From: an uncultured Clostridia bacterium
GTDB taxonomy: Bacteria; Bacillota; Clostridia; Tissierellales; Peptoniphilaceae
Length of the DNA stretch: 64,000 bases
Reading direction: 5' to 3'
Assembly: GCA_947254025.1 (NCBI GenBank)
Contig: CAMYBS010000006.1
Span: forward strand, 1-64,000
The notes beneath the pieces are model-generated. The model saw only the letters and a program-made list of their open reading frames with translations, searched no databases and had not been told where the DNA came from. Position 1 is the first letter of the stretch. Each line of letters starts with the position of its first letter. Shown one piece after another: positions 1 to 64,000 of the stretch. The position numbers and the translations under genes are program-made.

Positions 1-1693
1 TTTTTTCTATTAAATTCTTGTAAACTTTTGATTTTTGTAAAAGCTCTTCATGCTTGCCTTCACTTTCTAATTTTCCATTTTCAAGAACTACAATCTTGTC
101 TGCATTTTCTATGGATTTCATTCTGTGTGAAATGATGACAACAGTTTTATCTTTAATTAAATTATTTAAAGACTCTTGAATTTTTTTCTCATTGTCAACA
201 TCAAGGCTTGCTGCTATCTCGTCTAAGATCAATATCGGTGCATCTTTTAAGAAGGCTCTGGCTATTGATAGCCTTTGTCTTTCTCCACCTGATAGCTCTG
301 CACCGTTTTCACCGATAACTGTATCGAAACCCTTATCCATTTTTTCTATAAAATCTGTGCAGTTTGCAAGTTTTGCTGCTCTTTTAACTTCTTCGTCACT
401 TGCATCTTGCTTTCCGATCCTAATATTTTCCATAACGCTTTGATTAAATAGAACTACATCTTGGAAAACAATAGACACCTTATCAAAAAGGGATTCTGTT
501 GATATTTCTTTTATATCTTTGCCATCGATTAAGATTTGTCCCTCGTCGTAATCATAAAGTCTTGATATAAGTTTCAATATAGTTGTTTTGCCACAGCCAC
601 TTGCTCCTACTAAAGCAGTTACCTCTCCCTGCTTAGCTTTAAAGCTTACACCATTTAAAACTTTTGTGTCTTTATTGTAGGCAAATTCAACATCTTTTAA
701 ATCAATGTCAAATTTTTTTAGTTCATAGTCATCGCCTTCTTGTAAATCTTGATTTTGAATTTCTTTTAATCTTTCAATTTTAGGCGATAAATAAAATATC
801 TCCATCATTCCCTCTTTAGATGCATCAAGAGCGTCTTTTATCTTCATAGCCGCTAGTAAATATCCTATAAGGTAGAGAGCACTTATTTCTTTATTAATAA
901 TTAGATTTACGCCAACAAATATCACAACAGCAAGGGAAATAAAGCTAAAAATTGATGAAAGTGACATAATTAAAATAAGTCCTATCTCTGTCTTTAAGTG
1001 CACTTTTTCACTTTTATCCATTTTTTCATATAGCTTATCTTTCATTTCCTCTGATAAGCCATAGGCTTTGATCTCCATTTGCATCTCGATATTTTCTTGA
1101 AAGCTTTCTGAGTTTTCTCTTAAGACGTCATAATATCTTTTTTGTCCCTTAACCTGATGTTTTTTAGATAGTGGTATAAATATAAAACTTAATATAGTTG
1201 GAATAATTACAGCTAAACCCATCTTTACATTGCTCACTAGCATCATGATGGATATAAGTGGAAAGAAGAGTGCCATACCGCCCACTTTTGGTATCGAGTG
1301 GCTCATTGCATGCTCTATACCTTCAATATCAGACATGATTGTTTGCGCTAGGTCTGAAATATCGTGTTTAGAAAAGTATGATAGAGGTAGTTTTGATAAA
1401 TTCTCTGCTGTCCTTATTCTTAAGTCCGCACTTTCTTGATATGTTGTGCTATATAATTTATCGTATTCGATAGAAAGCAAAATATACATTACTATCAAGG
1501 TAAAAACTGAGAATGCTATATAAAATCCCTTGCTTTTAACAATATTTTCCAAAACTTCCTGAGCAAAAATCATTAGTAATATCGCAGGAAGCATGTTTAT
1601 ACAATAAACGAAAAATGAAGCCAGTGTTGCTTTACTTAAATTTCTTGCTCCTTTATCTGTAAGAGCAAATCTTTTTTTATAAAACTCCTTCAT
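1..1693 (-). CDS. ABC transporter, fused permease/ATPase subunit (partial, C-terminus off the window)
   Basis: Second half of a two-gene ABC exporter-type pair. I start it at the ATG ending at 1693, which overlaps the last 17 nt of the upstream partner; the frame then stays open to base 1, giving about 564 visible codons. The N-terminal half holds hydrophobic membrane segments. The C-terminal ATPase shows Walker A (GASGCGKTT, near 580-610), the signature ELSGGERQR (near 270-295), Walker B ILILDEIAA with D-loop SLDVD, and the switch His in ISHRM. Only the last few residues should be missing. Paired half-transporters of this kind next to an AraC regulator resemble siderophore/metal or peptide ABC pairs of the YbtP/YbtQ-IrtA/IrtB type. 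That substrate is inference; the sequence shows only the fold. Confidence 0.9.
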   Translation of the reverse strand, partial: MKEFYKKRFALTDKGARNLSKATLASFFVYCINMLPAILLMIFAQEVLENIVKSKGFYIAFSVFTLIVMYILLSIEYDKLYSTTYQESADLRIRTAENLSKLPLSYFSKHDISDLAQTIMSDIEGIEHAMSHSIPKVGGMALFFPLISIMMLVSNVKMGLAVIIPTILSFIFIPLSKKHQVKGQKRYYDVLRENSESFQENIEMQMEIKAYGLSEEMKDKLYEKMDKSEKVHLKTEIGLILIMSLSSIFSFISLAVVIFVGVNLIINKEISALYLIGYLLAAMKIKDALDASKEGMMEIFYLSPKIERLKEIQNQDLQEGDDYELKKFDIDLKDVEFAYNKDTKVLNGVSFKAKQGEVTALVGASGCGKTTILKLISRLYDYDEGQILIDGKDIKEISTESLFDKVSIVFQDVVLFNQSVMENIRIGKQDASDEEVKRAAKLANCTDFIEKMDKGFDTVIGENGAELSGGERQRLSIARAFLKDAPILILDEIAASLDVDNEKKIQESLNNLIKDKTVVIISHRMKSIENADKIVVLENGKLESEGKHEELLQKSKVYKNLIEK

Positions 1694-3431
1694 TTGAAAC
1701 CCTCCATTCATTCGCACTGTTAAACATCTCTTGCAGTCTCTTATACTTTGTATCACTTGACATTAATTCTTTGTCAGAACCTCTTTCTATAATTTTTCCA
1801 CTATCCATTACAATAACTTCATCAAGGTCTTTAATTGTAGATAGTCTGTGTGCAATCATGATAACTGTTTTATCCTTCATCAGATTTTTAAAAGCTTTTT
1901 GCAATTCAAACTCGTTATCTGGGTCAATAGACGCCGATGCTTCGTCCATAATAATAATTTTGGAATCCTTTAAAATTGCTCTAGCAATTGCAATTCTTTG
2001 TTTTTCTCCTCCAGATAAATAAACTCCTTTTGAGCCTATGATAGTATTTTCTCTTTCTGGGAATTTGTCTAATATCAAATCGCATCCCGCTAATTTTAAG
2101 GCTTTCATAACATCATCTTTTGTCGCTTCTTTATTAGCTAAAGCAACATTGTCATAAATGCTTTTCTTGAATAATTTTGAATCTTGAAATACAAAGGAAA
2201 TGGCTTTAATTAAGGCTTCGTCAGAATATTCACTTATTGCTATGCCACCTATCTTTATACTTCCTTCATTAACATTGTAAAAACCTGATATAAGTTTTGC
2301 TACTGTTGATTTGCCTGATCCAGATGAACCGACTAGTGCATAGGACTTTCCTTCTTCTAATTTAAAGGATAAATTTTCAATGACAGCTTTATCGTTATAA
2401 GCAAAGCTTACCTTGTCAAATTCTATATTGTAGTTTTTAAAATTATTGACATTGCCATGGACCAATTTGTCTTTTTGCATATCATTGTAAAGTGCCTCTA
2501 AAGTATCTACTGCATAATTGCCTTGAGAAATATACATAGCGTACCACATCATCCTCATAAATGAAACAAAGAGAACTCCTGATAAAAATAAAATCATAAT
2601 AAGCTCAAGTAAAATCACCTTGGCGCTGCCTAAGCTAGTCATAAAATAAACTATAGGAATAATTAAAATTGCAATTAAACCAAAAAATAACCATTGATAC
2701 AAAACATAAGGTTTTTTACAAGATAGTGAATAATCATAAGCATACTTTGAATAATCTTTTATCGCCTTGTAAAAGCTTTTAAATGACTCTACATTTGCTC
2801 TAAATATCTTTACTACTTGCATACCTCTAACGTATTCAACAGTCTCTGCACTTAGTTTAGATAGAGCTTCTTGGTATATCTTCATAAATTCTTGCTCTCC
2901 CATCATTGCACCTAAAATTAAGCCATCGATTATGGTAAGAGCAAGCAAAGTTATGCCAACTCTTATACTTACTATAAAGCCGAGTGCAAGTACAAGTACG
3001 GGTGTAACTATTGCCTGAGAACTATCGGGAATCATGTGAGCTACAACCTGATGAGTTTGCGCGGCGTTGTCATCTATGATCTTTCTTATTTGACCAGATG
3101 GATTTAAGTCAAAGAACCTAAAACTTGCTTTCTCTAAGCCATCAATCCCCCTTTTTCTTAAATTTGTTTCAAGCCTAAATCCCAAGATGTGTGAAAACAT
3201 TCCTGAAACACAATAAAATATTGCTCCACTTGTTAGTGTGATAACAGATTTTAATGCTATGCTCTCTGCACCAGATAAATCTGAATTAATTATTAAATTA
3301 TCCAGAAATTTGTAGATTAAATAAAATCCATATACCGTAAGTACAGCAGATATAGCAGAAAAGACTATAGCTAAAAAACCAAGATATTTTTTATCCTGTA
3401 CATAAGCAAATAGTTTTTTGTAAATCTTCAT
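1677..3431 (-). CDS. ABC transporter, fused permease/ATPase subunit
   Basis: Full-length (584 aa) half-transporter with about six transmembrane segments in residues 15-300 and a C-terminal nucleotide-binding domain: Walker A GSSGSGKST (about 368-376), signature LSGGEKQR, Walker B IIIMDEASA, D-loop SIDPD and H-loop IAHR. It overlaps the downstream half-transporter by 17 nt, so the two are almost certainly translated together and form a heterodimer. The start follows an AAGGAG-type site. The gene is transcribed away from the AraC regulator at 3591-4583 across a 159-nt divergent spacer, so it is probably that regulator's target. Uptake of a metal chelate and export of a peptide or drug both remain possible. 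Confidence 0.92.
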   Translation of the reverse strand: MKIYKKLFAYVQDKKYLGFLAIVFSAISAVLTVYGFYLIYKFLDNLIINSDLSGAESIALKSVITLTSGAIFYCVSGMFSHILGFRLETNLRKRGIDGLEKASFRFFDLNPSGQIRKIIDDNAAQTHQVVAHMIPDSSQAIVTPVLVLALGFIVSIRVGITLLALTIIDGLILGAMMGEQEFMKIYQEALSKLSAETVEYVRGMQVVKIFRANVESFKSFYKAIKDYSKYAYDYSLSCKKPYVLYQWLFFGLIAILIIPIVYFMTSLGSAKVILLELIMILFLSGVLFVSFMRMMWYAMYISQGNYAVDTLEALYNDMQKDKLVHGNVNNFKNYNIEFDKVSFAYNDKAVIENLSFKLEEGKSYALVGSSGSGKSTVAKLISGFYNVNEGSIKIGGIAISEYSDEALIKAISFVFQDSKLFKKSIYDNVALANKEATKDDVMKALKLAGCDLILDKFPERENTIIGSKGVYLSGGEKQRIAIARAILKDSKIIIMDEASASIDPDNEFELQKAFKNLMKDKTVIMIAHRLSTIKDLDEVIVMDSGKIIERGSDKELMSSDTKYKRLQEMFNSANEWRVSNEGVL

Positions 3432-3495
3432 AATATTATCTCCTTTCTTTGATATTCCTTTTAGATAAAATTTTCTTTGCTAGCAAATATTATCC

Positions 3496-3524
3496 TTGCT
3501 TTTTTATTATACATCAGCTATAAT
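3496..3524 (+). promoter_or_regulatory. Promoter of the AraC-family gene
   Basis: -35 TTGCTT (3496-3501), 17-bp spacer, -10 TATAAT (3519-3524), about 65 bp ahead of the chosen ATG. Confidence 0.5.
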
Positions 3525-3535
3525 TAATTATGCAA
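3506..3535 (-). promoter_or_regulatory. Promoter of the ABC pair
   Basis: Read on the minus strand: -35 TTGCAT (3530-3535), 18-bp spacer, -10 TATAAT (3506-3511). It interleaves with the opposing promoter for the AraC gene, so the two probably cannot be occupied at the same time. Confidence 0.55.
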
Positions 3536-3547
3536 TAGCCGCGGCTA
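3536..3547. promoter_or_regulatory. 12-bp perfect palindrome, candidate operator
   Basis: TAGCCGCGGCTA is a perfect dyad and a GC-rich island in AT-rich surroundings. It lies 1 bp from the -35 box of the ABC promoter and downstream of the -10 of the AraC promoter. The position suits an activator or repressor site; the cognate protein is inferred to be the adjacent AraC regulator. Confidence 0.4.
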
Positions 3548-3590
3548 ACTAAGTCTATTAGGAATATTGTCTAAAGGGGATAGGTGTATT

Positions 3591-4583
3591 ATGACATATT
3601 ATGATTTTGTAAAAGATTATATGAAAGTTGATGACTGTAAAAACAATAAGAAGTATTCAAGTGCAGGGCACACTTTTTGTTTTAAAAAAGATGATTTAGC
3701 TTATGCAGAAGGACTGTATTGGTTTTATGAAGGAGACGGCTTCATTATTGATATACTTGATTTTTATATCAGTGAGGAAGTAGTTAAAAATAGTACTTAC
3801 AGTATGGCAGATTATGTTTCAATATACACAAGCTACATAGTCAGCGCAAATGGAGAAAAGTTTAGTCCTTATCAAACTTTGACCGCAAACTCCCTATGCA
3901 CTCTTGATTTTGATAATATACGAGATGATTTTGTTTTTTTATTGCATGAGAATTGTTATTATCTAGCCGTTTCCATTGGCTTTAAAAAGGAGCTCTTAGA
4001 AAAGCATCTAGCAGCTAATAACATTAATCCAGAATCATTTTATTCGAGCTTACTTCAACCGAATCAAATTATTCTTACAAAATCCTTAGAAAAAGTGGCT
4101 ATGGAAATTCTAAATTGTAAGATGGATGCACCCGCTGCTGATTTTTTCTTTAAAGCTAAGGCAAATGAGTGGATAAGCATTGTAATTGATACCTACTTAA
4201 ATAGAAAAAAATATAAAATTGAAATTGATGATGATAAAGCACTTGAAGATGTCGCTAGGTTTCTAGAAGATCATTTCGCAACGAATGTAAATCAAAGTAC
4301 TCTTGAAAAAATATCTAAAATGAGCGGAACTAAGTTAAAAAATCTATTCAAAGAGAAATATGGTCAAAGCATTACAGAGTATACTCAGAGAAAAAGAATG
4401 AATGTAGCTGAAACGCTTCTACTAAACACAGGGCTGCCTATAAAAGAGATAGCAGAGTCCGTTGGATACACATCAGCAAGCAAATTTTCAATTTATTACA
4501 AAAGATACAAAGGAAAACTTCCTAGTGAAGTGCGCAGTTCAGCTTTCAATCAGCAAAACTTAAAATGTGATAACTGTGAGTAA
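3591..4583 (+). CDS. AraC-family transcriptional regulator
   Basis: 330 aa from the ATG at 3591, which has an AGGGG site about 10 nt upstream; a TTG in the same frame at 3567 lies upstream of that site and is less likely. The last ~100 residues form the AraC/XylS double helix-turn-helix: first helix pair around STLEKISKMSGTKLKNLFKE, second around PIKEIAESVGYTSASKFSIY, ending with the usual YKGKLPSEVR. The N-terminal ~220 residues are an unassigned sensing domain with several aromatics and Cys. The C-terminus ends in two close Cys (KCDNCE), which might bind metal. It is divergent from the ABC pair and probably controls it. Confidence 0.9.
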   Translation: MTYYDFVKDYMKVDDCKNNKKYSSAGHTFCFKKDDLAYAEGLYWFYEGDGFIIDILDFYISEEVVKNSTYSMADYVSIYTSYIVSANGEKFSPYQTLTANSLCTLDFDNIRDDFVFLLHENCYYLAVSIGFKKELLEKHLAANNINPESFYSSLLQPNQIILTKSLEKVAMEILNCKMDAPAADFFFKAKANEWISIVIDTYLNRKKYKIEIDDDKALEDVARFLEDHFATNVNQSTLEKISKMSGTKLKNLFKEKYGQSITEYTQRKRMNVAETLLLNTGLPIKEIAESVGYTSASKFSIYYKRYKGKLPSEVRSSAFNQQNLKCDNCE

Positions 4584-4603
4584 CAGAATCATCACACAAA
4601 AGA

Positions 4604-4635
4604 AAAGGTCTAGATGTTTATCTAGACCTTTCTTG
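4604..4635 (+). terminator. Terminator of the AraC gene
   Basis: 11-bp perfect stem (AAAGGTCTAGA / TCTAGACCTTT) with a 6-nt loop, 20 nt after the stop codon. The T-run is short, so it is a moderate intrinsic terminator. Confidence 0.6.
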
Positions 4636-4671
4636 ATGAGGTTTCTACGTAAAATTTCACGCGCCTGACAT

Positions 4672-4699
4672 GAAAAAGAGCTTCCACAATTGGAAGCTC
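4672..4699 (-). terminator. Terminator of the NlpC/P60 gene
   Basis: On the minus strand: GAGCTTCCA / TGGAAGCTC stem followed by TTTTT, just downstream of the stop at 4707. Confidence 0.8.
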
Positions 4700-4706
4700 A
4701 ATATAA

Positions 4707-5732
4707 TTATTTAATTACTCTTCTTGCTGCAACGAATCTTGGTAGGTAATAACCTGAGTCGATGTCTGAAATAACAACGCTCATAAGTTGTCCGCTTGAT
4801 GCGTGTACCATCTTGCCGTCGCCAATGTATATACCTGCATGTGATATGCCCTTGCCGTTTGTGTTAAATAAAAGTATATCTCCAGGTAATAAGTTTTCTC
4901 TCTCTACAGCAACTCCGCATGATACAAGTGCTGCTGATGATCTTGCAATGTTTGTACCAAGTACAGTTTTGTAACAATAGTAAACTAAGCCTGAGCAGTC
5001 GAAGCTGTCTGGTCCACTTGATCCAAATAGATAAGGTTTACCGATTTGTGCTTTTGCAAATTCAATAAGTCCTTGAACATCAGAGCGTCCAGAGTAGCTT
5101 GATCTATCGATATTTACTACTTCGGCTTTCACTTCCGAGAAAGAAATGTCGTTCTTGTGTGCTTTGAACTTGTTATTGCCGTCGCTTAGGGTGAAGAAGT
5201 TTCCATCGTAATCAACAATGCTTACCTTGTCACTCTTCTTTAGTACTAATGAATTTGCTCCAGACTTTAGTGTCTTGTTAACCTTAGAATAAGCGTCAGT
5301 GCTGTTTTCCACTTTAACGTTCTCTAAATCATTAATGTTAACAAAGCCGATTCTCTTTCTTGAATCTACAAAGATTGAACCATCAGCATTAGTACTTAAT
5401 AGTTCGACTGTCTCTCCAGGTAATAGATAGTCAAATGGGTCTACACCCTTTGATGTAGATATGCCTGTGAAAGAAACTACTTTGTACATCTTAGTATCTT
5501 TTTGAGTTACGATTAAAGAATCTTTGCTAAGTCTCATATCTTTGCCAGCTTTTCTAACTATGTATGAGTTACTATCTTCATTTATTATGTTTACAATTTC
5601 TTTTTCTGCTAGTTTTACATTGTCAATGCCAACGAAAGGTTTAAGCATAACACCATAGTCTTTAAATCCAATCACTGAGATCAGAAATAAAGATAATAAT
5701 AAGACATAAGGTCTATGTTTAATATTCTTCAT
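4707..5732 (-). CDS. Secreted NlpC/P60 cell-wall endopeptidase
   Basis: 341 aa. A basic N-terminus and hydrophobic segment (about residues 8-24) act as a signal peptide or anchor. The middle holds SH3-like regions typical of cell-wall binding. The C-terminal ~120 residues are an NlpC/P60 domain: the nucleophile C246 lies in FDCSGL, and the catalytic His is H298 (SHAGIYIGDG) with H310 (VHAS) close by. The family cleaves gamma-D-Glu-diaminoacid bonds in stem peptides. It is monocistronic, with an AGGGAGG site before the ATG and its own terminator. Peptidoglycan turnover or daughter-cell separation is the likely role; the exact bond cleaved is not shown. Confidence 0.92.
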   Translation of the reverse strand: MKNIKHRPYVLLLSLFLISVIGFKDYGVMLKPFVGIDNVKLAEKEIVNIINEDSNSYIVRKAGKDMRLSKDSLIVTQKDTKMYKVVSFTGISTSKGVDPFDYLLPGETVELLSTNADGSIFVDSRKRIGFVNINDLENVKVENSTDAYSKVNKTLKSGANSLVLKKSDKVSIVDYDGNFFTLSDGNNKFKAHKNDISFSEVKAEVVNIDRSSYSGRSDVQGLIEFAKAQIGKPYLFGSSGPDSFDCSGLVYYCYKTVLGTNIARSSAALVSCGVAVERENLLPGDILLFNTNGKGISHAGIYIGDGKMVHASSGQLMSVVISDIDSGYYLPRFVAARRVIK

Positions 5733-5775
5733 CGTATTACCTCCCTTAGGTACTAGTTATTTTATAATAAATTGC

Positions 5776-5812
5776 AAAAAAAATCAAGAGAAATGTCAAA
5801 TTTCCCTTGATT
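5776..5812 (-). terminator. Terminator of thrS
   Basis: Minus-strand stem AATCAAGGGAAAT / ATTTCTCTTGATT with one G-U pair, followed by eight T residues. Confidence 0.85.
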
Positions 5813-5862
5813 ATAAAATAAATTATTTAATTTTATCTTAATTTTCATACTTTAGTAGTATC

Positions 5863-7794
5863 TTATTTTTCTTCCTTCTTAACTATTTCTTTAGTATCAA
5901 TTTCTTTTTTAATTCTTGATATAAAGTCGTCTAGTGACACTTTTCCTTGATCACCTAAGTCTCTGTGTCTAATAGTTACTGTCTTAGTATTAACTTCTTC
6001 CTCACCTATTATTAGCATGTATTCAACTTTTTCTACTTGTGCTTCTCTTATCTTCTTGCCAATCTTTTCATTTCTATCGTCAAGTACTACTCTGTAGCCT
6101 TTAGATTTTAGTTCATCGTAAACGGATTTTGCATAGTCGTTGAACTTTTCTGATATAGATAATATCTTCACTTGTACTGGCGCAAGCCATAGTGGGAACT
6201 TACCTATGAATTGTTCGATAAGTATGCCTAAGAATCTCTCTATAGATCCAAATAAAGCTCTGTGAAGCATAACTGGTCTCTTCTTTTCGCCGTTTTCAGC
6301 AATGTAAGTTAAGTCAAAGTTAATTGGCATTTGGAAGTCAAGTTGTATAGTTCCGCATTGCCATGTCCTGCCTATGGCGTCTTCTAAGTGGAAGTCAATC
6401 TTTGGTCCATAGAAAGCGCCGTCACCTTCGTTTATAGTGTATTCAATGCCTCTCTTTTCAAGTGCTGACTTAAGCGCCGCTTCAGCTATATCCCAAGTTT
6501 CTATCTCGCCCATGAAGTCATCTGGTCTTGTTGATAGCTCAACTGTGTATTTAAAACCGAATGTGCTGTATAGGTAGTCAGCAAGGTCTATCATTTTAAA
6601 TACTTCATCTTCAACTTGTGATGGCAAGCAGTATACATGCGCGTCGTCTTGAGTAAATGTTCTTACTCTGAATAATCCGTGTAAAGTACCTGAAAGTTCG
6701 TGTCTGTGTACTTGACCAAACTCAGAAAGTCTAATTGGAAGCTCTTTGTATGAGTGTTGACTGTTAGCATAAACTATAGTTGAGCCTGGGCAGTTCATCG
6801 GTTTGATAGCGTAGTCCTTGTCATCTATCTTTGTGAAGTACATATTTTCTTTGTAGTGATCCCAGTGGCCACTTCTGTGCCATAGGTCTTCGTTTAAGAT
6901 GATAGGTGTTAGTATTTCGCCATAACCATTCTTAGATAAGACAGCTCTCCACCAAGAAAGAAGTTCGTTTCTAACTACCATACCGTTTGGATGGAAGAAT
7001 GGGAAGCCTGGTCCTTCGTCATGCATGCTGAATAGATCCATCTCCTTACCAATCTTTCTGTGGTCTCTAAGCTTTGCTTCTTCAAGTCTTGCTAAGTGCT
7101 CATCAAGCATCTTCTTCTTAGGGAAAGATACTGCGTAGATTCTTTGAAGCATTTCGTTGTGCTCGTCGCCTCTCCAATATGCACCTGCGATTGATAATAG
7201 TTTAAATGCTTTAATCTTTGAGATGTCATAAAGGTGTGGTCCCTTACATAAGTCAACGAAGTCACCTAATCTATAGAATGAAATGTGTGCATCTTCTGGA
7301 AGGTCTTCGATTAGTTCAACCTTGTACTTTTCTCCAAGCTTCTTAAAGTGCTCAATTGCTTCGTCTCTAGGCATTTCGTATCTTTCAAGAACTCCGCCCT
7401 CTTTAACTATGGCAGTCATTTCTTTTTCTATCTTTTCAAAATCTTCAGGAACAAATCTATGTTCTGTATCGAAGTCGTAGTAGAAACCATCATCAATAGA
7501 TGGACCTATAGCGAACTTAACATCCTTGTATAATCTTTGTATTGCGTAAGCCATAAGGTGGGCAGATGTATGCCAAAATATAGCCTTGCCTTCCTTATCT
7601 TCAAACTTAACAAATTTTACTTTACTGTCTTCTTCTAGCGTTTCTTGTAAACCCATTGTTGTGCCATTAACAACAGCCCCTAATACATCTCTTAATAAAA
7701 CTTCAGATATGTCCTTGCACACATCATAAAGCTTAACACCCTTATCATACTCTCTACTAGAGCCATCAGGTAGTGTTACAATAATCTTTGACAT
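5863..7794 (-). CDS. thrS: Threonyl-tRNA synthetase
   Basis: 643 aa, full length for bacterial ThrRS. Order: TGS domain (1-61, starting MSKIIVTLPDGSSREY), editing domain with HTSAHLMAYA and the later CKGPH motif, then the class II catalytic core. Motif 2 is seen around FGQVHRHELSG..RVRTFTQDDAH; zinc ligands are the Cys of MNCPGS and the conserved His residues; motif 3 is around HRALFGSIERF. The anticodon-binding domain follows (PVQVKILSISEKF..). It charges tRNA-Thr. The start has a GGAGG site 5 nt upstream. Expression is set by the T-box leader directly upstream and it ends at a strong terminator, so it is a single-gene unit. Confidence 0.98.
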   Translation of the reverse strand: MSKIIVTLPDGSSREYDKGVKLYDVCKDISEVLLRDVLGAVVNGTTMGLQETLEEDSKVKFVKFEDKEGKAIFWHTSAHLMAYAIQRLYKDVKFAIGPSIDDGFYYDFDTEHRFVPEDFEKIEKEMTAIVKEGGVLERYEMPRDEAIEHFKKLGEKYKVELIEDLPEDAHISFYRLGDFVDLCKGPHLYDISKIKAFKLLSIAGAYWRGDEHNEMLQRIYAVSFPKKKMLDEHLARLEEAKLRDHRKIGKEMDLFSMHDEGPGFPFFHPNGMVVRNELLSWWRAVLSKNGYGEILTPIILNEDLWHRSGHWDHYKENMYFTKIDDKDYAIKPMNCPGSTIVYANSQHSYKELPIRLSEFGQVHRHELSGTLHGLFRVRTFTQDDAHVYCLPSQVEDEVFKMIDLADYLYSTFGFKYTVELSTRPDDFMGEIETWDIAEAALKSALEKRGIEYTINEGDGAFYGPKIDFHLEDAIGRTWQCGTIQLDFQMPINFDLTYIAENGEKKRPVMLHRALFGSIERFLGILIEQFIGKFPLWLAPVQVKILSISEKFNDYAKSVYDELKSKGYRVVLDDRNEKIGKKIREAQVEKVEYMLIIGEEEVNTKTVTIRHRDLGDQGKVSLDDFISRIKKEIDTKEIVKKEEK

Positions 7795-7826
7795 TTTTAC
7801 CTCCTATAAATATCATTGATGGAAAT

Positions 7827-7858
7827 AAAAAAAGCCCACCATCCCCCAAGGGACGATG
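7827..7858 (-). terminator. T-box terminator hairpin
   Basis: Stem CATCGTCCC / GGGATGGTG (with G-U pairs) followed by GGC and a run of seven T. It competes with the antiterminator containing the T-box sequence. Confidence 0.85.
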
Positions 7859-8035
7859 AGACCGTGGTTCCACCCTAATTACTTCTTTTTAAAGCTATAA
7901 CGTGCTTAACTCCGTGATTCCTTTCGGATCCGATTCAAGGTTAGTCTTCATATAAGTGCTTATAGGGAAATCACAGCCAGCATCCCCTCTCTTAATAAGC
8001 TTAAGTATACTACTCTTCCTCTCATTATCTTTGAT
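7827..8035 (-). promoter_or_regulatory. T-box riboswitch leader of thrS
   Basis: The minus strand shows the T-box sequence AGGGTGGAACCACGG (7862-7876), which forms the antiterminator bulge pairing with uncharged tRNA. Upstream is the GGAAGAGTA motif at the base of Stem I. On its 3' side a Thr codon, ACT at 7943-7945, is a plausible specifier (an overlapping ACC is the alternative). Downstream is a terminator hairpin. Uncharged tRNA-Thr should favour read-through into thrS. Confidence 0.93.
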
Positions 8036-8050
8036 TATTAAACTGAATAT

Positions 8051-8079
8051 ATAGTATCACAAAGACTTTGCTTTGTCAA
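8051..8079 (-). promoter_or_regulatory. Promoter of the thrS leader
   Basis: -35 TTGACA (8074-8079), 17-bp spacer, -10 TACTAT (8051-8056). The -35 starts 9 bp from the 3' end of tRNA-Arg. Confidence 0.8.
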
Positions 8080-8087
8080 GAATTTTT

Positions 8088-8163
8088 TGGCGCATCTAAA
8101 AGGAATCGAACCTTCGACCTGCCGATCCGGAGTCGGCTGCTCTATCCACTGAGCTATAGATGC
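8088..8163 (-). tRNA. tRNA-Arg (CCG anticodon)
   Basis: 76 nt including an encoded CCA. Acceptor pair GCATCTA/TAGATGC, anticodon stem GCCGA/TCGGC with loop CTCCGGA giving CCG, which reads CGG. It is separated from the three-tRNA unit by a terminator. Confidence 0.95.
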
Positions 8164-8174
8164 CGATAGTTTCT

Positions 8175-8215
8175 TAATCATGTTTATGGTAATGTCATCG
8201 ACACTAACATGATTA
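8175..8215. repeat. 10-bp inverted repeat upstream of tRNA-Arg
   Basis: Perfect arms TAATCATGTT (8175-8184) and AACATGATTA (8206-8215) around 21 nt. They lie in the spacer where the tRNA-Arg promoter should be, and I see no strong -35/-10 pair there. Confidence 0.5.
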
Positions 8216-8249
8216 TTCAATGGACTAGTAAGCAAGTGATTTTATGTAT

Positions 8250-8276
8250 AAAAAAAAGAAGTGCGAACACTTCTTT
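8250..8276 (-). terminator. Terminator of the His-Lys-Leu tRNA unit
   Basis: Stem AAAAGAAGTG / CACTTCTTTT with a 4-nt loop and a T-run, directly after the CCA of tRNA-Leu. Confidence 0.85.
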
Positions 8277-8360
8277 TGGTGCGGGAAAGAGGACTTGAAC
8301 CCCCACGTCGTTGACACTAGATCCTAAGTCTAGCGCGTCTGCCAATTCCGCCACTCCCGC
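8277..8360 (-). tRNA. tRNA-Leu (TAG anticodon)
   Basis: 84 nt with encoded CCA. Class II tRNA with a long variable arm; anticodon stem CTAGA/TCTAG, loop CTTAGGA giving TAG (reads CTA). Confidence 0.95.
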
Positions 8361-8364
8361 ATAT

Positions 8365-8441
8365 TGGTGATCCATCCGCGACTCGAACGCGGGACACCCT
8401 GATTAAAAGTCAGGTGCTCTGGCCGGCTGAGCTAATGGACC
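8365..8441 (-). tRNA. tRNA-Lys (TTT anticodon)
   Basis: 77 nt with encoded CCA; acceptor GGTCCAT/ATGGATC, anticodon stem CCTGA/TCAGG, loop CTTTTAA giving TTT. Confidence 0.96.
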
Positions 8442-8456
8442 AAATTAAAAGAATTA

Positions 8457-8534
8457 TGGGGTGGATAATGAGATTCGAACTCATGACCTCCAGAGCCACA
8501 ATCTGGCGCCCTAACCAACTAGGCTATACCCACC
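8457..8534 (-). tRNA. tRNA-His (GTG anticodon)
   Basis: 78 nt counting the extra G-1 typical of tRNA-His, which faces discriminator C73. Acceptor GTGGGTA/TATCCAC; anticodon stem CCAGA/TCTGG, loop TTGTGGC giving GTG. First gene of the His-Lys-Leu unit. Confidence 0.96.
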
Positions 8535-8602
8535 ATATCTCTGGAATTAAGATTGCTTACCTTCGGCCAAAGTACCTAAGCTATCTCAATAACTACCTTG
8601 CC

Positions 8603-8631
8603 ATTATAACAAATATAAGACGCAATGTCAA
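8603..8631 (-). promoter_or_regulatory. Proximal promoter of the tRNA unit (consensus)
   Basis: Perfect -35 TTGACA (8626-8631), 17-bp spacer and perfect -10 TATAAT (8603-8608), about 70 bp upstream of tRNA-His. Confidence 0.9.
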
Positions 8632-8705
8632 GACCTTTTTCAAAAATTCTCAACTTTTTTTATTTAATTTCTTATACTTGCTAATAAGTAAGCCTCTATC
8701 TCATC

Positions 8706-8752
8706 AAGCACTTGTTAATTATAACTCTATTATGTGCATTTGTCAAGTGCTT
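8706..8752 (-). promoter_or_regulatory. Distal consensus promoter framed by an inverted repeat
   Basis: A second perfect promoter: -35 TTGACA (8741-8746), 17-bp spacer, -10 TATAAT (8718-8723). It is bracketed by a 9-bp perfect inverted repeat, AAGCACTTG (8706-8714) and CAAGTGCTT (8744-8752); one arm overlaps the -35 and the other follows the -10. The 314-bp gap between tRNA-His and the EamA gene otherwise holds only the proximal promoter and the EamA terminator. Confidence 0.7.
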
Positions 8753-8804
8753 TTTTAAAAATTCTTTATATTTTTTATTCTCGTTTAAATTAATTTTGAT
8801 AAAA

Positions 8805-8836
8805 CAATAAAATACCCTCTAAGCAATTTTAGAGGG
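8805..8836 (-). terminator. Terminator of the lipoprotein-EamA operon
   Basis: Stem CCCTCTAA / TTAGAGGG followed by a T-rich tract on the minus strand. Confidence 0.75.
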
Positions 8837-8848
8837 CACATCAACATA

Positions 8849-9724
8849 TTAACTTTTCTTTTTAAGTCTTCCAAGGTTCTTTTGATTGTATAAGAACAGT
8901 ATCACTGCTGAAAGCAGTATTAGGAAGATACCTATATACTCTATAGGTTCTATCTTGTCTTTAAAGATAATGAAGCCTAGTATCGCTGAGAATATAACTG
9001 AAGTGTAGTTATATATACTTACTTCGCCTGCTGGAGCATGTAGGTAGGCTAGTGTTAATAGATATTGACCTAGTCCACCGAAGACTCCTATAAGCACTAG
9101 CCATAGCCAATCTATAGGAAGCGGTCTTTTATATGTTAAGACAAGTGGAACGAATAAGCAGATGCATGTGACGAAACCAAAGGCTAGCATGATTCTGTAT
9201 GGGTTCTCACTCTTACCAAGCGAACCGATTATGGTATATGCGCCTGCTGCAAAGACAGCAGAGAATATACCTGACAAGGCTGGTATTAGGTTGTAGTTAC
9301 CTGACGGGTTTGTTACGAAGTACGCACCTAAGAAGGCAACGACTAGCGACATAAGATGAAATCTTGTTAGCTTTTCATTTAAGAATATTGCAGCAAAGAT
9401 CATTACAAAGAAGGGTGAGCTCTTTTGTAAGATTGCTGCGTTGGCTGTCGGTAAGTTCTTTGTTGCGTAGAAGTACATAACTGCTCCGAACAAGCCTAAA
9501 AAGCCTCTAAAAAATAAAGCTACTCTGTGTTCTTTAATAGGAACTAGCTTTTCTTTATGCTTTTTAAGCATTATAATGCTGAATATTGATAACAAGAAGT
9601 TTCTAAAAACTACTTGTAAGAATATACTTACACCTTCTGATGTAAGCTTGACAGCTATCTGCATTAGCGAAAATGCTAGTGCAGACGCTATCATACACAA
9701 TATACCTTTTGTTTTATCACTCAT
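8849..9724 (-). CDS. EamA/DMT-family transporter
   Basis: 291 aa with about ten hydrophobic helices in two EamA repeats (roughly 8-135 and 150-280), the usual size for drug/metabolite transporters of the RhaT/YdcZ superfamily. The first repeat begins ILCMIASALAFSLMQIAVKL and the second contains FGGLGQYLLTLAYLHAPAG, typical of the family. The C-terminus is short and basic (KNLGRLKKKS), inside-facing. Its start overlaps the lipoprotein's stop by one nucleotide (TAATG), so the two are coupled. The family exports amino acids or metabolites; the substrate cannot be read from the sequence. Confidence 0.88.
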   Translation of the reverse strand: MSDKTKGILCMIASALAFSLMQIAVKLTSEGVSIFLQVVFRNFLLSIFSIIMLKKHKEKLVPIKEHRVALFFRGFLGLFGAVMYFYATKNLPTANAAILQKSSPFFVMIFAAIFLNEKLTRFHLMSLVVAFLGAYFVTNPSGNYNLIPALSGIFSAVFAAGAYTIIGSLGKSENPYRIMLAFGFVTCICLFVPLVLTYKRPLPIDWLWLVLIGVFGGLGQYLLTLAYLHAPAGEVSIYNYTSVIFSAILGFIIFKDKIEPIEYIGIFLILLSAVILFLYNQKNLGRLKKKS

Positions 9725-10311
9725 TACTTATATATAACCTCCACTACTTCTTTAGAAAGGTCCAAGCTGCCGTCGTCTTTTAATTTTATACTAAAGTCGA
9801 TAGCTTTGTCACCATTCTTTACAGTGAATGTAAACTTATCAAGATCTGCGTCTGATATAGCAAGCTTAAGTCCAAATTTCTTGCCTAAGTTGAATGATTC
9901 ACCATCAGATTCTGAGTCTTTCGCCTTAACTATAAACTCAGTTTTGTCTTCTTTAGGGAAGATTAGATACTCTTTTGCGTCATCGTTTTCGCTAAGTAAT
10001 AATTCCTTTACGTTGTACGCTGCAAACAAATCTTCTTTGTCGTTATTGTTTGTAACGTTTGCTATGCCAAGAAGCTCATCATCTTTGAAGTCGTCAAAGT
10101 ATTTAATGTTTACTTTGTCCTTCATATCGCTAGAGTCTTTCTCAGCTTCGTCCTTGTCTTCTTTCTTCTCTTCAGAAGCATCCTTCGCTTCAGTCTTTTT
10201 GTCTTCACTAGCTTCCTCTACTTTATCACTTGCATCGCTGTCTGTCTTAGGTGCACATGCTAATGTTAATAGTGAGATTGCTAATAAAGCTGCAATAATT
10301 ATCTTTTTCAT
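9724..10311 (-). CDS. Acidic surface lipoprotein of unknown function
   Basis: 195 aa from the ATG at 10311, chosen because GAGG lies just upstream; an in-frame start further upstream lacks a site and would add a non-signal extension. The signal peptide MKKIIIAALLAISLLTLACA ends in a lipobox with Cys at residue 19. Then comes a Lys/Asp/Glu/Ser-rich low-complexity linker (about 22-65), typical of a wall-spanning tether. A globular C-terminal domain of ~125 residues is not recognised. It is co-transcribed with the EamA transporter from a consensus promoter at 10343-10371. Confidence 0.85.
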   Translation of the reverse strand: MKKIIIAALLAISLLTLACAPKTDSDASDKVEEASEDKKTEAKDASEEKKEDKDEAEKDSSDMKDKVNIKYFDDFKDDELLGIANVTNNNDKEDLFAAYNVKELLLSENDDAKEYLIFPKEDKTEFIVKAKDSESDGESFNLGKKFGLKLAISDADLDKFTFTVKNGDKAIDFSIKLKDDGSLDLSKEVVEVIYK

Positions 10312-10342
10312 AATAACCTCCATATCTTTACATCTAATTGTC

Positions 10343-10371
10343 ATTATACACTTCTTAAAAATAATTGTCAA
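10343..10371 (-). promoter_or_regulatory. Promoter of the lipoprotein-EamA operon
   Basis: -35 TTGACA (10366-10371), 17-bp spacer, -10 TATAAT (10343-10348); both boxes match consensus exactly. Confidence 0.9.
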
Positions 10372-10412
10372 CAAAGTATAGATGAAGATACATCTCTAAT
10401 ATAAATTTTGCA

Positions 10413-10444
10413 AATAAAAAATTCTCCAATTGCTCAGAGAATTT
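10413..10444 (-). terminator. Terminator of the stalk-domain protein gene
   Basis: Minus-strand stem AAATTCTC / GAGAATTT followed by a short T-run. Confidence 0.65.
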
Positions 10445-10451
10445 CTTTTCT

Positions 10452-12059
10452 TTATTTAATTATACTTACTACTTTAGTCGCATCGTCCCAATAAACTTCT
10501 GCACCAAGCATCTCAGCGATGAATCTTAGTGGTGTATATGTTCTGTCGTTTTCTATGAAGACAGGAGAGTCTAGTTCATAAACAGTGCCATTAACAAGAG
10601 CCTTATTCGAACCTATAGTAAGCTTAATCTCAAGTGGCATCATTGTTTTAAGGTTAAGGCCTTTTATATAAACAGTTCTCTCTGTATCATTCCATGTAAC
10701 TTGAGCTCCAAGGCTTTCAGCTACAAACCTCGCTGGTAACATAGTTCTGTTGTTTTTGATGATAGGTGCTGTGTCGTTAGTGACATTTTTGCCAAAGACA
10801 GTCATAAGCTTACTGCCTACTGCTAAGACAATGCTTCTATCTTCGATTTTCGCATCCTTATTAATAGTCTTTTCATCTTCTTTATCTAGACTAGCTTCTT
10901 CTTCAGTATCTACAATTCGCTTATGTCTTGTGCTTTTACGCTCATCTATCCTGTGATACTTAGTATCATTTTCGTAATTGTAATATGAGTCTGGACTCGG
11001 TGCAGGTGGTACTGGTGGATTAGGTGTTGGTGGTGCAGGTGGATTAGGTGTTGGTGGTGCAGGTGGATTAGGTGTTGGTGGTTCTGGTGCTTCTTCAACA
11101 TTAAGTTTAAGATCCACTTCTTTATCTACATAGTTCTTTGATTTATATATAGCCTTGAATTCTTTTTCGCCTGTTGAATCTAAGACTTGATCAGGATTTT
11201 TCCACTCAAAGTTATTAGGTAATCTCACAGTTGATAATGTTTTGCCCTTTGTACCCTTTAAATTAGTAGGGGCAACATAAGCTGGGTCAACCTCTTGTGC
11301 CTTCTTTATCTCCCACTCAATAACTATATCTTCTTTAGTATAATCTTCTACTTTTAAGCCATCTTCCCAGAAAATATTCCATATATAACCATCATTTACT
11401 TTAAATACAGCTCTATACTTGCCAGCTTCTGTCGCTTTATAATTTGTGGCAGTATAGAAATCTTTCTCATCTGCTATAGATTTCTCTCTTCCATCATACA
11501 CAAAGCTCTTTCCTTCATTGACCTCTCCTGTGCGTGCAAATTTGTCATCTCTTCTATAAGGTCTTCTTGCGCCTATAAGTGCCTTTTTTTCGTTAAAATA
11601 AAATTTACAATAAGTGCCATTAGATATATCTTTTTCAATACAATCTATTTCTTCTCCATTTAATATAATCTTTGTATTATTACCAATGCGATATCCAGGT
11701 ATTTCACATTTTATAATCAATTTTATTTTGTACTTACATCCTGGAGTGAATGTATCTTTGTTATTATCATGCCAATTGCCATCAGAGTGTTGGAACATAA
11801 ATTTACATACATCCACAGATAATTTTTGATTATTATTAATTTCCTTAAAGTCGCTTTCTGAATAAATTCCAACATTTGAATTTGGTACAATCTCAAAGTC
11901 ACTTCTTAATTGCTCTTTATTTTTTTCGCATGTAAAACTTACCTCTTTAAGCTCAACAGGTTCACCAGTTGCATACACACTAGTATCTACGCTCATAAAT
12001 AAAATGCTAGCTACTAATAAAAGTGCTAAGACAAAGCAAAATTTTCTTTTATAATTCAT
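10452..12059 (-). CDS. Secreted protein with copper-amine-oxidase-N-like (stalk) domains
   Basis: 535 aa. A signal peptide (about 1-31, MNYKRKFCFVLALLLVASIL...) is followed by ~230 residues of unassigned, probably beta-rich ectodomain. A region with TKGKTLSTVRLPNNFEW looks like the Ig-like modules of Firmicute surface proteins. Then comes a Pro-rich spacer built from an 8-residue repeat (PPTPNPPA), a charged stretch, and two C-terminal repeats around NNRTMLPARFVAESLGAQVTW and NDRTYTPLRFIAEMLGAEVYW. These repeats are characteristic of the Cu_amine_oxidN1 'stalk' domain, used as a cell-surface module in clostridia. No sortase motif is visible. It has its own consensus promoter and terminator. 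Wall association is inference. Confidence 0.85.
   Translation of the reverse strand: MNYKRKFCFVLALLLVASILFMSVDTSVYATGEPVELKEVSFTCEKNKEQLRSDFEIVPNSNVGIYSESDFKEINNNQKLSVDVCKFMFQHSDGNWHDNNKDTFTPGCKYKIKLIIKCEIPGYRIGNNTKIILNGEEIDCIEKDISNGTYCKFYFNEKKALIGARRPYRRDDKFARTGEVNEGKSFVYDGREKSIADEKDFYTATNYKATEAGKYRAVFKVNDGYIWNIFWEDGLKVEDYTKEDIVIEWEIKKAQEVDPAYVAPTNLKGTKGKTLSTVRLPNNFEWKNPDQVLDSTGEKEFKAIYKSKNYVDKEVDLKLNVEEAPEPPTPNPPAPPTPNPPAPPTPNPPVPPAPSPDSYYNYENDTKYHRIDERKSTRHKRIVDTEEEASLDKEDEKTINKDAKIEDRSIVLAVGSKLMTVFGKNVTNDTAPIIKNNRTMLPARFVAESLGAQVTWNDTERTVYIKGLNLKTMMPLEIKLTIGSNKALVNGTVYELDSPVFIENDRTYTPLRFIAEMLGAEVYWDDATKVVSIIK
11014..11085. repeat. Three 24-bp tandem repeats coding the Pro-rich spacer
   Basis: Three head-to-tail copies of a 24-bp unit starting GGTGGATTAGGTGTTGGTGG; the first two are identical and the third differs at its end. 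They encode PPTPNPPA, so copy-number change would alter spacer length without a frameshift. Confidence 0.85.
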
Positions 12060-12088
12060 CGCTCTACCTCCTATGTCTCTATAATTAC

Positions 12089-12117
12089 ATTATAGTGAAT
12101 ACACTAAGTGATGTCAA
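12089..12117 (-). promoter_or_regulatory. Promoter of the stalk-domain protein gene
   Basis: -35 TTGACA (12112-12117), 17-bp spacer, -10 TATAAT (12089-12094). The spacer contains the near-dyad CACTTAGTG. Confidence 0.9.
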
Positions 12118-12148
12118 CAGTATTCTAAGGCTTTACACATATAAATAC

Positions 12149-12181
12149 AAAAAAACTGCTAAGGCTCTTTTACCTTAGCAG
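12149..12181 (-). terminator. Terminator at the end of the cobalamin operon
   Basis: Minus-strand stem CTGCTAAGG / CCTTAGCAG with a T-run, just after the SLH gene. I see no other strong terminator between here and cbiKL. Confidence 0.88.
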
Positions 12182-12193
12182 CTATACTGATAT

Positions 12194-13075
12194 CTAATCA
12201 AGCATTCTTAGTACTGTAACTAAAACTTCCTGTCTCGTCATATTCTTCTTTGGATTAAACTTAAGGCTACTGTCGCCTTGTAAGAGTCCCTTCTTGATAA
12301 CACTGTCTATCGCGCTTTTTGCCCACTCACTTGCATCGGCATAACCCACTTTGTTCTCAAATTTGTCTTCTAATTTGATTATGCTTGCTAGTCTGTCCAA
12401 GATCACTGCGACCTCTTCCCTTGTAATCTTTCTATCCGGTGCAAATGTTTTGCTCTCGTTATACGTTAAGAGCTTTATCTTGTATGCCTTCTTAACTGCA
12501 GTGGACTTTGTATCAATGACCTCTTCGCCTTCGTAGTCCTTAATGCTCTTCTTGTACTCAAGCGCCTTAATAAGCGCCTCTACAAACTCTAGTCTGCTTG
12601 CATCAGCCTTCATATTCTCTCTCATAGTCTCTGTTACTATACCAAGACTGTCTGCTCTATGTATGGCGTCAGCTGCCCACGCATCGTAGTTCTTTGCACT
12701 AAGCGTAGCATTGAATGTGATTGTGTTAGAGAACTCACTCTTTTGTGCATTAACTATGGCCCTGATTCTTACATCAAAACTCATCGAGTATTTTATCTCT
12801 TCCTTAAACTTGTGCTCATACATACGAGTCTTTGCATTGTAAGTAAGATTGATAAGATTATCAAAGTCCTCGCTAAGCCATTTACCATCGTCAATCTTGT
12901 AATCAAGTTCTAGATTTTCAAACTGTCTATGGTCTTCAATTTGAACTTCGATTTTATTATTTTCAAACTTTGCTAAATTTATGCTTATAGGACTAATGCT
13001 TTCTGCTTTATTAACATTTAAAGGCGCAAGGCATATAAGCATCGTTATAATAATTAAAACAATTGTCTTTTTCAT
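12194..13075 (-). CDS. Secreted SLH-domain protein
   Basis: 293 aa. Signal peptide MKKTIVLIIITMLICLAPLN (about 1-26), then a ~100-residue ectodomain and a C-terminal region with S-layer-homology repeats: NYDAWAADAIHRADSLGIV, then KTFAPDRKITREEVAVILDRL, then EWAKSAIDSVIKKGLLQGD with the following FNPKKNMTRQEVLVTVLRML. SLH domains anchor proteins to pyruvylated secondary cell-wall polymer. The start overlaps the traX-like stop by one nucleotide (TAATG), and the gene is the last of the cobalamin operon. A role in corrinoid biology is not implied by the domains; the placement may be incidental. Confidence 0.85.
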   Translation of the reverse strand: MKKTIVLIIITMLICLAPLNVNKAESISPISINLAKFENNKIEVQIEDHRQFENLELDYKIDDGKWLSEDFDNLINLTYNAKTRMYEHKFKEEIKYSMSFDVRIRAIVNAQKSEFSNTITFNATLSAKNYDAWAADAIHRADSLGIVTETMRENMKADASRLEFVEALIKALEYKKSIKDYEGEEVIDTKSTAVKKAYKIKLLTYNESKTFAPDRKITREEVAVILDRLASIIKLEDKFENKVGYADASEWAKSAIDSVIKKGLLQGDSSLKFNPKKNMTRQEVLVTVLRMLD

Positions 13076-13854
13076 TAGAATATTGCTATAGGGTTACTTG
13101 CTATATACATTCTCAAGAAGTAAATAAGTAGTAAGTGAACTGGATAGAATGCATAGAAGAAGTATTTAAAACCCTTCCCCCTTTCTCCATTGTAAAAGTA
13201 CATAAGTACAAAGGCACTCATCTGATAGAAGAAGCCATAGAAGTAACGTGTCGATAGTCCTACTAAAAGGTTTTGGAACTTATTAAATCTTACAAAGTAC
13301 ATAAGGACTATCAAGATAACGCCAAACATATCATAGTCTGTTTTTAAAAACTTCGCTGCAAAGATGCAAAGAAGTACTCCAGCTATCCTTATTAATGGCT
13401 GATTAGCAAACCTTTCTATGATGATAAGTGCTGCTAGGCCTAAGAATAATGTGAAGAAAACGTTTTGATAGTTTGGATCAAAGACTACGTTCGAGCTTAC
13501 TAAGTCGAATGGCACTTCTGATATAAGCGCAAAGATAAACAGTCTTAGTGCGTACTTCATTCTGTTTCTTGTATGTATAAAGCCTTGCACTATAAAGAAG
13601 CAGAAGAGTGGAAATGCGATTCTACCTATCACTATCCTACCAAAAAAGTGAATTTTATCCATCATGGCGCCTGTTACATATGAGCCGCCTATGGTAATGT
13701 TTGCAGCGCTGATTATATTTTGGTACAAACCCACTTCGAATATGCCATATACCAAGTGGTCAACAAGCATCGAAAGTATGGCTATGAACTTAAGCTGTGT
13801 TTGATTAAGTCCCCAAACTTTTTTCTCTTCTAATAATTTTGTTTCTGTTTCCAT
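13075..13854 (-). CDS. TraX-family membrane protein
   Basis: 259 aa from the ATG at 13854, which has GGAGAG 4 nt upstream inside the end of cobC; an ATG at 13866 in the same frame lacks a site. The N-terminal motif NQTQLKFIAILSMLVDHLVYGIF is the TraX signature, followed by about seven further hydrophobic segments and conserved GRIAFPLFCFFIVQGFIHTRN. TraX of the F plasmid acetylates pilin; chromosomal Firmicute homologues are membrane acyltransferase-like proteins of unknown substrate. It directly follows cobC and overlaps the SLH gene. One idea, not shown, is that it modifies a surface polymer or protein linked to its SLH neighbour. Confidence 0.85.
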   Translation of the reverse strand: METETKLLEEKKVWGLNQTQLKFIAILSMLVDHLVYGIFEVGLYQNIISAANITIGGSYVTGAMMDKIHFFGRIVIGRIAFPLFCFFIVQGFIHTRNRMKYALRLFIFALISEVPFDLVSSNVVFDPNYQNVFFTLFLGLAALIIIERFANQPLIRIAGVLLCIFAAKFLKTDYDMFGVILIVLMYFVRFNKFQNLLVGLSTRYFYGFFYQMSAFVLMYFYNGERGKGFKYFFYAFYPVHLLLIYFLRMYIASNPIAIF

Positions 13855-13855
13855 T

Positions 13856-14428
13856 TTACTCTCCATAATTTAATTTGTTTATGATAGAAAAGCCATCTAC
13901 TACTTCAATCTCGCATATCCTTGCGTTCTCTACTTTGAAATTGTAGTAAGCTTCAAGCTTGTCCACAACTATTGATAAAAGTGTCTTGATAAAACCTTCA
14001 TGCGTTATGACAACAATGTCCTCATTAAGTTTGGCCTTCTCTTTGTAAAAGTCCTCTGCACGCTCTCTTAGATCTGTGAATGATTCGCCGCCAGGAAACT
14101 TAAATGTGAAAGGCTCTTCAAAGCGCTTCTTCGTCTCTTCTGGATAGAGTTTTTCTAGCTCTTCGAAACTATGTCCTTGGAAGTCACCAAGGTCTATCTC
14201 TCTAACTCTCTCATCTACTTCATAAGTCTCAACACCAAGTAAGTCTGCTGTCTCTTGTGCTCTCAATAAGTTAGAGACTATGACTTTTTTATCTTTAAGC
14301 TCTTTATACTCATCTCTTAAAGTCTTAACCTGTGCCTTACCATTTGCCGATAGCTTAGTATCAACACGTGATGTGATCTTCTTTAAATTGTCTTCTGACT
14401 CTCCATGTCTTATTAGATAAAATTTCAT
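13856..14428 (-). CDS. cobC: Histidine phosphatase, probable alpha-ribazole-5'-phosphate phosphatase
   Basis: 190 aa, phosphoglycerate-mutase-like fold. The phospho-accepting His is in the N-terminal LIRHGESEDN motif; other family markers are the acidic EIDLGDFQG and the second catalytic His in VVITHEGF. The family is broad, but placement directly after cobS supports CobC, which removes the 5'-phosphate in nucleotide-loop assembly. It ends 1 nt before the traX-like start codon, and its last codons carry that gene's ribosome-binding site. Confidence 0.85.
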   Translation of the reverse strand: MKFYLIRHGESEDNLKKITSRVDTKLSANGKAQVKTLRDEYKELKDKKVIVSNLLRAQETADLLGVETYEVDERVREIDLGDFQGHSFEELEKLYPEETKKRFEEPFTFKFPGGESFTDLRERAEDFYKEKAKLNEDIVVITHEGFIKTLLSIVVDKLEAYYNFKVENARICEIEVVDGFSIINKLNYGE

Positions 14429-14438
14429 ATTACCCCCT

Positions 14439-15158
14439 CTAGATTATGAATAAAGCGATAGTCTCAGCGAGTTCTATGGATGCTCCCATAGTGTCACCTG
14501 TCGCTCCGTCTATCTTCTTAAGTGAAATGATGTAAATAATTATAAAGATAAGCGCCTCTACTAATAAGTATAAAAGCACTTTGTAATCATAAAGTATGCT
14601 TGCAATTATAATTACAAAGTTTGCAAAGTTTATAAGAAAGGTGCTTCTACTCTCTTTAAATGTTTTAAACAAGGTGCTACTGTCCGCGCTTTTAAAGTAG
14701 ATAAAGGCATTCATGGCTATCAACTTTGAGTATATAAATATGAATGTATAGTCCCACTTGAAGCCTTGTATTGCAATCTCTTTAAAGGCAAAAAACTTTG
14801 CTGCTAGAACTATGACAATGCTTATAACGCCAAAGCTGCCAACGCCTGGGTCCTTCATTATGGCCTTCATCCTGTCCTTGCTTCTGTTCGATAAAAAAGC
14901 ATCAGCTGTGTCGGATAGGCCGTCCATATGTAGTGCGCCTGTTATGATTAAATAAAAAATGATGTTTAATAGAGCGACTAGCTCTGCAGAAATTTTATCA
15001 CGTAAAAAAATGCTTGGAATAAACGTAAATAAAGCAATTAAAAAGCCAATAAGCGGAAAGAAAGTAAGCATAGCCCCAATATTCTTCTTATTGAAGTCTA
15101 TGCCTATATTTATTGGAACTCTTGTCATAAATTGTAAAGCTAGTATAAGTCCTTTCAC
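14439..15158 (-). CDS. cobS: Adenosylcobinamide-GDP ribazoletransferase (cobalamin synthase)
   Basis: 239 aa integral membrane protein with about six hydrophobic segments. CobS hallmarks are the N-terminal LALQFMTRVPI and, above all, the acidic DGLSDTADAFLSNRSKDRMKAIMKDPGVGSFG region, where Asp residues bind Mg2+, and the C-terminal GATGDTMGASIELAE. It joins AdoCbi-GDP to alpha-ribazole(-phosphate) at the membrane. It overlaps cobU by 4 nt and precedes cobC by 10 nt. Length is slightly under the ~245-250 aa norm, with no missing block. Confidence 0.95.
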   Translation of the reverse strand: MKGLILALQFMTRVPINIGIDFNKKNIGAMLTFFPLIGFLIALFTFIPSIFLRDKISAELVALLNIIFYLIITGALHMDGLSDTADAFLSNRSKDRMKAIMKDPGVGSFGVISIVIVLAAKFFAFKEIAIQGFKWDYTFIFIYSKLIAMNAFIYFKSADSSTLFKTFKESRSTFLINFANFVIIIASILYDYKVLLYLLVEALIFIIIYIISLKKIDGATGDTMGASIELAETIALFII

Positions 15159-15688
15159 TTTATCTTCACTCCTATGGATGCGATGACGTAGTAAACTTCA
15201 TCAGCGATTCTAGCGATGTATTGATTAATCTTGCCGTGTATGTCTCTAAAGAGCCTCGATAGTTTTGCTTCTGGCACAAGACCTGCACCTAGCTCTGATG
15301 AGACTATAATTATATCTGCATCCTTTTCTCTTAGTCTTTTGAATAAGGTTTCAAGCTCTTTAAGTGCAAGCTCTTCGACTACGGCAGCATCTTCATCTCT
15401 AATGTCCCTATCTTCCAAGTAATCAAAGAGTATGTTTGTAAGCATATTTGTTACATCATCAAGAAAATAGTATTTAGTCTTCATGGCAATGCACGCAAAA
15501 TCTTTATAAGCTTCTACGGTTTTCCACTGAGTATTGCGCCTTGCTTTATGAATTGCGATCCTTTTTTCAAACTCTTTATCAATGGCTTTAGCAGTGGCAA
15601 TGTATGTTACATCGTCAAGGCCTTTATATATATCCTCGGCGAACTCGCTCTTGCCACTTCTCGCTCCACCCATTACAAGCTTAATCAT
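15155..15688 (-). CDS. cobU: Adenosylcobinamide kinase / guanylyltransferase
   Basis: 177 aa. The P-loop GGARSGKS lies at residues 7-14 and is followed by VTYIATAKA and the conserved HKARRNTQWKTVE segment, whose His is guanylylated in the CobU mechanism. The FLDDVTNMLTN and VSSELGAGLVPE motifs complete the family pattern. It phosphorylates adenosylcobinamide and transfers GMP to it. It overlaps both the upstream Cys-rich gene (8 nt) and cobS (4 nt). Confidence 0.95.
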   Translation of the reverse strand: MIKLVMGGARSGKSEFAEDIYKGLDDVTYIATAKAIDKEFEKRIAIHKARRNTQWKTVEAYKDFACIAMKTKYYFLDDVTNMLTNILFDYLEDRDIRDEDAAVVEELALKELETLFKRLREKDADIIIVSSELGAGLVPEAKLSRLFRDIHGKINQYIARIADEVYYVIASIGVKIK

Positions 15689-15977
15689 TGTCTTTATTCA
15701 TTTCTTTTTCAAGATTAGCGATGTATTCTTCTGCTTTCTTTTGATTGTACTCTCTAAACTTATTGACGATGTAGTCGTATCCCTTTGGTCTATGAGGTAG
15801 TAAACAGTTTGAGCAGTCTTTTATACCTGCACTCATCTTGTAGTTGCCGCCGCACTCTTCCATTAGATAAAGTGGGCAGTAGCAGAACAAACAGTTGAAG
15901 TCGTCGACATTGTCAACCTTATGGCATGGCATGTAGGCACACTTCTTGTTATTAAAAAATCTATAAGAATCTTCCAT
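15681..15977 (-). CDS. Cysteine-rich small-domain protein (PF04071-like)
   Basis: 98 aa from the ATG at 15977, chosen because GGAGG sits 6 nt upstream; an upstream ATG at 15992 would place that site inside the gene. It carries about nine Cys in the pattern CAYMPCHK...CLFCYCPLY...CGG...DCSNC, followed by a helical basic/acidic tail. This matches the small Cys-rich family commonly found in cobalamin gene clusters; metal binding is likely from the Cys spacing. The biochemical role is unknown. It lies between cbiJ and cobU, overlapping both, so it is surely co-expressed with them. Confidence 0.8.
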   Translation of the reverse strand: MEDSYRFFNNKKCAYMPCHKVDNVDDFNCLFCYCPLYLMEECGGNYKMSAGIKDCSNCLLPHRPKGYDYIVNKFREYNQKKAEEYIANLEKEMNKDND

Positions 15978-16719
15978 AATTTGCCTCCACATAATTAATT
16001 ACTTCGTCTATGCTGTGCATAGCGTTCTCTTCTTCTCTTGTAATTATAACACAAATAATATTTGTTTGTAAACATGCATCAAGTTTGGCATCGGTGCCAC
16101 CGACCTTGCCACTCTCTTTGCTTACTAAGTACTTTATATCGTAGCGTTTAATCAAGGCTACGTTTTCTTCGAGTGTGAAGGGTCCCATCTGTGCAATGAT
16201 GTTCTTCATCTCTATGTGATTGTCATCGCACACCTTTATGCTCTCAGCACTTGGCAAGACTCTGTATATGAATCTGTTCTTGCCCCTCACCTTTTCAAAA
16301 TCCTTTATCCTGTTCGAGCCTGTTGTGAATAAAAAATTTTCCTCTCTATCCTTTAGCGTGTCAATATACTTAAAGGCTGCTTCATATGATGGCACTCTGA
16401 CTATGTTGTCCTTCTCTTCATAGTCCAAAATTCTTCTTGCATAACGAAGGTAGGCTATACTCATCTCTTTTGAAGCTTCACTTGCGTTCTTTGTAACCTC
16501 AACTGCGAATGGATGTGAAGCGTCTATGATCATGTCAATGCCGTGTTCCTTGATGAAGTCCTTGAAGCCGTCTTTATTCATCCTGCCCATGATAAGGTCC
16601 TTCGATGCATAGAGCTTCTTACCACTTTCAGTAGCAACAGATAAGTAAAGTTCGTACTTACCCTTAAGTCTTTCGTATATCTCTTCGCCTTCGCTTGTGC
16701 CGCCTATGATTAGTATCAT
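15961..16719 (-). CDS. cbiJ: Cobalt-precorrin-6A reductase
   Basis: 252 aa. The nucleotide-binding N-terminus is MILIIGGTSEGEEIYERL. The family's IDASHPFAVEVTKNASEA and FTTGSNRIKDFEKV motifs follow, then the C-terminal LVSKESGKVGGTDAKLDA, which is highly typical of CobK/CbiJ. It reduces the macrocycle with NAD(P)H. It overlaps cbiH by 4 nt. A C-terminal tail extends past the next gene's start. Confidence 0.95.
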   Translation of the reverse strand: MILIIGGTSEGEEIYERLKGKYELYLSVATESGKKLYASKDLIMGRMNKDGFKDFIKEHGIDMIIDASHPFAVEVTKNASEASKEMSIAYLRYARRILDYEEKDNIVRVPSYEAAFKYIDTLKDREENFLFTTGSNRIKDFEKVRGKNRFIYRVLPSAESIKVCDDNHIEMKNIIAQMGPFTLEENVALIKRYDIKYLVSKESGKVGGTDAKLDACLQTNIICVIITREEENAMHSIDEVINYVEANYGRFL

Positions 16720-17435
16720 AGCTTGTATCCTCTAGGCGTAATGAACTTGCCGTCCTTGATGTAGCTTTGACTGTTGCCAACTATGACAGTCGTGTTCATC
16801 TCACAAAAGTCATAATCAACATCATCAAGTGTACTTAGTCTGTAGTCCATGCCATCACGTAAGGCATTCTTAACCATGGCAATAGGTGTCTGCGCATCTC
16901 TATACTCTCTAATTATATCAAGTGCTTCTTTTAAATTGTTCACTCTCTTCTTGCTCTTTGGATTGTAAAGCGCGATAACCATATCAGCGTCTGCGCAGTT
17001 TCTTACCCTCTTAAGTATAAGATCCCAGTCTGTTAGTAGGTCTGAAAGACTTATAAGAGCTGTGTCATGCATTAGAGGCGCACCAACAACGCTTGCTGAT
17101 GAAAAAGCAGCGCTCACTCCAGGTACAACTTCTATGTTTATTGTCGGATCAATTTCATAAACAAGGCCTGCCATACCATATAGTCCTGAGTCACCTGTTG
17201 AGATGATGGCAACTGTCTTGCCCTTATTGTACTCATCAATAGCAAGCTGACATCTTTCTTTTTCGCCTGTCATGCCGGTCTTAATTATCTCCTTGCCACC
17301 GATGAAGTCCTCTACATAGTCAAGGTACTTTGTATACGCAACAATTGTTTGCGCTTCTTTGATCGCGTCTACCGCCTTAAACGTCATATTCTCTTTTGAG
17401 CCGGGTCCTATGCCCACAACATATAATTTATTCAT
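16716..17435 (-). CDS. cbiH: Cobalt-precorrin-3 (C17) methyltransferase
   Basis: 239 aa SAM-dependent corrinoid methyltransferase. The N-terminal GIGPGSKENMTFKA, the STGDSGLYGMAG loop and VEVVPGVSAAFSSASVVGAPL are the CobJ/CbiH pattern, with SLSDLLTDWDLILKR specific for the C17 enzyme. It performs the ring-contraction methylation. It is a single-domain form, not fused to CbiG as in some genomes. The start lies 1 nt after the cbiG stop. Confidence 0.95.
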   Translation of the reverse strand: MNKLYVVGIGPGSKENMTFKAVDAIKEAQTIVAYTKYLDYVEDFIGGKEIIKTGMTGEKERCQLAIDEYNKGKTVAIISTGDSGLYGMAGLVYEIDPTINIEVVPGVSAAFSSASVVGAPLMHDTALISLSDLLTDWDLILKRVRNCADADMVIALYNPKSKKRVNNLKEALDIIREYRDAQTPIAMVKNALRDGMDYRLSTLDDVDYDFCEMNTTVIVGNSQSYIKDGKFITPRGYKL

Positions 17436-17436
17436 T

Positions 17437-18396
17437 CTATATCTCCTCTGTTATTGAAAATGTTATTGAATCGATAATCTTCTTAGTTAATATAATCTTG
17501 CCGCCAAGTAGTTTAGCAGCCGCCTCACTAACTGCGTATGCGCCTGTGATTTTCTTAACGAAGTCGGACTTCTCCGAAACGTCCACCTCGTTGAGTTCGT
17601 CTGCCGTATAAAAAATTAGCTCTCTATCATATTTTTTGCAAAGCTCAAGCAGAGCCTCTTCGTCCTTCTTTATATCAATTGATCCAAAACGTTTAATTGC
17701 CTTTGGACTTATATTCATCTCCTTAAGCACTTCATGAAAGGCTTCTTCAAGCACATCAAAGTGAGTTCCACGTCTCAAGCCAATGCCCATATTGTATTTT
17801 TTCTTTATAATGTAAAGAGTCTTTTCATTGTCTTGTGCTTCGTAGTCTTCGCTTTGAATTATGAAGTAGTCTGCTTCGCTTTTATCACTTGTGAAATTAT
17901 CATAGTTAAAGTTAAAATCATTTGCCTTTAGATAAATTTTTTTATTATTTACTATGGCACCCATAATTATGGTAAGAGCTTCTCTAGAGCTATACGCAAA
18001 GTCATTGTCCCTTAGGTAAATGTCAAGAGCTTCGAGGCCTCTGTTGTCTGAGGCTGTAGTTATAACCGGCTCTGCGCCTATAGTCTTGGCTATATCTATA
18101 GCTAGCTCATTGGCTCCGCCTATGTGACCCGACAGTAGCGATATGACGTGTCTTGCCTTGTCATCTATAACAAGGACTGCAGGATCTGTGTACTTGTCCT
18201 TTATCAAGGAAGCAATCTTACGCACAGCTATGCCTGTTGCACTTATAAAGATGATGGTCTCAAGTGAAGACCACCTTTCTTCTAAGACCTTATCAATATT
18301 TTTATCCTTATAAAATATCTCTACATCAAGACTCTTTGCTATGGACTTAGCTATAGCAAGACCAGCTTCAGTGTAGGTGATGATGATCTTATTCAT
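17437..18396 (-). CDS. cbiG: Cobalt-precorrin-5A hydrolase
   Basis: 319 aa from the ATG at 18396, which gives the family start MNKIIITYTEAGLAIAKSI; the longer reading upstream lies in the cbiF gene. The middle region has ISATGIAVRKIASLIKDKYTDPAVLVID and VISLLSGHIGGANELA, diagnostic of CbiG, and the C-terminal GIGLRRGTHFDVLEEAF domain. It opens the delta-lactone and releases the C2 fragment as acetaldehyde. It overlaps cbiF by 8 nt. Confidence 0.94.
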   Translation of the reverse strand: MNKIIITYTEAGLAIAKSIAKSLDVEIFYKDKNIDKVLEERWSSLETIIFISATGIAVRKIASLIKDKYTDPAVLVIDDKARHVISLLSGHIGGANELAIDIAKTIGAEPVITTASDNRGLEALDIYLRDNDFAYSSREALTIIMGAIVNNKKIYLKANDFNFNYDNFTSDKSEADYFIIQSEDYEAQDNEKTLYIIKKKYNMGIGLRRGTHFDVLEEAFHEVLKEMNISPKAIKRFGSIDIKKDEEALLELCKKYDRELIFYTADELNEVDVSEKSDFVKKITGAYAVSEAAAKLLGGKIILTKKIIDSITFSITEEI

Positions 18397-19144
18397 GTGC
18401 TTTTCTGTACTCAGTCGAGAAGCTTGGGTCATATAACTTACTTCTTTCGTAACGTGCGTTAATAAATTTACCAACAAGTATAAGAGCATGCTTAGTTATA
18501 TTGTGCTCCTTGGCATCCTTAACAAGGTTTGCGATATTAGTATAAATGATTTTTTCGTCAGCCCATGTAGCTTTATAAGCAATGACTACAGGCGTATTTG
18601 GATCTTCGTAACCTTCTAGCAGTGCCTCTTGAACCTTCTCTGTAAGTGATGCCGAAAGATATATCGCCATAGATGTCTTGTGTTTAGCAAGCTCAGCAAG
18701 CTTTTCAGTCTCAGGAACCTTTGTTCTTCCTTCCATACGAGTGATGATTAAAGTTTGACTAACTTCAGGTAGTGTAAATTCTTTCTCTATCCTAGCGCAT
18801 GCAGCTGTTGCACTAGTTACACCTGGTATTACTTCGTACTTGTAGCCAAGCATGTCAAGCGCATCTATCTGCTCTTTAATTGCTCCATATATGCTTGGGT
18901 CGCCTGTATGTAGTCTAACTGTGTTTAGACCCGCCTCTTCAGCCTTTGTAAACTCTTCTATAACCTCTTCTAATGTCATCTTTGCTGAGTCAAAAACCTT
19001 TGCTCCTGTCTTTATTCCAGATAGTATATCCTTCGATACTAAGGAGCCTGCATATATAATCACGTCCGCTGCGTTTAATAATTTTAGTCCCTTAACTGTA
19101 ATTAAATCGCTGTCCCCAGGACCTGCGCCTACAAAACTAATCAT
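18389..19144 (-). CDS. cbiF: Cobalt-precorrin-4 (C11) methyltransferase
   Basis: 251 aa from the ATG at 19144, with GAGAGG 8 nt upstream; a GTG three codons earlier overlaps that site. Signature stretches are FVGAGPGDSDLITVKG, YAGSLVSKDIL, LHTGDPSIYGAIKEQ and EVIPGVTSATAACARIEKEFTLPEVSQT. This is the CobM/CbiF class and methylates C11. It overlaps cbiT by 8 nt (ATGATTAG), implying translational coupling. Confidence 0.96.
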   Translation of the reverse strand: MISFVGAGPGDSDLITVKGLKLLNAADVIIYAGSLVSKDILSGIKTGAKVFDSAKMTLEEVIEEFTKAEEAGLNTVRLHTGDPSIYGAIKEQIDALDMLGYKYEVIPGVTSATAACARIEKEFTLPEVSQTLIITRMEGRTKVPETEKLAELAKHKTSMAIYLSASLTEKVQEALLEGYEDPNTPVVIAYKATWADEKIIYTNIANLVKDAKEHNITKHALILVGKFINARYERSKLYDPSFSTEYRKAHE

Positions 19145-19685
19145 TCTTTTCACCTCTCACAATAATCACTGGATTCTCAGCTATCATCATCTCTAGCTTC
19201 TCCGCCTTAGAAACATTTACCATGTATGTGTCTATGTTCTTATAATTTTTCTTCTTTAGCAAGTCTTTAAACTCATAAGCATTGTCAAAGATGATAAAGC
19301 TCGCAATAATCGTAAATTTATTATGCTCATCAAGCTTATCCATAATGCTCTCTAAATTTTTACCAGAACCGCCTATGTAGACCTTGTTAAAGTCCACTCC
19401 GTCCATGCCCTCAGGTGCCTTGCCCTTAATGAGCTTAACATTATTAAGTCCAAATTTTTCAAAATTTTTCTTTGCTACAGCTATGGCCTCGTCATCTCTT
19501 TCGATAGTAGTGACCTCTTTACAAATGACTGCCATCTGGCAAGTGACACTGCCTGTGCCTGTGCCTATCTCCAAAACTTTGTCATCTTCGCTTACGTCTA
19601 ATAAACTCACTATTGCATTTCTCTTTATGAACTTCGTCATTGGTACTTCGCCCCTGATAAAGTCCTCATCTTTAAACCACTTCAT
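19137..19685 (-). CDS. cbiT: Cobalt-precorrin-6B C15-methyltransferase (decarboxylating)
   Basis: 182 aa Rossmann-fold methyltransferase. It starts KWFKDEDFIRGEVPMTKFIKR as CbiT does; the SAM motif is VLEIGTGTGSVTCQ, and VYIGGSGKNLESIMDKL is typical of the family. It methylates C15 and decarboxylates the C12 side chain, in partnership with CbiE, which here is a separate gene overlapping by 14 nt. In many aerobes the two are fused as CobL. Confidence 0.95.
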   Translation of the reverse strand: MKWFKDEDFIRGEVPMTKFIKRNAIVSLLDVSEDDKVLEIGTGTGSVTCQMAVICKEVTTIERDDEAIAVAKKNFEKFGLNNVKLIKGKAPEGMDGVDFNKVYIGGSGKNLESIMDKLDEHNKFTIIASFIIFDNAYEFKDLLKKKNYKNIDTYMVNVSKAEKLEMMIAENPVIIVRGEKND

Positions 19686-20262
19686 TTATAATAATCACCA
19701 CCGATAAACTATTTTCTATGTCAATGTCATCGTCTTCACCATAAGTTTTAATCACTTCACCGCTTTGCGATAAATTTGTGCCAACGATGTACTTTCTCTT
19801 TATGTTTTTCTCGTCCAAATACTTTTTAATTGTCCTTGGATTATTATCCTTGTCGCATAGAACTACAAGCTTGGCATTGTTCATTACAATGGTCTTGAAG
19901 TCGTCATCAAGCTCTCTACCATGTAGTGAATAAGTCTTTGCCTCGTTCCAATTAACTTGCACCTTGCTCATTAAGTATTGAAAAGCCGTTATAGATGGAA
20001 TCACTTCGTCAATGGCTATGCCCTCACGCTTTAGATAGTCAACTGCGCCGTAGAAGGATGGGTCGCCTGATAATAATAAAACGCCTTCTTTAATATCTTT
20101 TAGATCTTTAACAGAGACTTCTTCTATGTGATTGAATTCATCTTCAAGCTCTTCCTTAACCCTTTTGAACGCGTATACCTTAGTAGCATTCTTAATCATT
20201 CTATATGCCCTCACGCTCATATATTCACTTTTGCCTGGTCCTACTCCAACAACTATTAACAA
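19672..20262 (-). CDS. cbiE: Cobalt-precorrin-7 (C5) methyltransferase
   Basis: 196 aa with the tetrapyrrole-methylase N-terminus VVGVGPGKSEYMSVRA, the LLSGDPSFYGAVDYLK loop and VIPSITAFQYLMSKVQVNWNEA, followed by SLHGRE, as in the CbiE family. It methylates C5. It overlaps cbiD by 7 nt and cbiT by 14 nt. Its length is near the usual ~200 aa. Confidence 0.94.
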   Translation of the reverse strand: MLIVVGVGPGKSEYMSVRAYRMIKNATKVYAFKRVKEELEDEFNHIEEVSVKDLKDIKEGVLLLSGDPSFYGAVDYLKREGIAIDEVIPSITAFQYLMSKVQVNWNEAKTYSLHGRELDDDFKTIVMNNAKLVVLCDKDNNPRTIKKYLDEKNIKRKYIVGTNLSQSGEVIKTYGEDDDIDIENSLSVVIIINEVV

Positions 20263-21323
20263 TCTAATACTCCTTTTTCAAACGAATATACTTTTACATC
20301 TACATCAAGTGAGTCATCTTTTAGGTAAGTCTTGACTCTCTTTGCACAGCCTTCCTCCATAGCACATAAAACATCTTTGTAGCCGTTGTCATAAAGGTAG
20401 TTGTAGCACTTCTCAGCTGTTATAAATTCATCAACTTCTTTAATTACTTCATAAGGCTTATTCATCATCGCAAGGTAATACACGAAGGCCTCCATACGCG
20501 TATCGGCGTTCTTTGAATGCGTGTTGAAGACGCCTATCGATAACTTTGCAAACTTGCCTATGTGACCAATAAGAGTCATCTTTCTAAAACCGATTTCGTA
20601 AGCCATCTTTAGTGAGTCGCCAATGTAGTTACTAGTTAAAACAGCATTTTCTTTTATACCAATGCTCTTTGCTTCTTTAAGACCGTGACTACCCGGTGTA
20701 AGAACTATCTCCTTCGCACCCTTATCAAGATAAAGAGTTTTTATCTCCAAGTTTATGGTCTTTAGTAGAGCGTCCTCGCTCATAGGCTTGACAAGACCTG
20801 TTGATCCAATTATTGATATGCCGCCTTCTATACCAATGTTTGGGTTGAAAGTCTTCTTACCGATTTCAACACCCATAGGCGTAAATATAGTAACGTCGGC
20901 TCCCTTATCTGTTAAGAGCTCAACCTCTTTAGTAATCATCTCTCTTGGCACCTTGTTTATCGCATACTCACCCTTCTTACCGAAGATTGAATCATTTGTG
21001 TAAATACCAACGCCTACGCCACCTTTGATAATGACCTTGCCGTCATTTCTTAAAGATACTTTAGAGAAGATCTCTATGCCATTAGTCTGGTCTGGGTCAT
21101 CACCTGCGTCCTTTATAACTGAGCTTATGGCATATCCATCACCCTTCTCATTAGAATTGATGGCGACGTTTATGCACTCCTTGCAAGGCAGTACTATTTC
21201 GTATTCACCTATAGGTCCATCTAAAATGTTTGTAAGCGCTGCATGTGTTGCAACCGCTGCACAAGTGCCTGTCGTATAACCATATCTAAGGCTCTTGCCA
21301 TCAACTATATCGTACTTGTTCAT
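20256..21323 (-). CDS. cbiD: Cobalt-precorrin-5B (C1) methyltransferase
   Basis: 355 aa. The N-terminus LRYGYTTGTCAAVATHAAL is the CbiD signature. It is followed by VIKDAGDDPDQTNGIEIF, GVGIYTNDSIFGKKGEYAINKVPREMI, GISIIGSTGLVKPMSEDAL and GHIGKFAKLSIGVFNTHSK. It is the C1 methyltransferase specific to the anaerobic route. It overlaps cbiC by 4 nt. Its presence with CbiG and CbiK settles the early-cobalt (anaerobic) pathway. Confidence 0.96.
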   Translation of the reverse strand: MNKYDIVDGKSLRYGYTTGTCAAVATHAALTNILDGPIGEYEIVLPCKECINVAINSNEKGDGYAISSVIKDAGDDPDQTNGIEIFSKVSLRNDGKVIIKGGVGVGIYTNDSIFGKKGEYAINKVPREMITKEVELLTDKGADVTIFTPMGVEIGKKTFNPNIGIEGGISIIGSTGLVKPMSEDALLKTINLEIKTLYLDKGAKEIVLTPGSHGLKEAKSIGIKENAVLTSNYIGDSLKMAYEIGFRKMTLIGHIGKFAKLSIGVFNTHSKNADTRMEAFVYYLAMMNKPYEVIKEVDEFITAEKCYNYLYDNGYKDVLCAMEEGCAKRVKTYLKDDSLDVDVKVYSFEKGVLDC

Positions 21324-21946
21324 TTTCTGTATAAGATATATAAAAGTGCGTTGATTATGGACGCTGCTACGTTTGAGCCGCCCTTGTTACCAACTGTCGA
21401 GATTTGAGCTATGCCTACTTCTCTAAGCGCTTCCTTCGACTCAGCTGCTCCTACGAAGCCTACTGGCACGCCAATAACAGCCTTAGGATGAATTTTTTCT
21501 TCCTTGATCAGTTCTATGATTCTATATAGAGCTGTTGGCGCATTGCCTACTGAGTAGATGGCAATGTCTTCGCCTATAGTCTTATCTATGGCTTGGTAGC
21601 TTCTTGTTGTGCCTTTTTCCTTAGCAAGCTCCCTTACGTCGTCGTCCTTAATGTGATTAATGATCTCACAGTTAAGCTTTTTTAAGCTAGTTTCATTCAC
21701 GCCTGCCATAGTCATCCTTGTGTCTGTATAAATCTTGGCGCCGTTCTTAAGTGCATCAAGTGCTTCATCAAGGAAATTATTTCTTATATCGATTATGTTT
21801 TTATAATCAAAGTCGCCTGTCGAGTGAATCATTCTCTTCACTATAAGATTTTCAGTATCAGTAAATTTTGTTCCTACAAGCTCCTTGTCGATTATATCCA
21901 TACTTGTGTTTTCTATGTTCATAGGGTTGTTATCGTAATTATACAT
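21320..21946 (-). CDS. cbiC: Cobalt-precorrin-8 methylmutase
   Basis: 208 aa from the ATG at 21946, with AGAGG 8 nt upstream; a GTG three codons earlier is less well placed. Family motifs: VKRMIHSTGDFDY, which carries the catalytic His, then YTDTRMTMAGVNE and the C-terminal GVPVGFVGAAESKEAL. It moves the C11 methyl to C12, giving cobyrinate. It overlaps cbiA by 8 nt (ATGTATAA). Confidence 0.96.
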   Translation of the reverse strand: MYNYDNNPMNIENTSMDIIDKELVGTKFTDTENLIVKRMIHSTGDFDYKNIIDIRNNFLDEALDALKNGAKIYTDTRMTMAGVNETSLKKLNCEIINHIKDDDVRELAKEKGTTRSYQAIDKTIGEDIAIYSVGNAPTALYRIIELIKEEKIHPKAVIGVPVGFVGAAESKEALREVGIAQISTVGNKGGSNVAASIINALLYILYRK

Positions 21947-23240
21947 CCTTTTCACCTCTTAAACTATCTATCTTTTTATAAAAATACTCTTCATCTTGAA
22001 CAAAGGAAATGTTTTGCTCAATCGCAACGACTCTTTCATTTGCAAAAGAGCTTGTCCAAGTGTCATCTCTATATGGCTTTTCTACCTTAAATAAATTAAA
22101 CTCGTTATCATTTAAGCTGCTCTTATGAAATTCTTGTGAATGAAAAATTTTATCCGTATCAAAGAAAAAATTCTTTCTAAGTGCTTTTAGATATGCGTAG
22201 CCAAAGTTATGAAGCCTCTTTTCGCTCACAGCCTTGCCCTTTATAAGACCAAGCATCTTGTGCTCGTTAAAGCTTTCTGCTAAGAAGTAAGTAGCTTCTC
22301 CTTCAGTAAACACTTTTCCTCCTCTTTCATAATATTTCCTTATGCTTGCTAATGATTTAGATTTTTCTATTATGTCTAAGTGATCTTTTAAATTTCCACT
22401 GCCGATATATAATAAGTCAGCTTCAGGCACTTCTTCCTCGTCTAGCACCGAAAAGTACTTCACAGTAAAATATTTTTCTAGAAAATCAATATTCTCTTTG
22501 TAGTAAAAGTTAAATGCCTTGTCATAGGCAATTGCCACAGTAGTCTTTGACTTCGGAAAATCTATTTTATCTCCTGTCTTTGCCACTTCGAAATATTTTA
22601 AAAGTTTCTCAAAATCAATTGCCTTTTCTAATTTCGCAGCTATCCTATCGAGCTTCTCATCAAAGGCCTTGATATCGCTTGGAAGCTCTAGTCCAAGATC
22701 CTTATCCTCTATGACGAAATCCTCATCAACTTCAATATTGCCAAAAACTTCTAAGCCAAGTTCCTTCTCGACTAAGTCCTTATATATAGAATAAAGCTTT
22801 GTATGCGTCTTATTAAATATAACGCCAACTATATTATCAGCGTAGCACATAAAGCCTTTTAGCTTTGCAATAAGTGAGAACATCTCGCCCTTTGGTGTAA
22901 GCACTAAAACTGTTTTTAGTCCCAAGGCCTTTGCGTTGGCATATGACGATGCCTCCATAGTGTTATATATTCCGTCAAGATAACCCATGACGCCTTCTAA
23001 TACGCAGTAGTCTGCACACCCAATACCTACTTCAGTCGCGCCACTCTTTTGCATAAAGATGTCGACATTGCCATAGTCCCCCTTCGATGCGAATGAGCCG
23101 AGCTTTGAATCGATAAAATCGGGCCCACTCTTAAGATACTTCACCTTATTATTTTTATTTGCAAGCAGTCTTGCTAAAGCTAAACTTATAGTTGTCTTGC
23201 CGCTATTTGAATTCATAGCAGCTATGCATATGCCTTTCAC
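21939..23240 (-). CDS. cbiA: Cobyrinate a,c-diamide synthase with a degenerate glutaminase domain
   Basis: 433 aa, close to normal length. The N-terminal ATP-dependent synthetase half (1-220) looks intact: P-loop NSNSGKTT (10-17), SGPDFID, GNVD and LEGVMGYLDG. The C-terminal half aligns with the CobB/CbiA class I glutaminase domain (VAIAYDKAFNFYYKEN, then YIGSGNLKDHL). However, the family's AECGG nucleophile motif reads TEGEATYFL, with Gly314 where Cys should be, and there is no Cys at all after C132. The His of the EFHxS motif is kept (SQEFHKSS). The enzyme should still amidate the a and c acetates but cannot hydrolyse glutamine itself by the known mechanism; ammonia or a separate glutaminase is inferred. 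Confidence 0.92.
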   Translation of the reverse strand: MKGICIAAMNSNSGKTTISLALARLLANKNNKVKYLKSGPDFIDSKLGSFASKGDYGNVDIFMQKSGATEVGIGCADYCVLEGVMGYLDGIYNTMEASSYANAKALGLKTVLVLTPKGEMFSLIAKLKGFMCYADNIVGVIFNKTHTKLYSIYKDLVEKELGLEVFGNIEVDEDFVIEDKDLGLELPSDIKAFDEKLDRIAAKLEKAIDFEKLLKYFEVAKTGDKIDFPKSKTTVAIAYDKAFNFYYKENIDFLEKYFTVKYFSVLDEEEVPEADLLYIGSGNLKDHLDIIEKSKSLASIRKYYERGGKVFTEGEATYFLAESFNEHKMLGLIKGKAVSEKRLHNFGYAYLKALRKNFFFDTDKIFHSQEFHKSSLNDNEFNLFKVEKPYRDDTWTSSFANERVVAIEQNISFVQDEEYFYKKIDSLRGEKDV

Positions 23241-24253
23241 TTCTCTATCTCCCTTAGTTTTTCAAGTAAATAATCATTCTCTTCACGAGTTCTTATTGCA
23301 AGGCGCACATAGTCATTACTTATGTTCTTGTAACCTTGCATCCTTCTTATTAATATACCCTTTTCAAGCATAATCTTATACATTTCTTCGTCACAATGTT
23401 TTTTTAATCTAAGCAAATAGAAATTGGCATCGCTATCTATCATCTCAAAATTGTCATAGCTCTTATATGCTTCTTTAAGTCTTTCTCTTTCGTTTTTGTA
23501 ATACTCTTTTGTTTTTGCTATATAGTCCTCGCTTCCCTTTAATAGCCTCGATGCTTCGTTTTGTATAAAGCCTATAGACCAAGCAAGGCTTAGCTCATCG
23601 TAGTAGTCCTTAAAGTCCTTTGGCACATATGCAAAGCCAAAGCGTACTCCCGGCAAGGCAAAGGTCTTAGTCATTGCTCTAAGAACAATCACGTCCCCGT
23701 CCTTAAACAAGTCTATGCTGTCATACTCATGCATAGTAAACTCTATAAAGGCCTCGTCGAGTAAAAGAGTCGCGCCATGCTCCTTACAAATCTCTTGAGC
23801 TTTAATTAATTCTTCCTTCTTAAGCAGCCTTCCATTAGGATTATTTGGGTTAGTTAATATTAGTAGGTCGCCCTTCTTTAATATATCAAGCTCATCATAG
23901 TCAATCATAAAGTCTTTATAATTTATTCTAATCAAATCTTTTTTATAAACACTTGCTCTAAGCTCGTACTCATAGAACGAAGGGTCAAAAATAACCACTC
24001 TACTTGCCCTGTATATCGCCTTATCAATTATCTCTATAGATCCATTGCCCAAGATAATGTTAGACGCATCACAAGCCAAATAAGTGGCTACATTGTTAAT
24101 CGCTTCCCTCTGTTTTATATCAGGATAGACATTGACATAGTCAAAGTCTTCCTTGATATTAGAGAAAAGTCTTTCGTTCATATTAAATACATTGATGTTA
24201 GAGCTGAAATCTATGAGTTTTTTGTCATAATCATAAAAATTTGCTCCGTGCAT
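23237..24253 (-). CDS. cobD: Threonine-phosphate decarboxylase, PLP enzyme
   Basis: 338 aa fold-type I aminotransferase-like protein. It starts MHGANFYDYDKKLIDFSSNIN; the HGG/HGA-type start followed by DFSSN is typical of CobD. Substrate and PLP motifs are LTNPNNPNG, LLLDEAFIEF, the PLP-Lys motif MTKTFALPGVRFGF, and a C-terminal Arg (LAIRT). It makes aminopropanol phosphate, the linker to the nucleotide loop. Histidinol-phosphate aminotransferase is the main look-alike; the cobalamin context decides. It overlaps cbiA by 4 nt. Confidence 0.9.
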   Translation of the reverse strand: MHGANFYDYDKKLIDFSSNINVFNMNERLFSNIKEDFDYVNVYPDIKQREAINNVATYLACDASNIILGNGSIEIIDKAIYRASRVVIFDPSFYEYELRASVYKKDLIRINYKDFMIDYDELDILKKGDLLILTNPNNPNGRLLKKEELIKAQEICKEHGATLLLDEAFIEFTMHEYDSIDLFKDGDVIVLRAMTKTFALPGVRFGFAYVPKDFKDYYDELSLAWSIGFIQNEASRLLKGSEDYIAKTKEYYKNERERLKEAYKSYDNFEMIDSDANFYLLRLKKHCDEEMYKIMLEKGILIRRMQGYKNISNDYVRLAIRTREENDYLLEKLREIEK

Positions 24254-24256
24254 AAT

Positions 24257-25633
24257 TTACTTCCTTTTCTTTAAGTAGAATAGCGATATATAATCGTTAT
24301 CCTTACGTATTTCGTCCTCATCTGTAAGATACATTTCGTTTGGCATCGATATCCTCTTAAAATATTCTGCTTCGTAAGTATCTTTAAGTTCTAAAACAGC
24401 TTCCTTGTTAAGTGTGCCCTTCAGTATAACAGCTCTGTCAGGCTTTGCTGCCCTAACTAGCTCTGTGTTGTCACTTATCACAAGGCTCTCGCCCTTTTCA
24501 ATAAGCGGTTCTTTGTTCATTGCACTTAATGCCACAAAAGATGGCATACCATTAACAATATTTATATTTATCTTCTTATCAAGTATCTTTGTTAAGTTCA
24601 TAGGTGTTGAGAAAACCGCCGCATCACCTATAGTTACAAAGCTTACATCTCTATACTCTTTAAGCGCTTCTTCAAGTTTTATTTTTAGCTCCCTATATAA
24701 AGCATCTGTAGCATTCTTCATATCAAATGGCATCTTTATGATAGGTTTATCTTCTACATAACTCATAACTGTATCAAGAGCAAGGTTTCTGCCTCTGTTG
24801 TCAAGAACGAAGACAGCATTTGTATTTTTCAAAGTAAGTATAGCCTTAACAGTTAATAAGTCTTCATCGCCAGGACCAACACCAACTATATTTAGTAGTG
24901 GTTCTTCCATGGCCTTAACTTTTTCTATGCAGTCGTTTAAGATATAATCTTCTTCGCCAAGACCCTTGTCTATAAGTTTTACTTCGTAGCCAAGCTTTTC
25001 TAGTTTCGACTTTATTGAGTCCTCATCATCAGGAGCAATGTCCTCAAGCATGTGTACGCCTGAAACTAACATGAATGGCCTTAGATATAAAGTTTTTGTG
25101 TCTTTAGCTAAATTTTTAACAACGCTATCAAGATCAAGATCACCCTCTATACTCATCATGTGATATTTATTGTTCTTTTCTCTAAAAGCTTCGTCAATAT
25201 CTTCATATATCCTATCGGCTACATGATAAGTACCATGACCAACGTAGATGAACTCTTCGCCTTCATTTAATTTAAAGGCTGTCATGCCATCAATAAGCTT
25301 TGCTATATCCTTAGCGTTACTGATAAATGGAGTAGTAAGTCTGTTAGAAACATCTTTTAGCTTCTTATACTCTTTACCTGGAATGATGTTTGTCGAAACG
25401 ACTCTTATATCGTTATATCCAGCCTCTTTCAATTCCTTGATTGCTTCGCACTCATTATTAAAAGACATGCCTTTCTTCTCTAGTATCTTCTTAACTATCC
25501 TAGAAGTAAAGCATATCTTTATCTCGCAGTCCTTAAATTCATTTTTAAAGCCACTCACAAACTTGTCAATGACTCTTTCGTGTTCTCTAAGCCTTGTTGT
25601 ACCAAAAAAGCTTAATAGTATTGCCTTTTTCAT
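24257..25633 (-). CDS. cbiKL: Fusion: sirohydrochlorin cobaltochelatase (CbiK) + cobalt-precorrin-2 C20-methyltransferase (CbiL)
   Basis: 458 aa from the ATG at 25633, preceded by GGAGG; the frame stays open upstream only through the leader. Residues 1-240 are CbiK-like, with metal-binding His in VGHGTYHVAD (H133 and H137) and GVHMLEDIAPDDEDS (H194). After a short link (KAMEEP) residues 246-458 form a complete CbiL-type methyltransferase: GVGPGDEDLLTVKAIL, then TIGDAAVFSTPMNL, then IVNGMPSFVALSAMN. The two domains act consecutively: cobalt insertion into sirohydrochlorin, then C20 methylation. I see no stop or frameshift between them, so the fusion looks genuine. It is the first gene of the riboswitch operon. 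Confidence 0.9.
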   Translation of the reverse strand: MKKAILLSFFGTTRLREHERVIDKFVSGFKNEFKDCEIKICFTSRIVKKILEKKGMSFNNECEAIKELKEAGYNDIRVVSTNIIPGKEYKKLKDVSNRLTTPFISNAKDIAKLIDGMTAFKLNEGEEFIYVGHGTYHVADRIYEDIDEAFREKNNKYHMMSIEGDLDLDSVVKNLAKDTKTLYLRPFMLVSGVHMLEDIAPDDEDSIKSKLEKLGYEVKLIDKGLGEEDYILNDCIEKVKAMEEPLLNIVGVGPGDEDLLTVKAILTLKNTNAVFVLDNRGRNLALDTVMSYVEDKPIIKMPFDMKNATDALYRELKIKLEEALKEYRDVSFVTIGDAAVFSTPMNLTKILDKKININIVNGMPSFVALSAMNKEPLIEKGESLVISDNTELVRAAKPDRAVILKGTLNKEAVLELKDTYEAEYFKRISMPNEMYLTDEDEIRKDNDYISLFYLKKRK

Positions 25634-25654
25634 AAATTCCTCCATTATATGTAC

Positions 25655-25699
25655 ACGAGAGGAAAAGAAAAATAGGAGAAGCGCGCCTTTTCCTCTCGT
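25655..25699 (-). promoter_or_regulatory. 13-bp-stem hairpin between riboswitch terminator and cbiKL start
   Basis: Perfect inverted repeat ACGAGAGGAAAAG / CTTTTCCTCTCGT with a 19-nt loop. It ends about 10 nt before the GGAGG of cbiKL and is not followed by a T-run, so it is not an obvious terminator. It could stabilise the processed 5' end or modulate translation. Confidence 0.6.
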
Positions 25700-25710
25700 C
25701 GGTTTTTTGG

Positions 25711-25744
25711 AAAATAAAAATCCTTGAATAGGGGTATCAAGGAT
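25711..25744 (-). terminator. Riboswitch-controlled terminator
   Basis: Stem ATCCTTGA / TCAAGGAT with a short loop, followed by TTTTATTTT. It lies between the cobalamin aptamer and cbiKL and is the likely expression platform. Confidence 0.8.
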
Positions 25745-25800
25745 ATAAAACATACATATTTAGTAAGTTTTTCCTTCCCACCGAAGAAGTAACTTTATAC

Positions 25801-25943
25801 GAACGTTCTAAAGATATCCTGACTTATAGATCAACCTCATCTAAACCTTCCCAGTTTCCCAGTGGTATACATAGACTCGTCACTATTTACAGTAGCGGGG
25901 GCTGTGCTGGACTTACACCAGCTTCCCTTTATGGTGAACATTC
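25801..25943 (-). promoter_or_regulatory. Cobalamin riboswitch
   Basis: Minus strand shows the conserved B12 box core: GGGAAGCTGGTGTAAGTCC, AGCCCCCGCTACTGTAA, then CCACTGGGAAACTGGGAAGG and AGTCAGGA. The P1 stem closes with GAATGTTC (25936-25943) and GAACGTTC (25801-25808). Binding of cobalamin should favour the downstream terminator and shut off the cbi operon. Confidence 0.97.
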
Positions 25944-25946
25944 AAA

Positions 25947-25980
25947 AATTACACATATATGATATCATATATGTGTAATT
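25947..25980. repeat. 34-bp perfect palindrome between cbiB and the riboswitch
   Basis: A perfect dyad centred at 25963/25964 (half-site AATTACACATATATGAT), followed on the minus strand by TTTGAATG. It can act as an AT-rich cbiB terminator, or as an operator near the start of the riboswitch transcript. Confidence 0.75.
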
Positions 25981-26005
25981 ATTTCAAGTGTATTAATAAA
26001 TTTTT

Positions 26006-26965
26006 TTATTTTAATATTAATTTTAAATATATAACAGCGATCACTAATACTAGCAAGGCTAGTGCCTTATACATCGCTTTTATGGTGAAATAAACGCCAT
26101 TTTTATTTACTTCGCCATCTATATCGCCAATATATGGTTTATCGACTATCTTAGAAAAATATTTGTGTGGTCCTCCTAAGCGAATTTTTAAGAGTCCAGC
26201 TATAGGCGCTTCAAGGAAGGCACTATTTGGACTTGCGTGTGCATATCTATACTTAAAAAACGTTTTGCACGCGTAGGCGATGTTTTTATTGAAGATGTTC
26301 GTGATTAGTATTAGCAGCGCACTTAATCTTGCTGGCACTAGATTGACTAGGTCATCAATCTTTGCTGCGAAAAAACCAAGCTCTGCATATTTTTCGTTCT
26401 TGTAGCCCCACATCGAGTCCATGGTGTTGATGAATTTATACACTAAGCCAAGTGGTGTATATATCGCGATGTAGATAAGCGGCGCGATGACACCATCTGA
26501 AGTGTTTTCTGCGACTGTCTCAATAGTCGCTTTAAGTATTTCTTCTTCACTTAATTCGCTTGTGTCGCGGCCAACTATGTAGGAGAGTCTCTTGCGTCCT
26601 CTCTCTAGCGAATTGCCTAGCTCTTTTACGACCATATCTGCCTCGAAGTGAAGTGAGCGCGCTGCAAGGCAGACATAAACCATGTATGAAGTGTAGATTA
26701 AATACAAATATTTATTGATCTTAAATAATATTATTGCAAAGCATCCGAATAAAAATGCAAGGCTAATGTTGAAGAGTACACAGACTAGTCCAAGCACTTT
26801 CAAAAAGCTGCCTCTTGCGTTTGTCCTTCGAATTAATTTTTCTTCAAAGTTAATAATATTACCCATAACCTTAACTGGATGAAAAAAGTTATATGGGTCG
26901 CCTAAGATTAAATCAAGCACCACGCCTATAAGTATGGCGATAAGTTTATAAGCCAAGTATTGCAT
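26006..26965 (-). CDS. cbiB: Adenosylcobinamide-phosphate synthase
   Basis: 319 aa membrane protein. Family markers: LDLILGDPYNFFHPVKVMG, then LERGRKRLSYIVGRDTSELSEEEILKATIETVAENTSDGVIAPL, then FINTMDSMWGYKNEKYAELGFFAAKIDDLVNLVPAR, then YRYAHASPNSAFLEAPIAG. It has about four to five transmembrane segments. It attaches aminopropanol (phosphate) to adenosylcobyric acid. It overlaps cbiP by 20 nt and ends the upstream block. Confidence 0.96.
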   Translation of the reverse strand: MQYLAYKLIAILIGVVLDLILGDPYNFFHPVKVMGNIINFEEKLIRRTNARGSFLKVLGLVCVLFNISLAFLFGCFAIILFKINKYLYLIYTSYMVYVCLAARSLHFEADMVVKELGNSLERGRKRLSYIVGRDTSELSEEEILKATIETVAENTSDGVIAPLIYIAIYTPLGLVYKFINTMDSMWGYKNEKYAELGFFAAKIDDLVNLVPARLSALLILITNIFNKNIAYACKTFFKYRYAHASPNSAFLEAPIAGLLKIRLGGPHKYFSKIVDKPYIGDIDGEVNKNGVYFTIKAMYKALALLVLVIAVIYLKLILK

Positions 26966-27785
26966 TTAATTTATCTATATCGATGGCTTTTTCGAAGACA
27001 TCAGCGAGTCTATCGATCTCATTATTCATTGAATCGTGCTCTGCCATGTGAGCATTGACTTTTTTCTCATAATCATGAAGAGAGTCTTCGTCCGCTATCT
27101 CAAGCTTTGTATATGGCACTATGCCGAGACAGTCAAGACCTGTTAGCTCGTGAAGCTTTTTGATGCCCTCATCAAGTAGGCTCGCATCGCCCCTAAATTT
27201 ATTGATGATGTAGCCTTTTATCCTCGCTCTATCTTTTTCATCAAGTATCATGTATGTGCCGTAGATTGACGCAAAGACGCCGCCCTTGTCAATGTCAGCG
27301 ACGATGATGGCGTTTGTGTCAGCAAGTTCAGCCATGCCAGTATTCACGAAGTCATCTTCAAGTAGGTTTATCTCAGCAGGTGAACCAGCTCCTTCTATAA
27401 TCATGACATCATATTTCTTTTCAAGCTCTTCAAAAACATCTTTTACCTTAGCCTTTAGCTCTTTCTTAATCGAGTAGTATTCCTTAGTATTCATGTGCTT
27501 ATATAATTTGCCAAGCACATAAACATCGCTACCTGTGTCTGACGATGGCACTAGAAGTATCGGGTTCATGTACTCATCCGCCTTTATGCCTGCTGCGTAG
27601 GCTTGTATGGCTTGTGCATTACTAATAAGTTTTCCATCTTGAAGCTTAAAAGAGTTTCTTGACATGTTTTGCGATTTGAACGGACATACCTTGTAGCCCT
27701 TGTCCTTGTAGTAGCGGCACATAGCAGTCGCTATCGTCGACTTGCCTGCTGACGATGTCGTGCCGTATATCATTATCTTTGCCAT
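26946..27785 (-). CDS. cbiP: Cobyric acid synthase lacking the glutaminase domain
   Basis: 279 aa where CbiP/CobQ normally has about 490-510. The synthetase half is intact: P-loop TTSSAGKST, then PFKSQNMSRNS, NAQAIQAYAAGIKADEYMNP, MIIEGAGSPAEINL, ADIDKGGVFAS and IINKFRGDASLL. It runs to GIVPYTKLEIADEDS, the usual end of the domain. The ~200-residue class I glutaminase domain that should follow is absent. Yet the last ~30 residues (NEIDRLADVFEKAIDIDKL) resemble the normal C-terminal tail of CobQ, which points to an internal deletion in the lineage and not an early stop. It should amidate b, d, e and g side chains, drawing nitrogen from ammonia or a partner. Confidence 0.92.
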   Translation of the reverse strand: MAKIMIYGTTSSAGKSTIATAMCRYYKDKGYKVCPFKSQNMSRNSFKLQDGKLISNAQAIQAYAAGIKADEYMNPILLVPSSDTGSDVYVLGKLYKHMNTKEYYSIKKELKAKVKDVFEELEKKYDVMIIEGAGSPAEINLLEDDFVNTGMAELADTNAIIVADIDKGGVFASIYGTYMILDEKDRARIKGYIINKFRGDASLLDEGIKKLHELTGLDCLGIVPYTKLEIADEDSLHDYEKKVNAHMAEHDSMNNEIDRLADVFEKAIDIDKLNAILGL

Positions 27786-28193
27786 TTAAAATTCCTCATC
27801 ATTGTATTCAATAGTACCTAAATCAGTTTCTATCGAGATTAAATTTTTCTTCCACTCTCTGTACTTAGTCACTTCTTCGCCTATAGCCTTAACTAATATT
27901 GAAACACCAAATATTTTCGACGCTATGATGAAGAAAGCGTTTTGCTTGTATGAATTTGGATACAAAACTATAAGTAAGCCTGAAATTATAAATAGCATGT
28001 TCTTCTTCTCAATTCCCTTGTACTTGCCATTGTAATAATCTTTAACAAGATCTAAAAAGTCATTAATAAGTTCTTGGTACTTTGCTAAATCAGTGTTCGT
28101 TTTGATGGCTTCGCCGATGTCACCAATCTTGTTCATGGCTTCATCCTTGTCGAAATTACCAATGTTCATGTCTTTTAAAAAATCAAAGTTCAT
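27786..28193 (-). CDS. Small membrane-associated protein of unknown function
   Basis: 135 aa, not confidently recognised. An acidic helical N-terminus (1-60) is followed by two hydrophobic segments (about 65-80 and 85-105) and a polar tail. The section from YYNGKYKGIEKKNMLFIISGL to EVTKYREWKKN is faintly like the YkvA/DUF1232 pattern (Y..Y..I...T......LLY..P...Y..W), but the PxDLIPD core is absent. It sits between the sensor kinase (2-nt gap) and cbiP (adjacent), so it is co-transcribed with both. A membrane partner of the kinase is possible but unsupported. Confidence 0.65.
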   Translation of the reverse strand: MNFDFLKDMNIGNFDKDEAMNKIGDIGEAIKTNTDLAKYQELINDFLDLVKDYYNGKYKGIEKKNMLFIISGLLIVLYPNSYKQNAFFIIASKIFGVSILVKAIGEEVTKYREWKKNLISIETDLGTIEYNDEEF

Positions 28194-28195
28194 AT

Positions 28196-29545
28196 CTACA
28201 CTCCCTTTTTTAATACAAAATAAAAATTCGATCCTTTGCCGTAACTGCTCTCTACGCCAAACTCTGCCTTGTGAAGTAAAAGCACCTCACGAGCGATATA
28301 TAAGCCAAGGCCTGTCGCGTACTTTTTGAGCTCATGGTTCGCGCTCGAGATGTAGTAGCGATCCCAAACTCTCTTGATGTCCTCTTCCTTGATGCCGACT
28401 CCGTGGTCAATAACCTCGTATCTAACAGCATTCTCTTCTTCTGTAATCCTTACAAGAACATCTTCATCCTCATTTGAATAGTTCAGTGCGTTTGATAAGT
28501 AATTATATATAACGCTTCTAATTTTTTTCTCATCAGCCATGACCATAGTCTTGCCACTTACGTCTAATTTAATTCTTTCTCTATTTTCAGCAGTATTTAA
28601 TTTATCTATAATCTCCTTGGAAATGGCTTCGAGCGAAACTCTTTTTAATTCAAGTTCACCAAGGGCGCTTACGTTCTTTGATGCTTCAAGCATCTCGTTA
28701 ATCATGCCGTTTAATCTATCTGCCTCTGTGATTATGGTGTCAAGATTCTCTTCACGCTTTTCTTTATTACCACCTGTTATATCCTTAATCATCTCTGCGT
28801 ATGATTTTATTACGCTAAGTGGCGTCTTGAAGTCATGTGATACATTGGCAATGATGTTCTCACGAAAGTCCATGGTCCTCTTTAAATCTGCATTTGCGCT
28901 CTCAAGGCTCTTCTTTAGCTCTTCAATCTCTTCGTAGCCGCCTTCTTCTTCTATAGAAAAGCTCTTTGTACCCAAAAATTTGGACGCTTCCGAAAGATTT
29001 TTGATTGGCTTAGTAAGTTTCTTTGCTAAAAAGTATGAAAGAGCAAGCGCCAAGGCTATCGCAACGAGACTTATGTATAAAAGCTCTTCCCTAAGCATCT
29101 TTTTTACCGAGCCATCTTCATCAAGATTGTCAATAAGCTTCATATATAGTTTTGCGTTAACTGTTTCGTATCTCTTTAAAAATACAAGGTAGTCTCTATC
29201 GTCATGCTTTTTTATATAGTCAACGCTATCTTCATTGCTATGCACAAAATCTAAATCTTCCTTGTCAAGCTCAAGTAGATAATTTGGGTACAAGACCAAA
29301 CCATTCTCATCGAAAATAATTATGCCAAGTCTAGTCTTACTTGATACATCATTCAAAAACGTTACTAGATCTCTTCCAGTATAAGATGAAATTTCTTTTT
29401 CAGTGTTTTGAATGAGCTCTCTCTTCTTTTGCGTGTATATCTCTTTGAAGAAAACTATGTTAAATAGCCACATTGTTGATAGTATCAGCACCGTAAATAT
29501 TAAAAAATAGCTTATTAACTTTGTGAATAATGATTTATTCTTCAT
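28196..29545 (-). CDS. Sensor histidine kinase
   Basis: 449 aa from the ATG at 29545, which has GGAG 7 nt upstream. A transmembrane helix near the N-terminus, an extracytoplasmic loop of about 120 residues and a second helix precede a HAMP-like linker (LAKKLTKPIKNLSEASKFL). The H-box is NVSHDFKTPLSVIKSYAEMI, the N-box VIYNYLSNALNYS, G1 DHGVGI and G2 GLGLYIAREV. It overlaps the response-regulator gene by 11 nt, so the two form a cognate pair. The signal is unknown; the genes that follow are cobalamin genes. Confidence 0.93.
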   Translation of the reverse strand: MKNKSLFTKLISYFLIFTVLILSTMWLFNIVFFKEIYTQKKRELIQNTEKEISSYTGRDLVTFLNDVSSKTRLGIIIFDENGLVLYPNYLLELDKEDLDFVHSNEDSVDYIKKHDDRDYLVFLKRYETVNAKLYMKLIDNLDEDGSVKKMLREELLYISLVAIALALALSYFLAKKLTKPIKNLSEASKFLGTKSFSIEEEGGYEEIEELKKSLESANADLKRTMDFRENIIANVSHDFKTPLSVIKSYAEMIKDITGGNKEKREENLDTIITEADRLNGMINEMLEASKNVSALGELELKRVSLEAISKEIIDKLNTAENRERIKLDVSGKTMVMADEKKIRSVIYNYLSNALNYSNEDEDVLVRITEEENAVRYEVIDHGVGIKEEDIKRVWDRYYISSANHELKKYATGLGLYIAREVLLLHKAEFGVESSYGKGSNFYFVLKKGV

Positions 29546-30212
29546 CTTTTTTCTCCAGCTTATATCCATAGCCGCGTACCGTGCTGATTATGTCCTTTTC
29601 AATGCCAAGGGAGTTCCTAAGCATCTTGATATGTGTGTCAACAGTTCTATTGTCCCCGAAGAAATCATAGCCCCAAACATTTTCAAGTATAGTCTCACGT
29701 GACAGAGCTATGCCTTCATTCTGACATAGATAAGCAAGCAGCTCATACTCCTTTGGCGTTAAATCTAATTTTTTATTATCAATATAAGCTTCTCTCGCAT
29801 CAAAATCTATTTTCAAGCTGCCATTAATATATACTTTTGCTTTTGCATCACTCACATGTCTTGCAAGTATCGCCTTGACCCTCGCCATGACCTCTCTCGG
29901 ACTAAAAGGCTTAACAACGTAATCATCGATACCTATCTCAAAACCATAAAGCTTGTCGTACTCCTCGCCTTTTGCACTAAGAACAAGAACAGGTACGTCC
30001 TTTACTTCTCTTATCTTCTTGTAAGCCGAGAAACCATCAAGCTTTGGCATCATTATATCTAAGATGATAAGGTCTATATCATTATTATTAACTTTGTTAA
30101 GTGCATCGATGCCATCTACTGCCTCGATCACATCATAGCCGTTAATGAGAGAGTACTCCTTAAGTACGTTTCTTATATTTTCATCATCATCAGCTATAAG
30201 TATAGTCGCCAT
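29535..30212 (-). CDS. OmpR-family response regulator
   Basis: 225 aa. The receiver domain (1-120) has the acid pair at residues 8-10 (DDD), the phospho-acceptor D52 in LIILDIMMP, a conserved Ser/Ala before KGEEYD, and the switch Lys in DDYVVKPFSP. The C-terminal winged helix includes LTPKEYELLAYLCQN and DNRTVDTHIKMLRNSLG. It is the first gene of the RR-HK-unknown-cbiP-cbiB run, with a terminator for the glutaredoxin-like gene immediately upstream. Confidence 0.95.
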   Translation of the reverse strand: MATILIADDDENIRNVLKEYSLINGYDVIEAVDGIDALNKVNNNDIDLIILDIMMPKLDGFSAYKKIREVKDVPVLVLSAKGEEYDKLYGFEIGIDDYVVKPFSPREVMARVKAILARHVSDAKAKVYINGSLKIDFDAREAYIDNKKLDLTPKEYELLAYLCQNEGIALSRETILENVWGYDFFGDNRTVDTHIKMLRNSLGIEKDIISTVRGYGYKLEKKDEE

Positions 30213-30265
30213 ACCATCACCTCTATCAATTTTTACCCTTTAATAATCTTTTTAAACAGCATATA

Positions 30266-30296
30266 TATAAAAGAGCCTTGCATTAACAAGGCTCCC
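30266..30296 (-). terminator. Terminator of the glutaredoxin-like gene
   Basis: Stem GAGCCTTG / CAAGGCTC followed by TTTTAT on the minus strand. A weak promoter for the two-component operon (TTGTTA ... TATATA) may overlap it. Confidence 0.8.
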
Positions 30297-30300
30297 GTTC

Positions 30301-30585
30301 TTATTTTAAACTGTCTAGGTAGTCTCTAAGCTCGTCTATGTCCAAGATGGCTCTTTCGTTGTCACCAAGTATAAGAGATGGTATACCAATGTTACCTATT
30401 CTCTTAGTCTCATCAAATTCCTTCATACTGTCTCTTGCCGCTAAAAACTTTTTCATGTTGGCAAGGTTTTCTGTTATGTCAAGGTACAAGAAGCGTACAC
30501 CTGATTCATCCATAACTTTTTTAAATGGTGGGCAACCTGGACACATAGAGCTACCGAAAACTATCTTCTTTTGTACTTTACTCAT
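30301..30585 (-). CDS. Glutaredoxin-related protein
   Basis: 94 aa thioredoxin-fold protein. The redox motif is CPGC (SMCPGCPPFKKVMDE), the cis-Pro region is IGIPSLIL, and the C-terminal helix is DIDELRDYLDSL. This is the small glutaredoxin-related family seen in anaerobic Firmicutes. It probably reduces disulfides or handles persulfides; the partner is unknown. It is monocistronic with a near-consensus promoter at 30629-30657. Confidence 0.85.
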   Translation of the reverse strand: MSKVQKKIVFGSSMCPGCPPFKKVMDESGVRFLYLDITENLANMKKFLAARDSMKEFDETKRIGNIGIPSLILGDNERAILDIDELRDYLDSLK

Positions 30586-30628
30586 ATAATTCTCCTTTAC
30601 AGATATATTTGCAATTCACCTTACATTA

Positions 30629-30657
30629 ATTGTAATGGTAATGGCAGTTTTTGTCAA
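30629..30657 (-). promoter_or_regulatory. Promoter of the glutaredoxin-like gene
   Basis: -35 TTGACA (30652-30657), 17-bp spacer, -10 TACAAT (30629-30634). The -35 lies in the T-tract of the leuS terminator. Confidence 0.85.
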
Positions 30658-30689
30658 GAAAAAAGAAAGACCCATATAGATCTTTCTTT
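30655..30689 (-). terminator. Terminator of the map-leuS operon
   Basis: Stem AAAGAAAGA / TCTTTCTTT with a 10-nt loop followed by TTTTTTC on the minus strand. Confidence 0.8.
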
Positions 30690-30694
30690 ATAAA

Positions 30695-33106
30695 TTATTT
30701 TATTACTACTGTAAAAATTTTGTTCTTAACGTATATTTCTTTAACGATGTTCTTGCCTTGCTTTGACTTTTCAAAAAGTTCGTGTGCATAAACTTTTTCT
30801 TTTACTTCGTCTTCGCTTGCATCTCTATCAATCTCGATTGTATATCTAACTTTGCCATTGAATTGAACTGGTATCTCTATAGTTTTGATGATGGTTTTGT
30901 CCTCATCAAAGCTTGGCCAAGTTGATTTATAAAGTTCTGTATCGAAGCCCACCATCTCATTGATTTCTTCTGTGATGTGTGGTGCGATTGGATATAGAAG
31001 TGTGATATATGTCTTAAGCTCTTTTCTTGTGATGCTTCCCTTTGAAGTAATTTTGTTAAGTAGTTCCATAAGTTTAGCAACTGCTGTGTTAAATTTTAAG
31101 TTTTCAAAGTCTTCTGAGACTTTCTTGATAGTGATGTGGAAGTCTTGTTCTAAGTCTTTAGAATAGTTTTCGTCGTCGTTTACTATATCCATCAAGCGAT
31201 AAACTCTTTCAAGGAACTTTCTTGAGCCTTGTATACCTGTCTCTGACCACATAGCAACTTTTTCGTAGTCGCCCATAAACATTTCGAAAACTCTTAGTGT
31301 GTCTGCGCCATACTGTTCAACTATGTCATCTGTATTTATTACGTTGCCTCTTGACTTACTCATCTTTTCTCCGTCTTGAGCAAGTAGCATACCATGTGAT
31401 GTTCTCTTTTGATATGGTTCGCTTGTAGGCACTACGCCGATGTCATATAAGAATTTATTCCAGAATCTTGAGTATAGTAAGTGAAGTGTAGTGTGCTCCA
31501 TACCGCCGTTATACCAATCAACTGGCATCCAGTACTTAAGTGCGTCCATAGATGCTGGTGCTGTAGAACACTTTGGATCAGTGTATCTTAAGAAGTACCA
31601 GCTTGATCCTGCCCAGTTAGGCATAGTGTCTGTCTCTCTCTTAGCAGGTCCGCCGCAATGAGGACAAGTTGTATTAACAAAGCTGTCAATCTTTGCCAGT
31701 GGTGACTCGCCTGTATCAGTTGGTTCGTACGCTTCAACATCTGGTAATGTTAATGGTAAATCCTCTTCATTAAGTGGCACCCAACCGCATTTTTCGCAGT
31801 ATACCATAGGTATAGGCTCTCCCCAATACCTTTGTCTTGAGAATACCCAGTCTCTTAGCTTGTAGTTCGTTTTAACAACACCAACTTTTTTATCTTCAAA
31901 ATATTTAATTATCTTCTTCTTTGCTTCTTCAACTGAAAGGCCATTTAAGAAGTCTGAGTTAACTAAAGTGCCTTTTTGTGTATCAGTATATGCTTCTTTA
32001 CTAATGTCGCCACCAGAGATAACCTCTTTAATCTCTTCGCCAAAGGCTTTTGCAAAGTCATAGTCCCTTTGGTCGTGACCAGGTACTGCCATGATGGCGC
32101 CTGTACCATAAGTCATTAATACGTAGTCTGATACGTAGATGGCAATTTTTTCTCCATTAGCTGGGTTAATGGCAGTAAGTCCATCTATCTTAACGCCTGT
32201 CTTTTCTTTAACAAGTTCTGTTCTTTCAAAGTCAGACTTTAACTTTGCCTTGTTTTGATATTCATGAACTTCGTCAATGTTTTTGATCTTATCCTTATAC
32301 TTTTCTATAAGCGGATGCTCTGGTGAGATAACCATGTATGATACTCCAAAGATGGTATCTGGTCTAGTTGTATAAACTTTTAGCTTATCATCAAGTTCAG
32401 CTATGTCAAAATCAAGCTCCATACCGTGGCTTCTGCCTATCCAATTAACTTGTTGTGTCTTAACTCTGTCAATGAAGTCAACTGTGTCAAGGTCATCTAT
32501 AAGTCTGTCGGCATACTTAGTTATAGCAAGCATCCATTGTGTTTTAACTCTGTGTTCAACAGTGTGACCGCATCTTTCACAGTGGCCTTGAATAACTTCT
32601 TCGTTCGCAAGACCAATCTTACAGCTTGGGCACCAGTTAATATTCATTTCCTTTTTATAAGCAAGACCTTTTTTAAATAATTGAATGAATATCCATTGAG
32701 TCCACTTGTAATATTCTGGATCAGTTGTGTTAATCTCTCTGTCCCAGTCGAAAGATAGTCCTAGTGATGTTAATTGATGCTTGAAGTGAGCAACATTTCT
32801 CTTAGTAACATCCTTTGGATTCATCTTGTGCTTGATGGCATAATTTTCTGTTGGAAGTCCAAAAGCGTCCCAGCCCATTGGGTACAAAACGTTGTAGCCT
32901 TCAAGTCTTCTCTTTCTAGCAACTATGTCAAGTGCTGTGTAACTTCTTGGGTGACCAACGTGTAGGCCCTCTCCTGATGGATATGGGAACTCAACCATCA
33001 AAAAGTATTTTGGCTTGTCTGAATCGTTTTCTGCATGAAACGCTTTATTGTCAGCCCAAATCTTTTGCCACTTGCCTTCTACGTCTTTATGATTATATTC
33101 TTTCAT
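30695..33106 (-). CDS. leuS: Leucyl-tRNA synthetase
   Basis: 803 aa, normal for bacterial LeuRS. Class I HIGH-equivalent is [20 protein letters not shown], the zinc-type insertion carries [22 protein letters not shown], the editing domain has [20 protein letters not shown] and [17 protein letters not shown], the CP-type motif is [14 protein letters not shown], and the KMSKS motif is [13 protein letters not shown]. The C-terminal domain is complete. No T-box precedes it; it is the last gene of the operon beginning at map, 9 nt after asnS. Confidence 0.98.
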
Positions 33107-33115
33107 CTTGTCCTC

Positions 33116-34498
33116 CTAGAATTCACAGTGATGAACTGTTCTTGGGAATGGTAGGACGTCTCTGATATTTTCAATACCTGTTATATACATGATAAGTCTT
33201 TCAAAGCCAAGACCATAACCAGAGTGAACTACTGAGCCATACTTTCTAAGGTCCATATACCAGTCATATGAATCCATATCAAGACCTAATTCATTGATTC
33301 TCTTTTCAAGCTTTGTATAGTCTTCTTCTCTTTGTGAGCCGCCGACGATTTCTCCAATGCCTGGAACTAAGCAGTCCATAGCAGCAACTGTCTTGTTATC
33401 TGGGTTGAGCTTCATGTAGAAAGCTTTGATATCCTTTGGATAGTCAGTTACGAAGATAGGCTTTTTGAATACTTGCTCAGTTAAAAATCTTTCGTGTTCT
33501 GTTTGTAGGTCCATGCCCCATTCAACTTTAACATCGAACTTTTCTTCATGCTCTTTTAGTATATCTATAGCTCTTGTATAAGTAACTCTTTCAAAGTCTG
33601 AGCTTCTTACGTGGTTAAGTCTATCGATAAGTCCTTTATCAACAAAATTGTTGCAGAACTCAAGTTCTTCTTTTGCATTTTCCATTACATAGTTAATAAC
33701 GTACTTAAGCATAGCTTCAGCTACATCCATGTTTTGATTGTTGTCCATAAATGCCATCTCAGGCTCTATCATCCAGAACTCTGCAGCATGTCTTGTTGTG
33801 TTAGAGTTTTCTGCTCTGAATGTTGGTCCAAATGTATATATCTTTGAGAATGCTAAAGCAAATGTTTCACCTTCAAGTTGGCCTGATACTGTTAAGTGTG
33901 TTGGCTTATCAAAGAAGTCTTTGCTGTAATCAACAGCGCCTTCTTCTGTTCTTGGTGGATTATCGATGTCAAGTGTAGTTACTTGGAACATCTCACCTGC
34001 GCCTTCAGCGTCCGATGCTGTAAGTATAGGTGTGTGTACATATATAAAGTCTTGTTCATTGAAGAATTTGTGTATAGCAAAGGCTGCTAATGATCTAATT
34101 CTATAAGCTGCTCTGAAAAGGTTTGCTCTTGGTCTTAAGTGAGCTATGCTTCTTAAGAATTCCATAGAGTGTCTTTTGTTTTGTAGTGGATAATCAGCTG
34201 TAGAGTCGCCTAAGACTTCTATCTCTTCTGCTTTGATTTCAAAAGCTTGCTTATTGTTTGGTGTAAGAACTACCTTACCCTTTACTCTAATAGATGCGCT
34301 TAAATATAGCTTTGATACTCTTTCAAAGTTTTCTAAGCTGTTGTCATAAACAACTTGAACACTGTTAAAGAATGAACCATCATTAATTTCGATGAAGCCA
34401 AATTCTTTTTGTGCTCTTAAATTTCTTATCCAAGCTTGAATCTCAACTGTTTTACAATCAAGCTCTTTGTAGCTCTTATAAAGTTCTCTAATATCCAT
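33116..34498 (-). CDS. asnS: Asparaginyl-tRNA synthetase
   Basis: 460 aa. An N-terminal OB-fold anticodon domain (about 15-105, [23 protein letters not shown]) is followed by a class II catalytic core. Motif 2 sits at [29 protein letters not shown], and motif 3 is [15 protein letters not shown]. The AENSNTTRH loop fits AsnRS better than AspRS. It lies 10 nt downstream of the isomerase gene and 9 nt upstream of leuS. Confidence 0.97.
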
Positions 34499-34508
34499 GC
34501 CCTCACTC

Positions 34509-35249
34509 CTATTTATAATCTTCTACTGTAATACTTTCGATTACAACATCCTCTACAGGTTTATCATTTTCGTTAACTTTTGACTTTGCAATCTCATCAA
34601 CTACATCCATGCCTTCGTAAACTTCGCCAAAAACTGTATGTTTGTAGTCTAACCAGAATGCTCCGCCTATCTTTTTATAAGCATCGACAACAGCCTTTGG
34701 ATAACCTTTTTCTTCTCCTGCTTCTTCCATTTGTTTTATAAGATCTTCTTGAACAGCTTGACCTTGCACTATAAAGAATTGTGATCCGTTAGTGTTTGGT
34801 CCTGCATTTGCCATGCAAAGTGCACCTCTGAAGTTTCTTGTCTTAATATCAAACTCATCTTCAAATGAACCGCCCCAGATACTTTCTCCACCAGTACCAT
34901 TGCCGTTTGGGTCACCACCTTGAATCATAAAACCATTGATTACTCTATGGAAGATTAGATTGTCATAATACTTATCTTCTGCGTGCTTAGTAAAGTTTTC
35001 TACCGCCTTTGGTGCAACATCTGGAAGTAGTTTTACCTTGATGTCTCCCTTATTAGTCTTGATAGTTGCCACCTTGTCTCCTGCTTTAGGGTTTTGTAGC
35101 TGAACTAGTTCAGCATCATCAGTAGTAACTTCGCTTTCGCTTCTTTCTTTTTTCATTTCTCCCTCACCACCATTGTCATTTTTCTTGCTACATGCAGTTA
35201 AACTAAAGCACATAGCCATCATTAATAATAATAAAATTATCTTTTTCAT
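34509..35249 (-). CDS. Peptidyl-prolyl cis-trans isomerase lipoprotein (cyclophilin type)
   Basis: 246 aa. Signal peptide [20 protein letters not shown] ends in a lipobox with Cys at residue 20, then an acidic linker. The cyclophilin domain (about 60-245) contains [60 protein letters not shown] and [14 protein letters not shown], which supply the active-site Arg (FHRV), Phe and Gln residues. It is exposed outside the membrane and probably helps fold secreted proteins. The start lies 8 nt after the DUF1667 gene. Confidence 0.93.
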
Positions 35250-35257
35250 AATTCCTC

Positions 35258-35596
35258 CTACTTAAGTATTCTTTTTTGGCTAACTATATTTACATCCAAG
35301 TCTAAAATATTTTCCTTTATCACATCGCCTACATTGATAGGTGCTTTTGTGCGTAAATTAAATATTTCTTTTAATATTGCTTGGTGATAAATTTTCTTTA
35401 CTTTTTTATCAGTCTTTACTGGCAAGCCTGAAACCATCTGACTATCTATCCTAATCTTACCATATACGTAGTCATCTTCCTCTTGAAGAAGGCTCTTCGC
35501 ATAATTGTAGCCTCTTCCGCAGCGATTGCCAGATATTTCATCACCATTGATTCTTATCTTGCAGCAAACTGGGCAGCATACACACTCTACTATCAT
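35258..35596 (-). CDS. DUF1667-family Cys-rich protein
   Basis: 112 aa matching DUF1667: N-terminal [10 protein letters not shown] and [15 protein letters not shown]ys pairs, then [15 protein letters not shown] and [26 protein letters not shown]. The paired CxxC motifs suggest an iron-sulfur or zinc site. The family is usually next to two flavoprotein dehydrogenases of the glycerol-3-phosphate/2-hydroxyglutarate type, but neither is here. Instead it overlaps a MATE transporter by 4 nt (ATGA). Confidence 0.85.
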
Positions 35597-36945
35597 GCTA
35601 TCACCTTCGGTTCTATCTCTTTTTTAAGTATAAGCTTAAACCAAACATAGGCAACTATACCCTTAAGTATTGACGATAACGATATCGCTATCCATACGCC
35701 ATTTAGTCCGTAGTATTTCATAAAGAATATTGCAAATGGTATACGCATTAGATTTAGTACTACTCCAGAGTATGATGGTTCTTTCGTCCTGCCTATACCG
35801 TTGAAAAATCCTGTTACACCTATCTCTATAACCATGAACAATTGCGAATATCCAAGTATCCTTAAGTAGTCAGCGCCTGCTTGCATTGCTACTGGATCTT
35901 TTGGCAAGAATGCAGAGAATATTGGTCTAGCAAATACTATAAGTAATAAAGATGTTGCTGTACCAAGTGTCGCCATGATTCTCATCGATTTTTTAAAGCC
36001 AAGTATAATTCTATCATATGTACCTTTACCGAAGTTCTGTCCGGTAAAAGCAGTGTTTGCAACCGAGAAACCATTTGCTGTCATCCAAGATATTGACTCA
36101 ATTTGCGAACCTATGGACATAGCTGAGACCGCATAAGCACCCAGCTTTGTTAAATAACCTGTTAGTATCATCGAAACGGATGCGTGGCAGGCTTCCATTA
36201 GTGTCATCGGCACTCCTAGTTTTAGTATATGTCTTGTAATCTCCGAAGGCACCTTCTTTAGATAGTTTACTCTAACATAGATTAGGTCGTTCTTAATGCC
36301 TATGAAGATATATATAAGAAAAATTACTAAAGTTGCAATAACTGAAGCTATGGCTGTGCCCATCGCTCCCATATGAAACACGAATATGAACAGTGGATCT
36401 AACACCATGTTTACTACTAAGCCGATAGAGCTTATTATAAATGGTGTCTTACTGTTACCCATGCTGTTAAATGTTGCTGCAAAGAGTGGATTTAAGAACA
36501 TAAAGCCTAAGCCAAAGGCTATAGCTACCATGTATTCACTTGCAAGCTTTTGAACTGCCGCATCGCCTTCTTTGAATGAGTAGAGGCCTATAAGTTCGTT
36601 GTGAAAAATTATAAATATTGCAGCTATTGTCATGGAGATTATAAAGCCTAATCTAAAGCCGCCGCTTATATAGTTTTTCGTGCTTTCCAGGTCGGATTTG
36701 CCAAAGCTTTGCGAAACACCAACAGATAGTCCAACTTGGCACATGATTATCAGTGAGCTAATCAGCCAAAGGTATTGACCGACTATGCCAACTGCGGCAA
36801 CTGCTTGCGTACCAACCTTGCCGAGCCAAAACATATCCGTGATTTGATAAGACATTTGCAAAAGTGAAGTGCCCATAAGTGGTATAGCAAGTTTAAAAAG
36901 TATCGGCGAAATCTCCCCTTGTGTTAAGTCTCTCGATTCCCTCAT
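35593..36945 (-). CDS. MATE-family multidrug/cation efflux transporter
   Basis: 450 aa with twelve hydrophobic segments in two halves. The first half has LAIPLMGTSLLQMSYQITDMFWLGKVG and FMFLNPLFAATFNSMGNSKTPF; the second starts around LKLGVPMTLMEACHASVSMI. This is the NorM/DinF class, which exchanges Na+ or H+ for organic cations. The GTG/ATG start lies directly after the map stop. Drug or metabolite export is the family role; the substrate is not readable. Confidence 0.93.
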   Translation of the reverse strand: MRESRDLTQGEISPILFKLAIPLMGTSLLQMSYQITDMFWLGKVGTQAVAAVGIVGQYLWLISSLIIMCQVGLSVGVSQSFGKSDLESTKNYISGGFRLGFIISMTIAAIFIIFHNELIGLYSFKEGDAAVQKLASEYMVAIAFGLGFMFLNPLFAATFNSMGNSKTPFIISSIGLVVNMVLDPLFIFVFHMGAMGTAIASVIATLVIFLIYIFIGIKNDLIYVRVNYLKKVPSEITRHILKLGVPMTLMEACHASVSMILTGYLTKLGAYAVSAMSIGSQIESISWMTANGFSVANTAFTGQNFGKGTYDRIILGFKKSMRIMATLGTATSLLLIVFARPIFSAFLPKDPVAMQAGADYLRILGYSQLFMVIEIGVTGFFNGIGRTKEPSYSGVVLNLMRIPFAIFFMKYYGLNGVWIAISLSSILKGIVAYVWFKLILKKEIEPKVIA

Positions 36946-37704
36946 CTATACATCACCCTGATAAGTAGTTATTATTACACCATTGTCAGTTAATACTAGT
37001 GTGTGTTCGAATTGCACGCACTTGCTGCCATCCTTTGTTCTAGCAGTCCATCCGTTCTTGTCAAGCTTCATAGCCGCAGAGCCCATGCATATCATTGGCT
37101 CGATAGTAAATGCCATGCCCTTAACAATTCTTGGTCCTTTAACTCCAGTATTGTAGTGGAACACTTGCGGATCTTCATGCATGTTCTTGCCGATTCCATG
37201 ACCAATGAACTCTTTAACTATTGAGTAGCCCTTTGGTCTAGTAAAATCTTCTATGCACTTACCTATCTCGCCTATCCTAACGTTCTCGTCAACTATGCTG
37301 ATAGCTTTGTACATAGCCTCTCTTGTGTGGTCAAATAATTTTTGATCCTCTTCAGAGATTTTACCTACTGGATATGACCAACATGAGTCAGCCATCCAAC
37401 CCTTGTAGTTAACAACCATGTCGATGGAGATGATGTCTCCGTTCTTAAGAACAACGTCCTTACTTGGAAAGCCGTGGCATATCTCATCATTGACTGATGC
37501 ACATATGGCAAATGGAAAGCCTTCGTAACCTTTTTGCTCTGGGTATGCTCCTTGACTAACGATGAAGTCATCAACAAAGTCATTAAGCTCCATAGTTGTT
37601 ACGCCTTCCTTTACTTTGTCTCTTAGCGCATGATGAACGCTTACAAGTATCTTGCCAGCATCAATCATCTTATTAATTTGTTCTTTTGTCTTTAAATATA
37701 TCAT
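36946..37704 (-). CDS. map: Methionine aminopeptidase, type I
   Basis: 252 aa, complete. Metal ligands: Asp in IISIDMVVN, Asp in WMADSCWSYPVG, His in EFIGHGIGKNMHEDP, Glu in AFTIEPM and Glu in VQFEHTLVL. A His in EICHGFP serves substrate binding. It removes initiator Met from nascent proteins. It is the first gene of the operon, from a consensus promoter at 37733-37761. Confidence 0.97.
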   Translation of the reverse strand: MIYLKTKEQINKMIDAGKILVSVHHALRDKVKEGVTTMELNDFVDDFIVSQGAYPEQKGYEGFPFAICASVNDEICHGFPSKDVVLKNGDIISIDMVVNYKGWMADSCWSYPVGKISEEDQKLFDHTREAMYKAISIVDENVRIGEIGKCIEDFTRPKGYSIVKEFIGHGIGKNMHEDPQVFHYNTGVKGPRIVKGMAFTIEPMICMGSAAMKLDKNGWTARTKDGSKCVQFEHTLVLTDNGVIITTYQGDV

Positions 37705-37732
37705 ATCTTACTCCTTTTAAGTCTATTCTATT

Positions 37733-37761
37733 ATTATATATATTTTAGCCTAATATGTCAA
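37733..37761 (-). promoter_or_regulatory. Promoter of the map operon
   Basis: -35 TTGACA (37756-37761), 17-bp spacer, -10 TATAAT (37733-37738); both perfect. Confidence 0.9.
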
Positions 37762-37804
37762 GAAGTTCACAGCCATATAGACACCTATAAACCGTGAACT
37801 TCTT
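37760..37804 (-). terminator. Long hairpin after the P-ATPase gene, abutting the map promoter
   Basis: 11-bp perfect arms AAGAAGTTCAC (37760-37770) and GTGAACTTCTT (37794-37804), with a nested TATAG/CTATA in the loop. It follows the P-ATPase stop by 23 nt and runs straight into the -35 of map; there is no T-run, so terminator activity is uncertain. Confidence 0.5.
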
Positions 37805-37827
37805 AAACATAATTATATCTTATTAAA

Positions 37828-39846
37828 TTATCTAATCCTCAATGTGTTTAGTATAGATATAAGTGTCACACCAACATCGCCAAAGACTGCTAACCATAGT
37901 GGCAATTGTATGAATAGTGATAGTATAATGATGGCTGCCTTAACTATACCTGTGAATATAAGATTCTCTAGTATGATCTTATTAACGAACTGAGATGTGT
38001 CAAAGATGTTTACTATCTTTTCAATCCTGTCATCCATGATAACAATGTCTGATGCTTCGATGGCTGCGTCTGAACCAAGTGCTCCCATGCTTAGACCAAT
38101 GTCTGCTCTCTTTATAACTGGTGAGTCATTTATACCGTCACCAACAAAGGCAACAAGTCCATCGTGACCTTGTTCCTTCTCAAAGAATTTTATTTTATCT
38201 TGAGGAAGTAGTTCTGCCTCAAAGGAATCAATGCCTAAGTCGTGTGCAACCTTTTGTGCGTATATCTTAGTATCTCCTGTAAGCATAACTGGCTTTATGT
38301 TTCTTTCTTTAAGTTCAGTAACAAGTTTCTTTGTTTCATCTTTAATCTCATCTTCGATATAAAGGTGAGCTATAAGCTTATCGTCAAGATATGTGTCTAA
38401 GACCTTGTACTCACTTTGCATATCGCTTGTAACGACCTTTACACTGCCGTATTTTGTTTCAGCTGCTACGCCATTAGAAAGGCTTGTGTAAGAAATGATT
38501 TCGTCTTTATCAATGTCTTCTCTCTCATCAACTATAGCACTTGATATAGGGTGCTTAGAATGATACTCTGCAAGTCTTGCTAAGTGAAGAGCCTTGCCTT
38601 CATCAAAATCAATTGCTTCAACATTAACAAGTTTGAACTTACCACTTGTTAGTGTGCCAGTCTTGTCAAAGCAGAATGTCTTTATGTTTCTAAATCTATC
38701 TAAGAATTTTGTTCCCTTGAATAATATACCGATCTTACTCATCTTGCCTATACCTGAGAAGTATGCTAATGGTACTGAGATGATTATAGCGCAAGGGCAA
38801 GATACTATTAGGAAGGCAAAGCATGTATGAAGCGCTTCCTTAAGCGGCATTATTTTTAATACTGGTGCAATAAGACCAATCATTGCTGCGATGAATACGA
38901 CGATAGGTGTGTAGACTCTAGCAAATTTAGATACGCTAGTTTCAAGCTTTGCTTTATCACTTTGTGAGCTTCTAACAAGCTCTTGTATCCTAGCAGCCGT
39001 TGAGTTCTTTGCAAGCTTTGTTGTTTCTATGATAAGGTAGCCTTCCTTAACGATGGCTCCTGAGTATACATTTTTATCTACATCTACATAAACAGGTTCT
39101 GACTCGCCACTTATATGAGCGTTGTCAACCTTAGCCTTTCCTTCAAGAACCACTCCATCTATGGCGATGGACTCGCCTTCACGAACTATGATTCTTGAGC
39201 CTATACTAACTTCAGATGGTTCTGTCTTAATCTCTTTACCGCCATCCAAAACAGTAGCGAATACTGGTGACTTAACTATAAGCTCTTTGATCTTGTCCTT
39301 CGACTTATCAACTGCGATGTCACTAATGATTTCTCCAATTTGATATAGTAGCGAAACTAGTATTGCCTCTAGGTGCTCACCTATCAAGATGGCGCCGACA
39401 GTTGCAACAGTCATTAAAAACTCTTCAGCTAATACGCCATGTATAGCTCCTTTAATGCCATGTATAATGATGTCATACGAGATAACTAAGTATGAGATGA
39501 TAAAGAAGACCATCTTATATGGGCTGTCAATGAATAAATATGCTCCTAAGCCTATAAGCGATACTAGTATCCTTATTAAAAATAGTTTTGAGAAACCTTC
39601 CTCCTCTTCCTCTTCAGACTCGTCCTCGCCTCTTGTAACTAAGACATCAGGCTCTAAGTTGTTTACGTAGCTCGTAATCTCTCTTAGTACAAGCTGTGCA
39701 TCACTTCCCTCTTTCACCTCTACACTTAGAGTTGAGTTTATAAAGTCAAGGCTCGCACTCTCAACTGAGTCATGACTCTTTGCAAAGTTTTCTATCTTTT
39801 GTGCGCAGTTAGCACAAGTAAGTCCGTTTAAAATTAATTTTTCCAT
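37828..39846 (-). CDS. Heavy-metal P-type ATPase, Zn/Cd/Pb class
   Basis: 672 aa from the ATG at 39846, with GAGGAGG 5 nt upstream; an in-frame start at 39873 would put that site inside the gene. One HMA domain with CANC, then an acidic patch (GEDESEEEEEEG). The ATPase core has A-domain HISGESEPV, membrane metal site SCPCAIIISVPL, phosphorylation site DKTGTLTSG, nucleotide site KHPISSAI and hinge GDGINDSPVI. The SCPCAIIISVPL form fits CadA/ZntA better than CopA (CPCALGLATP). It exports divalent soft metals. No metalloregulator gene is adjacent. Confidence 0.93.
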   Translation of the reverse strand: MEKLILNGLTCANCAQKIENFAKSHDSVESASLDFINSTLSVEVKEGSDAQLVLREITSYVNNLEPDVLVTRGEDESEEEEEEGFSKLFLIRILVSLIGLGAYLFIDSPYKMVFFIISYLVISYDIIIHGIKGAIHGVLAEEFLMTVATVGAILIGEHLEAILVSLLYQIGEIISDIAVDKSKDKIKELIVKSPVFATVLDGGKEIKTEPSEVSIGSRIIVREGESIAIDGVVLEGKAKVDNAHISGESEPVYVDVDKNVYSGAIVKEGYLIIETTKLAKNSTAARIQELVRSSQSDKAKLETSVSKFARVYTPIVVFIAAMIGLIAPVLKIMPLKEALHTCFAFLIVSCPCAIIISVPLAYFSGIGKMSKIGILFKGTKFLDRFRNIKTFCFDKTGTLTSGKFKLVNVEAIDFDEGKALHLARLAEYHSKHPISSAIVDEREDIDKDEIISYTSLSNGVAAETKYGSVKVVTSDMQSEYKVLDTYLDDKLIAHLYIEDEIKDETKKLVTELKERNIKPVMLTGDTKIYAQKVAHDLGIDSFEAELLPQDKIKFFEKEQGHDGLVAFVGDGINDSPVIKRADIGLSMGALGSDAAIEASDIVIMDDRIEKIVNIFDTSQFVNKIILENLIFTGIVKAAIIILSLFIQLPLWLAVFGDVGVTLISILNTLRIR

Positions 39847-39940
39847 AGCTGCCTCCTCTGTGTCATATTGCATTTAATTAATTATATGCTTCATACGTTT
39901 TATATACAAACGCATAAACATATATTTATATATCAATATT

Positions 39941-39969
39941 AATATAACACATCGCTTATAAGAATGCAA
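39941..39969 (-). promoter_or_regulatory. Promoter of the P-type ATPase gene
   Basis: -35 TTGCAT (39964-39969), 17-bp spacer, -10 TATATT (39941-39946). Downstream in the leader a CGTTT-7 nt-AAACG dyad (39896-39912) could be an operator. For the opposing gene only a -10 TATAAT (40033-40038) is clear. Confidence 0.6.
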
Positions 39970-40063
39970 TAGTTTTTTTAAATATTTTTTCTCTTTTAAC
40001 ACTTTTGTATACATTATTAATAAGCTATATGTTATAATTAAGCTATATAGTAAAGGAGGAAAT

Positions 40064-40789
40064 ATGCAAGAAATTATCGAACTGAAAAATTTAAAGAAAG
40101 CATTTAAGATCGGTAAAGAAAGTCTTCTTGTACTTAAAGGCATAGACTTGACTCTCTATAAGGATCAAGCGATATGTATTGTTGGACCATCTGGTTCAGG
40201 TAAATCTACTCTATTGAATATGATGGCTGGGCTCGAAAAGCCATCGTCGGGTGAAATAATTGTCGGCGGCATACACATTGAGAATCTTAATGAAGATGAC
40301 CTAACAAAGTTTAGACAGCTAAACATTGGTTTTGTGTTTCAGTCGTATAACCTCATCCCTACCCTAACCGCACTTGAAAATGTAGGTTTAGGTTTAATAT
40401 TTAAAGGCATATCTAAGAAAGAAAGAGATGAGCGTAGTGCTTATCTACTTGAAAAGGTAGGCCTAAAGGATAGAATGAAGCACAAACCAAGCGAGATGAG
40501 TGGTGGTCAGCAGCAAAGAGTAAGTATAGCTAGAGCTTTTGTAAACAAACCGAAGATAGTCTTTGCAGACGAACCGACAGGTAACCTTGATACTAAGACT
40601 AGTGTCGAGATTATGGAACTAATGACTACTATGACAAAGAAAGACAAGCAAACGCTTATCATAGTAACTCACGATTTAGAAACAGCAGTCTACTCTGACA
40701 GAATCGTTCACGTGCGTGACGGTCTGATTGAGAAGGACGAAATGAACACAGATAAAAAGGAGGCACAATTAAGTGAAGAAGATATTTAG
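40064..40789 (+). CDS. ABC transporter ATPase, LolD/MacB type
   Basis: 241 aa, preceded by AAAGGAGG. Walker A GPSGSGKST, Q-loop FVFQSYNLIPTLTALENV, signature MSGGQQQRVSIARAF, Walker B IVFADEPTGNLD and H-loop IVTHD are all present. The FADEPTGNLD motif is characteristic of the LolD/MacB/FtsE group, whose partners are FtsX-like permeases; one lies two genes downstream. It overlaps the next gene by 17 nt. Together they form a mechanotransmission-type ABC system. Confidence 0.95.
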   Translation: MQEIIELKNLKKAFKIGKESLLVLKGIDLTLYKDQAICIVGPSGSGKSTLLNMMAGLEKPSSGEIIVGGIHIENLNEDDLTKFRQLNIGFVFQSYNLIPTLTALENVGLGLIFKGISKKERDERSAYLLEKVGLKDRMKHKPSEMSGGQQQRVSIARAFVNKPKIVFADEPTGNLDTKTSVEIMELMTTMTKKDKQTLIIVTHDLETAVYSDRIVHVRDGLIEKDEMNTDKKEAQLSEEDI

Positions 40790-43169
40790 CATTTTATTAA
40801 TTGCTATAATGATGATAAGCAGCATGGGTTTGAATATCTATGCTGGCACAACAGGTACAGCTCAAACTAGTGAAGAGGTGGTATTACAATCGTCTAATCA
40901 AAGTTTAAAAATAGGACGTGGTAATACAAGCTCAATTAAATTTACTCTAAGCGGTTCAAGAGATCCTTTAACTAATGTAATCGCTGATACAAGCAGTCTT
41001 AACAATTGCTACGTTACAGATACAAGTGTAATTGGTAACACTATAACAGTTACTGTCATGGCTACTTCAAGTGCTGAGCAAGGCACTTATAAACTTACAG
41101 TTAAAGGTAAAAGCGGTAACAAGAATGTTTATGGTGAAGCTAATATAAGAATTGATGGCGAGTATAGAAAGCCACAAGAAAGACCAGAAGAAAAGATTGA
41201 TGAGATTACTTTAACAAGCAGATCGACTGTTGAAGCAAAACCAGGTGACCATGCATCAATCTTATTCGAAGCAGAAAGAGGCTTTTTTGGTATGAACTTC
41301 TACGGTTTAAGAGCTACAAGTGATAGCCCTAACAACTGCTACATCACAAACACTTTCGGTGGACGTGATGTTGAAGTTAGCATAAAAATTCCTGAAAATG
41401 CTGAAGCTGGCACATATAAAGTTTCTGTCACAGGTAAAACAAGAATTGCTGGCGAATCAGTTAAGGTATATGGTGAAGCTTATGTAAGGGTTAATGGTGG
41501 CAGCCAAAGAAAGGCACAACTAAAAATTAACAGGGTCGATATCTTGCCAGATAATAACGTTGCCCCTGGTGGATCTTTAGCAGTTGGCTTTGAAATTGAA
41601 AATATTTCTGATGTCTTAGCAAGAAACGTTGAACTAAATATCTCAGGTCTTGCAGAAGCAGGCCTTGCATTAAGAAACGGAACTACTACTCAAAAAGTTA
41701 GAAGCATTGAAGCAGGTAAGAAGACATATCTTTATTATGAAATGAACGTCTCTAACACAGCAAAGTTTGGTTCATACGAACTAAAAACTGCTCTTAGCTA
41801 TGAGAGTGAATTTAATAAAGAAACTATAAAAGAAGATACTTCCGTCTTTGTTAATATTGGTGGCGACGCTTCACAAAGCTCACAGCTAATCATACAAGAC
41901 TTAAAGTTCCCTTCTGCAACTCTTGGAGTTAATAACACATTCGAAGTAAGCTTTAAGCTTAGAAACCAAGGTCAATCCATTGCAAAGAGGATTAGAGCTA
42001 CTGCTAAGAGCGAAGACCCAACAGGTGTAGTTTCAAGAACCGTTTCTGAAATACTCGTTAGAGACCTAGCACCTGGCGAGGAAGAAACAGTTAGCTACAA
42101 ATTCTTTACAACAAAGGGCGGCGCTACAAAGAACTACCCTATCAATATCAAGATTGAATACTTTGATGACTTCACTGATACAAAAGAGCCAAAGACTGTT
42201 GAACAAATTGCTGGAGTTTTCCTAAATAATCCAGACAATGCTGGCGATGGCAAGGACGCAAAGAAGTCAACACCAAAGTTAATCATAGATAAGTATGAGT
42301 TCACTCCAAAGCTTCCACTTGCTGGAAACGAGTTCGAGATGAATCTTTCATTCTACAACACAAACGCTAAAAAGGCTGTTAAGAATATTAAGATAGACTT
42401 AACAAGTCAAGACACAAGTAAAAGCGATTCAAACACAGCTGGCTCATCTGTCTTCACACCAGTTGACAGCTCAAATACATTCTATATAGGAAGAATACCT
42501 CCAAATGGCAAGGTTGAAAAGACTATAAAGATGTTTGTTGTTCCAGATGCAACAGCTAAAACTTACAATATAACAGCTAACTTTGAATATGAAGACGACG
42601 AAAATAACGAATATAAGTCAAGTGAAAATATCGGTGTGCCAGTATATCAAGAGTCAAAGCTTGATATAGACCCAATAAACTATCAAACAAACGCTATGGT
42701 AGGCGACAACATCCCTATCACTTGTAACTTCTACAACACTGGTAAGGTTACTCTATACAACTTCAAGGTAACTTTAACAGCTGACAACGCAACAGTTAAT
42801 AACGGCACATACTACATCGGTAACTTCAACCCAGGCGGACAAGATGTTTATGAAGGCACCATCATGCCAAATGAAGCTGGTGAGTTAAAGGCTAAGGTTA
42901 AATTTACTTACGAAGACTCAACAGGCGAAGTTAAGGAAAAGGAAGAAGAGCTTAACATAACAGTAGAAGAAGCTCCACCAATGGATCCTAACGCTGGACC
43001 AGACGGTATGCCACTGCCAGATGGAGCTATGGGAGAGACTCCTTGGTTTAAGAAGCCACTATTCATAATACCAATTGTTCTTCTTATCTTAGGAGCTATA
43101 GGCTTCATAGTATTTAAAAAGCTTAAAAACAAAAAGAAAGAAAAGGATTTGAATATAGATGAAAACTAA
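40773..43169 (+). CDS. Large membrane-anchored extracytoplasmic protein with CARDB-like Ig-fold repeats
   Basis: 798 aa from a GTG at 40773 with AAAAGGAGG about 9 nt upstream. Signal peptide MKKIFSILLIAIMMISSMG. The ectodomain is a chain of about five to six repeated beta-rich units of 110-130 residues with motifs like FKLRNQGQSIAKRIRATAK, LSFYNTNAKKAVKNIKIDL and CNFYNTGKVTLYNFKVTL, each near a later FxIGxIPPxGK-type turn. This is the CARDB/COG1361 pattern. A single C-terminal transmembrane helix (about 765-785, FIIPIVLLILGAIGFIVF) is followed by a basic cytoplasmic tail. It sits between ATPase and permease genes, taking the position held by the adaptor (MacA/YknX) in related systems. Confidence 0.85.
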   Translation: MKKIFSILLIAIMMISSMGLNIYAGTTGTAQTSEEVVLQSSNQSLKIGRGNTSSIKFTLSGSRDPLTNVIADTSSLNNCYVTDTSVIGNTITVTVMATSSAEQGTYKLTVKGKSGNKNVYGEANIRIDGEYRKPQERPEEKIDEITLTSRSTVEAKPGDHASILFEAERGFFGMNFYGLRATSDSPNNCYITNTFGGRDVEVSIKIPENAEAGTYKVSVTGKTRIAGESVKVYGEAYVRVNGGSQRKAQLKINRVDILPDNNVAPGGSLAVGFEIENISDVLARNVELNISGLAEAGLALRNGTTTQKVRSIEAGKKTYLYYEMNVSNTAKFGSYELKTALSYESEFNKETIKEDTSVFVNIGGDASQSSQLIIQDLKFPSATLGVNNTFEVSFKLRNQGQSIAKRIRATAKSEDPTGVVSRTVSEILVRDLAPGEEETVSYKFFTTKGGATKNYPINIKIEYFDDFTDTKEPKTVEQIAGVFLNNPDNAGDGKDAKKSTPKLIIDKYEFTPKLPLAGNEFEMNLSFYNTNAKKAVKNIKIDLTSQDTSKSDSNTAGSSVFTPVDSSNTFYIGRIPPNGKVEKTIKMFVVPDATAKTYNITANFEYEDDENNEYKSSENIGVPVYQESKLDIDPINYQTNAMVGDNIPITCNFYNTGKVTLYNFKVTLTADNATVNNGTYYIGNFNPGGQDVYEGTIMPNEAGELKAKVKFTYEDSTGEVKEKEEELNITVEEAPPMDPNAGPDGMPLPDGAMGETPWFKKPLFIIPIVLLILGAIGFIVFKKLKNKKKEKDLNIDEN

Positions 43170-44568
43170 AGATCTAATATTGATGAGTTTGAGAAATCTT
43201 AATAGACGTAAATTAAGAACATTCTTAACAGTATTAGGTGTAGTTATAGGCTCAATATCCATCATCATGATGATATCCTTAGGCTTTGGTATGACAGACT
43301 CAACTAGAAAGCAACTTGCTGCGGCAGGTTCTTTAACTCAAATCGACATCTACCCTGCCAATAGATATGGTGGCGATATGGATGAAGATGGCAAAAAGAA
43401 GCCAAAGACTGATAAGGTCGCAAAGCTTGATGATGCTACTGTCGAGATGCTTAAAAAAATTCCTCATGTAGATGCAGTTTTAGCTACTGAGCAGTTTTCA
43501 GCACAGATCAATGTCAAGAACCTACAAGGTTACGCTACTATCTTAGGTGTTGATCCTAGAGAGTATGCAAAGTTCGACATAAAGCTAGATAGCGGTAGAC
43601 TTCTACAAGAGGGCGATATGAACCAAGTTGTTATGGGTAGAGACGTTCTTAGATGGCTAAGCAATCCGCAAAGGCCTCGTATGAATGGACCATCAAAAGA
43701 TGAAGAAAGAGATCCTCTTACAACTAAGATGTTTCTTACTTTAGACACAGGTGGCAGCTACGACCCAGAAGGTCAAAGTGACGAGCCTAACAAACCTAAG
43801 CAAAAATACCCAATAGAAGCTGTTGGTGTATTTAGAGATGACGACTATGAAAATAATTATTACATCGTAATGCCGATAGAATACCTTAGAAAAATAAAAA
43901 AGGATGCCAAAAAATTACAATCTGGTGCCAATCAAAATATGTATGGCGGATATATGATGGGCGGTCGTGATGACAAAGAGAACAAATACAACAACATTAA
44001 GGTTAAGGTAGACAATTTTGACAATGTTCAAAAAGTTCAAGAGCAAATCGAAGCGATGGGACTTAAGCCTCACTCGCTTAACGATATCTTAGTCGAAATC
44101 AATAACTCATCTAAAACACAAAGACTAATACTTGGCGGCATCGGTGCCGTATCATTACTAGTCGCAGCCATAGGTATCTCGAACACCATGGTTATGAGTA
44201 TATATGAAAGAACAAAAGAGATTGGTGTCATGAAGGTTATAGGTGCGAGTGTCTCTGATATAAAGATGATGTTCCTTACTGAATCAGCCTTCATAGGTCT
44301 ACTTGGTGGCCTCGCAGGTATAGTCCTCAGCTACTTGATAAGCGCACTAATTAACTACTTGGGCGTAAAGTATGGCTTTGCAGGTAATATGTCAGGAGGA
44401 GGCTTCTCACCAGACTTTGATCCATCTCAGTTAAAGATGTCAATCATACCTGTATGGCTTGCACTAGCGTCCCTTGTCTTCTCAGCGCTCATAGGTATAG
44501 TATCAGGTTACTTCCCTGCTAAGAAAGCAACTAAGCTAAGTGCACTTGAAGCGATGAGACAAAACTAA
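43159..44568 (+). CDS. MacB/FtsX-family ABC permease
   Basis: 469 aa. N-terminal helix (LRTFLTVLGVVIGSISIIMMISLG), a ~270-residue periplasmic-type core domain, and three C-terminal helices (ILGGIGAVSLLVAAIGISNTMVMSI, then FIGLLGGLAGIVLSYLISALI, then a last one before SGYFPAKKATKLSALEAMR). The EIGVMKVIGASVSDI coupling region and the C-terminal PAKKATKLSALEAMR motif are diagnostic. The core domain has an Asp/Lys-rich insertion around 230-290. It ends the operon at a strong terminator. Such permeases export peptides or transmit force to wall or lipoprotein partners. Confidence 0.93.
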   Translation: MKTKDLILMSLRNLNRRKLRTFLTVLGVVIGSISIIMMISLGFGMTDSTRKQLAAAGSLTQIDIYPANRYGGDMDEDGKKKPKTDKVAKLDDATVEMLKKIPHVDAVLATEQFSAQINVKNLQGYATILGVDPREYAKFDIKLDSGRLLQEGDMNQVVMGRDVLRWLSNPQRPRMNGPSKDEERDPLTTKMFLTLDTGGSYDPEGQSDEPNKPKQKYPIEAVGVFRDDDYENNYYIVMPIEYLRKIKKDAKKLQSGANQNMYGGYMMGGRDDKENKYNNIKVKVDNFDNVQKVQEQIEAMGLKPHSLNDILVEINNSSKTQRLILGGIGAVSLLVAAIGISNTMVMSIYERTKEIGVMKVIGASVSDIKMMFLTESAFIGLLGGLAGIVLSYLISALINYLGVKYGFAGNMSGGGFSPDFDPSQLKMSIIPVWLALASLVFSALIGIVSGYFPAKKATKLSALEAMRQN

Positions 44569-44579
44569 ATATATATTAA

Positions 44580-44613
44580 GAGTGAGCAAAATATACCTGC
44601 TCACTCTTTTTTT
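44580..44613 (+). terminator. Terminator of the MacB-like operon
   Basis: Stem GAGTGAGC / GCTCACTC with an 11-nt loop and a seven-T run. Confidence 0.92.
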
Positions 44614-44642
44614 GTGTAGTTCCTATATAAATTTATTGCTAC

Positions 44643-44678
44643 AAACAAAATAGCGATGAACTTCTAGATGCCCATCGC
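44643..44678 (-). terminator. Probable terminator of the phosphodiester glycosidase gene
   Basis: Minus-strand stem GCGATG / CATCGC followed by TATTTTGTTTG; short stem. Confidence 0.55.
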
Positions 44679-44700
44679 CATATACATTATGCAAATTAAA

Positions 44701-45834
44701 TTATTTAGCTGGCTTAACTTGGTCTCTAATTACTAAGACTGTGTTAAGTGCTCTACCTGCTTTTCTTATATACTTACCGTTTGCATACATAGCACTTGAT
44801 GCTCCTCCATCAAGGTTAAATGCATCAGTACAGCCAAGGTCTTGCATTATACCTGCAACTTGGCCCATAGTACCTGATGTTGTAGCTAAAACCAACTGTC
44901 CGTTCTTATTTATACCTATAAGGCTTCTTGCGCCTGCTCCCTTTGTCATCTTTGCTTCCATACCAGCTACATGCTTTTCATATACAAGTTTGGAGTTTTC
45001 TATAAGCATAGGTGATGCTGATATAATTTCGCTAAGTTTAGCAAATGGAACTTTTTCTCCCTTGTAGTCAAATGTCTTGTCTTCAACTGTATTACCATCA
45101 ACTACGTGACTAAGAACTAGTTCAAGCTCAACAGTTCTTCCTTCTTTGAATCTATCAGTAACATATGTGTTATTACTAAAGTCACTTCCGTAGTAAATAA
45201 GGTAGCCGTCCTTAGGCACTGTAAGATCGCCATTGGCCTTGTAAACCTTCTTTACTGTGTTATTAACAACTTCTATAGCATAGCCACCTGTAACTGTAGT
45301 AGGAGCGTTTCTGAACGAATTAAATATATATACACCGCTTGTATCTGTTGGCTTAACATTCACATACCAAACGTCGAATAGATTAAAATCCATGCTTTGT
45401 GTTCCGTTGTTCCACTCGTTTTTTCTCTTGCCATCCATGTAGCCTTTATACTTGAATGTTCCGTGCACTATCTTCGCCTTGTTCTTATCAAATACAATAA
45501 GATTTGCATTAGCGCCTTCCATGTTAATCATTACTCCTCCAGTCATTTGTGTTCCATATGGGAACTTGCCGCCATTGTATGCTTCAAAGTAATTTGCATT
45601 TATGGCTGCCTTCGGTTTATATGAGTTCACAAAATCAGTAAACGCTGCTGTACCAACTTGCTTTCCATTTGGCTTTGCAACCTTTATTTCAGTTTTTTCA
45701 TCTAAATCAATAGTCGTAACATTAACACTTTTGCCTCTAAGGTTAACTGTTTTCACTTCAACCTTTGCAAAGGATGTAACTTGAGATATAAGTAGCATCG
45801 CTGCAAAAGCTAGTGCCATAATTTTTTTCTTCAT
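44701..45834 (-). CDS. Secreted phosphodiester glycosidase (NAGPA-like)
   Basis: 377 aa. Signal peptide MKKKIMALAFAAMLLISQVTSFA. The catalytic domain has INANYFEAYNGGKFPYGTQM, ISASPMLIENSKLVYE, GARSLIGINKNGQLVLATTSG and NLDGGASSAMYANGKYI. The NLDGGASS signature is that of the phosphodiester glycosidase family related to the human uncovering enzyme NAGPA and to proteins near exopolysaccharide genes. It probably trims sugar-phosphate decorations on wall polymers. It is monocistronic; promoter at 45866-45894. Confidence 0.92.
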   Translation of the reverse strand: MKKKIMALAFAAMLLISQVTSFAKVEVKTVNLRGKSVNVTTIDLDEKTEIKVAKPNGKQVGTAAFTDFVNSYKPKAAINANYFEAYNGGKFPYGTQMTGGVMINMEGANANLIVFDKNKAKIVHGTFKYKGYMDGKRKNEWNNGTQSMDFNLFDVWYVNVKPTDTSGVYIFNSFRNAPTTVTGGYAIEVVNNTVKKVYKANGDLTVPKDGYLIYYGSDFSNNTYVTDRFKEGRTVELELVLSHVVDGNTVEDKTFDYKGEKVPFAKLSEIISASPMLIENSKLVYEKHVAGMEAKMTKGAGARSLIGINKNGQLVLATTSGTMGQVAGIMQDLGCTDAFNLDGGASSAMYANGKYIRKAGRALNTVLVIRDQVKPAK

Positions 45835-45865
45835 AATATCTACCTCACTTTATATTATTTATTAT

Positions 45866-45894
45866 ATTATATAAGAAAGAAAAAATAATTGCAA
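45866..45894 (-). promoter_or_regulatory. Promoter of the phosphodiester glycosidase gene
   Basis: -35 TTGCAA (45889-45894), 17-bp spacer, -10 TATAAT (45866-45871). Confidence 0.75.
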
Positions 45895-45924
45895 GTAAAA
45901 AGCCAAGATTCATCTCTTGGCTTT
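45895..45924 (-). terminator. Terminator of the ECF-S/coaX/dusB operon
   Basis: Stem AAAGCCAAGA / TCTTGGCTTT with a 6-nt loop and following T-run. Its 5' edge overlaps the dusB stop codon. Confidence 0.85.
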
Positions 45925-46906
45925 AATTATATTCTTTATTACCTTTTAAATACTCTCTATACTTAAGTAGCACATCATGTATCTCGTCAAAGCTCTTGCT
46001 CTCGCAGATGGCGTTCTTTACCTTCGCCGCATTCCTTAAACCCTTAATGTACTGTAAGAGCTGCTTCTTCATATTGTTTTTTAGTAGCTCCTTTGGATAT
46101 AGTTCTAGATCAAGGTCCATGTGCCTTAGTGCGACGTCTATCTTTTGATATTCTTCCGAAGTATACTCTTCGCCCCTTAGGTAGCTTTCAATCTCTTTAA
46201 ATAAGAATGGATTTGCGAGCGCGCCTCTGCCTATTGCGACTCCACTTGCACCTGTCACTTCAAGTATCTTCTTGTAATCATCAAGGCTCGTAACATCACC
46301 ATTAGCAATGACAGGTATCTTGACTGCGTCCACAACATTTTTGATGTAGTCCCAGTTTGCGCATCCTGTGTAGAAAGCCTCTCTCGTTCTTCCGTGAACC
46401 GTGATAGCGTCTGCTCCTGCTTCTTCTATCGCCTTAGCGTTCTCTATGCCATTTAAGTGCTCATCGTCCCAGCCTATACGTATCTTAACTGTGATGGGCT
46501 TAGTCGAGGCGCTCTTTGCAGCCTTGACCACCTTGTATACTTTCTCTGTATCTTTTAAAAGAGCGCTGCCGTCACCATTCTTGGTAATCTTTGGCATAGG
46601 GCAGCCCATGTTAATGTCGATGATATCCATGTCCATAGCATTTAAGTAATCTTCTATGGCTCTTTTGTAGTCATCTTCATCGCTTCCAAATATCTGCACC
46701 GCGTATATAGCCTCGTCCTTTATCCTCTTCGTTAAATCTAAGGTCTTCTTGTCATCGTGAATTATGCCCTTGACGTTGACCATCTCAGAGACTGTCATAC
46801 CTGCTCCAAGCTCACAGGCTATGTGTCTAAAGGCGTAGTCTGTAAAGCCTGCCATAGGCGCTAGTACAAGTCCGTTTTTTATCTCATAGTTTGCAATCTT
46901 AAGCAT
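45923..46906 (-). CDS. dusB: tRNA-dihydrouridine synthase B
   Basis: 327 aa FMN TIM-barrel enzyme. FMN and substrate motifs: LVLAPMAGFTDYAFR, VQIFGSDEDDY, the catalytic Cys in INMGCPMPKITKNGDGSAL, VKIRIGWDD, TVHGRTREAFYTG and IANGDVTSLDD; the GVAIGRGALANPF phosphate site follows. It reduces uridines in tRNA D-loops. It overlaps coaX by 8 nt. The ftsH-coaX-dusB order is conserved in Firmicutes, here interrupted by transporter genes. Confidence 0.96.
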   Translation of the reverse strand: MLKIANYEIKNGLVLAPMAGFTDYAFRHIACELGAGMTVSEMVNVKGIIHDDKKTLDLTKRIKDEAIYAVQIFGSDEDDYKRAIEDYLNAMDMDIIDINMGCPMPKITKNGDGSALLKDTEKVYKVVKAAKSASTKPITVKIRIGWDDEHLNGIENAKAIEEAGADAITVHGRTREAFYTGCANWDYIKNVVDAVKIPVIANGDVTSLDDYKKILEVTGASGVAIGRGALANPFLFKEIESYLRGEEYTSEEYQKIDVALRHMDLDLELYPKELLKNNMKKQLLQYIKGLRNAAKVKNAICESKSFDEIHDVLLKYREYLKGNKEYN

Positions 46907-47675
46907 GGTTCATCTTATAAATTTCATATAAACCTAATAATGTTAGGTTTGGCTCGATTAGGTTCACATAATCACTGTACTTGGCAACTTTCTCTGCAAG
47001 TCCGCCTGTTGCGACTATCAAAACCTCTTCCTTAGTCTTGTTTATCTCTTCCAAAATCTTCTTTATAATGTAGTCCATCTCACCTATCTTTGAGTTCATA
47101 ATACCGCTTTTGATGCTCTCAACAGTGTTCTTACCAAGCACGTGCTCAGGCATTTCAAGTTCAACTCGTGGAAGCTTCGATGTTCTCTCTGATAAAGCGT
47201 CCATCGATATCTTAAAGCCAGGTGTGATAACTCCGCCAAGGTAGTCGCCCTTTTCGTTTAAGTAGTGGTATGTGTTTGCTGTGCCAAGATCTATGACTAT
47301 GGCTGGCTTACTAGTGATGGCTCTTACGGCAACAGAGTTTACTATATTGTCAGAGCCAACTTCCTTTGGATTATCCATAACGATGTTGATCTTTGTCTTT
47401 AGGTTCTTGCCTACAAGCTCTGCGTCTACATCGAAGTACTTTTTGATTGAATCAATAAGCGGCCCTGTTACTGGCGGCACAACCGATGAGATGATGGCTG
47501 CATTTACTTCCTTTGCATCAACTTTGGCGAAGTTCAAAAAGTCGTGAAATATAATGCCATACTCGTCCAAAGTTTTATCTTTATCTGTCGATAGTCTAAA
47601 GCTTTCTATCATATTGTTATCGTCGAACAAGCCTAAAACTATGTTAGTGTTGCCGACATCCATTGCTAATAGCAT
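46899..47675 (-). CDS. coaX: Type III pantothenate kinase
   Basis: 258 aa ASKHA-fold kinase. Phosphate-1 motif LAMDVGNTNIVLGLF, TDKDKTLDEYGI, SSVVPPVTGPL, phosphate-2 DLGTANTYHYL and GGVITPGFKISMDALSERTSKLP with the GGLAEKVAKYSDYV end. It phosphorylates pantothenate, the first step of CoA synthesis, and is not feedback-inhibited by CoA in known members. It lies 2 nt downstream of an ECF S component, hinting at coupled uptake of pantothenate. Confidence 0.96.
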   Translation of the reverse strand: MLLAMDVGNTNIVLGLFDDNNMIESFRLSTDKDKTLDEYGIIFHDFLNFAKVDAKEVNAAIISSVVPPVTGPLIDSIKKYFDVDAELVGKNLKTKINIVMDNPKEVGSDNIVNSVAVRAITSKPAIVIDLGTANTYHYLNEKGDYLGGVITPGFKISMDALSERTSKLPRVELEMPEHVLGKNTVESIKSGIMNSKIGEMDYIIKKILEEINKTKEEVLIVATGGLAEKVAKYSDYVNLIEPNLTLLGLYEIYKMNHA

Positions 47676-47677
47676 AA

Positions 47678-48430
47678 TTATCTCCTCTCAACTGATAATA
47701 CTCTTGAAGCTATAACCGTAACAGCGACTATGGCTATGATGAGTTCAGGTATTGCGTTTGTAGTTGCAATAGCAAGTATGTAGCCCTTCGCAGCACCTGC
47801 CTCAAGTCCAAGCGCTCCCTCTATAAAGCTTCCATAAATTAAGTACATAAAGGACAAGACTAGTCCTGTGTTTGCTATAGTACCAACGAAGGCTGGAACA
47901 ACTATGTCAAGTCTGTACTTCTTAGAGCCCATCATGATAAATGCGATTATCATAAGTGTAATTACTAAAAATCCAAGATTTACTACTTTTACTAGCATTT
48001 TAATATCGGGACTTCCTATATTTAGAAGAAGCCACCTTAAGTAGTAGATGAATATCAGTGCAAATACCCCAAGTGTGATGATCTTGTTTGTCCTTTCTTC
48101 TCTTTTGTTCATAAACTTAAAGACTAGACCCGACAAAAGACCTATAAGCACTCTTGGCACAACCGCTATCACAGGGTTAAGAAAAACCAAGGATATAGGA
48201 TTTGGCTTAAGTACTGCGTTGATGATGCTTGTTATACCAAAGGCAAAACCGACTATGGCTCCAATAAGCGGACCTTCTAGTATGCCTGCAAGTATAACAG
48301 GTATATGTAGTGTTGTTGCATTCGTAAAGCCGACTGGCACAAAGCCTATGGGCGTAAATGCAAATAGTAGTACTATAGCTATGTAGATAGCTGTGTACGC
48401 GATGCGTTTCGAGTTCTTGCTCGTATTCAT
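47678..48430 (-). CDS. ECF transporter S component, probably for pantothenate or a related vitamin
   Basis: 250 aa from the ATG at 48430, which has GGAGGT upstream; a longer frame lacks a site. It has about seven hydrophobic segments, with the S-component-like AxxxA start (SKRIAYTAIYIAIVLLFAFTPIGFVPVG), LHIPVILAGILEGPLIGAIVGFAFGITS and IPELIIAIVAVTVIA near the end. These fit the PanT/FolT-type ECF substrate-binding subunits that share an A/A'/T module. Specificity is inferred only from its place directly upstream of coaX. Confidence 0.82.
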   Translation of the reverse strand: MNTSKNSKRIAYTAIYIAIVLLFAFTPIGFVPVGFTNATTLHIPVILAGILEGPLIGAIVGFAFGITSIINAVLKPNPISLVFLNPVIAVVPRVLIGLLSGLVFKFMNKREERTNKIITLGVFALIFIYYLRWLLLNIGSPDIKMLVKVVNLGFLVITLMIIAFIMMGSKKYRLDIVVPAFVGTIANTGLVLSFMYLIYGSFIEGALGLEAGAAKGYILAIATTNAIPELIIAIVAVTVIASRVLSVERR

Positions 48431-48481
48431 AATATTACCTCCATTCCGGTTCACTAAGGATACCGTTTGTTTACGATAAAT

Positions 48482-48511
48482 ATTATAGCACAAAAGTCTC
48501 TTTGAATACAA
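48482..48511 (-). promoter_or_regulatory. Promoter of the ECF-S/coaX/dusB operon
   Basis: -35 TTGTAT (48506-48511), 18-bp spacer, -10 TATAAT (48482-48487). Confidence 0.65.
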
Positions 48512-48521
48512 TGTTTATGGA

Positions 48522-48552
48522 TAAAAAATAAGCAGCCATACAAGACTGCTTA
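48522..48552 (-). terminator. Terminator of the DUF819 gene
   Basis: Stem TAAGCAG / CTGCTTA followed by TTTTTTAT on the minus strand. Confidence 0.8.
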
Positions 48553-48564
48553 AAGTGAAAATAT

Positions 48565-49773
48565 TTACTTAAGTATAGTGCCCACTATGATGCCGTACCA
48601 GTTACCTAGGACATAACCTAGTGTGCCTACTAGTAGTGCAGGAGCAATAAGACAATCCCAAGACTTAGATACCGCCATGGCAGCTGCTGTAGTTGGACCA
48701 CCAACATTGGCGTTTGACGCGATTATGATCTCTTCTATGGAGAACTTAAATAGCTTTCCAAAGATAAGAGATATGATTAGGTTAACTAGGACTATAATCG
48801 CTGCTAATAATAAGAGCAGTGGCGACTTTTCTATGATTAACTTTAGTGAGGCAGGCGCACCTATCACCGCAAAGAATAAATATATAAGGAAGCTGCCTAT
48901 CTCTTGACTGCCGCTCATGCGTTCAAAGTAGGAGCTAAAGACTGATGAAGCTAGCATGGTCATAGTTGTCATGATGAGGTACTTGTTAGAAAGCAAGGCA
49001 TTTACTAGCTGCATAAAGACAGTTGACTTTGGCACAAGGTATGAAAAATATCTTGCTATAGCATCTGAGAGCGTAGCTATGAAGAAGGCTGTCGCTATAA
49101 CCTTAGCAATGTCAAGAAGCGAGATCTCCTTTGCCTTCCAAAACTGCGCCGCCTTTGTCTTAGTCTCATCGCTCTTTTGTCTCTCAAGGCCATCGATATA
49201 TGGATGAGTGAAGCGCTTATATATAAAATTTATACTTGGCAAGGCTATGAGCACGAAGAAGTACACAGCCATAAGCAAATTGTCTGCAACGAGTGCCGCG
49301 CTCGTTATGGACTGATCGACTTTATAGTTATCCGCCATCGCAACAAAGTTCACGCTGCCACCTGTGTAAGTGCCTGTAAACATCGGCATAATCTTTGCAA
49401 GATCTTTTATTTGGCCACGCAAGATGTAGAAGGCTATGAAGGATCCTAGTAAGGTGCCGATAGAGCTTATTATATAGATGAAAAATAGTCTACCTGAGTC
49501 CTTCGCTATCTTCTTAATATTTGCTTTGAATAATAGCATAGGTACTGCTAAAGGAACGACATAGTTCCAAACCGAATCATATACAGCTGCCTTTGTAGGT
49601 ATGATGTTTAAGTTTGACAGTATAAGTGTTGTAAAGATTGAGATTATGCAAGCTGTTACTTTGTTTGCCCACTTGTACTTTTGCTCTAAATATATAGCTA
49701 GGGCCGCAGTACACGATAGTACTGTCCACAGAGCCCATGTGTTGTCTTGTGATATTAATGTTGTACTAAACAT
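48565..49773 (-). CDS. DUF819-family membrane protein
   Basis: 402 aa with about ten hydrophobic segments. Family features: YLEQKYKWANKVTACIISIFTTLILSNLNIIPT, VWNYVVPLAVPMLLFKANIKKI, PMFTGTYTGGSVNFVAMADNY and IIASNANVGGPTTAAAMAVSKSWDCLIAPALLVGTLGYVLGNW. Members are typically annotated as uncharacterised permeases of a CPA/BASS-like fold; function is unknown. It is monocistronic, with promoter 49806-49834, and interrupts the otherwise conserved ftsH-coaX neighbourhood. Confidence 0.88.
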   Translation of the reverse strand: MFSTTLISQDNTWALWTVLSCTAALAIYLEQKYKWANKVTACIISIFTTLILSNLNIIPTKAAVYDSVWNYVVPLAVPMLLFKANIKKIAKDSGRLFFIYIISSIGTLLGSFIAFYILRGQIKDLAKIMPMFTGTYTGGSVNFVAMADNYKVDQSITSAALVADNLLMAVYFFVLIALPSINFIYKRFTHPYIDGLERQKSDETKTKAAQFWKAKEISLLDIAKVIATAFFIATLSDAIARYFSYLVPKSTVFMQLVNALLSNKYLIMTTMTMLASSVFSSYFERMSGSQEIGSFLIYLFFAVIGAPASLKLIIEKSPLLLLLAAIIVLVNLIISLIFGKLFKFSIEEIIIASNANVGGPTTAAAMAVSKSWDCLIAPALLVGTLGYVLGNWYGIIVGTILK

Positions 49774-49805
49774 ATATTAACTCCTTAAAATAAATTACAA
49801 GAGTA

Positions 49806-49834
49806 AGTATAACACGAAGTTTTAATTTTTACAA
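49806..49834 (-). promoter_or_regulatory. Promoter of the DUF819 gene
   Basis: -35 TTGTAA (49829-49834), 17-bp spacer, -10 TATACT (49806-49811). Confidence 0.65.
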
Positions 49835-49866
49835 GAAAAAAAAGCGTCTGAGTAAACAAACGCTTT
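49835..49866 (-). terminator. Terminator of the tilS-hpt-ftsH operon
   Basis: Stem AAAGCGT / ACGCTTT followed by a run of T on the minus strand, 5 nt after the ftsH stop. Confidence 0.85.
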
Positions 49867-49871
49867 GTATA

Positions 49872-51698
49872 TTATTCTCCAAGAACTTCTAAGAATTCTT
49901 TTCTATTGATTGTTTCTTTTTCAAGAAGTGTTTGAGCTAATCTTTCAAGCTGATCTTTGTGTGTAAGAAGAATTTGTGTTGCTTCTTCCTTCGCCTTTAA
50001 TATAAAGTCTTTAATCTCTTGGTCGATGGCATATTGAACTTCTTCTGAGTAAACCTTTGTTCTGCCATAGTCCCTGCCTATGAAGACGTTCTCACCTTCG
50101 TTGTCATAGCAAACTGGTCCAAGCTTTTCACTCATACCATAGACAGTAACCATGCTCTTGGCTAGGTCTGTCGCTCTTTCTATGTCGTTTGACGCTCCTG
50201 TAGATATGTCTTTAAAGATAATCTCTTCAGCGATTCTACCGCCAAGTAAGGACTTAAGCATATTCTCCATCATGGACTTAGTTGTGTAATTAAAGTCTTC
50301 TTTTGGAAGATACTCTGTGAAGCCGCCTGCTCTACCTCTCGGTACTATAGTAATCATATTGACAGGATATAACTCATCTGTGTAATGGCTAACTATAGCG
50401 TGACCTGCTTCGTGATATGCAACTATCTGTCTTTCTTTTTCTATAACAGTTTGTGATTTCTTCTCTGGCCCCGCAACCACCTTGATGGAAGCTTCTTGAA
50501 CAAGTCTCATTGGTATTACATCTAAGTTTTCTCTAGCAGTTAGTAGAGCCGCTTCATTAAGAAGGTTCTCAAGATCTGCCGGTGAGAAACCAACTGTCTT
50601 CTTTGCAATATTCTCCAAGTCTACATCATCAGCAAGCTTTTTGTTTCTTGCATGAACTTCAAGTATTGCCTTTCTTGCCTTCACATCAGGAAGCGATACG
50701 TAGATATTTCTATCGAATCTGCCTGGTCTTAATAAAGCTTTATCAAGTATGTCTGGCCTATTAGTTGCAGCCATAACGATGATGCCTTCGTTTTGAGAGA
50801 AACCGTCCATCTCAACAAGTAGTTGATTTAGTGTTTGCTCTCTTTCGTCGTTGCCGCCACCAAGGCCTGCGCCTCTTTGCCTACCAACAGCGTCGATTTC
50901 ATCGATGAAGACTATGCATGGTGCGTTCTTCTTAGCAGTTTGGAATAAATCCCTAACTCTTGAAGCACCTACACCTACAAACATCTCTACAAAGTCTGAA
51001 CCGGATATAGTGTAGAATGGCACACCTGCTTCGCCAGCAACAGCCTTTGATAAATATGTCTTACCTGTACCAGGCTCACCTACTAGTAAAACGCCCTTCG
51101 GTATTCTCGCGCCAAGCTTGATATACTTCATTGGGTTCCTTAGGAAGTCAACTATCTCAAATAGTTCTTCCTTTTCTTCGACAAGTCCTGCTACATCAGC
51201 AAACTTGATAACTTTACCATTAACCGCCTTTGACTCTCTAGCTCTTGACCTGCCAAAATTTTGTGGGCTAGAACCATCTTGTCCTCTTGGCGCAAGTAGT
51301 GCACGCATAATGAATATAAAGAATAGCATGGATCCTGCCATCATGATTATATTCATCATCATAGAGTTGTCTCTTGGCATAGTAACGTCGTATTGAATCT
51401 TATTAGCTATGACTCTATCCTTAACGTAGTCATCATATATAGACTGCCAAACATTAGGATCCACTTCTACATAATCATTCTTGCCGTCGTTCTTTGTATA
51501 TTTAAAACCGTAGCCCTCTTGGCTAATCCTTTTTACTTTTCCATCTTTAATATCGTTTATGAAGGTATTGACATTGGCCTTGTCATCAGAAAAAAATCCA
51601 TCTGAGAAGAATCTCAATGAGAAAAAGACAAGTATCAATATCAATGCATAAACAATAAGATTTCTATATAAAGATTTCTTCAAATTATTCCTCCTCAC
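49872..51698 (-). CDS. ftsH: ATP-dependent zinc metalloprotease FtsH
   Basis: 608 aa. Two transmembrane helices (about 12-28 and 113-132) flank an extracytoplasmic domain. The AAA module has Walker A GEPGTGKT, pore loop FVEMFVG, Walker [16 protein letters not shown] and [22 protein letters not shown]. The protease domain has zinc motif HEAGH and the third ligand in [12 protein letters not shown]. It degrades misfolded and regulatory membrane proteins. It overlaps hpt by 14 nt, as in the conserved tilS-hpt-ftsH order. Slightly short C-terminus, no domain missing. Confidence 0.98.
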
Positions 51699-52233
51699 CT
51701 AAACAAGTCTCATCTAAGACTCCTATGTACGGTAAATTTCTTAAGTGTTCGTTGAAGTCTAGACCATAACCAATGATAAACTTATCAGGTATTTCAAAAC
51801 CAACATAGTCAACCTTTATGTCTACAACTCTTCTTTCGCTCTTGTTAAGAAGTGTTGCGATCTTAACTGACTTAGCACCCTTGTTTAATAAGTACTCGTG
51901 AAGGCACTTAAGAGTGTAGCCAGAGTCAATAATATCTTCAACGATAAGTATGTCCTCACCCTTTGGATCAAACTCCATATCCAGCTTTATATTAACCTTA
52001 CCATCAGACTTAGTCTTAGATCCGTAGCTAGATGCTCTCATAAAGTCAACTCTAAGCTCGTGATTGTCGATATTTTTAATTAAATCAGCCATAAATACAA
52101 AGCTGCCCTTCAATATCCCAACAAATATCGGACTCTTGCCTTTGTAGTCTTCAGTAATTACCTTTGCTAAGTCTAAAACTTTTTCTTGAATTTGTTCCTC
52201 TGTGAACATAATTTCTTTAATTCTATAAGCCAT
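51685..52233 (-). CDS. hpt: Hypoxanthine phosphoribosyltransferase
   Basis: 182 aa from the ATG at 52233, with GGAGG 6 nt upstream; the adjoining ATG at 52236 would sit only 3 nt from it. Motifs: GILKGSFVFMADLI, FMRASSYG, PRPP loop ILIVEDIIDSGYTL and the purine-binding KVDYVGFEIPDKFIIGYGLDF. It salvages hypoxanthine and guanine. Its start overlaps the end of tilS. Confidence 0.97.
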   Translation of the reverse strand: MAYRIKEIMFTEEQIQEKVLDLAKVITEDYKGKSPIFVGILKGSFVFMADLIKNIDNHELRVDFMRASSYGSKTKSDGKVNIKLDMEFDPKGEDILIVEDIIDSGYTLKCLHEYLLNKGAKSVKIATLLNKSERRVVDIKVDYVGFEIPDKFIIGYGLDFNEHLRNLPYIGVLDETCLGEEE

Positions 52234-53578
52234 CATTATCCTCCATTATAATGTTTAAATACTTTTTAGTTTTATCACTCGCTCTATACTTATTAGCAAT
52301 GTCGTAGCCAATAACGCAAGCAATCTCATCATCATTTGTAAGGAATAAAACTTTACTTCTTTCCTCACTAGATACCTTCTTATCTATGAAGTAGTCTTTA
52401 ATCTTCTTAGAACCCTGCATGCCGAAGGGGTTGAATCTGTCGCCACTTCTTCTGTTCCTAACTATAAGCCTACCACTTAATAAGTCGTAATCTAAATACT
52501 TCTTGCTAAGCACTCTATCGCTTAAAACGAATTTAAACTTAGTCCCATAAATATTGTATGCTTTATCTAATTTAAAGTCAAGAGATATTTCTTCTACTTT
52601 CTCATTGCTACTAGAGTCTTTGAGGGTAGTTTTATCAAAATCATTTACAAGATAAAACTTGCCATCTATGTCATACTTTTTACCCGATTCGAGCGAAATT
52701 AAATTAATCATGTCTTCAATATTGTCCTTGCTAATGTTGTTTAGATACTGAAGATGCTCTTTTAAAAATTTTCTAAGGACTAAAGTTTTCTCATAGTGAT
52801 CAAGTTCATTAAATGCATCCCTTGTTATGCTCTTCTCAGTAACTATAGCTTCATATTTGTCCTTAAGTATAGCATCTAAGTAAGAGTTATTCTCCTTTGC
52901 AATGGATGCAAGCCTTGTCATAGATGAGATGATATTATCATTGAAGTCCCTCTCTATAAGAGGCAAGATTTCGTTACGAATGATGTTTCTCTTGTAATCA
53001 TTAGTAAAGTTAGTAGAGTCGTCTACATATTGTACGCTCTCATCCTTTATATACTTAAGTATCTCTTTCTTGTCAAAGCAAAGTATCGGCCTAATATAAA
53101 AGTCCCTTCTTAGAGGTATGGACTCAAGACCATCAAGGCCTGCTCCTCTAAATATATTTAGAAACATAGTCTCAACAACGTCGTTTTTGTTGTGAGCTAT
53201 GGCAACTGAATTAGCCTTGTATTTATCCTTAAGCTTTTCAAAGAAGATATATCTAAGCTTGCGACCCGCCTCCTCACATGTAAGCGAGTGACTCTTGGCA
53301 TAGCCTTGCATATCGATGTGCTCCACCTCATATATAAGGCAGTTCTTCTGTGCGAGCCCCTTTACAAAGTCCTCATCCCTTTTAGCCTCTGCACCTCTAA
53401 GCCCATGGTTTACGTGGCACACTATAAGATTAAGATTATACTCATCTTTTATACTTAACAGCATTTCAAGCATAAAAACAGAGTCAGAGCCACCAGAGAC
53501 CGCGCTGACTATAGTATCATTTTTAGATATTAAATTGTTTTCTTTAATGAAATTTTTGAACTTTTCTAAACTATTCAT
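52223..53578 (-). CDS. tilS: tRNA(Ile)-lysidine synthetase
   Basis: 451 aa from the ATG at 53578, which has AGAGG upstream. PP-loop ATPase motif AVSGGSDSVFMLEML, then CHVNHGLRGAEAKRDEDFV, then IAHNKNDVVETMFLNIFRGAGLDGL, followed by the TilS-specific substrate region and the C-terminal domain with RNRRSGDRFNPFGMQGSKKIKDYFIDKKVS. It converts C34 of tRNA-Ile2 to lysidine, so AUA is read as Ile. First gene of the tilS-hpt-ftsH unit. Confidence 0.96.
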   Translation of the reverse strand: MNSLEKFKNFIKENNLISKNDTIVSAVSGGSDSVFMLEMLLSIKDEYNLNLIVCHVNHGLRGAEAKRDEDFVKGLAQKNCLIYEVEHIDMQGYAKSHSLTCEEAGRKLRYIFFEKLKDKYKANSVAIAHNKNDVVETMFLNIFRGAGLDGLESIPLRRDFYIRPILCFDKKEILKYIKDESVQYVDDSTNFTNDYKRNIIRNEILPLIERDFNDNIISSMTRLASIAKENNSYLDAILKDKYEAIVTEKSITRDAFNELDHYEKTLVLRKFLKEHLQYLNNISKDNIEDMINLISLESGKKYDIDGKFYLVNDFDKTTLKDSSSNEKVEEISLDFKLDKAYNIYGTKFKFVLSDRVLSKKYLDYDLLSGRLIVRNRRSGDRFNPFGMQGSKKIKDYFIDKKVSSEERSKVLFLTNDDEIACVIGYDIANKYRASDKTKKYLNIIMEDNDGL

Positions 53579-53675
53579 AAGAAACCTCTGATACAATACA
53601 TTTATTTAAAAGTAAAATTAAAGGCTGAACTAAACTCGTCCAACCTTGAAAAATCATATTACATCGAAAAAACGA

Positions 53676-54158
53676 TTAATTCTTGTAGTCACCTTTCTTT
53701 GCATGATAACTACTTCTTCTGTTCTCCTTAAACTTCATTTGATCCATCTTCTCAGTGCTTTCTTTTAAGAATCTTGAGATCTTGTCTTCGAAGCTTAAAT
53801 TTTCTGTTTCTGTTTTTTCTCCTTCCCAAGTATATGGCTTTCTAGCTTGAGATTTAGAAAAATCTTTTTTAGCCTTTGGGAAATCTTTTTTATTATTAAA
53901 ATCTCTTTGCTTAGGAAATTCTTTTTTTGGAAGAGTTTGTTTAATTGACAAACTTAGCTTTCCGTTTTCATTCGATAAAACTTTAGCCTTAACCTCTTGT
54001 CCCTTCTTCAAAACGTCTGAAACATTTTCAACATAATCGTTCGATATCTCCGAGATATGTACAAGACCGTTTTGGCCACCTTCTATCTCGATGAAAGCAC
54101 CAAATTTAGTAATATTAACTACTTTTCCACTCACGATGTCTCCAACTGAAAGCGTCAT
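53676..54158 (-). CDS. S1-domain RNA-binding protein (YabR/GSP13-like)
   Basis: 160 aa from the ATG at 54158, 12 nt after AAGGAGG; a TTG three codons upstream is nearer the site but rarer, so the start is uncertain. The S1 domain (about 1-72) has VGDIVSGKVVNITKFGAFIEIEGGQNGLVHISEIS and GQEVKAKVLS. A Lys/Phe/Asp-rich disordered middle (DFNNKKDFPKAKKDFSK) and a helical end (FEDKISRFLKESTEKMDQM) follow. It occupies the yabR slot after divIC. RNA or ribosome binding is likely. Confidence 0.9.
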   Translation of the reverse strand: MTLSVGDIVSGKVVNITKFGAFIEIEGGQNGLVHISEISNDYVENVSDVLKKGQEVKAKVLSNENGKLSLSIKQTLPKKEFPKQRDFNNKKDFPKAKKDFSKSQARKPYTWEGEKTETENLSFEDKISRFLKESTEKMDQMKFKENRRSSYHAKKGDYKN

Positions 54159-54182
54159 AAAAAACAAAATCCTCCTTAATTA

Positions 54183-54491
54183 TTATTTGTTTTCCTTAAA
54201 TATGTCAGTGTCGACTTTGTCAACAACCTTTATCTCTTTAGGCTTAATCATACCTAATTCATCTCTTGCTATTAGCTCAATAAATTCTTGAGTTTTAGAC
54301 TTAGAAAGCAATACCTTTACGTTTGATATCTCATCCTTTAGTTCTGCAATCTCTTCTTGCTTTGCCTTATCTTCTTTCACTAATTTATTGTAAGTTACAA
54401 TTTGATTATAAAAATGGATTGACACGATTAGAAACAATGAAATAAGTCCTAATTTGAATGCCGTGATTCCACCTTTTTTACTTTTTTTCAT
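54183..54491 (-). CDS. divIC: Septum formation initiator, DivIC/FtsB family
   Basis: 102 aa from the ATG at 54491, 8 nt after GGAG. A basic N-terminus, one transmembrane helix (about 10-30, AFKLGLISLFLIVSIHFYNQI), a coiled coil (about 35-70, LVKEDKAKQEEIAELKDEISN) and the family ending ELIARDELGMIKPKEIKVV. It joins the divisome core with FtsL and DivIB. It lies between rqcP and the S1 gene as in Bacillus, but yabP and yabQ are missing. Confidence 0.93.
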   Translation of the reverse strand: MKKSKKGGITAFKLGLISLFLIVSIHFYNQIVTYNKLVKEDKAKQEEIAELKDEISNVKVLLSKSKTQEFIELIARDELGMIKPKEIKVVDKVDTDIFKENK

Positions 54492-54510
54492 AATCACCAC
54501 TCCTTACAAA

Positions 54511-54750
54511 TCATAGCTCTTTATACATAAGCTTAGCTTGATCTTTGTTTGGACTCTCCATCAAAGATACTACCTCATAGCTTCTGTGGTCTTCATTAAA
54601 TGTTGTTGTTATAATGTCTCCAACCTTTAAATCATCACCTGGCTTAGCTACTTTTGAATTTATAAGTATCTTGCCGCTTTTCGCAGCGTCATTAGCTACT
54701 GTTCTTCTTTTAATAATTCTCGATAGTTTTAAAAACTTATCAAGTCTCAT
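54511..54750 (-). CDS. rqcP: S4-domain RNA-binding protein RqcP
   Basis: 79 aa, a single S4 domain: MRLDKFLKLSRIIKRRTVANDAAKSGKILINSKVAKPGDDLKVGD. RqcP (YabO) stabilises tRNA in the P site during alanine tailing in ribosome quality control with RqcH. The position, after HU and before divIC, is as in clostridia and bacilli. The usual size is 80-90 aa. Confidence 0.93.
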   Translation of the reverse strand: MRLDKFLKLSRIIKRRTVANDAAKSGKILINSKVAKPGDDLKVGDIITTTFNEDHRSYEVVSLMESPNKDQAKLMYKEL

Positions 54751-54775
54751 AAAATCACCCTTATGTACATTGTAG

Positions 54776-54801
54776 AAAGTCAGGCATAGCCTGACTTTTT
54801 A
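54776..54801 (-). terminator. Hairpin between HU and rqcP
   Basis: 10-bp stem AAAGTCAGGC / GCCTGACTTT with a 3-nt loop. On the minus strand the T-tract is weak (TTTCTA); on the plus strand it is stronger, but no plus-strand gene is near. Confidence 0.6.
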
Positions 54802-54848
54802 CTTATTGTGTCGTAAAAATCTTACTTGATGAAAAACATCAAATTAGA

Positions 54849-55148
54849 TTATTTACATTTCTTTTTGCATTTAGTGTTAACTGTTTCTTTTAAAGTCTTA
54901 CCAGCTTTGAAAACAGGTGCCTTAGATGCAGGAATTTTTATTTTTTGCTTAGGATCTCTAGGGTTTCTTCCTTCTCTAGCTTTTCTGTCCTTTACTTCGA
55001 AAGTACCAAAGCCTACTAGTTGAACCTTTTCGCCTTTTTTAAGTGTGTCAGTAACAACACCTGTGAAAGCGTTTAGACAAGCTTCAACATCTTTTTTAGT
55101 CATTTCAGTTTTTTCAGCCATAGCTGCAACTAATTGAGATTTGTTCAT
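54849..55148 (-). CDS. hup: HU-family DNA-binding protein with a Cys-containing tail
   Basis: 99 aa. MNKSQLVAAMAEKTEMTKKDVEACLNAF, GEKVQLVGFGTFEVKDRKAREGRNPRDPKQ and the DNA-contacting arm PASKAPVFKAGKTLKETVN are classical HU. The protein ends with an eight-residue extension TKCKKKCK, so it carries three Cys in all (with C24); most HU proteins have none and end near the KxLKxxVN helix. It is monocistronic, with promoter at 55207-55234 and AAAGGAGG before the start. Confidence 0.94.
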   Translation of the reverse strand: MNKSQLVAAMAEKTEMTKKDVEACLNAFTGVVTDTLKKGEKVQLVGFGTFEVKDRKAREGRNPRDPKQKIKIPASKAPVFKAGKTLKETVNTKCKKKCK

Positions 55149-55206
55149 GATAAATCCTCCTTTTAAAAAGTGCTTGAAAAGCCATTCGTGGCCCTTCTAT
55201 ACTTAT

Positions 55207-55234
55207 ATTATAACCTATTTTCTCTAAAAATCAA
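55207..55234 (-). promoter_or_regulatory. Promoter of the HU gene
   Basis: -35 TTGATT (55229-55234), 16-bp spacer, -10 TATAAT (55207-55212). Confidence 0.7.
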
Positions 55235-55261
55235 GGTTTTTTTACATTTTTTTGTAATTTT

Positions 55262-55292
55262 ATTGAAAAAATAGCGATTTTTTTGCTATTTT
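55262..55292 (-). terminator. Terminator of the comEA-selDAB operon, containing the last stop codon
   Basis: Stem AAAATAGC / GCTATTTT with a T-run. The TAG of the flippase gene (55286-55288) lies in the 5' arm. Confidence 0.8.
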
Positions 55293-56854
55293 GATATAAA
55301 ATCTTCAATTTTTACTAGTTTAAGTAGGAGTACGAGGCCTCCATAAACTATTATTCCAAGTAAAATTGATAGTGATATTGATATTAAAAGTGAGAACTTA
55401 ATGCTCAATATATCATATGAAACTTTAACTGCTAGTGCCATAATTATACTTACAGCTAAAATTTTAAGTGCATATGAAAGCAAATTGTATTTCTTATCAA
55501 GTATTTTTTCAAGGTCTATATAGTTTAATACCATTGCAAGAATGAAGGCAATGTTTGTACTAATTGCTGCTCCTTTTACATTAAAGAAGCTTATGCCTGT
55601 TAGTACATACGTTAAAACTACTTTAACCGCTGAACCTATGAAAAGATTTTTAACCGGCTTTTCAGGTCTGCCCACTGCTTGAAGTATTGCTGTTAGTATC
55701 TGTATCATACATAGACAGATAAGACTTACAGATAGTATGCTTAGTAGCTGTGCTGTTCCTTCTATGGCCTCAGGAGAGTTGTTGTAGTATATCAAGCTTA
55801 TGATTGGTTTACTTAGCGCTATAAATCCAAGTGCGCATGGAAATGCGAAAAGACAAGTAAACTTAAGTCCTGAATATATTGTTTGATGCATCTTGTCAAA
55901 ATCTTTTTTAACCATGCAAGCTGATACTAAAGGCACTATACTCATTGACAAGGCTATGGATATTGCTTGTGGCATATTAATAAGGGTAGTTGCCATGCCT
56001 TTAAGCCAACCGAACATATCGTTTGCTTCGCTTATAGCGTAGCCTATATCAGTAAGCCTCATGAAGACAAGCTTTGTATCTATAAAGTCCATGATTGGAT
56101 TGATTGAAGCGCCTATGGTGATAGGTACTGCTATGGATAGTATGTTTTTTATAACTTCACTATCGCTATACATAAAACCGCTTTGGTCTAATTGCTTTTC
56201 ATTCTTATAATCTTTATACTTTAATAAAAATACTGCAAGCAAAAATAAAAAGCCAAAAAAGGCTCCGATCGAACCACCTGATTGTGCAGCACCCGCAGCA
56301 ACTGCAACTCCATACATATTAAGTGCATACTTTGTTAGTATTAGTCCAAAAATGAGCTTGAAGAGCTGCTCTATAACTTGTGAGATTGCTGTTGGCACCA
56401 TGTTGTCCTTACCTTGATAAAAGCCTCTAAATGATGACATAAGAGGTGAGAATACAAGGGCAGGTATTAGTGCAACTAATGAGTACCAACTATTTTCATT
56501 TTGCAAAAAGCCAACTATTTGATGGCTGAACACGTATACAAAGAGTGCACTTATTATGCCTAAGGCAAACATAAGTTTTGTCGACTCTACGAATACTTTG
56601 TGTGCTGCTTTTATCCTACCTAAAGCATAGTTTTCAGATACAAGCTTAGCAACTGCTACAGGTAGGCCTGCTGTCGATATAGTCAGTAGTATTTGATACA
56701 CTGGATAAGCTGCTTGATAGTAGCCTATCCCTGTATCCATGATGATATTTGTTATTGGTATTCTGTACACGGCACCTATGATTTTAACTACGATGCCTGC
56801 TAGTACAAGTATAAATGTATTTTTAAAAAATTTACTAGTTTTCTTCTTTTCCAT
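55286..56854 (-). CDS. SpoVB/YabM-like polysaccharide (lipid II-type) flippase
   Basis: 522 aa MOP-superfamily protein with about fourteen hydrophobic segments. It starts KFFKNTFILVLAGIVVKIIGAVYRIPITNIIMDTGIGYYQAAYP, typical of the SpoVB/YabM branch, followed by LVSSFRGFYQGKDNMVPTAISQVIEQ-like sequence (LMSSFRGFYQGKDNM) near 145. Members flip lipid-linked peptidoglycan or polysaccharide precursors. In a non-sporulating genome this copy may be the MurJ-type or a wall-polymer flippase. It is the last gene of the comEA-selDAB-regulator unit. Confidence 0.9.
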   Translation of the reverse strand: MEKKKTSKFFKNTFILVLAGIVVKIIGAVYRIPITNIIMDTGIGYYQAAYPVYQILLTISTAGLPVAVAKLVSENYALGRIKAAHKVFVESTKLMFALGIISALFVYVFSHQIVGFLQNENSWYSLVALIPALVFSPLMSSFRGFYQGKDNMVPTAISQVIEQLFKLIFGLILTKYALNMYGVAVAAGAAQSGGSIGAFFGFLFLLAVFLLKYKDYKNEKQLDQSGFMYSDSEVIKNILSIAVPITIGASINPIMDFIDTKLVFMRLTDIGYAISEANDMFGWLKGMATTLINMPQAISIALSMSIVPLVSACMVKKDFDKMHQTIYSGLKFTCLFAFPCALGFIALSKPIISLIYYNNSPEAIEGTAQLLSILSVSLICLCMIQILTAILQAVGRPEKPVKNLFIGSAVKVVLTYVLTGISFFNVKGAAISTNIAFILAMVLNYIDLEKILDKKYNLLSYALKILAVSIIMALAVKVSYDILSIKFSLLISISLSILLGIIVYGGLVLLLKLVKIEDFISK

Positions 56855-56857
56855 ATG

Positions 56858-57541
56858 TTAATCTACGAAGTAGTAGCCTACCCCCCATTTAGTCTTTAAA
56901 AATTTTGGTCTCTTGCTGCTCTCTTCTATCTTGTTTCTAAGCCTTCTTATATGAACATCAACAGTTCTTTCATCGCCGTAGAATTGATAGCCCCAAACCT
57001 TCTCCAAAAGGTCCTTTCTCGAGAACACTTGTTCTTTATTCGATGCAAGTATATATAAAAGGTCGAACTCCTTGCCTGTAAGCGAGATTTCAACTCCATC
57101 TTTGAAGAGTTTTCTGCCTATGGTGTTGATTGTGAAGTGATTAAACTCAAGCATGTTGTTCTTTGCATCATCGTTTGCGCCTTGCACTCTTCTGAAAAGT
57201 GACTTCATCCTTGCCTTTAGCTCAAGTATATTGTAAGGCTTAACTAAAAAGTCATCTGCGCCATATTCAAGTGCGAGTATCTTCTTAATCTCTTCCTTAT
57301 TGTTAGTTGATATGATGATGGCAACATTCGATGCTCTTCTTATATCTTGACATAGATTTAGACCGCTCTTGTCTGGCAAATCTATCTCCATAATTATTAA
57401 GTTGTACTCGTTCGGCTTAAGAAGTTTTGATGCTTCTTCAGCACTATATGCAGTATCTATCAGATACTCATCTTGCTCAAGACTGTATTTTAGCCCCTGA
57501 ACAAAGGTTTCATCACTATCTATAAGTAAAATCTTTTGCAT
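56858..57541 (-). CDS. OmpR-family response regulator with Glu at the phospho-acceptor site
   Basis: 227 aa. The C-terminal winged helix is intact (SLTGKEFDLLYILASNKEQVFSRKDLLEKVWG, DERTVDVHIRRLRNKIE). The receiver domain has D8-S9-D10 for the acidic pocket and the switch Lys in DDFLVKPYN. However, the acceptor position aligned with D52 of the other regulator in this window is E52 (LIIMEIDLP). Glu often mimics the phosphorylated state, so the protein may be constitutively active or phosphorylation-independent. No kinase gene is adjacent. It sits 6 nt after selB and 3 nt before the flippase gene. Confidence 0.93.
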   Translation of the reverse strand: MQKILLIDSDETFVQGLKYSLEQDEYLIDTAYSAEEASKLLKPNEYNLIIMEIDLPDKSGLNLCQDIRRASNVAIIISTNNKEEIKKILALEYGADDFLVKPYNILELKARMKSLFRRVQGANDDAKNNMLEFNHFTINTIGRKLFKDGVEISLTGKEFDLLYILASNKEQVFSRKDLLEKVWGYQFYGDERTVDVHIRRLRNKIEESSKRPKFLKTKWGVGYYFVD

Positions 57542-57547
57542 ATATAC

Positions 57548-59461
57548 CTACCTTTTTAATACTCTCTTATCGCCAAGCCTCTTTGTTAAGTTTGTCTTAT
57601 CAAAGTCCTCTAGCAAAGCAAGCGATATCTTCCTGTTTGACGAGATAAGGTCTCTGTACTCAGCAAGACTTATCTCTTGATTCTTATTTAAAAATTTAAT
57701 TAGCTCTTCTCTCGCATCTAAGAAGGCCTTGTAGCTTATGAAGTCATCTTGAAGCCTGTATATGCTCTTGCTTGCTTGCAAGTCTTGCAAAGCTTCGGAT
57801 AAAAATTCATTATTGATCTTCATCTTCTCTTGGATTTCATCCTTTGTTATGCCTTCATATTTGCTGTCTTCAACCAATTTTAATACCATGTCCATGGACT
57901 TTTTGTCCTCATCTGAAAGACTTGGTGCGTAACCCTTGATTGAAACTAGCTCGCCATTTAACTCTAAGCTGTCTTCCTTAAGTATAAGATCAAGCACATT
58001 CTCATAAAGTTTTTGATTGTTGTTAAGCTTCTTAAAGAATCTGTTCTTTATCTCTTCTTTGAATATTCCTCTTCTTAATGGATATTTTTCGTAATATTTA
58101 TTTAAGTGAAGTATAAGTTCTTCATTTATATCGTGAATGTATCTTAATGAGATTGGATATAAACCGTTCTTTAGTTCGTAAACAACTATAGTTCCTTCAT
58201 TTGCTAAATCTTTTAACTCTGAGTCTATTGACTCTTCTGACTTGCTAAGTAGTTTTGCAAGCTCTTTCTTGTTCAAGAAGTCTGTCTGTCTTGTGTAGAT
58301 AAGATTATTTAGAACGTCTGTATCCGAACCTGTTTCGTTTATCTTAAACTCTTCAACTGCATCTTCGTCAAAACGTTTCTTCTTCTTTGGATTAGTCTCT
58401 AGCACAACGCCGCCTGCTATAGTCGACATTGGTGAGTAGAACCTTAGTATGAATCTATCAAGTCTCTTGCAAACTGTTTCGCTCTCAAGTATTAGCTGTG
58501 CGTAGCCATCTTCTCCTGGGTTAAGCACCTCTTTATCTAAAAGCACCACTCTTGCAAGTATCTCTTCAGTTCCTATATATAAGAAGACTCTCGATGCATT
58601 CTTTATAGCTCTATCTTGGTCTTTAATACACTCAATCTTAACGTCTATAAGGTTGGTATTTTGAAGTGCATCAGGGTAGCTAATTACGCTGCCCCTATGT
58701 ATATCTTCCTTCTTAACACCAGGGATATTTAGTGCGCATCTTTGCGAAGCATAAGCCACGTCTTCAGACTCTTGATGCACTTGTATAGATCTAATCTTAG
58801 TCTTAATTCTCTCAGGATATATCTCTATATCATCTTGTAGTGATAGCTGTCCATCCATAAGCGTGCCTGTAACTATGGTTCCAAAGCCAGATATAACAAA
58901 GACTCTATCGATAGGTAGTCTCGGTGTATCCTTCTTCTCTTCCTTTTCAAAACTATCTGCATGCTTTTTAAGTATCGCTTTTATATCATCAATGCCTTCT
59001 AAGGTCTTGTTAGATACTCTAACTATCTCAGAGTTTTCAAGGAAAGTTCCTTTTAGTGAGTCTCTGATGTCTGATGTGACAAGCTCTATCCACTCCTCAT
59101 CAACTAAGTCTGTCTTAGTAAGAGCAACAAAGCCATGCTTTACGCCAAGCATAGTAAGTATGTTAAGGTGCTCTATAGTTTGAGGCATAATACCCTCATC
59201 AGCAGCAATGACTAGCATGACAAGGTCCATGCCGCTAACGCCTTGCACCATATTTCTGATAAATTTCTCATGTCCTGGCACGTCAACTATACCTACTCTT
59301 AAATCCTTTTCAAGATCGAAGTAAGTAAAGCCAAGCTCTATCGATATTCCTCTTTTTTGTTCTTCCTTAAGTCTGTCAGTTTGTCTACCTGTTAGTGCGC
59401 GTATTAAAGAAGTCTTGCCGTGGTCAACGTGACCTGCAGTTCCAAGTATTAAATGTTTCAC
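57548..59461 (-). CDS. selB: Selenocysteine-specific elongation factor
   Basis: 637 aa from a GTG at 59461 that overlaps the selA stop (TAGTG). GTPase motifs: [43 protein letters not shown] is the SelB switch region. Domains 2 and 3 follow, then C-terminal winged helices (about 380-637) that bind the SECIS hairpin. It brings Sec-tRNA to UGA codons. The order selD-selA-selB is standard; selC (tRNA-Sec) is not visible in the window. Confidence 0.97.
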
Positions 59462-60843
59462 TATCTCTCTCCTAGTATCCCCTTAAGTTCACTTACAATA
59501 ATTTCGTATTCTTCCTCGTCTATAGTTCTTAAGTCAAGAAGCACTTTGTCCTTATATATCCTTACAATTATAGGTATTTCAAGATGTCTAAGTTTTTCCT
59601 CAAGCTTTGCAGTAGATATATTCTTTGGCTCAATCTCAATCGCCTTAGACTTTATGAATTGGTTTGGAAGTGAGCCTCCACCTACTTCTGATGCTGTTTC
59701 AACTACGCTCAGTTCAGCTCCTTTTATGCCTTCAAGCATAGCTAATAGCTTTTGCGCTCTCTTCTCTATTGATTCATAGCTTTCTGTTATCATCTTTATA
59801 GTCGGTATTTCAAATGTTTTATTCTTGTCTATATAATAGTTTAGTATCGTTTCAAGAGCTGCTATAGTCATCTTGTCTACTCTAAGTGCTCTAAGCAGTT
59901 GATTCTTCTTGATTCGACTGATGTATTTTTCTTTGCCGACTATGATGCCCGCTTGTGGACCGCCTAAAAGCTTGTCACCACTGAAGGTAACAACATCAAC
60001 GCCACTTGCAACCGATTCCATAACAGTTGGTTCGTGTTCAAGACCATAGTCCTCAAGATTGATTAAAACTCCTGAACCAAGGTCTTCTATAAGTGGCAAG
60101 TCTCCCTTTATACTAGCAAGTTCACCTGCATTAACGCTTTCAGTAAAGCCTAAAATTTTGTAATTTGATGTGTGAACCTTTAGTATAGCTCCAGTCTCTT
60201 CATTTATAGCGTTTTCATAATCTCTTAGATGAGTCTTATTAGTTGTGCCGACCTCTCTAAGTGTCGCTAAGCTTCTTTCGCAAACATCAGGTATTCTGAA
60301 TGATCCACCTATCTCTATTAGTTCGCCCCTTGAAGTGATGACTTCCTTGTTCTTGCTAAGCGTGTCAAGCACAAGCATAACAGCTGCAGCGTTGTTGTTA
60401 ACTACAAGTGCTGCCTCTGCTCCAGTAATCTTCTTAAGCTTTTCTTCAATGTGGGAGTATCTTAAACCCCTTTCGCCTCTTTCAAGGTCATACTCAAGAT
60501 TTGAGTAGCTAGATAAGAGCCTCACAATATTTTCTTGAGCTGATTTTGGAAGCTTTGATCTGCCTAGATTAGTATGGATGATTACACCTGTAGCATTTAT
60601 TACGGGTCTTAGGCTATAGCTTAGCTCATCTTCAAGCCTTTGTGCAACAGACTTTTCAATGTTTTTAAGCCTCTCTCTAAGGCCTTCTTCATCAAGACCA
60701 TTCTTTATCGCTTCTCTCATCTCGTCTAAGATATTTCTTATAGTATCGTTAATAAGTCCAGCGTCGTGAACTTCGAATAATTTCTTAATCTCTTCATTCT
60801 CCATAACTTGATCAACGCCTGGTATCATTCTAAATAAATTCAT
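59461..60843 (-). CDS. selA: L-seryl-tRNA(Sec) selenium transferase
   Basis: 460 aa PLP enzyme. It starts with the RMIPGVDQVMENEEIKKLF segment; NATGVIIHTNLGRSKLP, NNNAAAVMLVLDTLSKNKEVITSRGELIEIGGSFRIPDV, and the PLP-Lys motif TFSGDKLLGGPQAGIIVG are diagnostic. It converts Ser-tRNA(Sec) to Sec-tRNA(Sec) using selenophosphate from SelD. It lies 7 nt downstream of selD. Confidence 0.97.
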   Translation of the reverse strand: MNLFRMIPGVDQVMENEEIKKLFEVHDAGLINDTIRNILDEMREAIKNGLDEEGLRERLKNIEKSVAQRLEDELSYSLRPVINATGVIIHTNLGRSKLPKSAQENIVRLLSSYSNLEYDLERGERGLRYSHIEEKLKKITGAEAALVVNNNAAAVMLVLDTLSKNKEVITSRGELIEIGGSFRIPDVCERSLATLREVGTTNKTHLRDYENAINEETGAILKVHTSNYKILGFTESVNAGELASIKGDLPLIEDLGSGVLINLEDYGLEHEPTVMESVASGVDVVTFSGDKLLGGPQAGIIVGKEKYISRIKKNQLLRALRVDKMTIAALETILNYYIDKNKTFEIPTIKMITESYESIEKRAQKLLAMLEGIKGAELSVVETASEVGGGSLPNQFIKSKAIEIEPKNISTAKLEEKLRHLEIPIIVRIYKDKVLLDLRTIDEEEYEIIVSELKGILGER

Positions 60844-60850
60844 ATCACAC

Positions 60851-61894
60851 CTACTTAATTAAAATATATTTATCGTCGAATTTTTTTGCTTTTGCAATTA
60901 TGCCAACTCCAAATGGAAGGTCTATCCTTTCCATGTATGTCTTTGCATCCTCTTCTGACAAGGATATTAGTAGTCCTCCAGAAGTTTGTGGGTCAAATAA
61001 AAGGTCCTCCATCTCCCTTTTTATCTCAGCATCTATCCTAAAGTTTTCACCAACGAAAATTCTGTTGTCATATGCACCTGCTGGTACAAGACCCATCATC
61101 GCATAGTCAAGAGCTCCCTTTAGTACAGGTAATTTCTCTGTATAGATCTCAACGGTAACGTCAGTGTTTCTAAGCATTTCGTATACGTGACCCATAAGTC
61201 CAAAGCCTGTAATGTCTGTGCAGGCATGCACATCAAGTCCTTCCATAGCGTCCTTTGCCTTCTTGTTAAGAGTCTTCATTACTAAAGTTGCTTCATCCAA
61301 AGCATCCTTGTCACAGATGCCGCCCTTAACAGCAGTGTTAATTATTCCAAGGCCAAGTGGCTTTGTTAATATAAGGACGTCTCCTTCTTTAACTCCAGTA
61401 TTCCTCAAAACTTTGTCTGGATGAACAAAGCCTGTAACGCTCATGCCGTACTTAAGCTCGTCATCTTGAACAGTATGTCCACCTATTAGCAAGGCGCCTG
61501 CTTCCTTAACCTTGTCAAAGCCGCCCTTCAATATTAGCTTTAATACTTCTGGCGATAGACAGTTTGGAAAACACGATATATTCATCGCAAGTATAGGTTC
61601 ACCGCCCATAGCATAAACGTCAGATAGTGAGTTTGCTGCTGCAATCTGTCCAAATGTGTATGGGTCGTCAACTATTGGAGTGAAGAAGTCCAAAGTTTCT
61701 ATGATTGCTCTGTCTTCACTGACCTTGTACACAGCTGCGTCATCACTAGTCTCCAAACCTACCAATAGATTTGGATCTGGTGCACTCTTTTCTAGTCCCT
61801 TTAATATTTGATCTAAAACCTCCGGTTTTACCTTAGCCGCTCAGCCAGATGTCTTAGCAAAACTTGTTAATTTTACATTTAAATCGTTATTCAT
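60851..61894 (-). CDS. selD: Selenide, water dikinase, itself a selenoprotein (UGA-coded Sec18)
   Basis: 347 aa read from the ATG at 61894 through an in-frame TGA at 61841-61843. The N-terminus is MNNDLNVKLTSFAKTSG-Sec-AAKVKPEVLDQ, so Sec falls exactly at the catalytic Cys/Sec of the SelD TSG(C/U)AAK motif. The following Lys is conserved. Downstream are ETSDDAAVYK, LDFFTPIVDDPYTFGQIAAANSLSDVYAMGG, GHTVQDDELKYGMSVTG and TDITGFGLMGH. Without recoding, translation from an internal TTG at 61765 would lack the active site. A hairpin follows the UGA. The ribosome-binding site overlaps the comEA stop. Confidence 0.96.
61813..61843 (-). promoter_or_regulatory. SECIS-like hairpin at the selD UGA
   Basis: After TGA and a 10-nt spacer, a 7-bp stem UAAAACC / GGUUUUA closes a GGA loop, with its loop about 17 nt from the UGA, as expected for bacterial SECIS elements. 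Confidence 0.75.
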
Positions 61895-61898
61895 GCAG

Positions 61899-62510
61899 TC
61901 ACCTTCCGTTTACACTTATATATTCCTTAATATTTTTAAATTTATTCTCTCCAATGCCTTCTATGTTCATCACGTCTTCAATCTTTTTAAACTTCTTCTG
62001 CTCTCTGTAATCAATAAACTTCTGCGCAGTCTTCTCTCCGATGCCAGGTAGCGTCATTAGCTCACTTAGACTCGCTTTGTTAATGTTGATCTTCTTAGTC
62101 TTAGCATCTATCGCCGCGCTAGTTATGCCTTCTTCGCTAGACCCACTCTTTGATGGCACTATGATTCTCTCCTCATCAACGAGCTTCTCAGATAGATTAA
62201 TCTGATTAATGTCAGCATCATCAGTCAAACCGCCTGCTTCTTTAACAAGGTCGTCCATACGAGTGCCCGCCTTCATCTTGTATACACCAGGCTTTTTGAT
62301 CTCGCCCGTGATGTGAGTGTATATGTATTCTGTGTCCTCATCACTCTCATCATTTAAAGAGTCCTTTGTGCTTGAGTCATAAGCCTTTTGCACAGTAATA
62401 CCATCATCACTAGTGCTAAAAAAGTCTGTATTCATTACCTTTACAAATATTATAATAAGTGCGACTATAAGTACTATCTTAAGTCCCCTCTTAATTTTAT
62501 CGATGTCCAT
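61899..62510 (-). CDS. comEA: ComEA-like DNA-uptake protein
   Basis: 203 aa. One N-terminal transmembrane helix (about 9-26), an acidic linker, an SLBB domain (YTHITGEIKKPGVYKMKAGTRMDDLVKEAGGLTDDAD), a Ser/Gly linker, then a helix-hairpin-helix pair (ININKASLSELMTLPGIGEKTAQKFIDYRE, EDVMNIEGIGENKFKNIKEYI). ComEA binds DNA outside the membrane during natural transformation. comEB and comEC are not adjacent; the gene instead heads the selDAB run. Confidence 0.94.
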   Translation of the reverse strand: MDIDKIKRGLKIVLIVALIIIFVKVMNTDFFSTSDDGITVQKAYDSSTKDSLNDESDEDTEYIYTHITGEIKKPGVYKMKAGTRMDDLVKEAGGLTDDADINQINLSEKLVDEERIIVPSKSGSSEEGITSAAIDAKTKKININKASLSELMTLPGIGEKTAQKFIDYREQKKFKKIEDVMNIEGIGENKFKNIKEYISVNGR

Positions 62511-62676
62511 AGAATCACCAGATATATTATACCATAAATTTGATAAAAATGAAACAACTTTGTGAACTTTTATTCATAAAGCTTTGCAATGCTTGCAATC
62601 ACTTATACTTATATGCACTTACTGTCCATATTAAACATTAACTCGCAGGGCATAGCTTAGAAGCTACATATATAAT

Positions 62677-62790
62677 GAGAGGCTTGACATATAGTGAGTG
62701 GCTTGCTATATATAGAGAGGCTTGGCATATGATGAGTGGCTTGCTATATATAGAGTGGCTTGCTATATAGTGACAAGCTTGGCACCATAA
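62677..62790. repeat. Six 19-bp tandem repeats between comEA and ssrA
   Basis: Units start at 62677, 62696, 62715, 62734, 62753 and 62772. Copies 2 and 4 are identical (GAGTGGCTTGCTATATATA); copy 5 differs only at the end; copies 1 and 3 carry GAGAGGCTTGACAT and GAGAGGCTTGGCAT; copy 6 is degenerate. Period is exactly 19 bp throughout. The rest of the 318-bp gap (62511-62828) holds only the tmRNA terminator and no gene that I can see. Confidence 0.9.
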
Positions 62791-62793
62791 ACA

Positions 62794-62825
62794 TAAAAAA
62801 AGGCTATAGACCAAGTCTATAACCT
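62794..62825 (-). terminator. Terminator of ssrA
   Basis: 11-bp stem with G-U pairs (AGGTTATAGAC / GTCTATAGCCT) and a run of seven T on the minus strand, 3 nt after the tmRNA CCA. Confidence 0.88.
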
Positions 62826-62828
62826 ATG

Positions 62829-63177
62829 TGGTGGAGATGATGGGAGTCGAACCCATGTCCGAAAACCCTTCCTAAAGAACTTCTCCGAGCGCAGTTTCTT
62901 ATAAAGTTTCACTAAGACCAATTTAAGAAACAAAACAAGTCTTAGCTAGCTTTAAAATAATCTTTTAACTTTTAAGCTTGGCTAAAAGATCTTCTCGTCT
63001 AAGTTGACCCAATATAAAGCCGTACGAGAAAACTCTATATTGAGAGCTAGCCTAACTAGGCAGCGTATGCAAAATTATTGTTTTCTGCGTTTATATTTTT
63101 TTGACAGATGTAACGTATCCATCGAATCGGCTCGCTATTCTAAATTCCAAATCCCCGTCGAAACCAAATTCATCCCC
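62829..63177 (-). ncRNA. ssrA: Transfer-messenger RNA (tmRNA)
   Basis: 349 nt including encoded CCA. The tRNA-like ends pair (GGGGATG / CATCTCC). The T-arm GGGTTCGACTCCC is followed by the acceptor and CCA, and the 5' side has the GGTTTCGACGGGG tmRNA motif. The tag reading frame, GCA GAA AAC AAT AAT TTT GCA TAC GCT GCC TAG, encodes AENNNFAYAA. Pseudoknot-like pairings fill the middle. It rescues stalled ribosomes with SmpB. Confidence 0.96.
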
Positions 63178-63229
63178 GTGGTATTTTATTATTACCCAGA
63201 AGGCTCTAATACATAACAAGGCAGCTTAA

Positions 63230-63245
63230 GGTGCCCTCGGGCACC
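63230..63245 (-). terminator. GC-rich hairpin after the acetyltransferase gene
   Basis: GGTGCC / GGCACC around a 4-nt loop, 5 nt after the stop of the acetyltransferase gene. No T-run follows, so terminator function is weakly supported. The tmRNA promoter must lie between here and 63177; TAAAAT (63183-63188) is a possible -10. Confidence 0.4.
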
Positions 63246-63250
63246 CATAG

Positions 63251-64000
63251 CTATATTTCCTTTTGATATATTCTGTATGTTATATTAATCTTTGCTCCAA
63301 AGCTTTCAACGTCGTTCATCATGTCTCTGTTGTACTCCCAAATTGTTGAGCCTTCAAGCTCTGTGTAACCCTTTTTAAGCGCGTTTAGATAAGTTTTTAA
63401 GTACATAACGCTTGTAACGCCTTTTTTTCTATACTCTGGCACTACGAATAAAACGAAGAATCTAATTCTGTTGATCTTTCTTTTGTAATACAAGAATTTT
63501 AAGAAACCAAATGGGAACATCTTTCCATTCATCTTCTTAATAGCTTGATTATAGTCTGGCAGTGTTATGTTAAAACCGATTGGCTCGTTTGTCTTATTGT
63601 CTCTAGCTATGAAGATAAGCTCTGAATCGGCAAATGGCACTAGCTGCTTTACTATCTTTCTTATCTCTTCTTCTCTTGGTGGAGCAAAGTCGTCCCACTC
63701 GCGCGGTAAGGCTCTCTCTAGCACATGCATTATGTCCATAGCGTCCTTATCGACATTCGTAAGGTCTATGTTGTCTACTCTGAAATCGAATTTCTTCATT
63801 GCATATGGAACTAGCTTTTCATATCTATCTATGTCGGCGTTGCCTATAGTGTCTTTGTATGCGTAGCAGTCAAAATACTTCTCAAAGCCATACTTAACGA
63901 AGTAGTCGTTGTAGTACTTTTTATTGTATGTGTTCATAATGAATGGTTGTGCGTCGAAGTTATCTATGATGAAGCCTCTATTGTCTTCGCCGCCTGGTAG
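63251..64000 (-). CDS. GNAT-like N-acetyltransferase family protein (partial, N-terminus off the window)
   Basis: At least 249 aa; the frame is open to the right edge and reads LPGGEDNRGFIIDNFDAQPFIMNTYNKKYY before the first internal Met, so the gene starts beyond the window. The family pattern (GP..N..RG.LI..FD..P..M..YN..YY..) and the VPEYRKKGVTSVMYLKTYLNAL acetyl-CoA loop (about 165-185 of the visible part) indicate the large ~370-aa GNAT-like proteins of anaerobes. Acetyl acceptor unknown. Confidence 0.75.
   Translation of the reverse strand, partial: LPGGEDNRGFIIDNFDAQPFIMNTYNKKYYNDYFVKYGFEKYFDCYAYKDTIGNADIDRYEKLVPYAMKKFDFRVDNIDLTNVDKDAMDIMHVLERALPREWDDFAPPREEEIRKIVKQLVPFADSELIFIARDNKTNEPIGFNITLPDYNQAIKKMNGKMFPFGFLKFLYYKRKINRIRFFVLFVVPEYRKKGVTSVMYLKTYLNALKKGYTELEGSTIWEYNRDMMNDVESFGAKINITYRIYQKEI

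Follow-up and report, generated by a model that had tools for sequence, protein, structure and literature searches.

In the two-domain cobyric acid synthase (CbiP or CobQ), usually about 490–510 amino acids long, ammonia released from glutamine should pass through a channel that leads from the glutaminase into the synthetase, where it meets the activated side-chain carboxylate. Both amidations of cobamide synthesis have been described as glutamine-dependent (PMC7242693), and CobB is reviewed as accepting glutamine or ammonia (PMC8123684). For single-domain NAD synthetase, free ammonia was shown to be the in vivo donor in a 2012 paper, which noted that such use would leave NadE as only the second example, glutamine synthetase being the first, and which reported GMP and CTP synthetases as 100% glutaminase-fused in 730 and 800 genomes, respectively; the words cobyr, CobQ and CobB are absent from it (PMC3376133). 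Human CPS1, with Ser in place of the catalytic Cys, takes external ammonia (PMC4655335). The open-licence literature that we searched held no description or assay of a glutaminase-less CbiP, no papers on cbiP in Treponema denticola or on inactive glutaminases of GMP or CTP synthetase, and nothing related by title on cobyric acid synthase with Tissierella.

Against this background we analyzed a stretch of 64,000 nucleotides (hereafter, the window) from an uncultured Clostridia bacterium of the Peptoniphilaceae, in which the gene for cobyric acid synthase encodes, from an ATG start on the minus strand, a protein of little more than half the usual length (Table 1). An earlier note, made from the sequence alone, had described this CbiP as lacking its glutaminase domain and keeping the family tail; its coordinates were right, and the strand, which it left unstated, is minus. 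We propose that the short CbiP is probably an ammonia-type cobyric acid synthase that works like single-domain NAD synthetase, acting beside a CbiA whose glutaminase is dead; the use of ammonia is inferred.

Table 1 Features of the cobamide locus in the window, with positions counted from the first letter of the window
Feature	Position	Strand	Basis
cbiP, cobyric acid synthase without glutaminase domain, 279 aa	26946..27785	-	Profile searches, congeners, tail HMM
ATP-dependent synthetase domain of CbiP, residues 1-236, ends DEDSL	27078..27785	-	Profile matches, AlphaFold
Short linker of CbiP, residues 237-254, in place of ~200 glutaminase residues	27024..27077	-	Alignment; pLDDT about 60
C-terminal family tail of CbiP, residues 255-279	26949..27023	-	Tail HMM; helices in model
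cbiB, with a 20-nt overlap at the end of cbiP	26006..26965	-	ORF list, Pfam
cbiK-cbiL fusion (cobalt chelatase + methyltransferase)	24257..25753	-	Pfam CbiK + TP_methylase above cut-off
cobD-like threonine-phosphate decarboxylase	23237..24253	-	TIGR01140 best, below cut-off
cbiA, cobyrinate a,c-diamide synthase with pseudo-glutaminase domain	21939..23240	-	Pfam, NCBIfam, alignment
GATase_3 domain of CbiA (residues 234-388) with retained fold and no catalytic Cys	22077..22541	-	Pfam, alignment, model
Codon of CbiA Gly314, at the catalytic Cys position	22299..22301	-	Alignment
Remaining anaerobic cobamide operon, cbiC to cobS + phosphatase	13856..21955	-	Pfam, gene order

Residues 3–240 of CbiP matched only positions 2–240 of the 480-position NCBIfam model of cobyric acid synthase, NF001989, and the scores exceeded the equivalog cut-offs of both that model (353.6 bits, cut-off 273) and TIGR00313 (317.1 bits, cut-off 309.9; residues 4–261). 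Pfam and NCBIfam profile searches of the protein gave no match to a GATase_3 domain with its Cys-His, and therefore no glutamine hydrolysis is expected of it. When an HMM of the CbiP glutaminase was run against 1153 open pieces covering the whole window, the sole match was CbiA, at a non-significant E of 0.43, which agrees with the earlier statement that no remnant of the domain precedes the overlapping cbiB. For the tail, we aligned 44 full-length CbiPs, the window's CbiP not among them, and built an HMM from the final 57 positions: model positions 33–57 matched residues 255–279 (E 4.4e-9, search size set to 1). Because each of the 61 short CbiPs tested also contained a stretch matching this HMM at i-E < 0.01, we assign these residues to the family tail, and both halves of the description given above, the missing domain and the retained tail, stand.

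Motifs of the synthetase were near-invariant over 25 short CbiPs, and the domain is intact. In an AlphaFold model of the window's protein (mean pLDDT 89) the linker block was poorly predicted, and the tail formed helices at 250–267 and 270–277 (block pLDDT 88–97). The five top-ranked PDB entries in a Foldseek search with the model were all dethiobiotin synthetases, and the synthetase domain is predicted to have a fold of that type; a phmmer sequence search found no PDB relative at E 0.001. On its synthetase and tail we file the protein as CbiP, and, since the glutaminase feature of the family is missing, as a putative ammonia-type variant that would amidate cobyrinic acid a,c-diamide to cobyric acid. 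Like ammonia-type amidotransferases such as single-domain NadE, it has no glutaminase domain and, in searches for GATase_3 proteins, no recognizable partner.

The gene heads a minus-strand run of cobamide genes that reaches down to about 13856 in the order cbiP, cbiB, cbiK-cbiL fusion, cobD, cbiA, cbiC, cbiD, cbiE, cbiT, cbiF, cbiG, cbiH, cbiJ, cobU, cobS and a phosphatase gene. CbiC, CbiD, CbiG, CbiJ, CobU and CobS were named by Pfam, and E, T, F and H by gene order and their methylase domains; the NCBIfam CbiK and CbiL models matched the fusion below cut-off. From its gene content, the run reads as a near-complete de novo cobamide operon, and none of its genes in 13856..21955 encodes a glutaminase.

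The other amidating enzyme of the operon, CbiA, shows both features of a pseudo-glutaminase, a retained glutaminase fold and a nucleophilic Cys replaced by Gly; the earlier note had already called it Cys-less. Its GATase_3 match in Pfam had an E of 1.6e-11, its NCBIfam scores lay under the CbiA equivalog cut-offs (248.4 vs 254), and its structural model had a mean pLDDT of 89.6 overall, with blocks of 79–96 within the GATase_3 stretch. Among four congeneric sequences, dN/dS was 0.041–0.067 in the synthetase part and 0.075–0.18 in the dead glutaminase part, which is relaxed yet still constrained. As the fold is kept and the catalytic Cys is gone, this CbiA should also use free ammonia.

All three congeners examined (G001, G052 and G053; G, f, g, L and P mark our identifiers of genomes, families, genera, loci and proteins) carry the same cbiP, 97–99% identical, with one match each, and the second, full-length cbiP that would have spoken against the earlier description was not seen in these genomes. 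CbiP dN/dS among the four congeneric sequences was 0.011–0.044, and hence the gene is not decaying. Of the 130 genomes of the family, 39 had a match; 29 of these were true CbiPs by score, and the survey of lengths that the earlier note had suggested divided them into 16 short (frames of 279–313 aa) and 13 long (465–543 aa). One short frame, that of G060, contains one TGA. The window's CbiP belongs to a 90%-identity cluster (P0001) of 491 member sequences, and the best 120 matches in a database of 5.8 billion proteins were all 270–299 aa long, among them proteins of Keratinibaculum, Tepidimicrobium, Ezakiella and Treponema denticola (P0111). Nearly all scored candidates (7996 of 7998) passed E 1e-20, a figure that is not a count of the short form, as candidates may reach ~488 aa. 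One short-form protein (P0055) carries the database label 'adenosylcobyric acid synthase (glutamine-hydrolysing)'.

Among 249 genomes of the order, 114 had a CbiP and 99 a CbiA, and we read 105 of the former and 95 of the latter. Short CbiPs were present in 59 of the 105, in families f1, f5, f8, f12, f14, f15, f16 and f18. A sample of the class, in which 127 of 391 genomes had CbiP (some of them members of the order), added short forms outside the order in f39, f59, f75 and f82. A quick tree of CbiP required five changes between the short and the long form, at least four of them on well-supported branches. Fifty short CbiPs from f1, f5, f14, f15, f16 and f18, including the window's, formed one well-supported group, indicating that most short forms descend from a single old lineage; long branches close to the window's sequence call for caution with this tree. 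Apart from the main group stood f8 with f12, f75, G243/G245/G246 and G168. In a control of at least 80 named loci nearly all CbiPs were full-length (one short, L089), and 78 of 80 kept the CGG motif, the exceptions being L045 and L089. According to the database matches and the gene tree, the loss is old and was inherited by the source organism; it did not arise there.

Loss of the catalytic Cys from CbiA accompanies the short CbiP over most of this range. In the order, 39 of 47 genomes with a short CbiP and a readable CbiA had a CbiA without Cys, vs 5 of 43 with an intact CbiP; outside these counts stand G004 and G071, whose full-length CbiPs themselves lack the Cys and are paired with a Cys-less CbiA. 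Within the family alone the CbiA was Cys-less in all 17 short-CbiP genomes (the window included) and in 7 of 13 with a long CbiP. The 43 genomes with both losses (hereafter, double-loss genomes; two of f39 included) had Gly (25), Ala (14) or Ser (4) at the Cys place, and Cys presence changed six times on a CbiA tree, or 13 times with residues kept apart. CbiA loss alone was seen in genus g2, which belongs to f1 (five genomes), and CbiP loss alone in f12, f15, f75, f82 and G243; three well-assembled f12 genomes, among 68 searched whole, combine a short CbiP with a Cys-bearing CbiA and glutamine synthetase (GS). As an outside control, we took the at least 80 named loci; 33 of them had a CbiA ORF, and all 33 kept the motif ECGG; of the best 120 listed CbiAs nearest one Tissierella sequence, 118 were Cys-less. 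The co-occurrence is strong and not universal. The proposal that both amidation enzymes lost glutaminase capacity by different routes, domain deletion in one and Cys replacement in the other, thus applies widely, but the suggestion that the two losses might always co-occur fails, as 8 of 47 short-CbiP genomes keep the CbiA Cys and 5 of 43 intact-CbiP genomes have lost it.

We searched for GS homologues (PF00120) in 80 and then 44 genomes, with all 14 control genomes giving a match, and compared the 102 genomes in which CbiP, CbiA and GS were all known, 11 of them chosen by hand from the class sample. In this set a GS homologue was missing in 38 of 43 double-loss genomes vs 5 of 59 others (Fisher p 4e-17, with relatives treated as independent), in 36 of 41 vs 5 of 50 for the order alone, and in 32 of 37 vs 3 of 54 at completeness of at least 90%. 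The double-loss genomes with a homologue were G004, G062 (frame broken by a stop), G168, G205 and G222, and the others without one were G136 (71% complete), G189, G191, G193 and G194 (short CbiP, CbiA Cys kept). Not entered in these counts were 15 genomes with a short CbiP in which no CbiA was found, three that had CbiA and no CbiP, two more lacking a GS test, and seven genomes of the class (G328 and G362, whose CbiP frames are masked or broken; G563; and four relatives with a long CbiP). In G563 a 272-aa CbiP ends in the family tail, GS is present and no CbiA was found.

The homologues were of three kinds: canonical GlnA of ~440–490 aa, a ~700-aa type present in f1 and beyond, and a ~640-aa type that lies far under the GlnA cut-off (for example, the 633-aa protein of G246, 132 vs 429 bits); the 692-aa homologue of G003 matched no NCBIfam model at 1e-20. 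Leaving the 640-aa type uncounted, GS was missing in 41 of 43 double-loss genomes vs 17 of 59 others (p 2e-12), and canonical GlnA was missing in 42 of 43 vs 28 of 59 (p 1e-8). These recounts show that double-loss genomes are nearly always without GlnA, and that many others are too. Independent-pair tests on two quick gene trees had ~1–2 informative pairs, nearly all in the expected direction, with a median p of 0.5 to 1. The link between GS absence and double loss is suggestive: it is not significant after relatedness is considered, and it depends on which homologues are counted. A short CbiP without loss of the CbiA Cys often occurs with a GS homologue, which was present in 7 of 11 genomes with the CbiA Cys kept and in 11 of 15 with no CbiA found (absent in 4), and thus GS absence alone fails to explain the loss of the domain. 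GS loss as the sole driver was rejected on the combination of short CbiP and GS homologue in f8, f12, f75, f82, G243 and others.

One genus of f39 (g112) spans both states. G302 has a long CbiP, a CbiA with Cys, and GS; G498 and G597 (88% and 77% complete) have a short CbiP and Ala in CbiA, and no GS was found in them; and their congener G421 has a short CbiP and a 640-type GS homologue, with no CbiA found. Gene transfer is likely in this genus, because the CbiA of G498 groups with the CbiAs of the order.

In some of these genomes other amidotransferases have lost the catalytic Cys as well. GuaA, PyrG and CarA were read in part in 20 genomes searched with PF00117, for which low scorers and controls were chosen and PyrGs added. 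The Cys was lost in 5 of 13 GuaAs (G071, G097, G206, G211, G214), 7 of 21 readable PyrGs (G073, G086, G087, G097, G098, G219, G231) and 3 of 4 CarAs (G003, G071, G130); these partly score-selected fractions are not rates, because the sample is biased. Three losers each of CarA, GuaA and PyrG were named by NCBIfam above cut-off, and the fourth CarA (G152) was named by length and score only. A 358-aa protein of G192 was rejected as CarA for want of a CarA match, and a 354-aa protein of G206 is a like protein. All GuaA and PyrG losers lacked a GS homologue and two of three CarA losers had one; the Cys was kept in some GS-less genomes, for example in GuaA of G001, G047 and G192.

The reading that we favor is as follows. 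CbiP has lost its C-terminal class I glutaminase domain, a short linker now joining the family tail to the synthetase, which, lacking a glutaminase, would have to meet ammonia from solution, and the CbiA of the same operon would likewise work on free ammonia. These bacteria ferment amino acids and inhabit ammonia-rich places. Dependence on ammonia might be tolerated or even favored in such bacteria, many of them without GS. The shared switch in nitrogen source put forward in the earlier note is in keeping with the absence of GS, and we favor it without regarding it as proven, given that the link to GS loses significance with relatedness and that ammonia as donor is inferred.

The main alternative is that the glutaminase acts in trans, as a subunit of its own that resembles GatD or belongs to another class and would bind the short CbiP to supply it with ammonia. 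Two-subunit amidotransferases of this kind exist, such as MurT/GatD (PMC6085368), and the tail kept in 61 of 61 short CbiPs could be a docking element. We looked for GATase_3 in 68 whole genomes, 59 with a short CbiP. The separate GatD-like partner that the earlier note had thought worth seeking was absent from G001, G052 and G053, where the single GATase_3 match in each was CbiA, and seven of the 59 genomes had no GATase_3 at all (G220, G228, G233, G235, G244, G245, G246). Extra GATase_3 matches above cut-off, besides CbiA and its pieces, were found in 6 of the 59 (G146–G149, G221 and G222); the strongest were ORFs of 255 aa in G148 (148 bits) and 169 aa in G147 (94 bits), both of f8, and weaker ones of about 200–220 aa occurred in all six. 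About ten more genomes had matches under cut-off. In G001, PF00117 matched GuaA and two unassigned proteins, 239 and 245 aa long, which would be candidates for a partner of another class. The scanned loci contained no CobQ-type glutaminase ORF of at least 120 aa, nor did the operon, and a gene split from a downstream glutaminase ORF was found neither in the loci nor in the window; three weak short-ORF matches proved to be CbiA pieces of G168, G167 and G229. Loss of the Cys from several unrelated amidotransferases of related genomes is, moreover, hard to attribute to one partner, and we consider a glutaminase acting in trans improbable.

Still less probable, in our view, is that the short CbiP amidates no more than a subset of the side chains, or helps to salvage incomplete corrinoids, tasks for which a glutaminase is dispensable. 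The 15 genomes with a short CbiP in which no CbiA was found, of which 11 had a GS homologue, would fit such a role and indicate that a short CbiP can exist outside the full pathway; in the window, however, cbiP belongs to a de novo operon and immediately precedes cbiB, which needs cobyric acid, and its NCBIfam scores exceed the equivalog cut-offs. That the gene is a deletion-cut remnant being lost, or a sequencing or assembly artefact, has the usual length of the enzyme as the sole point in its favor and next to no likelihood, being already refuted by conservation of the same gene in three more genomes of the genus, in other genera and in many families, with low dN/dS.

Returning to the ammonia-type reading, we raise more tentatively, as a possibility that we rate a little short of even, a wider shift in which much of one Tissierellales-like order and at least one outside genus came to supply biosynthesis with free ammonia in place of glutamine. 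GS would have been lost, and the glutaminase halves of CbiP, CbiA and the GMP, CTP and carbamoyl-phosphate synthetases would have been knocked out repeatedly, by Cys substitution or deletion of the whole domain, most often in the cobamide enzymes among those read. A natural glutaminase-free CbiP and a Cys-less CbiA, together with the Cys-less GuaA, PyrG and CarA of relatives, would add several ammonia-using families in one step and make it possible to test cleanly when cells abandon glutamine channelling, and the short CbiP offers a minimal cobyric acid synthase for structural work.

One of the nearest known systems is the full-length CobQ/CbiP described by NF001989 and TIGR00313, with which the window's enzyme shares a homologous synthetase and tail and a place in a cobamide operon before cbiB, and from which it differs in having no GATase_3 domain. 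MurT/GatD resembles it in that the synthetase has no glutaminase of its own, the CobQ-like glutaminase GatD being a separate chain (PMC6085368), but no GatD-like partner accompanies the short CbiP in the three congeners. The CbiA of the window is comparable to human CPS1, an ammonia-using enzyme that also keeps the glutaminase fold with the Cys replaced (PMC4655335), although CPS1 is another enzyme and needs N-acetylglutamate as activator. Single-domain (type N) NadE is likewise a synthetase without a glutaminase domain or recognizable partner; its synthetase and reaction are unrelated, and whereas the single-domain form of NadE has been proposed to be ancestral, the short CbiP looks derived by loss of a domain.

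The 135-aa open reading frame (ORF) beside cbiP in the window, the gene for a 279-aa cobyric acid synthase that lacks the glutaminase domain (short CbiP), had no match in Pfam or NCBIfam. The putative selenium genes of the window were recognised by eye from the ORF listing, and in the same way the selD frame seems to be missing its N-terminus, an apparent gap that may reflect an in-frame TGA (selenocysteine).

Features of the window other than cbiP
Feature	Position	Strand	Remark
CbiK (cobalt chelatase) and CbiL-like methyltransferase	24257-25753	-	single fused ORF; Pfam matches above and NCBIfam matches below cut-off
135-aa ORF	27786-28193	-	directly adjoins cbiP start
selB-selA-selD block	57548-61765	-	putative

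A search for CbiA, the cobyrinate a,c-diamide synthase, found none in 15 genomes that encode a short CbiP (G146-G149, G220, G221, G228, G233, G235, G244-G246, G269, G421, and G589; loci L269-L278, L280, L282, and others), perhaps reflecting corrinoid salvage, an unknown source of the diamide, or gaps in the assemblies. Genome G168 carries two short CbiP and two CbiA copies (L216, L281), with in-frame stops in one of the CbiA copies.

In 13 related genomes (G003, G071, G073, G086, G087, G097, G098, G130, G206, G211, G214, G219, and G231; loci L330-L336, L339-L341, L357, and L359-L362), GMP synthetase, CTP synthetase, or CarA has likewise lost the Cys of its class I glutaminase, and such loss from these three enzymes is perhaps an order-wide pattern. 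The CTP synthase N-domain (PF06418) was found in none of the three genomes of the window's genus (G001, G052, and G053) and in none of the five of another genus, g5 (G046-G050). Two unusual glutamine synthetase homologues were observed: a 633-aa protein in G246 (L326), scoring far under the NCBIfam threshold for canonical glutamine synthetase (GlnA), and a 692-aa protein in G003 (L327) with no NCBIfam match at 1e-20.

Beyond these genomes, the protein database search recovered a short CbiP from the spirochaete Treponema denticola with 55-56% identity to that of the window (P0099, P0111, and P0115), a sequence likeness that suggests either transfer or a wide spread of the short form.
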